45,587 nt of DNA from Oscillatoriales cyanobacterium CG2_30_40_61 (GTDB lineage: Bacteria > Cyanobacteriota > Cyanobacteriia > Cyanobacteriales > Microcoleaceae). The DNA is taken from NCBI GenBank assembly GCA_001873365.1, contig MNYZ01000086.1, positions 1 through 45,587 of the forward strand, in the 5' to 3' direction. The notes under the pieces were generated by a model. The model ran no database searches, was not told the DNA's origin, and worked only from the letters and a program-made list of their open reading frames with translations. Position numbers and translations under genes: made by a program. This document shows, one piece after another, positions 1-45,587 of this stretch (the first letter of the stretch is position 1; each line of letters opens with the position of its first letter).

Positions 1-252
1 GATTGTTCTAATTGAGTTTGTAATTGTTCTTGTTGAGATTGAAATTGTTCTAATTCGGTTTGGGTTTGTTTAAGGTTAGTTTGAGATTGTTCTAATTGAG
101 TTTGTAATTGTTCTTGTTGAGATTGAAATTGTTCTAATTCGGTTTGGGTTTGCTTAAGGTTGGTTTGAGATTGTTCTAATTCGGTTTGGGTTTGTTTAAG
201 GTTAGTTTGAGATTGTTCTAATTCGGTTTGTAGTTGTTTTTGTTGAGATTGA
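1..252 (-). repeat. 84-bp / 42-bp in-frame tandem repeat in coiled coil
   Basis: Near-identical 84-bp units start at 1 and 85, followed by a 42-bp half unit at 169 and a more diverged one at 211. 84 bp is 28 residues (four heptads) and 42 bp is two heptads, so changes in copy number keep both the reading frame and the coiled-coil register. Copies 1 and 2 differ at only a few bases, which suggests recent expansion. The array runs off the left edge. Confidence 0.9.
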
Positions 253-1094
253 GATTGTTCTAATTCCTGTAATATTTGATCCCTTTGAGATTCTAACTCA
301 GCTAAATCCTCTGTACTCGTGTGCAGTTGAATTTGGGTTTGTTCCAATGTTAACAAAACCTCTTGGTACTGTAATTGTAAAGTTTCTAACTCCTGTTGGG
401 TTTCTTGAAGTTGTTGGGAAATTGGAGATAGGGGTTTAACGGGTTGAACTCCATCTTCAGTCCTAACAGTTTGACGCACATAAAATGCTTCTCCCCAAGC
501 GGGATGGTAGGGAGTTTCCTCTGCTACACAGTCAAATTGATAGTCGGTGAGAAACTGATTAACTTCTTCTGCTAATGCACCTCCTTCAAATAGTTCTTGA
601 TAGTGAACATTCGTGTAAATAGCATCTAGGTTATTCAGGAGTTGGGTAGCACCTTCCAAGGCTAAAAGTTCAGCGCCCTGAATATCGAGAATCAGAATAT
701 TAAAGTCACTAGGAGAGAGGTTCAATTCTTCCAGGAGAGTATCCAGAGTCCGCGAGGAAAGGGTGAGTTGTTGAATTTCTTTAATATTGGGGTAAATTTC
801 GCCGTACTGTTTCCAGGGCAAAATAGAACTGCTAGACTCAAGGGAAGTTAGGTGCAGGGTAACGGTGTCGTTATGGTTGGCAATAGCAGCCTGAACCACT
901 TGGATATTAGGACTATTGGCAAAATTCTCCTGTAGTCGTTCAACGGCGCTGGGGTTGGCATCAATAAGTAGGGTTTTAACCGTATTGGGGAGGTTGAGAC
1001 GTTTGAGGGTTTTGCCATCGTAAGCACCAATTAAGATAATGCCGCGTGGGGTGATGTTGTGGTGTTGGCAGAGGTCGGGAAAGTTGAGTTTCAT
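1..1094 (-). CDS. FkbM-family methyltransferase with C-terminal coiled-coil repeats (3' end outside window)
   Basis: I translated the reverse strand from the ATG at 1094-1092. It is open for 364 codons to the window edge, so the C-terminus is missing. Residues 1-215 look like a FkbM-type SAM-dependent methyltransferase: an early glycine-containing strand (GIILIGAYDG), an acidic strand end (LLIDANPSA), and the family hallmark LDIQGAELLALEGA with Asp near residue 137. FkbM enzymes O-methylate sugars or polyketides; here a sugar hydroxyl of a surface glycan is the likely target (inference). From about residue 220 the protein is almost only Gln/Glu/Leu/Thr in heptads (LEQSQTNLKQTQTE), a long coiled coil encoded by tandem DNA repeats. 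It is transcribed divergently from the TPR-sulfotransferase at 1347. Family is well supported; substrate unknown. Confidence 0.85.
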   Translation of the reverse strand, partial: MKLNFPDLCQHHNITPRGIILIGAYDGKTLKRLNLPNTVKTLLIDANPSAVERLQENFANSPNIQVVQAAIANHNDTVTLHLTSLESSSSILPWKQYGEIYPNIKEIQQLTLSSRTLDTLLEELNLSPSDFNILILDIQGAELLALEGATQLLNNLDAIYTNVHYQELFEGGALAEEVNQFLTDYQFDCVAEETPYHPAWGEAFYVRQTVRTEDGVQPVKPLSPISQQLQETQQELETLQLQYQEVLLTLEQTQIQLHTSTEDLAELESQRDQILQELEQSQSQQKQLQTELEQSQTNLKQTQTELEQSQTNLKQTQTELEQFQSQQEQLQTQLEQSQTNLKQTQTELEQFQSQQEQLQTQLEQ

Positions 1095-1346
1095 GGAGAG
1101 GGTCGTTTGAGGTCTAATGATTTGAGTTTCTATTGTATCAGGTAGTAGAATTGAATTAAAGGAAACCATTAATAACTGAATTTAAGTAGGTGTTTATATT
1201 ACCTCGCAGACACAAAGAAATTTGTTGTTGGGTGACAGTCCTCTATTATTGCGCCGCATCGCAACAACTTATTAGTGAACAACGATCCAATAGGGGGCGT
1301 TGTTTGATATACTGGTTAACGATAAGTAGAAAAGGTAATTCAGTCT

Positions 1347-2948
1347 GTGAGTATTGTTGAACTTCTGAGAGAAGCTAATCGACAGGAACAAAAAGGTGAA
1401 TGGGATGAAGCGATCGCAACCTATCATCAAGCTATTCAAAATAATCCCAAGTTCCATTGGTCACACTACTATTTAGGAAAAGCCTTAGAAGAGCAAGGAC
1501 GGTTAGATGAGGCTATTCTCTGCTATTGTCAAGCAATTAAAATCAATCCCCAGTTTTTTCCTGGTTATTGTCGATTAGGTCAAACCTTCTATCTACTCAC
1601 CCAGCAAAACCAGGAACTTCCATTTCAACATTATCAAGCGATAGCATCTTGTGTTGAACCTAATTTTGCAACAGAACGGCTTTTATTCGATGATCAAGTT
1701 TTTTTAGAAAAAACAAAGCACCTTAATAATGAGGATTTTTTAAGACAAATTTATCTGACTTATTTGGGTCGGGAAGCTGATGTTCAGGGTCTTCAAAATC
1801 ATCTCCAAAGTTTAGAAGTAAGTAACCCAATTAGTCGTAAAGATATGATTGAGTTAAAGTTTCGTAATTCCCATGAATTTGCAAATGTAACCAGATTTTC
1901 TAAACTAGAGATTGTTATAAATATTTACAAAAAGGCTCTTGATATTGTTCCTGATTCCTGCTCAGTTTATTACAAATTAGCACAAGTGTTAGAAGCTCAA
2001 AATAAGTGGGAAGAAGCTATTGAAGTTTATCGTAAAATTTTAGAAATTAATCCTGTATTTGTTCCAGCAGTTAATCAACTCCAAATTCTATTTCATATAG
2101 TGGTACAGCCAAAACTAATAACAGAAATAAAAAAAATAATACCTAATCATTTTTTTGCCTACAAAAATAAAAAATATTACTCTCGATGTACTTCTAGTTC
2201 TCCAAATAAATATTTATTCATCCATATTCCCAAAACCGCAGGGTCGCTAATTAACGGTCTAATTGAACAACTTTTTTTGCCAGAAGAATGTTTATTATTT
2301 TTATTTAATGATGGTTTTTACGATAGATATAAACGCCATTTAGAAGCGAATCAGCCCAAACAATTTAAATTTTTTGCCGGACATCTGAGCTATGATTTGA
2401 GTCATTTGGTAGATGCTGATTATAAGATTACTTTCCTTAGAAATCCCGTAGACAGGGTGTTATCCAACTATTTCTTTTGGCGAAAAATTTATATAAATTG
2501 TAATCCGACGATAGAAGATTTTAATGGAAATCCTTGCCCACTCATAGACTATGATTTATCTTGGGAAGAAGATTTACTCCGACATCTTGCAGCCCCTGCG
2601 ATAAATAGTTTAGACTTCATCAATCTTCAGACATGGCAATTAGCCTTTAACATTTATAATCGTCCTCATGAAATTGGTTCGGATCGAGAGGTCTTGTCAA
2701 TGGCAAAACAACATTTAGATGATTTTAATTTTGTCGGAATTTATGAAAGATTAAATTCTGATTTAGGGAGGCTATTTAAAGAACAAGGTTGGCAACTTCC
2801 TGAACAACTAGAACGAAAGAATGCTACGGTAGAAAGAAAGCAAATCTCAGAGGTAGATAGTCATATTATTGATGTCATCCGTTCTAAAAACGCTCTTGAC
2901 ATAGAACTTTATGATTATGCTCTCAACAAGTTCGGTTCAATTCTTTAA
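1347..2948 (+). CDS. TPR-DUF4214-TPR-sulfotransferase fusion
   Basis: 533 residues from a GTG start, preceded by AAAGG about a dozen bases upstream. Domains in order: TPRs at about 1-75 (EQKGEWDEAIATYHQAI); a DUF4214-like segment at about 125-180 (FLRQIYLTYLGREAD, ending RNSHEF); one or two TPRs at about 190-245; and a PAPS-dependent sulfotransferase at about 289-533. The sulfotransferase has the 5'-phosphosulfate loop IHIPKTAGS near 292 and the 3'-phosphate motif FLRNPVDRVLSNYFFW at 363-378. HIPKTAG is typical of carbohydrate (heparan/chondroitin-type) sulfotransferases, so the reaction is probably sulfation of a polysaccharide or glycan. No signal peptide or membrane segment is seen, so it is probably cytoplasmic. 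It is first in a same-strand run with the next three transferases. Acceptor unknown. Confidence 0.88.
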   Translation: MSIVELLREANRQEQKGEWDEAIATYHQAIQNNPKFHWSHYYLGKALEEQGRLDEAILCYCQAIKINPQFFPGYCRLGQTFYLLTQQNQELPFQHYQAIASCVEPNFATERLLFDDQVFLEKTKHLNNEDFLRQIYLTYLGREADVQGLQNHLQSLEVSNPISRKDMIELKFRNSHEFANVTRFSKLEIVINIYKKALDIVPDSCSVYYKLAQVLEAQNKWEEAIEVYRKILEINPVFVPAVNQLQILFHIVVQPKLITEIKKIIPNHFFAYKNKKYYSRCTSSSPNKYLFIHIPKTAGSLINGLIEQLFLPEECLLFLFNDGFYDRYKRHLEANQPKQFKFFAGHLSYDLSHLVDADYKITFLRNPVDRVLSNYFFWRKIYINCNPTIEDFNGNPCPLIDYDLSWEEDLLRHLAAPAINSLDFINLQTWQLAFNIYNRPHEIGSDREVLSMAKQHLDDFNFVGIYERLNSDLGRLFKEQGWQLPEQLERKNATVERKQISEVDSHIIDVIRSKNALDIELYDYALNKFGSIL

Positions 2949-3086
2949 AAAATCTGGTCAGAATAGCTTGATTTTTAAAGTTTAAACGGATATATTGTTT
3001 TCAATTAGACCAAAACTATAACTGTTCATTAACAAGCGATTGAATCAAATGAGTAATTTAGCCAATATAGAGGAAATTATCAAAAA

Positions 3087-4712
3087 ATGAATCAACTGAA
3101 ACGAGAAGGATATTTACAGAACGCGATCGCTCTTGATGCTCATCAGTATGAGTTAAATCTTTTTGAACCTCCAGCCCTTTTAGAACCTGGAGATTTACTT
3201 AAAGTTTCAGGTAAACTTAAAAATATTAGTGGTCGAGATTGGGATATATTTATTGATGATCAGGAAACTATTAAAATAGGCATTCAGGTTTATGAAGAAA
3301 ATAAACCTGGACGTCAGGAATTTAGGAGATCCCTGGGTGTAGATAATTTTTTTGATGGTGCAACTATTGAGTTTGGATGTGTAATTGATACTAGGCCGTT
3401 ACAGCAAGGAAAAATTAGATTACTATTTGATCTAGTAGCAGAAGGTTGTTATTGGTTTGAGGACAAGGGAGCTAAACCTGAAACTATTACAGTACAAGTT
3501 TTACCTGAAACTGCGGGTAATTTAATCAAGGTTGGCAACCAACTTAAACGGGAAGGAAGGTTAGTAGAAGCTATTGCCAACTATCGCCATGCTCTTGAGT
3601 TAAACCCTAACTTGTCCTGGTTATATTACAACTTAGGAGATGCTTTAGAGAAACAAGGTAATATCAATCAGGCGACTACCAATTATTACCATGCTATCAA
3701 TTTAAACCCCCATTCATTTTGGTTGCATTATAGATTAATGGAAATGTTATATAGCCAGGGTAAATACTATGCGGCACTTGGCTACTACAAAACTATAATT
3801 AAACTCCCGCAATTTAAAAATAATTTCTATAAAAACAAGTCAAAAAAATTACTCATAAAGTTGTTACATAAATATAAATTTATCAATAATGATGTCATTA
3901 ACTTTCTTCAAGAGAATGGTTTTGATCCAGATCAATATGTTACCATTGACAATGAAAAATGGGATAAATTAAAAGATTCTTTATCAGTTAATAATCAGCA
4001 GATTGATCTTTCCCAACATGAAAGGAAAATATTTTCCCAAAATGGGGAAGATGGTGTGATTAAAAAAATATTTGAAGTGATAAAAACCACTAATAAATAT
4101 TATGTTGAGTTTGGAGTAGAAAATGCAAATGAATGTAATACCAGAAATTTGAGAGAAAATTGCGGATGGTCTGGATTATTAATGGATGGGGGTTACGAAA
4201 ATAAAGAAATAGGTTTATATCAAGAGTTTATTACTGCTGAAAACATCAACGAGCTATTCAAAAAATATAAGGTACCTCAAGAATTAGACTTGTTATCTAT
4301 TGATATTGATTATAATGATTTTTATGTTTGGAAAAGTTTAGATAAAATCTATCAGCCTCGTGTTGTCATTATCGAATATAATGCTTCCCACTTACCAACA
4401 GAAGATAAAGTTGTTACATACGATCCGAATGCTGTCTGGGATAGTACGAATTACTTTGGTGCTAGTATAAGGGCATTGTATAATTTAGGAAAACTTAAAG
4501 GGTATTCTTTGATTTATGCAAACAATCAAGGTGTTAATCTGTTTTTTGTAAAGAATTCAATATTAAGTAAAATCGAACATTCTTTTAAAGATACAAATAA
4601 TATATTTTTGATTTACAATTCTCCTAAATATGGTTCAGATATTAGTGGGGGTCACAGAAAAGATGATAAAAACAGAGAATATGTAACCTCAAGAGAAATT
4701 TTATTAACCTAA
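3087..4712 (+). CDS. Beta-sandwich + TPR + FkbM-like C-terminal domain protein
   Basis: 541 residues. Residues 1-16 (NQLKREGYLQNAIAL) look like the first helix of a TPR. About 20-140 is a beta-rich domain with the PGD.LKVSG, LVAEGCYWFEDKG signature of the Ig-like domain often attached to glycosyltransferases (Wzt C-terminal-like). 145-240 holds two TPRs. 310-541 contains FSQNGEDGVIKKIF, VEFGVENANECNTR and LSIDIDYNDFY, resembling the SQNGEDG subgroup of FkbM-like methyltransferases; catalysis is not certain. The start is doubtful. An ATG at 3049 opens 13 codons (MSNLANIEEIIKK) that stop just after a run of six A (3082-3087); one extra A would join it to this frame. The present ATG uses the last A of that run. 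Probably part of the plus-strand glycan block. Confidence 0.75.
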   Translation: MNQLKREGYLQNAIALDAHQYELNLFEPPALLEPGDLLKVSGKLKNISGRDWDIFIDDQETIKIGIQVYEENKPGRQEFRRSLGVDNFFDGATIEFGCVIDTRPLQQGKIRLLFDLVAEGCYWFEDKGAKPETITVQVLPETAGNLIKVGNQLKREGRLVEAIANYRHALELNPNLSWLYYNLGDALEKQGNINQATTNYYHAINLNPHSFWLHYRLMEMLYSQGKYYAALGYYKTIIKLPQFKNNFYKNKSKKLLIKLLHKYKFINNDVINFLQENGFDPDQYVTIDNEKWDKLKDSLSVNNQQIDLSQHERKIFSQNGEDGVIKKIFEVIKTTNKYYVEFGVENANECNTRNLRENCGWSGLLMDGGYENKEIGLYQEFITAENINELFKKYKVPQELDLLSIDIDYNDFYVWKSLDKIYQPRVVIIEYNASHLPTEDKVVTYDPNAVWDSTNYFGASIRALYNLGKLKGYSLIYANNQGVNLFFVKNSILSKIEHSFKDTNNIFLIYNSPKYGSDISGGHRKDDKNREYVTSREILLT

Positions 4713-4854
4713 ATCAGTCTAACCCCTTAAAAAAATATAGATTTTATGATATCATGAGTTAAACTCGGAAATCTTGTTAACATGAAGGATATTATAGTAG
4801 AATATATATCCGTGTCTGGTAATTTATTCAAATCAATAGCAAATTAAACTTAAG

Positions 4855-6141
4855 ATGAACACTATGCTACAAGATGATTTTGGTATTAACGTTGCAGGTC
4901 ATATCACAGGAGATTTTGGTCTGGCAGAAGCAGTTAGATCCACCCTGAAATCAATTAAAGCGGTAGGTACTCCTCTAGCGATTAATAATCTTCATAAGGT
5001 GGCAGGGCAATACATAGATACAACATTTACAGACTTCTCTGATGACAATCCTTACCCAATTAACTTAGTTCATACTAATCCAAATATTCTGATGATTGAT
5101 GGATTTCAAAACAAAATATTTGACAATTTTGGAATGGAATATTTCCAAGATCGATACAACATAGGCTTTTGGTTTTGGGAATTGCCAAAATTTCCCCAAG
5201 ACTGGGAACCTGCTTTTGATTTTTTTGATGAAATCTGGACAGCTAGTAAATATACTGCTGAATCAATTGCTGCTGTATCGCCTGTTCCAGTTGTTACTAT
5301 TCCTTTGTGCATAGATTTACCACAACCCAAACTGAGTAGATCGGATTTTGGACTGCCTAAAGATAAGTTGATTTTTCTATTTATTTTTGATTTTGTTAGC
5401 TCCTTTGAGCGCAAAAATTCTTTTGCTGTCATTGAATCTTTTAAACAAGCTTTTGATAGCTCTAATCAAGATGTTTTGTTAGTTCTCAAGTTTTCTAATG
5501 GTCATGCTCATCCCCAAAGACGAGAAGAATTAGAGGCACTAATTGGCGATTGGCCAGTACAGTTGATAGAAGGTCATTTAAAGCGGGAAGAAGTGTATGC
5601 TTTAATTAAGAACTGTGACTGTTATGTGTCCCTGCATCGGGCAGAAGGGTTTGGCTTGACGATGGCAGAAGCAATGTTTTACGGTAAGCCTGTGATTGCC
5701 ACCGCTTACTCGTCTAATATGGACTTTATGAACGTTAGTAATAGTTTTATGGTTAAGTATGAGCTAGTGACTACAGCAGAAGACTATGGAGCCTATCCCA
5801 AGGGCAGTATTTGGGCAGAACCTGATGTGGATCATGCGGCATCCTTTATGCGCTATGTTTATGAAGATAATCAGGCAGCAAAGCAAGTGGGAGCTAGAGC
5901 AGCAGAAGATATTCGGTCTTTACTCAGTCCTCACACCGTTGGCTTAGAAATTCAAAATCGGCTTCAGCTAATTATGAAATGGTTGCAGACTCCTGGCTAT
6001 TCTAGCCGACTGAGTAAGAGAATTGTAGAACTCAAATCAGAAATTAACTGGTGGTCATCTCAATCTTCAGCTTGGAGGCAAACTGCTGAACAGGTTGCGA
6101 GAGAAATTAAACATTATAAGTCTGAATTACCCCGTTATTAA
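4855..6141 (+). CDS. GT4-type glycosyltransferase with C-terminal helical tail (copy 1)
   Basis: 428 residues. It is a retaining GT-B glycosyltransferase of the GT4/Glycos_transf_1 type: N-terminal nucleotide-fold glycine motif GINVAGHITGDFGLAEA, and the EX7E motif EGFGLTMAE at 264-272 followed by AMFYGKPVIAT. NIGFWFWELPKFP is typical of the cyanobacterial/proteobacterial subgroup that lies next to FkbM genes. It transfers an activated sugar to an unknown acceptor in the cytoplasm. Residues 381-428 form a charged helical tail with SSAWRQTAEQ, shared with the next gene. It is a tandem duplicate of the 6224-7519 product (same length, same motifs). The start at 4855 has no clear Shine-Dalgarno; the ATG at 4864 is an alternative. 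Confidence 0.88.
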   Translation: MNTMLQDDFGINVAGHITGDFGLAEAVRSTLKSIKAVGTPLAINNLHKVAGQYIDTTFTDFSDDNPYPINLVHTNPNILMIDGFQNKIFDNFGMEYFQDRYNIGFWFWELPKFPQDWEPAFDFFDEIWTASKYTAESIAAVSPVPVVTIPLCIDLPQPKLSRSDFGLPKDKLIFLFIFDFVSSFERKNSFAVIESFKQAFDSSNQDVLLVLKFSNGHAHPQRREELEALIGDWPVQLIEGHLKREEVYALIKNCDCYVSLHRAEGFGLTMAEAMFYGKPVIATAYSSNMDFMNVSNSFMVKYELVTTAEDYGAYPKGSIWAEPDVDHAASFMRYVYEDNQAAKQVGARAAEDIRSLLSPHTVGLEIQNRLQLIMKWLQTPGYSSRLSKRIVELKSEINWWSSQSSAWRQTAEQVAREIKHYKSELPRY

Positions 6142-6223
6142 CTAAGATTAAATTTTCTTCTGTTAGCAAGAGTTGTATGGATTTTTATTTCTGCAAAATT
6201 ATGTTTAAATCAATTAATTAACA

Positions 6224-7519
6224 ATGTTAAATTCAATCCACGATTTCTCATTAGGTGTTAATGTCGCAGGTCATGTTACGGGTGAGTATGGACTAGGAAC
6301 AGCAGCCAGGGCAACATTGCGATCAATGTCAGTTGTTAATATTCCATTTGCGATTAAAAATATTGATGTAGCTTGGCATCGCAACTTAGATCACACCTAT
6401 ATAGACTATTTCACCGATGATAACCCCTACCCCATTAACTTAATTCATATCAATCCCGATCCAGGGTTATATGAATGGATTGGCACAGATTATTTTAAAG
6501 GAAAATATAACATTGGTTATTGGGCTTGGGAATTGCTACAATTTCCTTCAGCTTGGGAATTTGCCTTTGATTATTTTGATGAAGTTTGGACACTGAGTAA
6601 TTACTGTGCAGAATCAATTACTAAGGTTTCCCCGATTCCTGTAATCAAATTACCTCCCAGTATTGATTTAGATAAACCGTCATTAGGACGAGAATTTTTG
6701 GGATTGCCAAATGATAAATTTATCTTTCTCTTCATGTTTGATTTTCACAGTACGATTACTCGAAAAAATACATTAAGTTTGATCAGTGCATTTAAGCAAG
6801 CTTTTAGTTCATCCAATCAAGATGTGATGCTGATTATCAAATGTTCTAATGGTAAACATCATCCTGAAAGACGCCAACAACTCATAGATGCAGCAGAGGG
6901 TTACTCATCTATCCACTTTATTGAAGATCATTTACTGAAGGAAGAACTTCAGGCTCTAATGAATAGTTGTAACTGCTATGTCTCTTTACATCGGGCGGAA
7001 GGGTTTGGCTTAACGATGGCAGAAGCCATGTTTTATGGAAAACCTGTGATTGCCACAGGGTATTCTTCTAATATGGAATTTATGAATGTTGGCAATAGTT
7101 TTCCGATTCGGTATAAACTGGTACCGATTCAGGAAGGAGAGGGGCCGTATTTCCCAGGAGCGATCTGGGCAGATCCAGATATTGATCATGCGGTATCCTT
7201 GATGCGGTATGTGTTTGAGAATTATGATCAAGCTCAATTAGTGGGAGCAAAAGCCGCACGAGATATGAGAGCATTATTAAGTCCATACGCCATTGGTAAA
7301 AAAATGAGAAGTCGAGTAGAAATGATTACAAAACAATTGGAGCAGAATACCAATTCAACTCGCCTGACTCAGAATTTACAAGAACTTAGGGCTGAAAAAG
7401 AGTTAGAAGCAGAAAAACAGCGCTGGATGTCCCAGACTTTGGCTTGGAAACAGACGGCTCAACAAATGCAATCTGAACTCAAACAAATTAAATCTTATCG
7501 ACACCAGATTCAAGTATAA
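6224..7519 (+). CDS. GT4-type glycosyltransferase with C-terminal helical tail (copy 2)
   Basis: 431 residues, paralogous to the preceding gene along its whole length. It shows GVNVAGHVTGEYGLGTAA near the N-terminus, the nearly identical EX7E block HRAEGFGLTMAEAMFYGKPVIAT (both Glu present, 259 and 267), and SSNMEFMNVGNSF, where copy 1 has SSNMDFMNVSNSF. The C-terminal 50 residues are a coiled-coil-like extension (QELRAEKELEAEKQ) ending in SQTLAWKQTAQQMQSELKQ. Both copies keep the catalytic motif but differ in the acceptor-facing N-terminal half, so they may act on different acceptors or sugars (inference). It lies 82 bp after copy 1 on the same strand. GT-B retaining fold is well supported; sugar specificity unknown. 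Confidence 0.88.
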   Translation: MLNSIHDFSLGVNVAGHVTGEYGLGTAARATLRSMSVVNIPFAIKNIDVAWHRNLDHTYIDYFTDDNPYPINLIHINPDPGLYEWIGTDYFKGKYNIGYWAWELLQFPSAWEFAFDYFDEVWTLSNYCAESITKVSPIPVIKLPPSIDLDKPSLGREFLGLPNDKFIFLFMFDFHSTITRKNTLSLISAFKQAFSSSNQDVMLIIKCSNGKHHPERRQQLIDAAEGYSSIHFIEDHLLKEELQALMNSCNCYVSLHRAEGFGLTMAEAMFYGKPVIATGYSSNMEFMNVGNSFPIRYKLVPIQEGEGPYFPGAIWADPDIDHAVSLMRYVFENYDQAQLVGAKAARDMRALLSPYAIGKKMRSRVEMITKQLEQNTNSTRLTQNLQELRAEKELEAEKQRWMSQTLAWKQTAQQMQSELKQIKSYRHQIQV

Positions 7520-7561
7520 GTTAAAATTACTTATCTCGCATTTTATTAGTTTAGAAAACCG

Positions 7562-7966
7562 ATGAAACCCATGAAAGATTATTCCCTTGAATCAAAAACT
7601 ATATCAACAGAATCAGCCAAATTTGACAGTTCTAATGATTTGATTGAGTTAATTTCTAGTCTAGCCAATCAACTGGAACAAACTCAAGCTGAACTAGAAG
7701 AATCTCGAAGTTTATTTCAGATGATCTATGGGAAATGGGAAGAAGCTATGGGGGAATTATCTAATTTAAAAAAATCCCAAATTATTCAGCAAATTCAACA
7801 GCAAGATCAGGAACAAAATTGGCTGCAAATTCGCTGTGAAACTTTAAAATATACGGCACAACAACTTCAAACCGAGTTAAAACAAACACAAATTGAACTT
7901 CAGCAAGCTCAATCTGAAGTCAAGCATTTGCAACAGCATTCCCCTTTTTCTAAAAGTCTAAGTTAA
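7562..7966 (+). CDS. Small coiled-coil protein sharing the TAQQ tail of neighbouring glycosyltransferases
   Basis: 134 residues, no recognised domain. It is Gln/Glu/Leu-rich with heptads from about residue 27 to 122 (ANQLEQTQAELEES; QTELKQTQIELQQAQ). Residues 87-108 (W, then ETLKYTAQQLQTELKQ) align with the last 30 residues of the upstream glycosyltransferase (TLAWKQTAQQMQSELKQ). It starts 42 bp after that gene and is likely co-transcribed. It could be a free-standing version of the tail, an adaptor for the coiled-coil proteins in this cluster, or a decayed tail of a lost glycosyltransferase. Its neighbour at 7994 is convergent, 27 bp away. Function unknown. Confidence 0.65.
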   Translation: MKPMKDYSLESKTISTESAKFDSSNDLIELISSLANQLEQTQAELEESRSLFQMIYGKWEEAMGELSNLKKSQIIQQIQQQDQEQNWLQIRCETLKYTAQQLQTELKQTQIELQQAQSEVKHLQQHSPFSKSLS

Positions 7967-7993
7967 CCGCTAACTTTCAAAGGTGATGTTTAT

Positions 7994-10861
7994 CTAATTG
8001 TTGAATAGACCTTGAACCATTCCCCCAAAGCGATGACCAATGGCTTCCCAGGAATTTTCTTTCAACCAACGTTGTTGAATCTCATCTTTACTTTTCAGGG
8101 TATCTGGATTCTTAAATAAATCAATGATACCTATCGCTAAATCATGAGGGCTAGTTCCTGGTAAAAAATGAACGATGTCTTTAACATCATCAAAAATAGG
8201 CAGGGGTGTACAAGCAACGGGTTGGTTTGATGTTAAACCAAACCTGACAGATGCACTGGATGATTCACCTGTATGCTGATGGGGAAAAACGATCAGATCA
8301 GCACATACAAGTAAACTTAATGTTTCTTCTTCCTCCAGAAAATCATTAATCATTATCACATCATCCTGTAAATTAAATTTAGAAATTAAGGCTTTACATT
8401 GATCAGCAACTTCATAAGTAATCGGATTACTATGAAATGAGTTCAAGAGAAATAATAAACTATCTGGATACTGTTTTTTTACCTTAGCGAAAGCCTCAAT
8501 CAGTTGTTCAATTCCTTTATGGGGAAATAAAAATCCATAACTGGCTAAAATTCGTTTTTTTTCGAGATTTAATTGTTGTTTTAGATCGCTAGAATCAAAA
8601 CTAGGTTTATACATAACTCCATGAGATAAATACATGAGATTATTAAGTAAACCCATATTTTTTAATCGGTTTAAATCTTGAATTCTATGAACTAAAAGCC
8701 GATCTACTAGAGCTAATTGAGGCACAATTTCTTGAAGATGTACTTCTTCAAAACTGTGGAAAATCACAATAGTTTTTATGCCTTTAGCGTGCAAGAAAGC
8801 AATCATTAAACCCAGAACTTTATCCTTAATTAAAGAGTTTTGCTGTTGAATAATAACAACATCTAAGTCTTTAATTTCTGCCTCAAAAGAGGTTAAATCG
8901 GGTTGAGTTTCTCCGTCCTTCCAACATCTGATGACATTACTATCATCAGGTTTGACAAGATCATCCGTGTAGTTAGCTAATATCTTAATCTTAAATTCAT
9001 TGCTGGTAGATAAGAGTCCATCTACAAAATATTTGGAGTAGCCTGCTATTCCGCATTTTGTATTCCAAGTTGTTACCCAACCCATATTAATTTGGGGGGC
9101 TTTTGTAGAGTAGTGAGATTTAATTTCATTCGTAAATTCTCTAACCCTAGATGCACAAACATCCCAAATACATTCTTGAGTAATAGCTGCCTTAGCAACT
9201 TCAATTTTAACTTGTCGCTGTTCCTCGGATGTTTGATAAACTTGTCTCATCACTTGAGCTAAATGATTAACATCTGGATTAGCCCAAACGGAGCTATTTG
9301 TACTAAGATGGCTTTGAGATTTTTCAAACTGAAAATCCACTAACCAAGCCGTTTCTTCAGTGCAAAAATCAGTTTGGCCACCGAATCCTGTCGTAATCAC
9401 AGGTAGTCCAAACAACATCGCTTCGGCTAAAGGTAAACCGAATCCTTCACCTCGACTAGGTGTAACTAAAGCATGACAACGTTGATAAAGATCAATAATG
9501 TAACCAGTGGGAAGATCATCAGTAATCAGAATAATATCAGGAGGAAAAGCGCAGGTTTTTTGCAACAGACGGATTTGTTCGTGAACTGTATTGTGAATGT
9601 TGGGTGAAGTTTTAATCACTAAGCTGACATCATCTGCGGCTGTAAAGGCTTGACGATATGCTTGCAGCAATACATCTAAACCCTTGCGGGGAAACCCTGA
9701 TGAAATATGCAGAAAGCGAAAGGATTTTCCGAGATAACCAGAATAGGTTTTACGTTCTTCTCGTAAGACTTGCTCAATTCCATGACCTGTAACTTGCACA
9801 GGTTTATAAACCCCTGAGTCAATTAACACTTGTTTAACGAAGTTTGAAGGCACAAGAAGACCATCAAGATAACGATTAAATATCTGGGCGAGTTCTACGG
9901 GAATTTGAGATTCTTCCCAGGCAAAATAGCAAAGATTAATTGACCCGTCCATATCTGCCACACGAGGTGGAAAAAGGTAACGGATAACAACCTCAGCTTT
10001 TGATTTTTTTTTACTCCTTCTCCATAAGGCTTCTAACCCATCAATTTGTTGTAAAAAACCTAAATTGGGTTCATAGTTCCGTTGGCCATCCGTAGCAAAT
10101 AAGGCAACTTTTCCGGGCTGCTGTCTCTCTAAAGCTAGGGCTAATTCTCGATTAACAATTGATAAACTGTAACTATTATCAAAGGTTCCTTCTATTTGAA
10201 ACCGTAACCTTTGTTGGTCAGCCGGAACTGTGTATGATAATAAGTTTAAAGTTTTGAATTGATCAGCTAATGAATTCGATTGATAAATTGAAAGTTGGCT
10301 GGCATTTTTTACAGATGTTTTTTTAACTTGTCTAAGAATTAAGTGAAGGAAGTCAAACTCCAGTAAATCCTGTTGAGAAAATGCTGATTTTTTTTGAGTT
10401 AAGGGGTCAAATTTTATCGCTGAAAATCCCTGTTGAAAAATCTGATAAATTAAGGATTTTGCCTGAATACCGACTTTTTTTAAAGCCTGAGCTTCTAAGA
10501 TTAGGTGGATTTTTAGATCTATATTTTGAGAAATTAGTCTTTTAATTCCCTCTAAAATCAGTAATTCTGAGCCTTTAGCTTCAATAATAATTCGGTCAAT
10601 TTTTGATTGATGGCTTAGAATTTGATCGAGGGAATAGTGGGTATATTCGGTTCCTTTATTTTGATCAAATTCCCAGAAATTACCCCCTAAATGGATTACG
10701 GTTTTAATAAAAACTTTGATTCTCTTTTGTTCACTATTCTGAACAACTTTAACAATTGTTAATTGTTGATTTTTTTGATATTCTTTTTCTTGTTCTTGCA
10801 GTAGGTTAGCAGCAAAATTCAGTTGAGATTTTACAGAATCCACAGTCAAGGGTTGAGTCAT
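7994..10861 (-). CDS. Degenerate FkbM-like domain fused to two GT4 glycosyltransferase domains
   Basis: 955 residues. Residues 50-180 resemble the end of a FkbM methyltransferase (IIIEAKGSELLILEGIK in place of the usual DIQGAE) without a clear SAM-binding glycine loop, so this part is probably non-catalytic. Residues 215-580 are a GT4 domain with intact EX7E (EGFGLPLAE, Glu 472 and 480) and AMLFGLPVITT. Residues 592-955 are a second GT-B unit (GWVTTWNTKCGIAGYSKY at its start) in which the motif region reads GESSSASVRFG: Glu866 is present but the second Glu is Phe874. A two-GT4 polypeptide can make two consecutive linkages, but here the second domain may be inactive or regulatory. It lies 60 bp downstream of the TPR gene on the same strand. 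Confidence 0.85.
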   Translation of the reverse strand: MTQPLTVDSVKSQLNFAANLLQEQEKEYQKNQQLTIVKVVQNSEQKRIKVFIKTVIHLGGNFWEFDQNKGTEYTHYSLDQILSHQSKIDRIIIEAKGSELLILEGIKRLISQNIDLKIHLILEAQALKKVGIQAKSLIYQIFQQGFSAIKFDPLTQKKSAFSQQDLLEFDFLHLILRQVKKTSVKNASQLSIYQSNSLADQFKTLNLLSYTVPADQQRLRFQIEGTFDNSYSLSIVNRELALALERQQPGKVALFATDGQRNYEPNLGFLQQIDGLEALWRRSKKKSKAEVVIRYLFPPRVADMDGSINLCYFAWEESQIPVELAQIFNRYLDGLLVPSNFVKQVLIDSGVYKPVQVTGHGIEQVLREERKTYSGYLGKSFRFLHISSGFPRKGLDVLLQAYRQAFTAADDVSLVIKTSPNIHNTVHEQIRLLQKTCAFPPDIILITDDLPTGYIIDLYQRCHALVTPSRGEGFGLPLAEAMLFGLPVITTGFGGQTDFCTEETAWLVDFQFEKSQSHLSTNSSVWANPDVNHLAQVMRQVYQTSEEQRQVKIEVAKAAITQECIWDVCASRVREFTNEIKSHYSTKAPQINMGWVTTWNTKCGIAGYSKYFVDGLLSTSNEFKIKILANYTDDLVKPDDSNVIRCWKDGETQPDLTSFEAEIKDLDVVIIQQQNSLIKDKVLGLMIAFLHAKGIKTIVIFHSFEEVHLQEIVPQLALVDRLLVHRIQDLNRLKNMGLLNNLMYLSHGVMYKPSFDSSDLKQQLNLEKKRILASYGFLFPHKGIEQLIEAFAKVKKQYPDSLLFLLNSFHSNPITYEVADQCKALISKFNLQDDVIMINDFLEEEETLSLLVCADLIVFPHQHTGESSSASVRFGLTSNQPVACTPLPIFDDVKDIVHFLPGTSPHDLAIGIIDLFKNPDTLKSKDEIQQRWLKENSWEAIGHRFGGMVQGLFNN

Positions 10862-10921
10862 AATAGCGAGGTTGTTGGGGGACTAGGGGAAGCACAAGCA
10901 TTGTGAGTAACCAGGCATTAA

Positions 10922-12502
10922 CTAACTTTCTAATTCTAAAGCCCGACGATAACATAAACTGGCATCATTGATCTCCCCGATTTTAGTTAAAGTATCCCCT
11001 AAATCGTAATGGAATTTAGCAACATCGGGTTCGATCTCAGTAGCGCAACGATAGGCTGCAATGGCTTGATCGTATTGACCTTGCTCTCGTAAGCGATCGC
11101 CTAAATTGTGATGAGCCCAAGAAAAATCAGGATTTAATTCAATAGCAGTTTGATAGGCTGCAATGGCTTCTTGTTTTTGACCGATAGTTGATAAAGCATC
11201 CCCTAATAAATGACTACTCCAAAAGTCTAATGGATCGATTTCTCTGGCTTTCCGGTAGGCACTGATTGCTTCCTGCCATCGGTGGTGCTTTGTTAAACTT
11301 ATTCCGAGTCGTAGCTGAGCCTTAGCATCATGGGGTCTAATCTCAACAGCTTTTTGGCAAGCTTCTAAGTTAAGTTCATTTTGCTCACCTGCTTTGATAT
11401 AGTAGCTAAACGCTGCATCTAAATCTAAAGGCGTTCCCCGTTTCTGCAAAGCTTCCGCTAAATGGAAGTTGACAACATCTGAATTGGGGCTGAGTTCAAG
11501 GGCTTTGTTATAGCAAGCGATCGCTTCCTCTACGTCTCCCAGTTGAGTTAGAGCAAACCCCAAATGATCTTGAGCTTCTAGGGAGTTGGGTTCTAATTCA
11601 ATAGATTTGCGATATTTTTCAACGGCTTCATGCCACTGTTGCATGGCAGCTAAAGCATCTCCCCAATGTTGATAAATTATAGCCGCGTCGGGGGCAAATT
11701 TCAGGGCTTGGCGATAACAGCCGATCGCATCTTCCCACTGATGCAAAGCAGATAGAGTATGTCCCAAATAGTGATGAATAATTGCCGCCCCTGGTTCTAA
11801 CTCTATGGCTTTTTTGTAAGCTGCGATCGCTTCGGGGGATTTCCCTTGGGTAACTAAAGCTGTTCCTAACTTATAGTGTAGCCAGTAGTAATTAGGGTTT
11901 AACTCAAGGGCTTGTTGATAATAGTTAATAGCACTGTCTACGTCTTGTTGCTCTTGCCGGGTTTCCCCCAATTTCATGTACAGTTCCCAACCCCCAACCC
12001 CCAATTCCAGGGCATTTTGCCAATAGCTAATAGCTTCTTCTCCTTTCCCCTGAGCAACCAAAATATCGCCAATCTGTTCGTAAAGTTTGGGGAATTGCGG
12101 GTTTAAATTTAGGGCTTTTTGAAAATAGTTTAGGGCTGTGTCCAGTTGACCTTTTTGTTGTAGGGCTTTTCCTAAACTGTAATACAAATCCGATGATTCT
12201 GGGTTCAGACTAATAGCCCTCTCCAGGATCACTACCGCTTCATCAAAGTTCCCCGTATGCAGCAAGGCGGTGCCATACTCATACACACAGCCAGCCGAGC
12301 GAGGATTGAGCTTAACAGCTTGACGGTAAGCCACCACAGATTCCTGCCAATCTCCTCTTTTAGCTAAAGCTTCTGCGAGATTCTGATAATAAGCATAAAA
12401 ATTAGGGTTTTGATCAATGGCTTGGTGATAGGCTATAACCGCCTTATCCAGTTGACCAGTTCTGAGAAATTGGTTGGCTTCGGTGAAAATGCTTACCGTC
12501 AT
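10922..12502 (-). CDS. Pure tetratricopeptide-repeat (TPR) protein
   Basis: 526 residues made almost wholly of about fifteen 34-residue TPRs (for example AYKKAIELEPGAAIIHHYLG, and WQEAISAYRKAREIDP). No catalytic domain, signal peptide or membrane segment is visible. TPR superhelices bind proteins or form scaffolds; the repeats here match in style (P.F.W..H.LGD) those fused to the sulfotransferases and GT61 enzymes nearby, so it may be a scaffold or partner for that machinery (inference). Codons for EAIAAY in several repeats carry the HIP1 octamer GCGATCGC. It is the probable first gene of a minus-strand pair with the double glycosyltransferase and is divergent from rfbF. Confidence 0.85.
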   Translation of the reverse strand: MTVSIFTEANQFLRTGQLDKAVIAYHQAIDQNPNFYAYYQNLAEALAKRGDWQESVVAYRQAVKLNPRSAGCVYEYGTALLHTGNFDEAVVILERAISLNPESSDLYYSLGKALQQKGQLDTALNYFQKALNLNPQFPKLYEQIGDILVAQGKGEEAISYWQNALELGVGGWELYMKLGETRQEQQDVDSAINYYQQALELNPNYYWLHYKLGTALVTQGKSPEAIAAYKKAIELEPGAAIIHHYLGHTLSALHQWEDAIGCYRQALKFAPDAAIIYQHWGDALAAMQQWHEAVEKYRKSIELEPNSLEAQDHLGFALTQLGDVEEAIACYNKALELSPNSDVVNFHLAEALQKRGTPLDLDAAFSYYIKAGEQNELNLEACQKAVEIRPHDAKAQLRLGISLTKHHRWQEAISAYRKAREIDPLDFWSSHLLGDALSTIGQKQEAIAAYQTAIELNPDFSWAHHNLGDRLREQGQYDQAIAAYRCATEIEPDVAKFHYDLGDTLTKIGEINDASLCYRRALELES

Positions 12503-12631
12503 GTTGTCACTAGGCTGGATGGGTTTTCATGATATTAGTTTAACATTGAGTGGCAGTTCTGATTGATTCAATCAATTTTGATCTTTCTAATCGGTTATTA
12601 TAAGTTTGTTTATTAAATATTGGGGCAAGCG

Positions 12632-13411
12632 ATGCAAGTTGTAATTTTAGCCGGGGGCTTGGGAACTCGCCTTCGAGAAGAAACGGAATACCGCCCGAAA
12701 CCATTAGTTGAAGTTGGCGGACGTCCGATTATTTGGCATATTATGAAACTCTATGCCCATTATGGGTTCTTGGATTTTATCGCTTGTTTGGGATATCGGG
12801 GGAATATGATCAAGGAATATTTTCTCAATTATGAAGCGATGAATAATGACTTTACCATCGGTTTAGGAGTTCCTAACCAAATTAGTTATCTGAATAATTA
12901 CGATGAGCAGAATTTTCGGGTAACGTTAGCAAATACGGGAGTTGATACCCAGACCGGAGGACGAATTAAGCAGATCGAGAAGTATATCGACGATGATCTA
13001 TTTATGGTCACTTATGGAGATGGTCTAGCTGATGTCAATATTGGAGAATTACTCAGTTTTCATAAAGAACATGGGAAACTGGCAGCCGTCACAACGGTGC
13101 AACCGCCTTCTCGTTATGGAATTGTGGATATTGATGAACGAGAAGCTAGGGTTTTGAAGTTTGGGGAGAAGATTAGGGATAACAAATGGGTAAGTGCGGG
13201 TTATTTTGTCTTTGGCCGCAAAGTATTTGATTATTTAGAGGGAGGGCATTGTATATTAGAACGGGAACCTTTAGAGCGTTTAACGGCGGAGGGTCAGTTA
13301 ATGAGTTATCAGCATCATGGCTTTTTTTATGCGATGGATGCCTTTAAAGAATACACTGAGCTCAATAAAATGTGGGAAACTCAGCAAGCTCCTTGGAAGG
13401 TATGGAAATGA
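12632..13411 (+). CDS. rfbF: Glucose-1-phosphate cytidylyltransferase
   Basis: 259 residues. It makes CDP-glucose from glucose-1-phosphate and CTP, the entry step to CDP-deoxysugars. The nucleotidyltransferase signature VVILAGGLGTRLREETEY with PKPLVEVGGRPI is at the N-terminus, and VTYGDGLADVNIGEL holds the metal-binding Asp; length is normal for RfbF. I prefer the ATG at 12632, because family members begin MK/MQ-VVILAGG; an upstream in-frame TTG at 12620 adds four residues. The stop overlaps the ATG of the next gene (ATGA, 13408-13411), implying translational coupling with rfbG. First gene of a four-gene plus-strand cassette. Confidence 0.95.
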   Translation: MQVVILAGGLGTRLREETEYRPKPLVEVGGRPIIWHIMKLYAHYGFLDFIACLGYRGNMIKEYFLNYEAMNNDFTIGLGVPNQISYLNNYDEQNFRVTLANTGVDTQTGGRIKQIEKYIDDDLFMVTYGDGLADVNIGELLSFHKEHGKLAAVTTVQPPSRYGIVDIDEREARVLKFGEKIRDNKWVSAGYFVFGRKVFDYLEGGHCILEREPLERLTAEGQLMSYQHHGFFYAMDAFKEYTELNKMWETQQAPWKVWK

Positions 13412-14391
13412 GTCAATTCTGGCGCGATCGCTCTGTGTTTGTTACGGGTGGTACAGGGTTATTAGGAAGTTGATTGGTTGCAGAATTAGTTCAGCGAGGA
13501 GCTAGGGTAACGGGTTTGGTCCGAGATGGTGTTCCCCAGTCTCGATTATATACTGAAAACTGGCATGATCAAATTAATATTGTTCGGGGTTGTATTGAAG
13601 ATTTACCAGCCCTAGAACGAGCTATTAATGAGTATGAAGTTGATACAGTTTTTCACTTAGCGGCTCAAACAATTGTTGGGGTAGCTAACCGTGAACCCTT
13701 AGCAACCTTTGAAGCTAATATTAAAGGGACTTGGAATCTTTTAGAAGCCTGTCGTCGTGTGGGGGGAGTGAGTCGTATTGTGGTGGCTTCTAGTGATAAA
13801 GCTTATGGCGATCAAGATATTTTGCCCTACGATGAAACCACACCCTTACAAGGATAACACCCTTATGATGTGTCCAAAAGTTGTGCAGATTTGATTTGTC
13901 GCACTTATTATGTTAGTTATAATTTACCAGTTTGTATCACTCGCTGTGGTAATTTTTATGGTGGCGGGGACTTGAATTTTAATCGCATTGTACCGGATAC
14001 CATTCGTTCTGCTTTCCGCGATAAACCTGTTACTATTAGAAGTGATGGTAGTTATATCCGTGATTATTTTTATGTTAGGGATGGGGTGTTAGCCTATCTG
14101 CATTTAGCAGAACAAATGGAAAGAAAAGAAATCTGGGGTGAGGCGTTTAATTTTAGTAATGAACTGCAAATTACGGTGTTAGAATTGGTGCAGAAAATTC
14201 TAGCTTTGATGGATAAGAAAGATTTAGAACCTGTTATCTTGAATCAAGCCAAGAATGAAATTAAGCATCAGTATCTTTCTGCTAAAAAAGCGCGTGAGAT
14301 GTTGAATTGGAAGCCTCAATATTCCCTTGATGAATGTTTACAGGAGACGATAAAATGGTATCAAGATTTTTTAATTGATAGTTTAAATTGA
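13408..14391 (+). pseudogene. rfbG: CDP-glucose 4,6-dehydratase, interrupted by two in-frame stops
   Basis: One reading frame of 328 codons encodes a full SDR-type dehydratase. Visible are SQFWRDRSVFVTGGTGLLGS (Rossmann GxxGxxG), [28 protein letters not shown] (catalytic S-DK region), [12 protein letters not shown] (YxxxK) and [18 protein letters not shown]. Two stops break the frame: TGA at 13471-13473, where the family has Trp (GS-W-LV), and TAA at 13855-13857, just before HPYDVSK. TGG to TGA and CAA to TAA would each be a single C:G to T:A transition. No frameshift is present; all three open segments are in the same frame. RfbG makes CDP-4-keto-6-deoxyglucose, the substrate for the downstream genes, so its loss should block the cassette unless there is readthrough, a paralogue or a sequencing error. 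Confidence 0.88.
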
Positions 14392-14495
14392 AATCGGTGT
14401 CTTAATCATGATAAACTGCTAATTGAATATTACCTTTACCAATTCCATTAAGGTAATTAAATGTCCAAAAATCTATATCTTCGAGGATTTATTTT

Positions 14496-15821
14496 ATGAC
14501 ACATTCCCCATCCCCTTCATATAAAGAAATCAGTAAGTGTCGGATTTGTGGAAATCCAAATCTTACCGATGTTTTGAGCTTAGGTTCTCAATGTCTGAGT
14601 GGTGTTTTCCCAAGTTTTGACTCCCCTGATCCTTCTGTTTCCCCTCTGGAATTAGTTCTGTGTGATGGTGATGAGTCTAGTGATATCTGCCGATTGTTAC
14701 AATTTAAGCACAGTGCTAACGTATCCGAAATGTATGGGACGACCTATGGATATCGCTCATCAACCAGTCGCACCATGCGGAGTCATTTAGAAGCCAAAGT
14801 TAAACAGTTGCTCGAATTCGTAAAACCAGAAGCCGGAGATTTGGTTTTAGACATCGGTTGTAATGATGGGACGTTACTTAATTTTTATCGAGGACGCGAT
14901 TTAGTCAGAGTGGGAATTGATCCATCAAGCCAGAAGTTTATTGAGAATTTTGACTCAGATATTCAGGTTATTTTTGATTTCTTTTCTGCTGATCGAGTAC
15001 GGGAAATTATCGGTGATCGTAAATGTAGCATTGTTACTTCTATTGCGATGTTCTACGATCTTGAAGATCCTTTGGACTTTATGCGACAAATTCACTCTAT
15101 CCTTGCACCTAATGGAGTTTGGGGCTTTGAACTATCCTATATGCCGATGATGTTCACGAACCTAACTTATGATCAGGTTTGTCATGAACACTTAACCTAT
15201 ATAGGTTTGCAACAAATTATCTGGATGGCAGATCGCGCCGATTTGAAAATTCTTGATGTTAGCCTGAATGATATGAATGGAGGAAGCTTCTATATTTGGG
15301 CTGCACGAAAAGATAGCTCATTGATTCCAAACCATACAACAATTAAGAAATTGCTTGATTATGAGGAACCTTTGAAAACCTTTGCCCCATACGAACGTTT
15401 CCGTAACCGCGTTCTGAATCATCGTGATGATGTCCGCGCCTTTTTCCAAATGGCTGCGGATGCAGGGAAAAAAGTCTGTGGATATGGTGCCTCTACAAAA
15501 GGAAATATTGTTCTAAACTTTTGTGGAATTACCCCAAAAGACATGGTAGCTGTACGAGATATGCAGGAACAAAAACATGGTTTAGTGACACCCGGTACTC
15601 GAATTCCGATTATTAGTCAAGAAGAAATGCGGGCGATGCAACCTGACTATTTATTTGTTCTGATCTGGCACTTCCGACATGAAGTGATTGAGGATGAAAT
15701 TGAGTATCTTGAGAAGGGTGGGAAATTAGTATTTGATTTACCACGCTTGCATATTGTTGATCGGGATAATTACAAGCGGTACTTGAACGCTCCGTTTGAA
15801 GAATTAGCCTATCCTTTGTAA
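14496..15821 (+). CDS. NDP-hexose C-methyltransferase (TylCIII-like)
   Basis: 441 residues with the three-part architecture of sugar 3-C-methyltransferases. An N-terminal zinc-binding domain (C15-R-I-C18, later C56 and C65) is followed by a SAM domain with motif I LDIGCNDGTLLNF near 118-130, and by a C-terminal Rossmann-like domain with VCGYGASTKGNIVLNF and FVLIWHFRHEV. Relatives methylate C3 of 4-keto-6-deoxy sugars to give branched sugars. With rfbF and rfbG directly upstream, the substrate is probably CDP-4-keto-6-deoxyglucose (inference). SD-like GAGG lies about 14 bases before the ATG. The Cys spacing of the second zinc pair is longer than usual (CDGDESSDIC). Confidence 0.9.
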   Translation: MTHSPSPSYKEISKCRICGNPNLTDVLSLGSQCLSGVFPSFDSPDPSVSPLELVLCDGDESSDICRLLQFKHSANVSEMYGTTYGYRSSTSRTMRSHLEAKVKQLLEFVKPEAGDLVLDIGCNDGTLLNFYRGRDLVRVGIDPSSQKFIENFDSDIQVIFDFFSADRVREIIGDRKCSIVTSIAMFYDLEDPLDFMRQIHSILAPNGVWGFELSYMPMMFTNLTYDQVCHEHLTYIGLQQIIWMADRADLKILDVSLNDMNGGSFYIWAARKDSSLIPNHTTIKKLLDYEEPLKTFAPYERFRNRVLNHRDDVRAFFQMAADAGKKVCGYGASTKGNIVLNFCGITPKDMVAVRDMQEQKHGLVTPGTRIPIISQEEMRAMQPDYLFVLIWHFRHEVIEDEIEYLEKGGKLVFDLPRLHIVDRDNYKRYLNAPFEELAYPL

Positions 15822-15889
15822 CCTAGCAATTAGTTTTTTCTGCTCAAAGTAATAAGCCAGTAAACATAAGCATTTTCCAGTTTGTTTTT

Positions 15890-16801
15890 ATGAAAAAAGT
15901 GCTAGTTACAGGTGCTAATGGATTTATTGGTCGGCATACTCTCCAACCTCTAGTAGATCAAGGTTTTGAGGTTCATGCTGTGACATCCAAACCTATTAAT
16001 TCACACACTGTTAGTGTTAACTGTACCTGGCACATTGTGAATTTGCTAGATTTGGAGCAGATTAAAGAGTTAGTGTTGACTGTAAAGGCGACTCACCTAT
16101 TGCACTTTGCTTGGTATAACATACCTGGAAAATGCTTAACATCGGAAGAAAACTTTTTGTGGGTACAAGCTAGTTTAGACTTATTAAGACATTTTCGAGA
16201 ACAAGGCGGGGAACGAGTTGTTATGGCTGGTAGCGCCTTGGAATATGATTGGAACTACGGTTACTGTTCGGAAGTTTTAACTCCAAGAAACCCCCATACA
16301 GCTTACGGTGTTTGCAAAAATGCTTTGCAAGAAATGTTAAAAGCTTATGCAGAAATCACTAAACTTAGTAGCGCTTGGGGGCGTGTTTTTAATGTTTATG
16401 GCCCTTACGATCATCCTAAGCGTTTAGTTTCATCAGTTATACTTTCTTTATTAAAAGACGAACCTGCTTTGTGTTCTCATGGTAATCAACTACGGGATTA
16501 TCTTTATGTTGAAGATGTGGCTAATGCTTTTGTAAAACTTTTAAAAAGTAATGTTGTCGGTGAGATTAATATAGCTTCGGGAAAGCCTGTAGCTGTTAAA
16601 GAAATTGTCTTAAAAATAGCTGAAAAGTTGGGAAAACCTGATTTACTTAAACTAGGCGCTATACTTGCTTCTGTTGATGAACCACCGCTATTTGCTGCCA
16701 ATGTATCTCGTTTGTCAACAGAAATGAGTTTTATACCAACATACAATTTAGACAATGGCTTAGATGAAGCTATTATTTGGTGGCAAAAACAACTCAACTG
16801 A
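15890..16801 (+). CDS. NAD(P)-dependent epimerase/dehydratase (extended SDR)
   Basis: 303 residues. The N-terminal dinucleotide motif is KKVLVTGANGFIGRHTL, the catalytic YxxxK is AYGVCKNAL (Tyr139, Lys143), and GRVFNVYGPYDHPKRLVSS plus LRDYLYVEDVANAF are typical of nucleotide-sugar epimerases/ketoreductases. In this position it probably reduces or epimerises the CDP-3-C-methyl-4-keto-6-deoxy sugar made by the preceding enzyme. It is the last gene of the CDP-sugar cassette, 68 bp after the methyltransferase, and its stop lies only 2 bp from the stop of the convergent TPR-GT61 gene; I see no separating terminator. Confidence 0.9.
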   Translation: MKKVLVTGANGFIGRHTLQPLVDQGFEVHAVTSKPINSHTVSVNCTWHIVNLLDLEQIKELVLTVKATHLLHFAWYNIPGKCLTSEENFLWVQASLDLLRHFREQGGERVVMAGSALEYDWNYGYCSEVLTPRNPHTAYGVCKNALQEMLKAYAEITKLSSAWGRVFNVYGPYDHPKRLVSSVILSLLKDEPALCSHGNQLRDYLYVEDVANAFVKLLKSNVVGEINIASGKPVAVKEIVLKIAEKLGKPDLLKLGAILASVDEPPLFAANVSRLSTEMSFIPTYNLDNGLDEAIIWWQKQLN

Positions 16802-16803
16802 AT

Positions 16804-19167
16804 TTATTTTATTCCTGCAAGTTCTAAAATATCTCTTATAGAATTGATATTAACTATTACATCTTCACCTATACCTCCTTTATAAATTAGTTCTGCTAAG
16901 TAATCAATCTCAAACCTATCTCCAACTAAGTAATAATATTCCAGCCCCAATTGATGGCAGAGAATATAATAAGTAAAATGTATATAATTGGGCGGAAATA
17001 TTTCTATTACTTTCGTTCCTGGATTAGCGAAAACTAGATTAGTTAATCCAGCACCACACAAACCAATTACCACTTCAGCCCTAGACATGAGTGCGACTTT
17101 TTCCAGCATTGACATTTTTTCAAAATAGACGGTTATAAATCCTAGCTTATTCAATAATTCTAAAACTTCATCTTCATTAACAATTCTCCGCTTAGAGCCA
17201 AGGTTTCTACTAATATATACCCGACAAGGTAATTCAGAGGTGATTTGATCGTCGATTAGAGGCATAAATTTGCGCCTCAGAAATTCGACAGACCATTTAG
17301 TGGGAAAGCATACAGCACCAGGTAAAGATGGAACTATCAAAGTTTTAGCTTTCACATGAGGATACTTTTGAATAGTCATAATTTTTTTTGGGGGAATTCC
17401 TAAAATTTCTAAGGTTTCTTTGTAAAAATCAAAGGGATAAAAATTAAGTAAAAAGTAATCAATTCTATCTAAATCTAATCCACTTACTTCAAGTAGACCG
17501 AACATCGGTAAAAAATCAAACATATAATGATAAAAATTTGTACCAGGATTTGAGGTAAAAACAACTACTGTACCTTCTATTTCTTTACAAATTGGAATAT
17601 TTTTGCCTAAAAATATCAAGGGTTTAACTTCTTTTGGACAACCAGGTAGTTGAGAAACATCAAGTAACAAGTCATTCTCTGAGGTAATAACAGCAGTGTT
17701 ATACACACCAAATTGGTAATATCTTCCTTCGGGAAGGATACCAATAAATGTTTCAGGACAATCAAATTTAAGCCAATAATCTCCAGTTAAATTTGGATGG
17801 ATTTCTCTGTCAATTGTTTTGGCAATAGTTGTAATATTAGGGCTATGGGGTGGATGGATTTCTATGTAGTGAGATTTTGAATTTGAAGCTAAAGCCCATT
17901 CTTTTGTGGTGGCATAAAAACCTTTTGGCGCAGCTACTGGCTGTGCTTTTTTTTCGCAAATATATGCTTGTTTTAACTTACCTTGATGAAATAACTTTTT
18001 CATAAACCGAGTAAGAATATAAGAGTAAAGCCAAGGATCGTCAAGACTTGAGTGATTTTGAGGATGGAGGACTTCATCAATTTTTATTTTGCAGTTTTCA
18101 TCTTGCAAATAATCTAAAGCTTGCTCTAAATTATCTTGCAAAGCTAAAACCACAGCTTGTCCTAATATTTGTTCAATTAATAGTGATTGACGGTAAACTT
18201 GCATTTCACTATCTAAGTCTTTACCAGGGGCTAACAGTTTGCCAAAACTAAGATAAACATCTTCAGAATCAGGATGAAGCAATAGGGCTTTAAGAAACGT
18301 ACTTACAAACTTGACCTTTTCATCGCTTCTATTTTGTCGGGCGCAAGAATCTGCCCAACAGCAGTAAGCTTGTACTAAATCGGGTTTAAGTGTTAATGCC
18401 CAATGAAAGCCCGCTATAGCCTCATCCCATTTTCCTTCTTGGGCATACCATGAGGCTAAACGCCCTTGAATTTCCGAAGTTGTGGCTGATTGAAAAAATT
18501 GACACAAAGACTGAAATTCTTCTGAAGGTCGAATGAAACCAGTGATAAATTGTTTTCGCGTTTGATGTTCATGTAAAATTCGCACTAATTCAGTAATACC
18601 TTCAGACGAATCTACTGAACGTTTAACATAAGCGGAGTAAACCGCTTGCACAAACTTTGCATCGCTTAGATCACCAGTTAGTTCTAAAAATGCCTCGTCA
18701 TTTGGTGGGAATTCTTCTAGTTGCAGTTGAGGTATGTTCTTGATCTGCTCTAATTGCCCATAAAAGTTCTCAGATTTTGAATTAGGAGCAAGCACTTGAC
18801 GATAGGCTGTAATTGCTTCATATCTTTTTCCTTGTCGTGCAAAAGAAATTCCCAAAGACCAGTAAATATCATCTTTGGAAGCGGAAGCCCACCATTGACA
18901 CAAAGACTGAAATTCTTGTGAGGGTCGGATAAATCTGGTAATAAATTCTTGGCGTGTTTTATACTCTTGTAAAATCATTACCAATTCACTAATGCTTTCA
19001 GGCGACTCCACCCATCGCTTCACATAAATGCAGTAAACCGCTTGCACAAACTCTGCGTCACTAAGGTTTGTAGTTGCATTCAAAAAAATATCATCATCGA
19101 TATTAAATTTCTGAGAATCAACTAAAACCTGACTTTCGCTCATTACTCTACCTATATTATCAAACAT
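16804..19167 (-). CDS. DUF4214-like repeats + TPR + GT61 glycosyltransferase
   Basis: 787 residues. Two copies of a 56-residue DUF4214-like block lie at 36-91 and 168-223 (LSDAEFVQAVYCIYVKRWVE and LSDAKFVQAVYSAYVKRSVD, each ending RPS-EFQSLCQ), each followed by a TPR-like helical pair. Helical repeats continue to about 410. Residues 435-787 are a GT61 (DUF563) domain: GTNFYHYMFDFLPMFGLLE, CRVYISRNLGSKRRIVNEDE, and VVIGLCGAGLTNLVFANPG. GT61 enzymes add xylose, GlcNAc or similar sugars; the substrate here is unknown. Start: the ATG at 19167 or, perhaps better, the ATG at 19143 (residue 9), which has AGGTAG upstream. It lies 19 bp after the 1059-residue gene, so they are probably one operon. Confidence 0.85.
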   Translation of the reverse strand: MFDNIGRVMSESQVLVDSQKFNIDDDIFLNATTNLSDAEFVQAVYCIYVKRWVESPESISELVMILQEYKTRQEFITRFIRPSQEFQSLCQWWASASKDDIYWSLGISFARQGKRYEAITAYRQVLAPNSKSENFYGQLEQIKNIPQLQLEEFPPNDEAFLELTGDLSDAKFVQAVYSAYVKRSVDSSEGITELVRILHEHQTRKQFITGFIRPSEEFQSLCQFFQSATTSEIQGRLASWYAQEGKWDEAIAGFHWALTLKPDLVQAYCCWADSCARQNRSDEKVKFVSTFLKALLLHPDSEDVYLSFGKLLAPGKDLDSEMQVYRQSLLIEQILGQAVVLALQDNLEQALDYLQDENCKIKIDEVLHPQNHSSLDDPWLYSYILTRFMKKLFHQGKLKQAYICEKKAQPVAAPKGFYATTKEWALASNSKSHYIEIHPPHSPNITTIAKTIDREIHPNLTGDYWLKFDCPETFIGILPEGRYYQFGVYNTAVITSENDLLLDVSQLPGCPKEVKPLIFLGKNIPICKEIEGTVVVFTSNPGTNFYHYMFDFLPMFGLLEVSGLDLDRIDYFLLNFYPFDFYKETLEILGIPPKKIMTIQKYPHVKAKTLIVPSLPGAVCFPTKWSVEFLRRKFMPLIDDQITSELPCRVYISRNLGSKRRIVNEDEVLELLNKLGFITVYFEKMSMLEKVALMSRAEVVIGLCGAGLTNLVFANPGTKVIEIFPPNYIHFTYYILCHQLGLEYYYLVGDRFEIDYLAELIYKGGIGEDVIVNINSIRDILELAGIK

Positions 19168-19186
19168 TTGTGGTATAGTGATTACG

Positions 19187-22100
19187 TTATTGGAATATAG
19201 CCTGATCTAGTCGCTCCAAGCTCTGATAAGTTTCTTTTACTAACTTAATAACTTCAAGATAAACTTTTTGCCAACTAATATCGTAATTTGCATAGCCTGG
19301 TGACTTATCCTCAGTATAGTCTCCTGGTAGCCAAATAGATTCTGTCAGGTTTTCTCGAATAAATGGAGACCATTCACCTGTTTGAAACAATTGTGGAGCA
19401 AAAACTCCATGAATAACTCCTCGCTTATTAGCAATCCAAATTGGAAAAGCCAAACCCGAACCGTATGAAGCAATACAAAAATCTACTGCTTGAACCCAAG
19501 CAACCCTTTCATAATTCATTTTTCCAATTAAATTATAAGCTTTAATATCTGTATGGACTAAAGCTAGTATTTCTTCTACAATTGTTGTTTCCCGTTGAAT
19601 CTCAGATTCAGCACGGGGATCATGCCTTTCATACCTCCCCCAGCCATCAAAAACAACAGCTAAATTAGGATAGTCTTCATATAATTTATTGATAATGTTA
19701 GCTATTCCTTCAACTTGCGACAACCAAACTCGATAGTGACTGCGAATTGCTATCCAGATTAAAGGAAAATGTTGTTTAGAGTCCTCTATTTCTTGCAAAA
19801 TATCGGGGCTGCATCTTTTAACCGCCCCTTCATAAATTCGGTTGGCTAATTTTTCTGGAATGATTAAATCAGTAGGCCATACAGTGACATAATTTTGATC
19901 TATAACAGTTTTAAAAAGATTCCAACCATCCTGTGGTTCTGACCAGCGTATAATCTGCTCCGGCTGGATTTCTGGATAAGTATCACCTATATTGATGTAT
20001 TCATAATAACCAACTAAAAATTTACTGACTTGACCAAGTGTTCCATTAGAAGACAAATATTGCAAACCTGACATTTCATTCCAAATATAATGTCCTATAT
20101 TATAACACCAGCCTACATCAACAGCTACTTCTTTCTGGCACAACGAGGAAATATAGGCTTCTACTCCTTTCCAATAACTAACTAGGCTTGTTTTTAACAT
20201 ATTAATTATTTTTGTTTCACTGGCATAGGAATGATATCCAGGGACAAAATTAATGATCAACTCCTGTCGAGGAAAGTAAATAAAGCTTTTATCTCCTATA
20301 GGCATCAATGCACATACTAAATAAAATACCTCAGAGCCTACAAAACGATAGATATGGATGGGATGCCAGGAACCTGTGGCCCAAGGTAGAGGAGCATTCA
20401 TCGGAAATGATTGATTGGATCTTAAAACTTTGCCTGTGGTAGGGCAGATTGTATATATATAGCCTGTTTCTACAATACTATGCTGGAAGTATCTACCTTT
20501 TTTGATATCGTATGAGCTTTTATTTACCCTTTCAAATTTTTTACTATTACGAGATAGACGAACTGGGTTATCAACCGATTCAAAACTATTAATATATAAT
20601 TCTTCTAATTCTATATCATCCTTGGCGATTAGTTCTAAATTGGCAATAGAAAAACCCTCTTGTTCCAAAAAATATCGATCCGAATCTGTGAGAGACCACA
20701 GGTCAATAATTTTATAATTGCTATTTTCACTAAAGTATTGATAGGTCACTTCTGGACTAATTTCGGTAGGCAAATCAAAACTATCCGGGTTGATGATACC
20801 TAGCTGATTTAGAGCTAACCATATTCTTTGATAAATCTCGAAATGACTCAATTGTTTCTGAGACGCTTTTTTAAACAGAGTTATCGCCTCATGTGTTAAC
20901 CCTTGTTTAGCCATCTCTAAAGCCAAGTTATGACTAGCTTTAGTAGCTAGGTAGGAGTTGGGCAAAGTCTTTAAGTGGCAATCAATAATCTGTTCGCCCC
21001 AACCCTGTTGTACTAAACGCTGCATTAAATCTGAATAAACATCAATTTTTTCAGGCTGGATTTCCAAGATTTTTTGGTAGCAGCCGAAAGCATCTTCAAT
21101 TTGTTGTTTTTGTGCTAGTAGCATTCCTAAGTTAAAGTATGTTATGCAGTTAGGTTCTGTTTCTCTAGCTTGCTTCCAATAAGCAATTGCTTTGTCGAGA
21201 TAACCTTCAGGATTCAACTCCGCCACTCTGCGATGTAATTTACCTTCATGTTCTGGTTTTCCTTTTAATTGTAGATGCTTTCCTAAATTAAAATAGTAAT
21301 CAACAGCCAAATCTTGCTCTATAGGAGGATAAAGTAGGTTCAATTCTATCCAATTTATGGCAAAGGCTGTCCCTGTTGCAAAAAAACGAATTTCTAGGTT
21401 ATTAGCATCCACTAACTCTATAAAAAACTCTAGTTTGTCTTGTCCAGTATAGACATTTATTTCCTGCCAACCGTGACGGCATTCAGTTGCTATATCTAGT
21501 TTATAACCAATCTGATCAGACTTTCTTAATTCTCTGTCTGAGTCTGAATCATCTTCTTGAAACTCAAAGTTAACTCGAATTTTATAAAATCCATCAGGAA
21601 CATTAATATAGGGGCCAAAAGACACTAAGCCTTGATTTCCCGTGGGACTAATTAACTGTTTCCTAGAACCTTTTTCCACAAGTTCACCTGAACGAATAGC
21701 TAACTGTTCAGGTGAAATCTGGAAACTCGATATTGGTTCTAAGCTATTTAATAGGCTATTATTATCTACTTGTGAATTTAACTCACCATTCCGTCGCCAA
21801 TCGGCGATCGCTTCTTCTATAGTCTTTTGTTTTATCGGAGTTTTCTCTAACTCCAAACTATCTTCAACCTTCTCAGTTATTTCTTCTTCAGAAACTAATT
21901 CTTGTTCAGCTAATACTTTCTCCCAATTGTGGCGAAACGTCTCAGAATCAGGATTCAATTCAACTGCTTTTTGATAAGCTGCGATCACATTTTCCCTATT
22001 TCCCTTCAAACTCCAACAGTCCCCTAAACCATTGTAAGCCCAACTAAAATCGGGGTTAATCTCAATAGCAGTTTGAAAACAAGCGATCGCATCCTCTAAT

Positions 22101-22366
22101 TTATTCAGTTGTAGAAATACCTCACCTAACCGTTGATGCACCCATAAGGCTTTAGGATTAAGTTCCTTAGCCCGTTGATACGCCTCAACCGCCTGCTCCA
22201 ACTTTCCCTGAAGCGCCAGAACTTCTCCCAAATACCGAAAACTACCATAGAAAATGGGATTTAGTTCTATAGCCTGACGATAAGCAACTTCTGCTTCAGT
22301 CAGTCGGCCTTCCCGTTGTAACTGCTGACCTTGTTTCAGATAGGTTGTAGAAGTGTCCGGCTGCAT
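19187..22366 (-). CDS. Large TPR protein with beta-domain and unrecognised C-terminal domain (putative glycosyltransferase)
   Basis: 1059 residues. 1-150: four TPRs (WAYNGLGDCWSLKGNRENVI). 150-200: acidic linker. 205-345: beta-rich, lectin/carbohydrate-binding-like segment (VSFGPYINVPDGFYKIRVNF; LEIRFFATGTAFAINWIELN). 350-520: more TPRs. 540-1059: an alpha/beta region I do not recognise; LIWIAIRSHYRVWLSQVEG, LAVVFDGWGRYERHD, YNLIGKMNYERVAW and DFCIASYGSGLAFPIWIANK look like a GT-B C-terminal half (donor site ending in a Gly-rich turn, as in GT61 GAGLSN). Given its companions it is probably a transferase acting on glycans (inference). Only the TPR parts are certain. First gene of a pair with the GT61 gene. 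Confidence 0.7.
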   Translation of the reverse strand: MQPDTSTTYLKQGQQLQREGRLTEAEVAYRQAIELNPIFYGSFRYLGEVLALQGKLEQAVEAYQRAKELNPKALWVHQRLGEVFLQLNKLEDAIACFQTAIEINPDFSWAYNGLGDCWSLKGNRENVIAAYQKAVELNPDSETFRHNWEKVLAEQELVSEEEITEKVEDSLELEKTPIKQKTIEEAIADWRRNGELNSQVDNNSLLNSLEPISSFQISPEQLAIRSGELVEKGSRKQLISPTGNQGLVSFGPYINVPDGFYKIRVNFEFQEDDSDSDRELRKSDQIGYKLDIATECRHGWQEINVYTGQDKLEFFIELVDANNLEIRFFATGTAFAINWIELNLLYPPIEQDLAVDYYFNLGKHLQLKGKPEHEGKLHRRVAELNPEGYLDKAIAYWKQARETEPNCITYFNLGMLLAQKQQIEDAFGCYQKILEIQPEKIDVYSDLMQRLVQQGWGEQIIDCHLKTLPNSYLATKASHNLALEMAKQGLTHEAITLFKKASQKQLSHFEIYQRIWLALNQLGIINPDSFDLPTEISPEVTYQYFSENSNYKIIDLWSLTDSDRYFLEQEGFSIANLELIAKDDIELEELYINSFESVDNPVRLSRNSKKFERVNKSSYDIKKGRYFQHSIVETGYIYTICPTTGKVLRSNQSFPMNAPLPWATGSWHPIHIYRFVGSEVFYLVCALMPIGDKSFIYFPRQELIINFVPGYHSYASETKIINMLKTSLVSYWKGVEAYISSLCQKEVAVDVGWCYNIGHYIWNEMSGLQYLSSNGTLGQVSKFLVGYYEYINIGDTYPEIQPEQIIRWSEPQDGWNLFKTVIDQNYVTVWPTDLIIPEKLANRIYEGAVKRCSPDILQEIEDSKQHFPLIWIAIRSHYRVWLSQVEGIANIINKLYEDYPNLAVVFDGWGRYERHDPRAESEIQRETTIVEEILALVHTDIKAYNLIGKMNYERVAWVQAVDFCIASYGSGLAFPIWIANKRGVIHGVFAPQLFQTGEWSPFIRENLTESIWLPGDYTEDKSPGYANYDISWQKVYLEVIKLVKETYQSLERLDQAIFQ

Positions 22367-22556
22367 AGTATTCGTTACTGGTGACTGAAATCGAATTTAC
22401 AATTAATTGGTCTTGTTGTCAATCCCTCTACTCAAGTCCAAAGTTGTCTGAAACCAAGTGATTCCTGCCAGTTCAACCTAATTATATGCTAGTATTAGCT
22501 TATCATCTGAAGGTATCGAATTTTTTCTGGATATTATTCAAGGGAGAATATTAATT

Positions 22557-23174
22557 ATGGAACCAGAATATGCAACAACTAATGATTGGTATAAAGCCAA
22601 TCGTCCCCAATTAAAAATATATCGGGGTCAATGGATTGCTTATACTAATCAAGGCGTGATTAGTCATGATCGCGATTATGACAAAATGAAGAGTGGCATC
22701 GCTCCAAGCTTATCAAGCCTAGATTATGTAATTGAGCGTATATTTGAAAGCGAGTTTGTAGAACCTATCCGCTTTTATCCTGTGAGAATGAGAACATTAA
22801 AAGCTCACGATTGGCAACCTAAGTATGAGTTAATAATGAAGTCTCAGAACGCAGTGAAAGTGAAAATACTTGTTGATTCTGGCGCTGAACTCAGTTTAAT
22901 CACCAAGAAATTAGGGAGGGATTTAGGTTGTGCTAAGGCGGAAGGAGAAATTAATAATAAAGCAGAAGGAGTTGGTGGTAGTATTGAATATCTATTAAGA
23001 CAGGTAGAAATACAGTTGGATGGTCATATTTTTACCGCGCCTGTAGCTTGGGCACAAACGGATTTTTGTGAGGAGATTCTTCTAGGTAGGGAGGTGGTGT
23101 TTGATTTGTTTGATATCGAGTTTAAACAGGCTGATGAGACGATTATTTTTAAATGGCGTGGCGGTCAAGGATAG
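22557..23174 (+). CDS. Retropepsin-like aspartic protease domain protein
   Basis: 205 residues. The N-terminal 45 residues (YKGQ-like strand KIYRGQWIAYTNQGVISHD) resemble the DUF5678 segment found in front of cyanobacterial clan AA proteases. Residues 100-200 are a single retropepsin lobe: VKILVDSGAELSLI with the catalytic DSG(A) triad, and EILLGREVVFDLFDIEF as the hydrophobic LLG-type motif. Such single-lobe proteins act as homodimers. No signal peptide. GGGAGAA-type SD (AGGGAG) is about 12 bases upstream. It lies 30 bp before the DUF29 gene; both may be a two-gene unit. Biological role unknown. Confidence 0.75.
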   Translation: MEPEYATTNDWYKANRPQLKIYRGQWIAYTNQGVISHDRDYDKMKSGIAPSLSSLDYVIERIFESEFVEPIRFYPVRMRTLKAHDWQPKYELIMKSQNAVKVKILVDSGAELSLITKKLGRDLGCAKAEGEINNKAEGVGGSIEYLLRQVEIQLDGHIFTAPVAWAQTDFCEEILLGREVVFDLFDIEFKQADETIIFKWRGGQG

Positions 23175-23204
23175 GTAGGTAATAATAAAAATTGAGGTGA
23201 TTTA

Positions 23205-23654
23205 ATGAATAATATAGATACCTTTAATCTTTATGAACAAGATTATTATCTCTGGTTACAAGACACTTATCAAAAGTTAGAAAAAAAGGATATAAATGGA
23301 CTTGATTTAATACATTTAATGGAGGAGATATTGGCTTTGGGGAATGAACAAAAGCGCAAGGTTTCTAGTTATTTAAGACAATTACTAATTCATTTATTGC
23401 TTTACCAATATTGGGAATCAGAACGAGGGCGTTGTGGTAAAGGTTGGCAAACTGAAATTGATAATTTTCGGTTTGAACTGGAATTATTATTAAAGTCTAA
23501 AACCTTATATAATTATTTTTTGCAGGAGATAGAAGAAATTTATCCCAAAGCCCGAAAGCAAGTGATTAAAAAAACCGATCTTCCTGCTACAATATTTCCT
23601 GAACATTGTCATTTTAAAGCTGATCAATTGTTGGATTCTGATTTTTTGCCCTAA
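23205..23654 (+). CDS. DUF29 domain-containing protein
   Basis: 149 residues that match the cyanobacterial DUF29 family along their length: LYEQDYYLWLQDTYQKLEKK at the N-terminus, LDLIHLMEEILALGNEQKR, and LRQLLIHLLLYQYWESER, with a C-terminal YPKARKQVIKKTDLP. DUF29 proteins are all-helical, very abundant in cyanobacteria and of unknown function. An SD-like GAGGTGA precedes the ATG by about 9 bases. Probably co-transcribed with the protease-like gene. Confidence 0.9.
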   Translation: MNNIDTFNLYEQDYYLWLQDTYQKLEKKDINGLDLIHLMEEILALGNEQKRKVSSYLRQLLIHLLLYQYWESERGRCGKGWQTEIDNFRFELELLLKSKTLYNYFLQEIEEIYPKARKQVIKKTDLPATIFPEHCHFKADQLLDSDFLP

Positions 23655-23772
23655 CTCCTGTCAACCGACCAATTAAGCTCCATGACTGTTTAATTTTCCC
23701 TGATCCCCAAATATTTAAAACTGTTGCTATACAAACTAAACCACCGTTTAGGTTTTCCTATCATTGGCTAGA

Positions 23773-23833
23773 TTTCACAACCCGCGCAGGCGGGTTTTGT
23801 CTGTGTAGCGATAGATTTCAATCTGTCGGAATC
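23773..23833. repeat. Dispersed double-hairpin repeat, copy 1
   Basis: Two short palindromes in a row: ACCCGCGCAGGCGGGT and ATAGATTTCAATCTGT, joined by TTTGTCTGTGTAGCG. The same 61-bp element recurs at 25024-25084 in the same orientation with few differences (compensating change in the second stem: CGACAGATTTCAATCTGTCG). The two copies bracket the GDP-mannose dehydratase gene. The rest of the 380-bp gap 23655-24034 shows two HIP1 sites near 23916 and 23953 and no gene. Confidence 0.9.
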
Positions 23834-24034
23834 TTGAAAAACGGGTTTAAGCTTGTAAATCAACAATTAAAAAAACTAAGGGGTTTTTGTCCATGGGATT
23901 CCTTGTTGACGAATGCGATCGCTAAAATGATATTATAGCTGGACGGGTTAAGCGATCGCCATTTTTTAACGGAAGAATTGTTGTTTTTAAGCGTGTATAA
24001 TTAGACATGATTTTATTAATTTAATTGTTTTCAA

Positions 24035-24997
24035 TTAATATGGAAGCCCGGTCGGGCTTACTACCATCATTCTGACAACATCGGGCATTTTATATTTTGC
24101 CTTCCATCCTAACTTTTGTTCGGCTTTACTGGGATTTCCTCGACCCACGGCAATATCCGTAGGTCGTAATAAATTACTATCGGATTTAACACAGGTTTTC
24201 CAATCTAATCCCACACAGGAAAAAGCTGTTTCTATAAACGATTCTAACGCATAGGTTTCCCCAGTTGCAATTACATAATCATCGGGTTCTTGCTGCTGCA
24301 ACATTAAATACATGGCTTCTACATACTCCGGTGCCCAACCCCAATCTCGTTGAATTAAAATATCTCCTAAATAGAGTTTATCCTGTTTTCCGGCTGCAAT
24401 ATCAATGGCGGCTTTAACAATTTTTTGGGTAACAAATCGTTCAGGACGCAGGGGAGATTCATGGTTAAATAAAATCCCAGAACAGGCAAATAAACCATAA
24501 GCTTCTCGATAGTTGGCGACTTCCCAAAAAGCGGTTGCTTTAGCTACAGCGTAGGGACTACGGGGATGAAAGGGAGTATTTTCATCGGCAGGAAGTCCTT
24601 TTGTATCGCCAAAACATTCACTGGAACTGGCGTTATAAAGTTTAATTTTTGCCCCAGTAAATCGAATGGCTTCTAATAAATTCAATGTGCCAATTGCCAT
24701 ACTCTCTAAGGTTTCTACAGGTTGTTCAAAAGATAATCCTACTGAACTTTGACCTGCTAAATTATAAACTTCATCGGGTTTAACTTTAGTCAAGATTTGC
24801 AATACACTTCTAAAGTCCGTGAGACTCATGGACTCGAGTTTAATTTGTTCTCTAATTCCTAAACGGGATAAATTGCTAAAGGAAGACATTTGAGCATCCC
24901 GTGATGTGCCATAAACAGAATAACCTTGTTTTAATAAAAGGTCAGCTAAATAAGCCCCATCCTGTCCCGATACCCCACAAATTAACGCTGTTTTCAT
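24035..24997 (-). CDS. gmd: GDP-mannose 4,6-dehydratase
   Basis: 320 residues from the preferred ATG at 24997 (MKTALICGVSGQDGAYLADL, the typical family start). A farther in-frame ATG at 25027 adds ten residues and lies inside the dispersed repeat, so I reject it. The enzyme converts GDP-D-mannose to GDP-4-keto-6-deoxy-mannose, precursor of GDP-fucose, GDP-rhamnose and related sugars. Seen: GxxGxxG (GVSGQDG), YNLAGQSSVGLSFEQP, the catalytic SSSECFG, YAVAK, and NHESPLRPERFVTQKI. A typical partner (fucose synthase or reductase) is not in the window, so the final sugar is unknown. It is downstream of the 1171-residue glycosyltransferase on the same strand. Confidence 0.95.
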   Translation of the reverse strand: MKTALICGVSGQDGAYLADLLLKQGYSVYGTSRDAQMSSFSNLSRLGIREQIKLESMSLTDFRSVLQILTKVKPDEVYNLAGQSSVGLSFEQPVETLESMAIGTLNLLEAIRFTGAKIKLYNASSSECFGDTKGLPADENTPFHPRSPYAVAKATAFWEVANYREAYGLFACSGILFNHESPLRPERFVTQKIVKAAIDIAAGKQDKLYLGDILIQRDWGWAPEYVEAMYLMLQQQEPDDYVIATGETYALESFIETAFSCVGLDWKTCVKSDSNLLRPTDIAVGRGNPSKAEQKLGWKAKYKMPDVVRMMVVSPTGLPY

Positions 24998-25023
24998 ATT
25001 TAGATAATTCTTAATGTTTGACT

Positions 25024-25084
25024 TCATAACCCGCGAAGGCGGGTTTTGTCCGTGTAGCGACAGATTTCAATCTGTCGGAATATC
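25024..25084. repeat. Dispersed double-hairpin repeat, copy 2
   Basis: Second copy of the element at 23773-23833, in the same orientation, lying between gmd and the 1171-residue glycosyltransferase gene. Its two hairpins (ACCCGCGAAGGCGGGT and CGACAGATTTCAATCTGTCG) could act as an intercistronic mRNA structure or terminator. It could also have been a substrate for recombination around gmd. Confidence 0.9.
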
Positions 25085-25099
25085 AGAATCTTAAAACTA

Positions 25100-28000
25100 T
25101 TATAAACGACTAACAATCCCTAGAATTCGTTCCATTGCATATTTCCATTCTGGGGATTGACTTAAGGTAGACGCATCCAAATAATGGTTTTTATAATTGG
25201 ATAAGCGCACAAAATCATTAATCCATTCTAACACAGATTCGGTGACAAATTCAAAGGGGGAGTATTTTAATGATTGTTCAAGAAAATCAACCATTTGAGA
25301 GAGGTTTCCTTGGGTATAATGATACCAAGCATTCCAAAGTAATGAAGCATATTTGAGACGATGGTTAAGATGTTTTACTTCGGTTTTAGTTAAGGGTAAA
25401 TTTTTTAAGGTATTTTCTTCGGAGGAATTTAAAGCAGTTTCTATAATTTCTAGGGTTTGTTTTAACATCCGATCTTCTTTAAATAATTCTTCCGCCCGTT
25501 GTTTGGATGCTACACCCATTTTAGATAATAACAGAGGATTAACGGCTAATTCTTGCAGGGTTTGAACAAGGTCATTAACCGTTTTTTCGGGATCAATATT
25601 AGGATCACTTAACAGTTTTCCAGTGTCTCCTAATCCTTCTGGAATACCCCCCGCAGCCGAGGCTATAATGGGTAATCCTTTTGCCATGGCTTCCATAATT
25701 GCAAAGGAGGGAGCGGCTTCTGCTAGGGAGGTTAATATGAAGATATCACAGGCATCTAACCAGTCAGGAATATCCCATCTTTGCCCTAAGAATATTACTT
25801 TACTACCAACTCCTAATTCCTGCACTTTTTGTTTTAATTCATGTTCTAAATTATGATCACTTCCCTCTCCTGTTCCTGCCCAAACAAAGTATAATTTTTC
25901 CCAGATGGAAGTGTGTTTTAATTGAGCGATCGCTTCTAACTGAAACCGATGTCCTTTAATCGGGGCTAATCTTGCCGTTGTTAAACACATAATCCCATCT
26001 TCAGGAATGCCTATTTCTTGCCGTAACCGTTGACGAGTGGCTAAATTAGGCGGAGCAAAATATTTTTCCGATCTTCCATAATATACCACATTTCCTTGAT
26101 CTTTTGGTAAGCCAAATTGGTCTTGTAAAATCTGAATATGTTCGTAAGCTGCGGTATTAAAAGTCCGGGCTAATCCATATTGATATAATACTCCTTTGGC
26201 GTAGGAAATACCATCTCCCATGGTAAAATTAATATGTTCTGGCATAGCTAATCCCAAGGCAATCATATAGGGAATATGGCGTTGAATTGCGACTTGTTTA
26301 GCGGCAAAATGGGAGTAGGGCCAGCCATCACTAAAAATAATAAAATCGGGCTTAATTTCATCATAAAGGGTTTCTGCATCTTGGGTATTTCTGAGAATTC
26401 TCGGTAGGTCTTTACTGGTACTATAGTCTAACCAATATTGCTGAATTCCTAACTCTTTTTCTGCTTCAACTAAGGGGTTATGGTGTTGGGGTCTAACGGC
26501 GGTTACTTTATATCCTAATTTAGCTAATTCACACAGAATTAAATGATCATATTGTGCTAAACCTCCAATACCAGGATCATCCGTATTCATTAACAGAATA
26601 TGGGGTTTATTTGAGGGAGGATTTATGCTGGGCTTGGGTTGGGAGGTAAGTTTTGGATTCATAATTTTATGGATAATAGATTGCCATTCCTGAGATTGAA
26701 TTAAAGCATAGGTATCTATTTTTTCCCCATAGTCTGCTGCAATATTTTGAAACCCATCCAGCCATTGAGAAATTGTTTCGGTTACGGGGAAAAAAGTATA
26801 TTCTATGGATTTCTCTAAACAATATATCATTAAATCGGTATAACCATCTCGATACATTCGCCAAGCCAACCATACCCAACGATCATAACTTTCTTTCCGA
26901 TATAATTTACGAATTTGATCGGGAAGATTGGGATAATTAAAAAAATTATCCATAACAATTTCAGTATTTTCAATAACTTTTAATCCTCCTGACATTAAGT
27001 TATGATCATGTTGACGATAACAGGCGTGAATTTCTTTTAACCAAACGGTTTTGCATCCCATTAAAGAAAGGCGTAAAACAAAATCCAGGTCTTCTGTCGG
27101 GGGATAGCGATGATCAAATCCTCCCACTTTTTCCCACCATTCTCGGCGTAGAATCATAGCACTAGGACGCACGCATTTATGTAAAACCCAAGTTTCTAAA
27201 TTCAACTCCGGCGCGTTTCCCCAAGGCGTAATTACGCTGACTCCGATGCCTTTTTTATTGACAACACACCAGCCACTTTGAATTAAATCAATAGTAGGAT
27301 CATTATCAAAAGTAGCGACCTGTTCGGCTAATTTTTGAGGTAAGAAAAAGTCATCCCCATCTAAAAAAGCTAAAAATTCTCCTTGTGCTATTTCACAACC
27401 ATGATTTCTAGCTTTTGCTGCTCCTTGATTGTCTTGATAGATATATTTAATTACAGGGAAAAAAGGTTTAAGAATTTCTCTAGTTTGATCTTGAGAGCCA
27501 TCATCAATCACAATAACTTCATAATTAGTATAGGTTTGTTCGAGAACACTTTTAACGCATTGTTTAATATATTGATCACAGTTATAAGCTGGAATAATTA
27601 CACTAACTCTAGGTTTATTTTGGGGGATATTTTCAATAATTAATTGTTTCCATTCGGGCAAATTATAGAATTTTTCTAACTCAAGTTCGTAACCATAACC
27701 TTGACAATAACCAATAAATCGATGTACCCAGTCAGAAATAGTAATTGCTACGGTATAAGGGGTATAAAGTAAAGATTTTTGGAGAAATTCAGCCATTGCT
27801 TGAGGATGATTAGTATGATATAAATGCCATGCCATCCAAGTTAAAGTTTCATATCGAGCGGGTTTTTCCAGTTGCAAAATTTCATTGGATAAATTGGGCT
27901 GGCTAAAAAAATAATCGTGAAGTGATACAATTAAATTAGCCCTTTCTCTGGCTTTTTGATTGGAAACAGTTTGCTCATGTTGTCGATAATTAACAGTAAT

Positions 28001-28615
28001 TTCTGGTAGCCAAATGGCTGCATATCCTTGTAATCCTAAACGCCAAATAAAATCAACATCATCGACCCCATTAAACCGAGAATTAAATCCTCCCACTGCT
28101 TCCCAACATTCTCGCCTAAACATTAGGGAACTTGGTAAAATTGGAGTTCTTGTTATCCAAGTTTCTAAGGTTAAATCGGGTAAATTATGCCAAGGTTCAA
28201 TATCAGAAATGTTATGATTATTTTGATCAATTAAACGCCAGCCACTATTAACAATAGCTACATTTGGGTTAGCATCAAAATAGTCAACTTGATGGGCTAA
28301 TTTTTCCGGTAAAAACACATCATCTTGATCCAGTAAAGCAATTAACTCTCCTCTAGCTTCCTGAATTCCGCGATTTCTAGCGGCTGCAACTCCCTGATTA
28401 GATTGAGTAATATAATGAATTAAAGAAGGATCTTGTCTTATTTCTAAATAGTGTTGTATAATGTTGGATGTATTATCAGTTGAACCATCATCAACGATAA
28501 CAATTTCATAGTTTGAGTAGGTTTGACTCAAAACACTATCGATGGCTTGGCTAAGATAGCGATCGCCATTATAACTAGGAATAATAACACTAACTCGAGG
28601 AAATGAAATCAACAT
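25100..28615 (-). CDS. Three-enzyme GT2-GT2-GT4 glycosyltransferase with repeated Trp-rich helical module
   Basis: 1171 residues. GT2 domain 1 (6-225): VSVIIPSYNGDRYL, VDDGS at 41-45, DQDD at 97-100, and YRQHEQ. GT2 domain 2 (336-555): VSVIIPAYNCDQYI, DDGS near 371, DGDD near 419, YRQHDHN. GT4 domain (670-1065): GIGGLAQYDHLI, TARLAPIKGH, and AEAAPSFAIMEAMAKG with the EX7E-type motif. After each domain comes the same 80-residue helical module (253-332, 575-653, 1087-1166) with W..AW..Y, KS..Y and EW. Such multi-domain proteins can add several sugars in sequence. Both GT2 domains keep their metal- and nucleotide-binding Asp residues. Cytoplasmic, no membrane segment seen. It is followed by gmd after 102 bp. 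Confidence 0.9.
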   Translation of the reverse strand: MLISFPRVSVIIPSYNGDRYLSQAIDSVLSQTYSNYEIVIVDDGSTDNTSNIIQHYLEIRQDPSLIHYITQSNQGVAAARNRGIQEARGELIALLDQDDVFLPEKLAHQVDYFDANPNVAIVNSGWRLIDQNNHNISDIEPWHNLPDLTLETWITRTPILPSSLMFRRECWEAVGGFNSRFNGVDDVDFIWRLGLQGYAAIWLPEITVNYRQHEQTVSNQKARERANLIVSLHDYFFSQPNLSNEILQLEKPARYETLTWMAWHLYHTNHPQAMAEFLQKSLLYTPYTVAITISDWVHRFIGYCQGYGYELELEKFYNLPEWKQLIIENIPQNKPRVSVIIPAYNCDQYIKQCVKSVLEQTYTNYEVIVIDDGSQDQTREILKPFFPVIKYIYQDNQGAAKARNHGCEIAQGEFLAFLDGDDFFLPQKLAEQVATFDNDPTIDLIQSGWCVVNKKGIGVSVITPWGNAPELNLETWVLHKCVRPSAMILRREWWEKVGGFDHRYPPTEDLDFVLRLSLMGCKTVWLKEIHACYRQHDHNLMSGGLKVIENTEIVMDNFFNYPNLPDQIRKLYRKESYDRWVWLAWRMYRDGYTDLMIYCLEKSIEYTFFPVTETISQWLDGFQNIAADYGEKIDTYALIQSQEWQSIIHKIMNPKLTSQPKPSINPPSNKPHILLMNTDDPGIGGLAQYDHLILCELAKLGYKVTAVRPQHHNPLVEAEKELGIQQYWLDYSTSKDLPRILRNTQDAETLYDEIKPDFIIFSDGWPYSHFAAKQVAIQRHIPYMIALGLAMPEHINFTMGDGISYAKGVLYQYGLARTFNTAAYEHIQILQDQFGLPKDQGNVVYYGRSEKYFAPPNLATRQRLRQEIGIPEDGIMCLTTARLAPIKGHRFQLEAIAQLKHTSIWEKLYFVWAGTGEGSDHNLEHELKQKVQELGVGSKVIFLGQRWDIPDWLDACDIFILTSLAEAAPSFAIMEAMAKGLPIIASAAGGIPEGLGDTGKLLSDPNIDPEKTVNDLVQTLQELAVNPLLLSKMGVASKQRAEELFKEDRMLKQTLEIIETALNSSEENTLKNLPLTKTEVKHLNHRLKYASLLWNAWYHYTQGNLSQMVDFLEQSLKYSPFEFVTESVLEWINDFVRLSNYKNHYLDASTLSQSPEWKYAMERILGIVSRL

Positions 28616-28657
28616 AAATTTAAAGTTTTAGATAATTAACTTGTTATTATAAGTCTT

Positions 28658-30508
28658 ATGGAGATCGATGATCAATTGTTATACACAAACCCCATGTCGG
28701 CTTCTACTTTATACGAACAGGCGGAACTTTATAGAAATCAGGGAAATTTAGAAGATGCGATCGCATTTTATCAAAAAACTATCGAACTTGATCCTAACTT
28801 TTCCTGGGCCTATCATCAACTCGGCGATATTTTCTCCGAGCAAAATAACCCGACAGAAGCCATTGGTGTTTATCGTCAAGCGATCGCCCTTAACCCTAAC
28901 TTTTCCTGGTCTTATCATAACCTAGGAATGGTATTAATTCAACAAAAACAATGGGATCAAGCAATTTTAGCTTACTCTAAAGCTATTGAATTAAACCCTG
29001 ATTTTTGTTGGTCATATTATTATTTAGGAGAGGCTTTTTTTCAACAGCAAAATTGGCAAGCATCTGTTACTGCTTATTTTCAGGCTTGGAAACAAAACCC
29101 CGATTTATTAGAGAGTATCAATCAAATTGGAGCCATACTTCAAGCTCAAATAAAAAAAGGATTAGAAACCGTAATTAATGAGTATGGTCGGGGAATTAAT
29201 CAACCTGATGATTTTGCACCCTATATCAAATTAGCAGAAATTCTAACTCAAAAAAATTATGAATTTGCAGCCCTAGTATTGTATCATATTGCCGGGAAAA
29301 TTCAACCCAATAATTTAGATATTTCTCAAAAAATAGAAACACTTTTAGAGCAAAAAAGAGTTTTAGAGCAAGAGGTTAAAAAATGTCAGGATGCTGTTGA
29401 GCTTAATCCTAATAATCCTCAAAATTATTATAACTTAGGAATGGCGTTAGCTCGCAACCAACAGCCGGATAAAGCGGTTTTTAGCTATCTGAAATTCTTA
29501 GAGCTTAAACCAGATTTATACCTTTGGAATTATCAAACTATTATTGATTTAATAGCAACACAAAATCAAATTATCGCAGCTATTAATATTGTAAATCAAG
29601 GGATTGAAAAAGATCCAGAATCTTCTATTTTATATTTGAATTTAGCCGGATTATATACTGCTCAAGGAGATTTACAATCTGCGATAAAATATAATTATAT
29701 TGCTGGTCAAAAAATTATCCCTAAATTTCGTCCACAATGGCAAAATATTTCCCAAATCTTAAAACAGGTTAATCACCTAGATTATTTAATTATTGGAACT
29801 CAAAAAGGCGGTACAACTTCTTTAAATTACTATCTTTCTGAACATCCCAATATTATCTCCTCAATGATTAAAGAAATGCCTTTTTGGTCAAATCAAATTC
29901 ATCGAGGTTTGGAGTGGTATTTTTCCCATTTTCCCCCTATTCCTAACGACTATAACTGTTTAGTTGGAGAAGCCACACCCATGAATTTTAATTCTCCAGA
30001 AGTAGCCGAAAATTTAGTTAAATTTTTTCCAAATGTGAAATTAATTTTATTATTAAGAAATCCAATTGATCGAGCAGTTTCTCATTACTATCATTGGTTA
30101 AGTTTAAAATGGGAATTATCTTCTTTTGAGGAAGCAATTCAAAGAGAAATCAACCAATTAGAGGATCAAAAAACTGATTTTTGGACAAAACTTCATAACC
30201 CAAACTTTCAAGGCTATTTAGCAAAGGGGTTGTATATTAATTTCTTGGAAAAATGGATTAAAGTATTTCCTAGGAAACAATTTTTAATTTTAAGCAGTGA
30301 AGAATTTTATGTAAACCCTGACCTAAAAACAACAGAAGTCCTGAATTTTTTGGGTTTACCAGAATATCATTTATCAAAATACCATCAATATAATACCAGA
30401 CCCTATCCGCCCATATCTGAATCAACCCGGAGATTACTCAATGATTATTTTCAGCCTTATAATCAGAAATTAGAAGATTGTTTAGGAATGCAGTTTAACT
30501 GGAATTAG
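28658..30508 (+). CDS. TPR-sulfotransferase fusion (second copy)
   Basis: 616 residues. 13-150: four TPRs (NFSWAYHQLGD, NFSWSYHNLG). 160-350: less regular helical repeats with two more clear TPRs (250-285 and 315-345). 374-616: sulfotransferase with PAPS loop LIIGTQKGGTTSLN (377-390), a KEMPFWS acceptor/dimer loop, and the 3'-phosphate motif LLLRNPIDRAVSHYYHW (464-480). This resembles the heparan N-sulfotransferase/Sulfotransfer_1 branch, unlike the HIPKTAG branch at 1347-2948, so the two enzymes probably sulfate different positions or acceptors (inference). Start: ATG at 28658; the ATG at 28694 (MSASTLYEQ) is possible. It is divergent from the GT2-GT2-GT4 gene, 42 bp apart, sharing a promoter region. 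Confidence 0.9.
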   Translation: MEIDDQLLYTNPMSASTLYEQAELYRNQGNLEDAIAFYQKTIELDPNFSWAYHQLGDIFSEQNNPTEAIGVYRQAIALNPNFSWSYHNLGMVLIQQKQWDQAILAYSKAIELNPDFCWSYYYLGEAFFQQQNWQASVTAYFQAWKQNPDLLESINQIGAILQAQIKKGLETVINEYGRGINQPDDFAPYIKLAEILTQKNYEFAALVLYHIAGKIQPNNLDISQKIETLLEQKRVLEQEVKKCQDAVELNPNNPQNYYNLGMALARNQQPDKAVFSYLKFLELKPDLYLWNYQTIIDLIATQNQIIAAINIVNQGIEKDPESSILYLNLAGLYTAQGDLQSAIKYNYIAGQKIIPKFRPQWQNISQILKQVNHLDYLIIGTQKGGTTSLNYYLSEHPNIISSMIKEMPFWSNQIHRGLEWYFSHFPPIPNDYNCLVGEATPMNFNSPEVAENLVKFFPNVKLILLLRNPIDRAVSHYYHWLSLKWELSSFEEAIQREINQLEDQKTDFWTKLHNPNFQGYLAKGLYINFLEKWIKVFPRKQFLILSSEEFYVNPDLKTTEVLNFLGLPEYHLSKYHQYNTRPYPPISESTRRLLNDYFQPYNQKLEDCLGMQFNWN

Positions 30509-30608
30509 ATTGAGTTTATCTTTCTATAATCATGCTATGGAATCAAATCCTGATTTTGACTAATCACCCACTAAAATAACCTAAATAGGGTTAAAACCGG
30601 AAAAAATT

Positions 30609-31085
30609 ATGATTAAATCTTGGATGGTAATTGGAGGAGTGGCATTTTTAGTCGCCTTAGCCAATAATATTGTTTTAACCCCTGATGATATCCGATGGTT
30701 TAATCGTTTAACCCGTCCGGGTTGGTTAACCTTTGAAAAAGCAATTCCTTTAATTTGGATAATCGTTTTTATTGCGGGGGCTTGGTCAGCAATTTTAGTC
30801 TGGGAAACCGAGCCCGGACTATCCCAAACCTGGGTATTAATGGGATTTTACCTATTATTAGAAATAGTAATTTTGTCCTATACCCCAGTCATGTGTAAAG
30901 CCAAAAGTTTACGGGTCGGAACAATATTAGGAGGGACAGGTTTTATTTTAGGCTTGATGTTAATGGTCAGTGTTTGGCCAGTGTCTCAAACCGCGGCCTA
31001 TTTACTCCTCCCCTTTGTCCTCTGGAGTCCAATTGGAACCTACACCACCTGGGCGATGCTCCCACTCAACCCCGCAGATGCTTAA
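30609..31085 (+). CDS. TspO/MBR-family (tryptophan-rich sensory) membrane protein
   Basis: 158 residues with five predicted membrane helices: about 5-22, 48-66, 76-94, 103-122 and 128-148. Family-type features are NRLTRPGWLTFEKAIPLIW after helix 1 and AWSAILVWE in helix 2, with LLPFVLWSPIGTYTTWAM at the end. TspO proteins bind porphyrins or tetrapyrroles and modulate stress responses. This one belongs to a divergent cyanobacterial branch, so ligand binding is not assured. No operon partner is obvious; a hairpin terminator follows. Confidence 0.8.
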   Translation: MIKSWMVIGGVAFLVALANNIVLTPDDIRWFNRLTRPGWLTFEKAIPLIWIIVFIAGAWSAILVWETEPGLSQTWVLMGFYLLLEIVILSYTPVMCKAKSLRVGTILGGTGFILGLMLMVSVWPVSQTAAYLLLPFVLWSPIGTYTTWAMLPLNPADA

Positions 31086-31094
31086 AAACAGACC

Positions 31095-31127
31095 AGCCAC
31101 CTACTACTTCTTCAATAATAGGTGGCT
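31095..31127. terminator. Hairpin between convergent TspO-like and infB genes
   Basis: AGCCACCTA (31095-31103) pairs with TAGGTGGCT (31119-31127) around a 15-base loop. It sits 10 bp after the TspO-like stop and 40 bp after the infB stop, so it may serve both convergent genes. There is no strong T tract on either side, so intrinsic termination is only moderately likely. Confidence 0.55.
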
Positions 31128-31166
31128 GCTGTGACATTAGGGATAAAGGCCCCAAGCGGTGTACTT

Positions 31167-34100
31167 TTAAGATAAGGACAAAGTACGGCGTTTAGTGGTC
31201 ATCCGATAGGCTTCGATAATATCGCCCATCGCCCAGTCATTGAAGTTATCCAAGGCGATACCGCACTCATAACCGGCGTTAACTTCCTTAGCATCCTCTT
31301 TCATCCGTTTCAGGGAGTCGAGGACACCTTCATGAACCAACTCATTTTTCCGACGAACTCGGATTTTACAGTTCCGAATCACTTTACCTGAGAGCACATA
31401 ACAACCAGCGATGGTATTGCGTCCCACGGGGAAGATCGCCCGGACTTCCACTTGACCCAGATGTTCTTCCACCAATTCCGGCTCTAATAGCCCTTCCATG
31501 GCAGCCTGGACGTCATCTAAGAGGTTATAAATGATGTTGTAATCACGGATATCTACTCCCGCGCGATCGGCTGCTTGACGAGCACCATGGGCTAAGGTGG
31601 TATTGAATCCGAGTAAGACCGCATTACTGGCCGCGGCTAAGTCAATATCCGTTTCCGTAATTTCACCCGGAGCCGCTAACAGCAATTGCAGTTCGACCTC
31701 TTTTTGAGGCAGTTTCTTCAGAGCTCCAACGATCGCTTCTATAGATCCTTGAACATCCCCCTTGAGGATCAAGTTCAGTTCCTTCAACTCACCCTGTTGA
31801 GCGCGGGCGGAGAATTCACTCAGACTGATCCGACCCTTGATTAAACGGGTTTCCCGTTTAGTTTCTGCCCTTTGGGTAGCCAAAGCCGAGGCTTCTTTTT
31901 CATTTTCAAAGACCTCGAATTCATCTCCGGCCGCCGGGACATCCCGTAGACCTAAGACCTCAACGGCAAAAGAAGGAGTGGCATTCTCAACCCGATCGCC
32001 TCGGTCATCCACCATCGCCCGGACTTTACCCAGGACTGAACCCGCCACCACAATATCCCCAACTCGCAGGGTGCCATTTTGTACCAACAGCGTTGCCACA
32101 GGGCCACGGGATTTGTCGAGGTGAGCTTCAATAATTGTTCCCTTCGCAGCCCGGTCGGGGTTAGCATAGAGATCTTCCACCTCCGCCACTAACAGAATCA
32201 TTTCTAAGAGGGTATCAAGATTTTCTCCCCTAATCGCACTCACCGGAACCATAATCGTGTCACCGCCCCATTCTTCAGGAACCAGGGCAAACTCCGTGAG
32301 CTCCTGTTTCACCCGATCAGGCTGGGCACCTTCCTTATCAATTTTGTTGATCGCAATAATAATCGGGACTCCGGCGGCCTTAGCGTGGCTAATGGCTTCA
32401 ATGGTTTGGGGTTGGACACCATCATCGGCGGCCACCACCAGAATTGCCACATCCGTAACTCGTGCACCCCGGGCTCGCATGGCGGTAAAGGCTTCGTGAC
32501 CCGGAGTATCCAGAAACACCACTTGCTGGGTTTTACCCTCATGTTCCATATCGACATGATAGGCCCCGATGTGCTGGGTAATGCCCCCGGCTTCGCCTTG
32601 AGCCACTTTGGTTTCGCGGATCGCATCCAGGAGGGTAGTTTTCCCGTGATCGACGTGACCCATGATCGTCACCACCGGAGGACGGCGTTGCAGATGCTCC
32701 AGATCTTCGGCGTTGAGCATATTGTCGGGCTTGATAGCACCGGATTTGAGTTTTTCGTTTTCAACTTCAACCCCCAGGTCTTGACAAATTAACAGAATTG
32801 TGTTGTAGTCGAGGGTTTCGGTAATATTAACGGCAATTCCTTGGGAAAACAGGCGTTTGATAATTTCCGTTTCCGGCAGAATTAAGGCTAGGGCGAGTTC
32901 CTGAACCGTCATTGGCCCAGGTACGATTACTTTCTCCGGGCGTTCCGCCTTGGGTTTGGCCTCCGTCCGGCGCGAATTGCCGCCAGAAGAACTTGAACCC
33001 CGACTGGGGGCTGGTTTTTTCGGTCTAGCCGTTGTCGCCGTCACATTTTGCCCAGGGCTGGCTTTAGGTTTGGGAGGACGAGCCAGGGAGACGCTAATCA
33101 TGGCATTATTGGCATTCAGCAGAGACAAGGCATTCAGTTCATCGTCATCGTCCTCATCCAAGGAGGGTTTTGCCCGTCGCTTGGCTTTGAGTTTAGCTGC
33201 CTTGGCTTTAGCGGGATCTACAACTTCTTCTTCTTCCTCCTCCCATGCTCCTGTTCGTTTTCCTGGGCGCGGGGGGTTGGGTCGATTTAAGGTGACAGCC
33301 CGTTTTGGCCGTTTGACTAAATCATCAGTAGTAGAAGCGGTTTCCTCCTCCGCGCTCTCGGTCGATTCTCCATCCTCATCAATAGCTTGAGCGGGTTTCC
33401 GCGCGGCTGGGAGTTGTAAATCCGAGACAGATCGGGGTCGGGGACTGCCAATCTCTTTACGCGGCGGTCTTCTGGCTTCTGAGTCCCTTTCTTTCCCCTC
33501 AGAGGTCGTCTGTTGAGACTTGGGCGTGGGTTTTTCGGGAGATTCCGTTTTGGCTCTGGACTCAACGGGTTTAGGCGCTGGTTTATTCGTCTTCAAAACC
33601 GGCTTGTTTTTAGAAATTGCTGCCGGCTCTTCTTGGGTAACACTGACCGTAACTGGAACTGGCCCGGCAGGTCTAACCGGCGGCGGAGACAGGGGTGCGG
33701 GCTCCGCCAGAGATAAATCCTGTTCGGCAGTTTCTATCTCCCCTACCGATGCTAACCCAGACATCTCCTCAGTTGCTGAGGCAACATTTTCGGCTGTTGT
33801 CGGGGAAGATTGCGTTTCTGCTGGAGCCGCAGCAGTGGGTTTTGATAAGACAGGTCGATTTAACGTGGGTTTCACAGGCGCTTTTGAAGAAACAAGTGAT
33901 TTAGGTGGGGTGGCAACGGAAGTTGAGTCAGAGGAACTGGCCTCATCGTAGGGGGGAGAGGACTCGAAGCTCGACCGAATTTTGGGCTTCTGGATCTCTA
34001 AAATTTCTTGCCGTTTTTTGTCGCCCGGTGCGGTCGCTGATAATTTCCCATTAGCTGCCGCTCCGGGTGCTTTGCCTTCAAGCTGACCCGGGTTCGGATG

Positions 34101-34262
34101 AGTTGCGACATATTTTTCAATGCGTTCTTTATCTGATTCTGAAATCGTGCTACTGTGGCTTTTAACCGAAATATTTAGCCGTTCACACACCGCTAAGATG
34201 TCCTTGTTATCCAAATTAAGTTCCCGTGATAGTTCGTAAATTCTGACTTTGGCGTTGTTCAT
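31167..34262 (-). CDS. infB: Translation initiation factor IF-2
   Basis: 1031 residues. The N-terminal IF2_N helix ([20 protein letters not shown]) is followed by about 350 residues rich in Pro, Ala, Lys, Ser and Glu with low complexity, as in other cyanobacterial IF-2 proteins. A second IF2_N subdomain is at about 445-510. The GTPase has G1 [14 protein letters not shown] near 530, G3 DTPGHEAF and G4 NKIDK, then the EF-G-like and fMet-tRNA-binding C2 domain. It delivers initiator tRNA to the ribosome. The ATG at 34262 has AGAGGGG about 8 bases upstream. It is the last gene of the rimP-nusA-ylxR-infB cluster, separated from ylxR by an unusually long 430-bp gap. Confidence 0.97.
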
Positions 34263-34692
34263 CCACTGACCCCTCTTCTTACCTACCCATGGTTTGATGT
34301 TTACATAGTTCGATTTACTCTTACAACAGTAACCCGCACATTTTAAATAACGATATCATCTACTCTGGTTATTTAAGTGTCAAGGATGCAGATGTAAGGT
34401 CTGCTTTGACATTTCTTAATGTTATTTTAATTTTTGGTGAAATTGAATTCCTCAAATCTTTAGGATTGTCTTTTATCAAGTTAGCAGATATTAACCTTAT
34501 GGTGAAGGATAATCAATTAAGTTACTCAGTTTACTCTATTTTGCTTCAAGTTCAACCTCTTAGTCCTCTATCTGGGGAGTAGGTTTGCTGAGGGAATAGA
34601 ACGATATTGTTGAGCAACTCGAGAGCTTCAGAGTCCGGGCAACTGTTCCCACCCTTGCCTATCAAGTAGGACGTGGGGGGATCAATTCCAGG
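34263..34692. other. 430-bp ylxR-infB intergenic region
   Basis: No open frame, tRNA or known RNA family could be recognised. The left part (34263-34560) is AT-rich. The right part (34600-34690) is GC-richer with short complementary runs (CCCACCCTTGCC, GTGGGGGG) and could form a structured leader upstream of infB. A separate infB promoter in this gap is plausible but cannot be pinned to a site. Confidence 0.4.
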
Positions 34693-34935
34693 TTAATCTA
34701 AACGTTCCCATAGACTTTGATAGACTTCCTCCGACACCGATGTTCGGAGTGCGTGTCCCAGTCGATTTTTTTTCTGAGCCAGTTTCAAACAATCCGGGTT
34801 AGGGCAAAGATAGGCTGAACGACCCATGCCATGATCCAATTGTACCTGATGTGATGGATAGAGCCTGACAAATCGCCAGAAGCTTTCCTTTGCACCCAAT
34901 CGGCGACAAGCCACACAACGACGTTGATTTTTCAT
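34693..34935 (-). CDS. ylxR: YlxR family (DUF448) RNA-binding protein
   Basis: 80 residues. NQRRCVACRRLGAKESFWRF at the N-terminus (CxxC-RR motif), GMGRSAYLCPNPDCLKLAQKK (the GRGAYLC-type motif) and KNRLGHALR are diagnostic of DUF448. YlxR proteins bind nucleic acid; in Bacillus the homologue (RnpM) modulates RNase P. It lies between nusA and infB, as in most bacteria, with 170 bp of tandem repeats separating it from nusA. No clear Shine-Dalgarno is seen upstream of the ATG. Confidence 0.93.
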   Translation of the reverse strand: MKNQRRCVACRRLGAKESFWRFVRLYPSHQVQLDHGMGRSAYLCPNPDCLKLAQKKNRLGHALRTSVSEEVYQSLWERLD

Positions 34936-34955
34936 CGGTTGACAGTTGAGAGAAT

Positions 34956-35043
34956 GGGTAATGGGTAATGGGTAATGGGTAATAATGGGTAATGGGTAAT
35001 ACTTCGACTTCGCTCAGTAACAGGGTAATGGGTAATGGGTAAT
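34956..35043. repeat. Heptanucleotide (GGGTAAT)n repeat with conserved central spacer
   Basis: Six GGGTAAT units (34956-35000, with one extra AAT) are followed by a 22-base spacer containing CTTCGACTTCGCTCAGT, then three more GGGTAAT units (35023-35043). The same arrangement is present in inverted orientation at 42560-42616. This is the STRR class of short tandem repeats known from filamentous cyanobacteria. It lies between nusA and ylxR. Confidence 0.92.
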
Positions 35044-35060
35044 AGCAAAAGTTTACTCCC

Positions 35061-35105
35061 GGTGCTCCCGGTGCCTCCGGTGCTCCCGGTGCCTCCGGTG
35101 CTCCC
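35061..35105. repeat. 9-bp tandem repeat (GGTGCTCCC/GGTGCCTCC) abutting nusA stop
   Basis: Five alternating 9-bp units fill exactly 45 bp and end at the base next to the nusA stop codon (35106-35108 on the reverse strand). It is GC-rich in an AT-rich neighbourhood. Any frame through it would encode Gly-Ala-Pro/Glu-Ala-Pro repeats, but the nusA stop precedes it. Confidence 0.9.
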
Positions 35106-36332
35106 CTACTCCTCCTCCCCAAACTGATCATAGTTGCGATCGCTAATCGCCGCCTCTTGACGTTCAAATTCTTCGGCAATTTTTTGGTCTTCGGCCGCGG
35201 CATCATATTTAGCCGTATCTTTAATATCGATTTTCCATCCCGTCAACCGAGCAGCCAGACGAACATTTTGCCCCTCCTTACCAATAGCCAAACTCAATTG
35301 ATCTTCAGGAACCAGAATATGGGCGCGACGTTCATCGGGATTGACTAAACGCACCTCATCGACCCTGGCCGGACTCAGGGCATTAGCAATATAGGTGGCG
35401 GGGTCGGGAGACCAGCGAATCACGTCGATTTTCTCGCCCCGCAGTTCGTTGACCACCACTTGAATCCTTGACCCCCTAGCCCCAATACAGGCTCCAACCG
35501 GATCAACATCTCGATCTATGGTATCTACTGCGATTTTAGTCCGGGGGCCGACATGACGGGACGGGGGGTTAGCTTCCCTGGCCACAGCCACAATTCGCAC
35601 CACTTCATCCTCAATTTCGGGGACTTCATTGGCAAATAGATACACCACTAACCCGGCATCGGCCCTGGATACTAATAATTGTGGCCCCCGTTGGGAACCT
35701 TGGGAGACTTTTTTCAAATAGACCCGAAAGGTCGCATTAGCCCGGTAGTTATCATTGGGCAGTTGTTCCCGTTTAGAAAGTTCCGCCTCTACCCCAGCCC
35801 GACCAAAGCCACTAGCCACTTCCAGAATCACCGATTGGCGCTCAAATCGCAGGACTTTGGCTTGCAATACCGTGCCTTCGAGTTCTTTGAACTCCTCTTG
35901 AATCATTTTGCGCTGCTTATCTCGCAGTTTTTGGGCTAAAACCTGTTTGGTTTGGATCGCCGCCATCCGACCAAATTCCCCTTGATCCGGGGTAACATCG
36001 AGGGTGACGGTATCCCCTAATTGGGCTTCGGGAGCGACTTCTCGCACGTCTTTTAAGGCAATTTGATGATCTTGGTTGCTAACTTGTTCAACAATGGTTA
36101 GGTTTTTGGCTAAGACTCGAAATCCTTCTTCATCGACATCGAGTTCGACATCAAAATTATCAAAATAATCTTCACTAAATTGGGTCTGAATTTCAATGGT
36201 ACGACGATACCGTTCATAACCTTTTAATAGGGCTTCTCGTAGGGCTTCTTCTACCGCCTGTTTGGGTAAATTCCGCTCTTGAGAAATGCCATTAATCATA
36301 TCTTGTAAACCGGGCAAACTCACCATCGACAT
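35106..36332 (-). CDS. nusA: Transcription termination/antitermination factor NusA
   Basis: 408 residues, normal for cyanobacterial NusA, which lacks the C-terminal acidic repeats of E. coli. Order: NTD binding RNA polymerase (1-130, AVEEALREALLKGYERYRR), S1 domain (about 135-200, LEGTVLQAKVLRFERQSVIL), KH1 and KH2 (230-370: VGACIGARGSRIQVVVNELRG, with the GxxG loop, and SLAIGKEGQNVRLAARLTGW). It controls pausing, termination and antitermination. GAGG lies about 10 bases before the ATG. The C-terminal tail is acidic and ends just before a 9-bp repeat array. Operon with rimP upstream. Confidence 0.97.
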   Translation of the reverse strand: MSMVSLPGLQDMINGISQERNLPKQAVEEALREALLKGYERYRRTIEIQTQFSEDYFDNFDVELDVDEEGFRVLAKNLTIVEQVSNQDHQIALKDVREVAPEAQLGDTVTLDVTPDQGEFGRMAAIQTKQVLAQKLRDKQRKMIQEEFKELEGTVLQAKVLRFERQSVILEVASGFGRAGVEAELSKREQLPNDNYRANATFRVYLKKVSQGSQRGPQLLVSRADAGLVVYLFANEVPEIEDEVVRIVAVAREANPPSRHVGPRTKIAVDTIDRDVDPVGACIGARGSRIQVVVNELRGEKIDVIRWSPDPATYIANALSPARVDEVRLVNPDERRAHILVPEDQLSLAIGKEGQNVRLAARLTGWKIDIKDTAKYDAAAEDQKIAEEFERQEAAISDRNYDQFGEEE

Positions 36333-36424
36333 AGTTTTTATCCTCTAAACTTTATTTTTTGTTGATCACACAGATGAATTTTTCCCAGGAAAATTGGGGA
36401 AGTACATCGCCGTGGTTAAAACCT

Positions 36425-36892
36425 TTACTCCTCGCCACTTTCATCGAATAACACTTCCGTAATTAATTCCCGGGGAATGGCTAGTTGTCGTCCTTTTTGG
36501 CTTAAATAAACCTTAGTTTCATCCCGACTCACCAGTTTTCCCCGTTGTTGAGAATGACCTTTGTAGGGTTCTGATGTTTTAACAATAATGGAAAATCCTT
36601 TGAATGAAACGAATTCGCGATCACTGGTTAAAGATTCTGAAATTCCAGGGCTGGAAATCTCCAACACATAGGCATCGGGAATAATATCTGTGGTCTCTAA
36701 TTGTTCTTCCAAAGCTCGACTCATCCGTTCACAATCTTCTAATCCGGTATCCTGACTGGGGTTGCGGATATCTACACGCAGTACAGGAGGTTTCTGATTG
36801 GTGTAAAAGGTTGCCCCAACCACGGATAGTCCCAATGTTTGGGCGATGGGGCTGGCGATGTCGAGAATTTTGGGGATTAGAGGATGAGCCAT
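36425..36892 (-). CDS. rimP: Ribosome maturation factor RimP
   Basis: 155 residues with the family motifs [42 protein letters not shown] and [15 protein letters not shown] in the expected order. RimP assists late assembly of the 30S subunit. It is the first gene of the minus-strand rimP-nusA-ylxR-infB cluster, 92 bp before nusA. The ATG at 36892 fits family lengths; no strong Shine-Dalgarno is seen. Confidence 0.95.
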
Positions 36893-36990
36893 AGTTGACG
36901 TGAATACTAGAGTCTACAGGGGTTAGGAGCTTAACTGCCATTAAAAAAGTGGGTCAATCCCACTCCAGATCGTGAAACAGTGTCTCAAGC

Positions 36991-37020
36991 CAAAGACGAA
37001 CCCTGTGGGTTCGCCTCTTT
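36991..37020 (-). terminator. Hairpin upstream of rimP / downstream of the 37100 gene
   Basis: On the reverse strand AAAGAGGCGAACCC pairs with GGGTTCGTCTTT around a 3-base loop, with one bulged base. It sits 80 bp downstream of the stop of the 37100-38542 gene and about 100 bp before rimP. That fits a terminator separating the two, or a leader structure for rimP. No long T run follows, so strength is uncertain. Confidence 0.5.
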
Positions 37021-37099
37021 CTCTAGTTTAGCTTACAGCGAAAGCAATTGCTAGATATCGGCTTTTGAGTTGGGATCTAGGGTCTGGGATCATTTCTGT

Positions 37100-38542
37100 T
37101 TATTGGGTTTCTTTGAGGTGTTTTTGTTGCTGTAATTGGGCAAGAACTTGTTCAAAGTTAGATTCATCCACTTGTTGAATATAGTTGATTTTAAATTCTT
37201 CTAAAAAGTCAACTAAAAGGGTTTGAATTTCCTCTAAGCCCTGTTCTTTTTGCAGTTCTTCTCCTGGAATTTTATTAAAGTTTTTCACCAGTTGATTTGA
37301 TAATTTAGTTCCCACGGGATCATTCATGGCTTTGGTTACGGTTTGATAGGCTTCTTGGGGCCCTTCCCTGGCTAATTTGGAAAGTTCGGTAATCATTCTT
37401 TCTTGAATCTGTTGGGGAATTTGTTGTAACCCTGGAATAGTTTTAAACTGTTGAATCACCGGAGATTGTTCGATAACCTGTTCTATATTATAGCGCAATA
37501 AGGCTTCAATATCAAGTTCCAATTTAGGAATAACTTTATCAACGATAATCTGAATTAAATGATTAGCGATCGCTTCTATTTCATTAATATTATTAATATC
37601 TAAATAGGGTTTATTTTGATTCAGAAACAGTTGTTTAAAAATATCGCCTCTCCGAATTTCCCCTTGAATCTGTTGAATCACTTCAATCACCACGAACTCG
37701 GTTAATTCCCTGGCAATTGCAGCGACAAATCCCCTAGTTATTTGGATTCTAATGGGTTCCAAACTAATAAAATTGACCTGATTTAAACGAATAGTTACCG
37801 GAATAATTCTTAACAGTCTAAAAACAGGTAAAAACAAAAACATATCATACCACCGCCATAACATCGCATCAAACCAAGTTACCTTAGAATAACGACGACT
37901 AATCAAATAGGTTCTCGCTAAAAATTCCAAAACAAAAATGATAGTAAATGGTAAATCAACTTTCCAAAAGGTGCGGGTAAATTTTCCATTCTCCGACAGA
38001 CTCCGATAATAGTTGGTCGCCACTAGGGGTCTAATATTTTTATCAAACCATTTGATTTGTTGGTCATAACCATTTTGTTTAAAATAAGATGAAGACCAAA
38101 ATATATTAAAAGATTCTTTTGCCGAATTATTGGGATTTTTGATATGCTCTCGCATCCGATTTTTGATCCGTTCTAAAGTCCCACTTTTCTCCGCAATAGC
38201 AAAGGGATTTTCATTGATAATTTCCTCGCTTTGATTTCTTAATTTCCCTAATATTTCCTCGGTTTCAGGCGAATATAAGCTAGTTTCAGCTACCGTAACT
38301 TTTAACTGTTCAATGGTATCTAAATATTTTTCTGTGGTTTGATGGGGTTCAATTCCTTTAATCGGATCATAAACTTGAGTCACAGCTGGAGTATAGTTAA
38401 AATAGTAATCTCGCAGATCCGTATAACTCAGGTCGAATAAAACTAACCCGTAGTTCAGCGTCGCAACCACGGCCATCAACTGTTCAGACCAGGGAATATT
38501 TTGATTTTTTTTAACCGAAACAGTGTTTTTCACAATTAGCAC
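37100..38542 (-). CDS. Membrane protein with voltage-sensor-like segment, function unknown
   Basis: 480 residues from a GTG start at 38542 (another GTG at 38533). A hydrophobic segment is at 22-39 (MAVVATLNYGLVLFDLSY), then about 150 mainly helical charged residues. Two hydrophobic segments at 196-213 (DLPFTIIFVLEFLARTYL) and 230-252 are joined by SRRYSKVTWFDAM. The last reads FLFLPVFRLLRIIPVTIRL, with Arg spaced as in an S4 helix; EFLAR and W-D upstream resemble S2/S3 of voltage-sensor domains. The C-terminal half (260-480) is amphipathic and Gln/Glu-rich, probably cytoplasmic. No pore filter is visible. I do not recognise a named family; it looks like a conserved cyanobacterial protein. Confidence 0.75.
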   Translation of the reverse strand: MLIVKNTVSVKKNQNIPWSEQLMAVVATLNYGLVLFDLSYTDLRDYYFNYTPAVTQVYDPIKGIEPHQTTEKYLDTIEQLKVTVAETSLYSPETEEILGKLRNQSEEIINENPFAIAEKSGTLERIKNRMREHIKNPNNSAKESFNIFWSSSYFKQNGYDQQIKWFDKNIRPLVATNYYRSLSENGKFTRTFWKVDLPFTIIFVLEFLARTYLISRRYSKVTWFDAMLWRWYDMFLFLPVFRLLRIIPVTIRLNQVNFISLEPIRIQITRGFVAAIARELTEFVVIEVIQQIQGEIRRGDIFKQLFLNQNKPYLDINNINEIEAIANHLIQIIVDKVIPKLELDIEALLRYNIEQVIEQSPVIQQFKTIPGLQQIPQQIQERMITELSKLAREGPQEAYQTVTKAMNDPVGTKLSNQLVKNFNKIPGEELQKEQGLEEIQTLLVDFLEEFKINYIQQVDESNFEQVLAQLQQQKHLKETQ

Positions 38543-38593
38543 CGATTATTAATAACATTTTTAGGTATTATAGTTGATAATTACGAGTTATTA

Positions 38594-38634
38594 ATTCGTA
38601 ATTCGTAATTCGTAATTCGTAATTCGTAATTCGT
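38594..38634. repeat. Heptanucleotide (ATTCGTA)n tandem repeat
   Basis: Five full and one partial copies of ATTCGTA without mismatch, in the divergent promoter region between the voltage-sensor-like gene and the GT2 gene, ending 32 bp before the GT2 start codon. STRR-type array; copy number probably varies between strains. Confidence 0.93.
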
Positions 38635-38666
38635 TTAGCATTTAATAAATTTTACCAATTAAATCT

Positions 38667-39716
38667 ATGTCCCATGCTTTAACAACTCCCCAAATTAGTG
38701 TAATCATTCCAGCATACAACTGCGATCGCTATATTGAGCAAGCCGTCGAAAGTATTCTTAATCAAACCTATCCTGCTGACGAAATTATTATTATTGATGA
38801 CGGTTCCCAAGACAATACCCGTCAAGTCTTACAACCCTATTCTGACTATATTCGCTATGTTTATCAAGAAAATCAAGGGGTTTCTGTAGCGCGAAATCAT
38901 GGGTTAAATTTAGCCCGGGGAGAATTTATTGTGTTTCTGGATGCGGATGATATCTTTCTTCCCGATAAATTAGCAGCCCAACTCGCTGTTTTTCAGGCCC
39001 AACCCCACCTGGGACTGGTTCAAAGTGGATGGCGTCGCGTCACCCACACAGGCGAAACCCTGATGGATGCGACGCCTTGGGAGTATGTTCCCGAATTGAA
39101 TTTAGAAACTTGGTTACGTTGGAAACCCTTGGGAACCATGGGAACTTTGATGTTTCGTCGAGAATGGTTATTAAAAATAGAAGGATTTGAACCGGGGTTA
39201 GCCCACGCAGAAGATGTGGATTTAATCTTAAGAATGGCATTATTAGGGTGTGAATCTGCATGGTTACAGCAACCAACGGTTTGTTACCGTCAACATGACC
39301 GGAATACCATGCGGGATGGAGTTTCTCAAGCGAAATCAATTAATTATGTTTTGGATAAATTTTTTAATTTTCCTAATATTCCCCTAGAAATTCGGTTAAT
39401 TGAAAATTGGGTACGTTACAGCACCTTAGTTTGGAGTTCCTGGTATTTATATTATACTGGATTTCCCCTAAAAATGGCAGAATATTTACAAAAATCTTGG
39501 CAATATACGCCATTTTTAGCGGTGGAAACCCTAATCAATTGGACAGAAAGTTTTGTGCATTATTCTGATAGTTTAGGACAGACTTTAGAAGTGAATCAAC
39601 TTTGTAATTTGCCCGAATGGCAAAATTTAACCCTTTGGGTTTTACAACAAACTGTAGAAAAACGTTCTGAAAATGTAGGGGCAGGTTCCGCAACAATATT
39701 CAATTCTCACCAATAA
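38667..39716 (+). CDS. GT2 glycosyltransferase with one Trp-rich helical module
   Basis: 349 residues. GT-A fold GT2 domain at 8-225: ISVIIPAYNCDRYIEQAVES, IIDDGS at 42-47, LDADDIF with the DXD-like metal site near 92-95, MFRREWL, and VCYRQHDRNTM. Residues 249-329 carry the 80-residue module seen three times in the 25100-28615 product (W at 256 and 259, Y, KS..YTPF, LPEWQ). Its GT2 domain closely resembles GT2 domain 2 of that protein (VPELNLETW versus APELNLETW), suggesting a common origin by domain duplication. It lies alone on the plus strand, convergent with the TPR-GT61 gene 24 bp downstream. Sugar and acceptor unknown. Confidence 0.9.
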   Translation: MSHALTTPQISVIIPAYNCDRYIEQAVESILNQTYPADEIIIIDDGSQDNTRQVLQPYSDYIRYVYQENQGVSVARNHGLNLARGEFIVFLDADDIFLPDKLAAQLAVFQAQPHLGLVQSGWRRVTHTGETLMDATPWEYVPELNLETWLRWKPLGTMGTLMFRREWLLKIEGFEPGLAHAEDVDLILRMALLGCESAWLQQPTVCYRQHDRNTMRDGVSQAKSINYVLDKFFNFPNIPLEIRLIENWVRYSTLVWSSWYLYYTGFPLKMAEYLQKSWQYTPFLAVETLINWTESFVHYSDSLGQTLEVNQLCNLPEWQNLTLWVLQQTVEKRSENVGAGSATIFNSHQ

Positions 39717-39740
39717 TATTTCTAAACCCGCCCCTCTTAC

Positions 39741-42404
39741 TTACGCAATTCCCGCTAATTCCAGTAAACTCAGTAAATTATTGATATTAATTCGCATATC
39801 TAATAATCCCAACTGGGTCAAATCTTCTTCTGTTTTATCTGCAACCAGTTCCCCAATTAAATAGTAATGTTCCAGTCCACAAACATTGCTAATAATGCGA
39901 TAGCAAGGCGGCACATAGGTGGGAGCAAATAATTCGATAATTTTGGTTCCAGGTTGACAGAAAACAATATTAGATAATCCCGCACCATGGGGAGCTAAAA
40001 CCACCGATGCACTCGCCATTAAAGCGGCTTGTTCAGAAATCGTTAAGGATTCTGAAACAACGGTTTCAAAGTTAAGGGATTCTAAACTTTGCATCAGCTC
40101 ATCTTGGTTAACCACGTTCCGAGAAATTGCATTTTCTCGACTAATATAAATACGACGATTTGCAGTTTTATTTTTTGCTGTTTCTGGGAGGAATTGCTGT
40201 TTTAGAAAGTTACAAACCCATTCAGGAGTTGTTGCATCATTTTGAAAGAAATTAGGAGCAGGAACAATCAGTTTTTTAGCTTGGATATAAGGTTTATCAA
40301 CACTTTGAATGATTTTATGTTCAGGGATTCCCAAAATTTCTAAGGTTTGTTTTTGATAGGAAAAGTGGTAATTATTAAACACAAAATAATCAATACTCTC
40401 CAAATTTATACCACTTTTTTGCATTAAGTGAATTCCAGGTAAAACATCATACATCCAATGAAAAAATGCCGCCCCCCAGCGTACTGACAAAAAGGCAACG
40501 GTTCCATTAATATGATGAATTGGAGGTAATTTACGCGAGGATAAAACCAATTCAGCACATCCGGTGGAAATATCCGTTAGTAATTCATTATGGGCTGTGA
40601 TCACCGCACTGGTAGCCGAATCTCCCCAGACTCTCCCTTGATCTAATTTGACAATAAACGCATTCCGAGTTCCCGCTTGGCTGAAGATAAAACCAGGATG
40701 AAATTGAGCAACGGTTTTAGAAGGATTTAGGTCAATTTCACTCCCCGGATATACGGGAATATAAGTGACATTAGAACTAAAGTCTGATGTGATTAATTTT
40801 TCGGGATCAACCAAACAATATTGTTCTAAAAGTGACCGGGGCAAATCCTTATGATTATAACAGTTAATCGCTGCTTCTGTGTGTCCTTGCTGTTGTAAAA
40901 TTTCGGCAATATTTTCATAAGCTGAAATTAAATCGGGCTTGATTTGTAAAGCCTGCATTAAGTAGGACAGGGCTTGATCTAAGTCTTGTTTTTTTAACCA
41001 AATTTCTCCTAATCCAGCATAATATTCAGCAATTTTAGGATTAATATTAATAGCGGTTTGATAGGATGCGATCGCTTCTTCCCATTGACTTTGAGATTTA
41101 TACAGGTTCGCTAAATTATAATGGAAAACATCAGCTTTGGGATTCAGTTTTATACTTTCCTGATAAACGGAAATAGCGGTTTGAACTTCCCGTTGTCCAA
41201 TTAAGGTTTCTGCTAATTGATCTAAAAGCCAAAGATTATCAGAATTCAGTTCAACTGCTTTACAATAAACTTTAATAGCTTGATCCCACCGTTGTTGAGC
41301 AATCAATACTTTTCCCAGGGGGGGATACAACCAATCCGTATTCGGTTCAAATTCAATCGCTTGATAATATTCCGTTACAGCCTGGTCAAATTCCTGGGTT
41401 TCACAAAGAGCATTTCCTAGGGTAAAATGTAACCAAAAACTATCAGGATTAATCTCCAGGGCTTGACGATACCAATTAATCGCTTCTGCGGGTTTTCCGG
41501 TCTGAGAACAAATTTCTCCTAACTTATAATAGGAACCAAAAAACTTAGAATTTAAAGCAATTCCTTGATAATAAGCAACCGTAGCTTCTTCCCATCTTTC
41601 CTGTTCAGATAAAGCATTTCCTAGTTGATGATATGTCCAAGAAAAATCCGGGCTGAGTTCAATGGCTTTTTGATAATTAGCGATCGCGGGCTCATAATTC
41701 TTTTGTTGAACTAAAGCATCGCCTAACCCTTGATAAAATAGGTTGTTATTAGGATTCAGAATAATCGCTTGATTATAGGCGGCGATCGCTTCTTCCCACT
41801 GTTGTTTCCGACTTAATGCCTCTGCTAATCCATAATGGGATTGAGGTAAACTCGGATAAATTTCTACGCCCTTTCTATATAATTCAATAGCTTGATCTAA
41901 TTTGCCTTTTTCAATTAAGGTTTTCCCAAAGTCTATATATTCTTGAGGTGTGACACACTGGGGTTCTAAAATTAAGGCTTGATACCGAGCATTTGTGGCT
42001 TCTTCCGGTTGATTCAGATTGATCAAAACCGTATATAAACTGTGATAAATTCCAGCTTGATTCGGTTTAAAATGTAGGGCGGTTTGATAGGATTGCAGGG
42101 CGTCGCGCCATTGTTGTTGTTGAACATAGACCGCGCCCAAATTGGCGTGAACTTCTGCCCAATCGGGTTTGAAGTCGAGGGCTTTGGTATACCAGAATTT
42201 GGCTTCATCCAGTTTCCCTTGCAATTGTTTCGCTAACCCCAGGGTACTGTAAGTGGGGAGAAAACGAGGTTGCAACTTTAACGCCTGTTGACACACGGCG
42301 ATCGCTTGATCAAATTGCTGTTGGGCAATATGGTGATTTGCTTCTGCGTGTAAATCGAGGACAGTTTTCTCTGGAGTGTCGGACAATGGCATGGTCAACC
42401 GCAA
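39741..42404 (-). CDS. TPR array fused to GT61 glycosyltransferase
   Basis: 887 residues. About 15 consecutive TPRs fill residues 10-530 (SWTYHQLGNALSEQERWEEA; FWLHFTLGNALCETQEFDQA). Residues 550-887 are a GT61/DUF563 domain: AAFFHWMYDVLPGIHLM, NRRIYISRENAISRNVVNQDE, and VVLAPHGAGLSNIVFCQPGTKIIELF. Its catalytic half parallels that of the 787-residue protein (EILGIP...I, IYIS, GAGLSN, Pro-Gly-Thr-Lys-hydrophobic-Ile-Glu), so the two are paralogues with different N-terminal arrays. The layout (TPR then transferase) recalls the eukaryotic O-GlcNAc transferase but with an unrelated catalytic family. The ATG at 42392 (MPLSD) may be the true start, four residues in. Acceptor unknown. Confidence 0.9.
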   Translation of the reverse strand: MRLTMPLSDTPEKTVLDLHAEANHHIAQQQFDQAIAVCQQALKLQPRFLPTYSTLGLAKQLQGKLDEAKFWYTKALDFKPDWAEVHANLGAVYVQQQQWRDALQSYQTALHFKPNQAGIYHSLYTVLINLNQPEEATNARYQALILEPQCVTPQEYIDFGKTLIEKGKLDQAIELYRKGVEIYPSLPQSHYGLAEALSRKQQWEEAIAAYNQAIILNPNNNLFYQGLGDALVQQKNYEPAIANYQKAIELSPDFSWTYHQLGNALSEQERWEEATVAYYQGIALNSKFFGSYYKLGEICSQTGKPAEAINWYRQALEINPDSFWLHFTLGNALCETQEFDQAVTEYYQAIEFEPNTDWLYPPLGKVLIAQQRWDQAIKVYCKAVELNSDNLWLLDQLAETLIGQREVQTAISVYQESIKLNPKADVFHYNLANLYKSQSQWEEAIASYQTAININPKIAEYYAGLGEIWLKKQDLDQALSYLMQALQIKPDLISAYENIAEILQQQGHTEAAINCYNHKDLPRSLLEQYCLVDPEKLITSDFSSNVTYIPVYPGSEIDLNPSKTVAQFHPGFIFSQAGTRNAFIVKLDQGRVWGDSATSAVITAHNELLTDISTGCAELVLSSRKLPPIHHINGTVAFLSVRWGAAFFHWMYDVLPGIHLMQKSGINLESIDYFVFNNYHFSYQKQTLEILGIPEHKIIQSVDKPYIQAKKLIVPAPNFFQNDATTPEWVCNFLKQQFLPETAKNKTANRRIYISRENAISRNVVNQDELMQSLESLNFETVVSESLTISEQAALMASASVVLAPHGAGLSNIVFCQPGTKIIELFAPTYVPPCYRIISNVCGLEHYYLIGELVADKTEEDLTQLGLLDMRININNLLSLLELAGIA

Positions 42405-42450
42405 AAATAGGACAGCTTTTAATATAGACGTTGGATTGATGAAAATAGTT

Positions 42451-42556
42451 TACAGGACTTACGCACCCAACCAAAGAAACCGGGTTTTTTTGGCGAAAAT
42501 ACTTGGTTGTGACCCACATATTCTCTAAAAAAACCCGGTTTCTCGGGCAACCTGTA
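42451..42556. repeat. MITE-like element with internal inverted repeat
   Basis: Starts TACAGGACTTACGCACC, contains AAGAAACCGGGTTTTTTT (from 42474) and its complement AAAAAAACCCGGTTTCT (ending near 42543), and ends CCTGTA (42551-42556). It shares GGACTTACGCA and the AACCCGG stem with the element at 43801-43903, but its right terminus has decayed. No coding capacity. Confidence 0.8.
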
Positions 42557-42559
42557 TCA

Positions 42560-42616
42560 TTACCCATTACCCTGTTACTGAGCGAAGTCGAAGTATTACC
42601 CATTACCCATTACCTA
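42560..42616. repeat. Inverted copy of the (ATTACCC)n element
   Basis: TTACCCATTACCC, then CTGTTACTGAGCGAAGTCGAAG, then three more ATTACCC-like units. It is the reverse complement of the 34956-35043 element including the central spacer, 7.5 kb away. Downstream, 42617-42884 holds no gene or RNA that I can recognise. Confidence 0.9.
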
Positions 42617-42884
42617 TTGTTACGAAATATTACGGGAAATTTATTAAAAAATGTTGCAACTTGTTGATTGACTTGCTAGATTGTGCATAGAGGGTCTTGC
42701 CATGAACGCTCGTATTGAGGAGACAGTTGAGCCATGCTTGAAATCAATGTTGCTCTGTTAACCAGGAATTAAGGAAAAAAGATAGCCTGGTCTGTTGTCT
42801 AATCGTGACCCATTAGAAATCTCTACAATCATGACACCAAATTTTTAGCATTCCCAGATTTTTTACACGCTGCATAGAGGAATA

Positions 42885-42970
42885 TCGGTGCGCCTAACAA
42901 GATGTCAGGGTCGCTTGGGATGAAAAAATCCCGACTCAAACGGGTGGGAGAACCCCGCCCCGCGCCGAAT
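42885..42970 (+). other. Structured leader; possible IS200/IS605 right-end remnant
   Basis: Two consecutive strong hairpins: GGGAT-GAAAAA-ATCCC (42917-42932) and GGGTGGG-AGAAC-CCCGCCC (42942-42960), followed by GCGCCGAATTC. The composition and the arrangement of GC-rich hairpins are reminiscent of the 3' ends of cyanobacterial IS605-family (tnpB) elements. The forward frame from 42902 reads SLGMKKSRLKRVGEPRP, which could be a tnpB C-terminal relic. No tnpB body is present. Alternatively it is the 5' leader of the SDR gene. Tentative. Confidence 0.35.
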
Positions 42971-42971
42971 T

Positions 42972-42987
42972 CCTCCTCAACAGGAGG
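42972..42987 (+). promoter_or_regulatory. Hairpin sequestering a perfect Shine-Dalgarno of the SDR gene
   Basis: CCTCCT (42972-42977), loop CAAC, AGGAGG (42982-42987). The right arm is a full consensus Shine-Dalgarno placed 8 bases before the ATG at 42996, so the stem would hide the ribosome-binding site. It could be a translation switch or RNA thermometer (inference). Confidence 0.6.
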
Positions 42988-42995
42988 TTTTAACA

Positions 42996-43802
42996 ATGAC
43001 TATTCAAGGAAAAACAGCCCTAATTACTGGGGCTTCTCGTGGAATTGGCCGGGCAATAGCCTTAGAATTTGCCCAAAATGGCGTTAAACGTCTGATTCTA
43101 GTGGCACGGGATCGTCAACGACTCGCAGAATTAGCCACGGAAATAGAGCCCATGGGGGTAGAGGTGATTACCTTAGCCCTGGACTTAACCCAATCTGTGC
43201 AAGTCCATATTGCGATCGCCCAGGCTTGGCGAACTCACGGGCCAATTGAGATTTTAATTAATTGTGCGGGTGTTGCCCACCAAACCCCGTTTTTAGAATC
43301 CAAACTCCCAGAAGTTCAGGAGGAAATCTCCTTGAATTTAATCGGGTTGTATACCATCACCCATGTCATCGCTCGACGGATGGCCACCCGCGAATCGGGA
43401 ACCATTATTAATGTATCGAGTTTGATGGGCAAAATTGCGGCTCCCACCATGTCTACCTATTCGGCGACTAAATTCGCGATTTTGGGGTTTACAGAGGCCC
43501 TACGCCAAGAATTAGCCGCCTACAATATTCGGGTGATGGCTCTATTGCCCACCTTAACCGATACCGACATGACCCGGGACTTGCAGTTATTCCGTTGGGT
43601 CGTCCCCATGACCGCCGAACGGGTTGCTAAGGTGTTAGTGGCGGGGTTGGATAAGGATACCCCAGAAATTTTAGTTGGATGGCAAAGCCATTTAGCGGTT
43701 TGGTGTAACCGTTTTGCCCCCTGGTTAATGGAGAAAATTCTGGTATTGGCCTCTCCAGTTACCCACAAAATCCGCAAGTCCTATCCCGTTTTTAATGAAT
43801 AG
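42996..43802 (+). CDS. Short-chain dehydrogenase/reductase (classical SDR)
   Basis: 268 residues. Cofactor motif ALITGASRGIGRAIALEF (TGxxxGIG at 11-18), ILINCAGVAH (NAG-type), catalytic Ser near 141, Tyr155 and Lys159 in STYSATKFAILGFTEALR, and PTLTDTDM after the active site. VARDR after the second strand suggests NADPH preference. Substrate is unknown; C-terminal QSHLAVWCNRFAPWLMEKIL is hydrophobic and may contact membrane or lipid. A perfect AGGAGG lies 8 bases upstream within a hairpin. The stop codon TAG (43800-43802) overlaps the end of a MITE. Confidence 0.92.
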   Translation: MTIQGKTALITGASRGIGRAIALEFAQNGVKRLILVARDRQRLAELATEIEPMGVEVITLALDLTQSVQVHIAIAQAWRTHGPIEILINCAGVAHQTPFLESKLPEVQEEISLNLIGLYTITHVIARRMATRESGTIINVSSLMGKIAAPTMSTYSATKFAILGFTEALRQELAAYNIRVMALLPTLTDTDMTRDLQLFRWVVPMTAERVAKVLVAGLDKDTPEILVGWQSHLAVWCNRFAPWLMEKILVLASPVTHKIRKSYPVFNE

Positions 43803-43903
43803 GACTTACGCACCAAACCGGGTTTGGTGAACGAGAAATCTCGATTTCATCCGCAAAATCACCGGCCAGAAACCCGGTTTCTTTGGTCTTGTGCGTAAGT
43901 CCT
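43801..43903. mobile_element. 103-bp MITE with perfect 13-bp terminal inverted repeats
   Basis: Left end AGGACTTACGCAC (43801-43813), right end GTGCGTAAGTCCT (43891-43903), exact reverse complements. Internal CCGGGTTT and AAACCCGG add a second stem. There is no open frame, so it is a non-autonomous element needing a transposase in trans. A relative lies at 42451-42556. The left end supplies the last two bases of the SDR stop codon. I could not find a clear target-site duplication. Confidence 0.85.
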
Positions 43904-43948
43904 GATGAAGCTGACGCAACCTTGCATTAGTTTGAGTTAACAGTCCCC

Positions 43949-44000
43949 GTAGAGACGCGCCAATAGCCTTCGGCATGGCTGCGCCCGGGCGCGTCTCTAC
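43949..44000. repeat. 52-bp palindromic dispersed repeat
   Basis: GTAGAGACGCGCC (43949-43961) and GGCGCGTCTCTAC (43988-44000) are perfect inverted repeats; inside, AGCC and GGCT pair around TTCGGCAT. This GTAGAGACGCG palindrome is widespread between genes in cyanobacteria. It could act as a bidirectional terminator between the SDR gene and ycf3. Confidence 0.85.
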
Positions 44001-44026
44001 ATTAAATTGATGTTACACACACTAAT

Positions 44027-44061
44027 AACTGATGACTGATAACTGATGACTGATAACTGAT
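44027..44061. repeat. 14-bp tandem repeat (AACTGATGACTGAT)
   Basis: Two full and one half unit of AACTGATGACTGAT in the region upstream of ycf3. The remainder of the 43803-44146 gap holds the MITE and the palindrome already listed, and the ycf3 ribosome-binding site GGAG about 13 bases before the ATG. Confidence 0.9.
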
Positions 44062-44146
44062 TAAGGTAAGATTAGGCGATAGGCTGTTCAGGAATTTCCC
44101 TAAAATTATGGAGTTTGCAGCCTTAAACTTTGGAGATTAAAATTTT

Positions 44147-44668
44147 ATGCCCAGATCACAACGTAACGATAACTTTATTGATAAAAGCTTTACGGTCATG
44201 GCAGATATGATCCTGAAGATGCTGCCCACCAATAAAAAAGCTAAGGAAGCATTTGCCTATTATCGGGATGGAATGTCAGCCCAGGCCGACGGGGAATATG
44301 CAGAAGCCTTAGAAAATTACCAGGAAGCCTTAACCTTAGAGGAAGATCCCTATGATCGGAGTTTTGTTCTTTATAATATGGGCTTAATTCATGCCAGTAA
44401 TGGCGAACATCAAGAAGCGTTGGAATATTATCAACAAGCGATTGAGTTAAATCCCCGAATGCCCCAGGCTTTGAATAATATTGCGGTAATTTACCATTAT
44501 CAGGGGGAAAAAGCCAAGGAAGCGGGAGATGAAGACACCGCAGAAGCAGAATTTAAGCAAGCGGCGGAATATTGGGTTAGGGCAATTCGTTTAGCCCCGA
44601 ATAACTATATTGAAGCTCAGAACTGGCTGAAAGTCACCGGAAGAAGCAAAATCGATATCTATTTTTAA
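44147..44668 (+). CDS. ycf3: Photosystem I assembly protein Ycf3
   Basis: 173 residues, typical length. The conserved N-terminus [20 protein letters not shown] is diagnostic, followed by three TPRs ([58 protein letters not shown]) and the conserved C-terminus [17 protein letters not shown]. It acts as a thylakoid-associated chaperone for PsaA/PsaB assembly. Unlike the other TPR proteins here it is housekeeping. gatC follows after 58 bp. Confidence 0.98.
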
Positions 44669-44726
44669 TTAATTTTGCTTTGAAATCAATCACCCCTTTG
44701 CTAACCTACCCGAAGCCCGATTAAAT

Positions 44727-45020
44727 ATGAATATTGATCGTCAACAAGTTTCTAAAGTTGCTTTTTTGGCTCGACTGGAGCTAACCCCAGAAGAAGAAGA
44801 ACAATTTACGACTCAACTGGGCGAAATTTTAGATTATTTTGAGCAGTTAAACGAACTGGATACATCCCAGGTGGCTCCGATGACCCGGGCTATTGAGATT
44901 AGTAATATTACTCGACCTGATCAGTTAGAACCCTATCCCCAAAGAGATGATATTCTGGCCAATGCCCCGGAACAAGAAGGAGACTATTTCAAAGTCCCCA
45001 AAATTATGTCGGAAAATTAA
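44727..45020 (+). CDS. gatC: Asp-tRNA(Asn)/Glu-tRNA(Gln) amidotransferase subunit C
   Basis: 97 residues. [20 protein letters not shown] at the N-terminus, [20 protein letters not shown], and the C-terminal R.D.....[16 protein letters not shown] are the GatC signature. GatC stabilises the GatCAB amidotransferase that makes Gln-tRNA(Gln). gatA and gatB are not in the window, which is usual in cyanobacteria. A strong terminator follows. Confidence 0.97.
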
Positions 45021-45063
45021 CCTTGGGCCGAATCAACAGCCGTCTTGATAGAATGGCAGTTTC

Positions 45064-45099
45064 AATCGGTGTTTCTGGTGAGCGGAAACACCGATTTTT
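45064..45099 (+). terminator. Rho-independent terminator after gatC
   Basis: AATCGGTGTTTC (45064-45075) pairs with GAAACACCGATT (45085-45096) around a 9-base loop, a perfect 12-bp stem, followed by TTT-GG-TTTTT. It lies 43 bp after the gatC stop and isolates ycf3-gatC from psbD. Confidence 0.92.
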
Positions 45100-45298
45100 G
45101 GTTTTTGGACAAATTTTTTAAAATTTCCGTGGCGGGGGAGTTGCTCAACTGAAGATTTACCTCTATAATTTGAAAAGAAGTAAAGAAACATTAACGGTAC
45201 TCATAAAATTCTCAGATTCTGCTATAGGAGATGAGAAATACTTAACATGAGTCCTAATCCCTTTACAACTTGTCATTATATATTCGGAGATTTTGTCC

Positions 45299-45587
45299 AT
45301 GACTATTGCAGTCGAAAGACCGCAGGTTGAAAGAGGCGTATTTGACGTCCTCGATGACTGGCTCAAACGCGATCGCTTCGTCTTCGTGGGTTGGTCAGGG
45401 ATTCTGCTGTTCCCCTGTGCTTATCTAGCCCTCGGTGGCTGGTTAACCGGAACAACCTTTGTCACTTCCTGGTACACCCACGGTTTAGCAAGCTCTTATT
45501 TAGAAGGCTGCAACTTCATCACCGCCGCCGTCAGTAGCCCCGCTAACAGCTTAGGACATTCCTTGCTGTTCCTCTGGGGCCCGGAAG
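45299..45587 (+). CDS. psbD: Photosystem II D2 protein (3' end outside window)
   Basis: Open from the ATG at 45299 to the window end (96 codons; full length is about 352). The N-terminus reads [20 protein letters not shown], then [20 protein letters not shown], the first membrane helix, [20 protein letters not shown] and [15 protein letters not shown], all diagnostic of PsbD. D2 is a core reaction-centre subunit of photosystem II in the thylakoid membrane. GGAG (45286-45289) is the ribosome-binding site. A psbC gene usually overlaps the 3' end, beyond the window. Confidence 0.98.

What the first reader, a model, noticed from the sequence alone, without database searches (positions are those of the whole stretch)
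25118..39653. A repeated ~80-residue Trp-rich helical module that follows glycosyltransferase domains (four copies)
The 1171-residue GT2-GT2-GT4 protein carries the same module after each catalytic domain (27620-27859, 26657-26893, 25118-25357), and the separate GT2 protein carries it at 39411-39653. Shared pattern: Y-x(3-4)-W-x2-W-x2-Y, then M-x3-[LF]L-x-KS-x2-Y[ST]x[FY], then W-x3-F and finally a peW motif. It follows both GT-A (GT2) and GT-B (GT4) folds, so it is not part of either fold. I know of no named domain with this pattern. It may be a docking or acceptor-binding module that lines up consecutive sugar transfers.
Basis: partly seen in the sequence, partly recalled or inferred. Interest (0 to 1): 0.7.

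Follow-up and report, generated by a model that had tools for sequence, protein, structure and literature searches.

The report
Shared helical tail on glycan enzymes
A small, unnamed helical domain related to TPR repeats is fused to many different sugar-, sulfate- and methyl-transferring enzymes of filamentous cyanobacteria, and may be the connector that gathers them into one machine for building cell-surface sugar chains.

Summary
All four copies are at the stated places and are far more alike than chance (39.6-85.8 bits pairwise; maximum 13.5 against 2000 shuffled copies). No Pfam or NCBIfam model matches the module above its cut-off. It is predicted to fold on its own (pLDDT 90.9). Its central hairpin resembles a single diverged TPR repeat. 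The best-matching solved GT2 structures cover the catalytic domain.

The module also ends sulfotransferase, methyltransferase and FkbM proteins behind long coiled coils, ends coils without an enzyme head, and twice stands at an N-terminus. All 61 genomes of the window's family carry it. Of 47 good genomes there, 47 have a frame with several modules, 46 a GT2-module frame, and at least 40 a coil-module protein.

Best reading: a portable assembly module of cytoplasmic glycan machines. Multi-GT proteins would play the part of the polymerase WbdA, and enzyme-coil-module proteins that of the terminator and ruler WbdD, but here both sides carry the same module. Docking is inferred, not shown; genomes with a single copy argue against obligatory pairing. 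Novelty: new variant of a known kind.

The parts
25100..28615 (-). 1171-aa GT2-module-GT2-module-GT4-module protein (P0001)
   Evidence: Pfam
27953..28591 (-). first GT2 (GT-A) domain, aa 9-221
   Evidence: PF10111 best stretch
27626..27934 (-). module copy 1 (after first GT2)
   Evidence: E=2.5e-46
27254..27604 (-). second GT2 domain, Pfam core aa 338-454 (the domain itself runs on toward module copy 2)
   Evidence: PF00535
26657..26962 (-). module copy 2 (after second GT2)
   Evidence: E=8.7e-47
25553..26566 (-). GT4 (GT-B) domain, aa 684-1021
   Evidence: PF13692 aa 877-1021 (84 bits, above cut-off) and PF13579 aa 684-787 (25 bits, below its cut-off of 29.7)
25121..25420 (-). module copy 3 (after GT4); folded in isolation at pLDDT 90.9
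38667..39716 (+). 349-aa GT2-module protein (P0002)
   Evidence: AF2 pLDDT 90.4
38697..39170 (+). GT2 Pfam core of P0002, aa 11-168
   Evidence: PF00535
39342..39647 (+). module copy 4 (after GT2 of P0002)
   Evidence: E=1e-44
24035..25027 (-). GDP-mannose 4,6-dehydratase gene directly downstream of P0001 on the same strand; a close homologue lies within 1.7 kb of a module-bearing frame in 9 other loci
28658..30508 (+). neighbour: canonical TPR array + Sulfotransfer_1 (context, no module)
39741..42404 (-). neighbour: canonical TPR array + GT61 (context, no module)

Best explanation
The module is an autonomous, TPR-related helical domain of about 78 residues: a long helix A, a helix B, a helix C, and a short terminal pair ending in EW. 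It serves as a portable assembly module. It holds cytoplasmic glycan-building and glycan-modifying enzymes together, either by self-association or through a common partner. In the window it sits after each of the three catalytic domains of one multi-GT protein and after one single GT2. The same genome has one sulfotransferase-coiled coil-module protein (C99). Across the family the usual set is one or more multi-module GT proteins, one or more GT2-module proteins and an enzyme-coiled coil-module protein. I propose that this set works like the WbdA/WbdD machine. The multi-GT protein extends the chain. The sulfotransferase or methyltransferase, held at the far end of a coiled coil of variable length, caps or decorates it. 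The shared module is the meeting point. SHOWN: presence, distribution, architectures, TPR-like register of the A/B hairpin, predicted autonomous fold, clustering of module-bearing genes. INFERRED: docking, partner identity, ruler function, and that the product is one surface glycan.
For: (1) Autonomy: an isolated GT4-linked copy is predicted at pLDDT 90.9, pTM 0.80, and full-length P0002 at pLDDT 90.4. (2) Portability: one profile finds it behind GT2, GT4, sulfotransferase, Methyltransf_11, Methyltransf_24 and FkbM heads and in one protein with FkbM, TPR and MptE-like domains, behind coils without a head, and at two N-termini. (3) TPR relation: profile against PDB sequences, the best hits are consensus TPR proteins at profile positions 29-53 (best E=8.4e-7); hhalign score to a TPR profile 19.7 against a maximum of 7.6 in 100 column-permuted controls and 2.8 for the reversed profile; 34 of 35 weak TPR hits fall in one register. 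(4) A recurring set: of 47 good family genomes, a frame with two or more modules in 47, a single GT2-module-sized frame in 46, a coil-module protein confirmed by sequence in 40 (and the loci). (5) Clustering: in 16 genomes with large contigs, 27 of 58 module-bearing frames lie within 20 kb of another (null mean 1.3, maximum 10 in 10000 placements); with seven tandem or fragment entries dropped, 14 of 51 (null mean 1.0, maximum 10). (6) Five loci pair a GT2-module frame with an adjacent short coil-module frame without a head. The headless coil-module frames of L051 and L059 have a separate sulfotransferase gene directly upstream. (7) A close homologue of the GDP-mannose dehydratase beside P0001 lies next to multi-GT proteins in 5 loci (4 of them in the window's genus) and next to coil-module proteins in 4. 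(8) In the module tree, coil-linked modules form one group (10 rows, SH-aLRT 99) that carries both sulfotransferase and methyltransferase-type heads, so coil plus module moves as a unit. (9) Precedent: a C-terminal region of WbdD recruits the polymerase, and coil length sets chain length (passages of PMC3482155, PMC5082667, PMC11231755).
Against: No interaction was measured or modelled. Eight of 52 positive genomes of the order have only one match (seven strong, one at E=0.008), so pairing between different module proteins cannot be universal. Five of 47 family genomes show no coil-module protein. In one search no single stretch of the top TPR hits passes the E-value limit on its own: the low E-values are sums over repeats of designed proteins. 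The 34 of 35 register agreement is among related copies. The Wzt_C transporter expected by analogy is in 57 of 60 family genomes but also in a control genome outside the family, Synechococcus elongatus, and in the window's genome it is on another contig. The isolated module has no significant Foldseek match in the PDB (best E=0.18). Without tandem copies, clustering within 5 kb is only 4 of 51 (null mean 0.26, maximum 6), and two complete genomes, G520 and G521, have none of their six frames within 20 kb of another (positions). The tree uses 78 columns and 40 of 76 inner branches are open.
Confidence: 0.52

Rival explanations
1. Acceptor-binding module: the Trp/Tyr-rich face binds the growing sugar chain (or its lipid carrier), keeping the acceptor near each active site, like a carbohydrate-binding module.
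For: Invariant W and nearly invariant Y residues. If the TPR register holds, the W (100%) and Y/H (96%) of helix A fall on TPR positions 9 and 12, which from recall line the ligand groove. The Pfam-matched heads are all transferases of kinds that act on glycans. TPR-polymer contacts are mentioned for other capsule systems (passages of PMC11666461). It explains genomes with one copy.
Against: It does not explain headless coil-module proteins encoded beside GT2-module genes, nor a module hundreds of residues away from the sulfotransferase head. Whether the aromatics are exposed is unknown (no coordinates).
Confidence: 0.2
2. Membrane-attachment module: the aromatic helices lie on the cytoplasmic membrane face and place all these soluble enzymes at the site of the lipid-linked acceptor.
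For: No 19-residue window reaches a Kyte-Doolittle mean of 1.8 in 187 of 191 module proteins, so something else must bring them to the membrane. WbdD's C-terminal region holds a membrane-associated amphipathic helix (passage of PMC11231755). It explains portability and single-copy genomes.
Against: The conserved aromatics sit at fixed positions in a high-confidence helical unit with TPR-like packing positions, which fits a protein fold better than a loose amphipathic anchor. Conserved acidic residues (E in ETxxxW, EW) are not typical of a membrane face (inference).
Confidence: 0.13
3. Homo-oligomerisation or stabilising cap only: the module makes dimers or caps folds, with no specific joining of different enzymes.
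For: Single-copy genomes. Coiled coils oligomerise anyway. In Cps3D contacts between TPR domains seem important for the dimer, although truncated forms still dimerised (passages of PMC11666461).
Against: Three copies in one chain after different folds, a recurring set of protein types per genome, and clustering of unlike architectures suggest more than self-capping.
Confidence: 0.15

Closest known systems
Tetratricopeptide repeat (TPR) superfamily
   Same: The A/B hairpin has the TPR spacing in one register: L4, [IL]7, A8, L11, G15, M20, L24, S27, P32. Profile hits go to consensus TPR proteins, and the hhalign score is well above permuted controls.
   Different: One repeat only, not an array. 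Two invariant Trp in helix A outside the packing positions, an additional helix C and an EW terminus. Of 52 copies, TPR_8 touches 2, TPR_2 touches 1 and the PPP5 TPR model touches 1 at E up to 10. No significant whole-module structural match.
WbdD, O-antigen chain terminator with coiled-coil ruler (E. coli O9a)
   Same: Layout: modifying enzyme (methyltransferase), then a long coiled coil, then a C-terminal recruitment region (passages of PMC3482155, PMC11231755, PMC5082667).
   Different: Heads here are sulfotransferase, several methyltransferase types, FkbM or none; none of the heads scanned has a kinase match. The tail is a conserved domain also present on the glycosyltransferases.
Klebsiella O7 ORF6 and O4 ORF7 coiled-coil terminators
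   Same: ORF6-O7: methyltransferase, coiled coil and, in some, GT2 modules; the paper mentions orthologues in cyanobacteria. ORF7-O4: a TPR-like helical bundle next to the coiled coil (passages of PMC11231755).
   Different: The described cyanobacterial orthologues are not said to carry a shared terminal module; in ORF7-O4 the TPR-like bundle precedes the coil. No sequence comparison was made here.
WbdA and other multi-GT polymerases
   Same: Several GT domains in one polypeptide (passage of PMC11231755).
   Different: GT2-GT2-GT4 with a module after each domain. I did not compare sequences with WbdA.
TPR domains of TagF-like capsule polymerases (Cps3D, Cps7D)
   Same: A TPR part on a glycan polymerase, needed there to elongate the linker (passages of PMC11666461).
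   Different: Those are 14- to 20-helix domains on one enzyme class. This is a single-repeat module of about five helices on many classes.

Membership tests
TPR repeat | 34-residue helix-turn-helix with consensus packing positions 4, 7, 8, 11, 20, 24, 27, 32 (consensus recalled) | tested here: met
   Positions match in one register across 174 distinct modules, 34 of 35 weak hits in that register, profile score above all 100 permuted controls.
TPR repeat | Recognised by curated TPR models above their cut-off | tested here: not met
   The four module-only sequences have no TPR hit at E<=1. Of 52 members, TPR_8 touches 2, TPR_2 1 and PPP5 1 at E up to 10, best E 0.0051.
TPR repeat | Occurs as tandem array (usually three or more, recalled) | tested here: not met
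   One hairpin per module. A doubled-TPR profile scores 22.6 against 19.7 for one repeat, extending only weakly into the upstream GT2 linker.
TPR repeat | Structural match to TPR domains | tested here: inconclusive
   Foldseek lists several TPR proteins (NprR, CTPR2, FimV TPR3), all at E>0.7; VIA-align was not available.
WbdA/WbdD-like polymerase-terminator machine | Modifying enzyme on a long coiled coil | tested here: met
   37 coil-module frames, 30 with a head, among 46 module frames of loci mostly chosen for this; 13-14 more. The coil was called by letter composition, not by a coil predictor. That the enzyme terminates a chain is not tested.
WbdA/WbdD-like polymerase-terminator machine | C-terminal region recruits the polymerase | not testable with these tools
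   Needs a binding experiment.
WbdA/WbdD-like polymerase-terminator machine | Coil length sets chain length | not testable with these tools
   Head-to-module distance varies, 288-455 residues in five genomes of the window's genus; no glycan data.
WbdA/WbdD-like polymerase-terminator machine | Wzt transporter with C-terminal carbohydrate-binding domain | tested here: inconclusive
   Present in 57 of 60 family genomes but also in 2 of 14 control genomes.
GT2 / GT4 glycosyltransferases (catalytic parts of P0001, P0002) | Match to curated family models above cut-off | tested here: met
   PF00535 at 257.9 and 130.9 bits, PF00534 at 85.6 bits.
Normal C-terminal part of GT2 enzymes | Solved GT2 structures superpose on the module | tested here: inconclusive
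   Of the 50 hits shown, the best nine cover 207-235 columns at 2.0-3.4 A, leaving the C-terminal third out; hits of 300 or more columns have rmsd 6.0-11.6 A; RmlT (TM about 0.65 by query for the best chains, about 6 A) may overlap the C-terminal helices in part. Aligned ranges are not printed.
Normal C-terminal part of GT2 enzymes | Other GT2 genes of the same genome carry it | tested here: not met
   Of 41 matches to P0002 in the genome, 35 end at or before query residue 233; the six that reach further are the four window places, C99 (module only) and C49:8644-9519, which reaches residue 274. The module profile finds only the first five.

The most novel reading that the evidence does not exclude
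A shared docking domain is the organising code of a cyanobacterial glycan factory. Chain-extending multi-GT enzymes and chain-capping sulfo- or methyltransferases on coiled-coil rulers all carry the same TPR-derived plug. Heads can be swapped and coil length changed by 42-bp repeat slippage while the machine stays assembled, giving fast evolution of surface-glycan type and length.
Probability: 0.3. Interest if true: 0.85.

Novelty: new variant of a known kind. Interest (0 to 1): 0.66.

Why it matters
If true, an unannotated domain marks the enzymes that work together on one surface glycan in bloom-forming and nitrogen-fixing filamentous cyanobacteria (Planktothrix, Trichodesmium, Arthrospira, Microcoleus, Moorena). 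That would let the members of poorly known exopolysaccharide pathways be listed from sequence alone. It would give the ruler principle known from Escherichia and Klebsiella O-antigens a common connector on both partners, with sulfation as a possible chain-end or decorating step, and it offers a small part for joining glycan enzymes on purpose.

Tried and rejected
Rejected: that the module is only a GT2 C-terminal cap (it also ends non-GT proteins; structural test inconclusive). Rejected: that it always follows GT domains (same calls). Rejected: weak Pfam hits VHP, AAA_lid_11 and others (single members, below cut-off). Not supported: phage or plasmid spread (0 of 28 pattern matches in viral contigs confirmed; one module query without match in phages; one plasmid record, Oscillatoria acuminata PCC 6304, for one module query, again the best for P0001). 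The viral structure library gave no match with E below 0.34. The label 'FkbMMaf' in my script for L080, L091 and L094 comes from a TPR stretch in the probe; Pfam shows TPR there for the frames scanned, so I do not count them as FkbM. The head called MT_L064 looks like a methyltransferase to me by eye but has no Pfam methyltransferase match (L064, L212); the L074 head and L218 were not scanned by Pfam. Literature (open-licence library, eight searches): searches listed no paper whose title or abstract start names such a module; led to the WbdD papers; one search found the coil motif only as a short string in one unrelated allergen paper. Of the listings I saw titles and abstract starts; of PMC5082667, PMC11231755, PMC3482155 and PMC11666461 only passages.

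Limits of the counts: the 47 genomes are 47 of the 52 good genomes of the family; the window's own and four others were not. Multi-module and GT2-module counts there are read from open-frame lengths and match starts, not from every sequence. Coil-module counts are from fetched sequence; two further candidates (G541, G542) were not fetched. Four coil-module frames have unsure N-termini: L088:17010-17774 is cut by the contig end, L066 and L057 hold runs of N, L227 lacks an obvious start. The 60 regions were chosen by me from the listed hits, leaving out many plain GT2-module hits and all unlisted hits. A first clustering test on 12 genomes (19 of 35 within 20 kb; 12 of 31 without tandem copies) was widened to 16, which lowered the share; positions were typed, lengths of G099, G046, G083 and G084 are rounded, some frames of fragmented genomes are left out, and the genomes were picked by me, so it is a rough test.
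Full report
WHAT WAS CLAIMED AND WHAT IS THERE. The finding names four copies of a Trp-rich module of about 80 residues, three in a 1171-aa GT2-GT2-GT4 protein and one in a 349-aa GT2 protein. Both frames exist and the module is at the stated places. The four copies align with 13 invariant columns and score 39.6-85.8 bits against each other, while 2000 shuffled copies reach at most 13.5 bits. A model of the four finds one further copy in the same genome (C99:6272-6505, E=3e-17).

ANATOMY. From 116 modules the core reads, with the commonest letters, Y-x2-L-V-W-x-A-W-x2-Y-x2-G-x3-E-M-x3-L-[QE]-K-S-x2-Y-[TS]-P-x4-E-T-[IV]-x2-W-x-E-x-F-x3-S-x3-G-x2-[FL]-D-x3-L-x-N-x2-E-W-[QK]. GT2-linked copies have an extra upstream stretch, FF-x2-P-x-LP-x2-IR-x-LE, which the coil-linked copies lack. 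AlphaFold2 gives pLDDT 90.4 for the whole P0002 (74 sequences) and 90.9 for the isolated GT4-linked copy 3 (41 sequences), with helices 16-40, 44-57, 63-80, 87-92 and 94-103 of that 110-residue piece. It is therefore predicted to be an autonomous helical unit.

RELATION TO KNOWN FOLDS. The module matches no Pfam or NCBIfam model above cut-off (four copies; 52 members scanned singly in Pfam). The strongest hint is TPR. A module profile searched against PDB sequences finds consensus TPR proteins first (best E=8.4e-7, profile positions 29-53); these E-values are sums over repeats, and no single stretch of the top hits passes the limit alone. Weak TPR hits in the modules share one register in 34 of 35 cases; these modules are related to each other, so this is not 34 independent facts. 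In that register TPR positions 4, 7, 8, 11, 15, 20, 24, 27 and 32 are mostly L, I/S/L, A, L, G, M, L, S and P, and the invariant second W is position 9. From recall, positions 9 and 12 face the ligand groove in TPR proteins; this could not be checked because no coordinates are given. The whole module has no significant Foldseek match in the PDB (best E=0.18) or among viral proteins (best E=0.34). I conclude: a single diverged TPR hairpin with its own extra helices.

NOT SIMPLY A GT PART. Against the PDB, the nine best hits of the full P0002 model are GT2 structures aligned over 207-235 columns at 2.0-3.4 A. Among the 50 hits shown, those with 300 or more columns have rmsd of 6.0-11.6 A; RmlT chains (about 316-324 columns, about 6 A, TM up to 0.65 by query) may overlap the C-terminal helices in part. 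In the window's genome 41 places match P0002; 35 end at or before residue 233, and the six that go further are the four window places, C99 (module only) and C49:8644-9519, which reaches residue 274.

WHERE ELSE IT OCCURS. In the window's order (195 genomes drawn), 52 have it at E<=0.01; eight of these have one match, one of the eight weak. In the phylum (386 genomes drawn), 25 have it at E<=0.001, two of them outside the order. In the window's family all 61 of 61 genomes have it, 3-9 matches each. A pattern-based scan of 84,980 bacterial and archaeal species gave 79 confirmed loci of 82 pattern matches, all in cyanobacteria by title: Planktothrix, Arthrospira, Trichodesmium, Okeania, Microcoleus, Moorena, Xenococcus, Pleurocapsa and others. 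That scan can only see close relatives of the GT2-linked type. The window is closest to Planktothrix (94% identity of the module to P. rubescens).

ARCHITECTURES. In one search, 145 frames with 175 modules were classed by my own probes: 94 GT2-module, 12 GT2-module-GT2-module-GT4-module, 6 sulfotransferase-coil-module, 4 coil-module, 4 GT4-GT2-module, 4 GT-module-GT2-GT4, 3 methyltransferase-like-coil-module, 2 GT4-module and rarer ones. 71 of the 94 plain GT2-module frames come from the pattern scan, so these are not population frequencies. The window genome's fifth copy is a sulfotransferase-coil-module protein (L035; Sulfotransfer_3 at 31.2 bits, cut-off 27). In 40 further loci, most of them chosen as likely coil types, 46 module frames were found: 37 coil-module (19 sulfotransferase heads, 6 L064-type heads, 3 FkbM, 1 like the Methyltransf_11 head of L054, 1 Methyltransf_24, 7 without a recognised head), 6 GT2-module, 1 GT4-module and 2 with the module at the N-terminus (L214, L237) (Pfam). 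By letter composition the coils run from about 77 to about 697 residues. They are built of 14-residue units, and in two genes the 42-bp DNA units match at 96% in about ten copies, while the window genome's own coil shows only degenerate 42-bp periodicity.

A RECURRING SET. In 47 good genomes of the family, a frame with two or more modules is present in 47, a single GT2-module-sized frame in 46, and a coil-module protein is confirmed by sequence in 40 (two candidates not fetched, five none) (and the loci). Genes with modules lie near each other more than chance allows: in 16 genomes with large contigs, 27 of 58 within 20 kb (null mean 1.3, maximum 10), and 14 of 51 after dropping seven tandem or fragment entries (null mean 1.0, maximum 10); within 5 kb the latter is only 4 of 51, which some random placements reach. 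In the window the two genes are about 10 kb apart around infB-nusA, and P0002 keeps that place in Arthrospira and Lyngbya (L130, L201). Five loci, in four genera, have a GT2-module frame next to a short coil-module frame without an enzyme. Headless coil-module frames in L051 and L059 have a separate sulfotransferase gene directly upstream. A close homologue of the GDP-mannose dehydratase that follows P0001 was found in 9 of 181 loci, in each within 1.7 kb of a module frame: beside multi-GT proteins in five (four of the window's genus) and beside coil-module proteins in four. The loci are centred on modules, so this is no proof of exclusive linkage, but it ties the two classes to one sugar pathway.

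HISTORY. In a tree of 79 modules (78 columns, weakly resolved), coil-linked modules form one group with support 99, holding sulfotransferase and methyltransferase-type heads alike. GT4-linked and coil-linked modules, with two GT2-linked and one FkbM/MptE-like one, lie together with support 88. So the coil with its module was probably joined to unlike heads after it arose.

HOW IT MOST LIKELY WORKS. An interaction module explains portability, three copies in one chain, headless coil-module proteins and gene clustering better than a catalytic or purely stabilising role. The nearest working model is the O9a O-antigen machine. There a C-terminal region of WbdD recruits the polymerase WbdA, and the coiled coil of WbdD sets the distance between extension and termination (passages of PMC3482155, PMC5082667 and PMC11231755). 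The last paper also mentions cyanobacterial orthologues of a methyltransferase-coiled coil terminator, and a TPR-like bundle beside the coil of another terminator, so parts of this picture have been seen before. Here multi-GT proteins would extend, coil-held sulfo- or methyltransferases would cap or decorate, and the shared module would join them. What is different is that both sides carry the same module. Against this stand genomes with one copy, five family genomes without a coil-module protein, two complete genomes without clustering, and the lack of any binding data. Glycan binding and membrane attachment remain open rivals. 187 of 191 module proteins have no strongly hydrophobic stretch, so the work is probably cytoplasmic.

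VERDICT. I rate it a new variant of a known kind, interest 0.66.

Noticed in passing
window 1347-2948, 16804-19167, 28658-30508, 39741-42404: A parallel set of glycan enzymes with canonical TPR repeats: TPR plus sulfotransferase (1347-2948, 28658-30508) and TPR plus GT61 (16804-19167, 39741-42404); 1347-2948 and 16804-19167 also hold DUF4214.
   Followed up: partly
L059:8206-8630, L074:8857-9267: 42-bp tandem repeats, about ten copies at 96% match, coding a 14-residue (two-heptad) coiled-coil unit; likely to change length by slippage.
   Followed up: partly
L229, L239, L240, L241, L242: Short frames (189-269 aa) that are only coiled coil plus module, next to a GT2-module gene, in five genomes of four genera.
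   Followed up: partly
L214:4765-7500 and L237:1-2856: The module at the N-terminus of GT-B-type glycosyltransferase proteins, the reverse of the usual order.
   Followed up: partly
L051:9733-10845 and L059:8779-9831: A separate Sulfotransfer_3 gene directly upstream of a headless coil-module gene, as if the head had been split off.
   Followed up: partly
G126:C1:2107853-2107966 and G190:C1:1909866-1909979: Module fragments in 49-aa frames, perhaps remains of a lost coil-module gene; in G126 about 2.5 kb from a GT2-module gene.
   Followed up: no
G534:C98:17530-17808: Third module of the multi-GT protein has a TGA inside the match, so this copy may be disrupted or a sequencing error.
   Followed up: no
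window 31167-36892: The glycan genes flank a conserved infB-nusA-rimP block, and P0002 keeps that place in Arthrospira and Lyngbya.
   Followed up: partly
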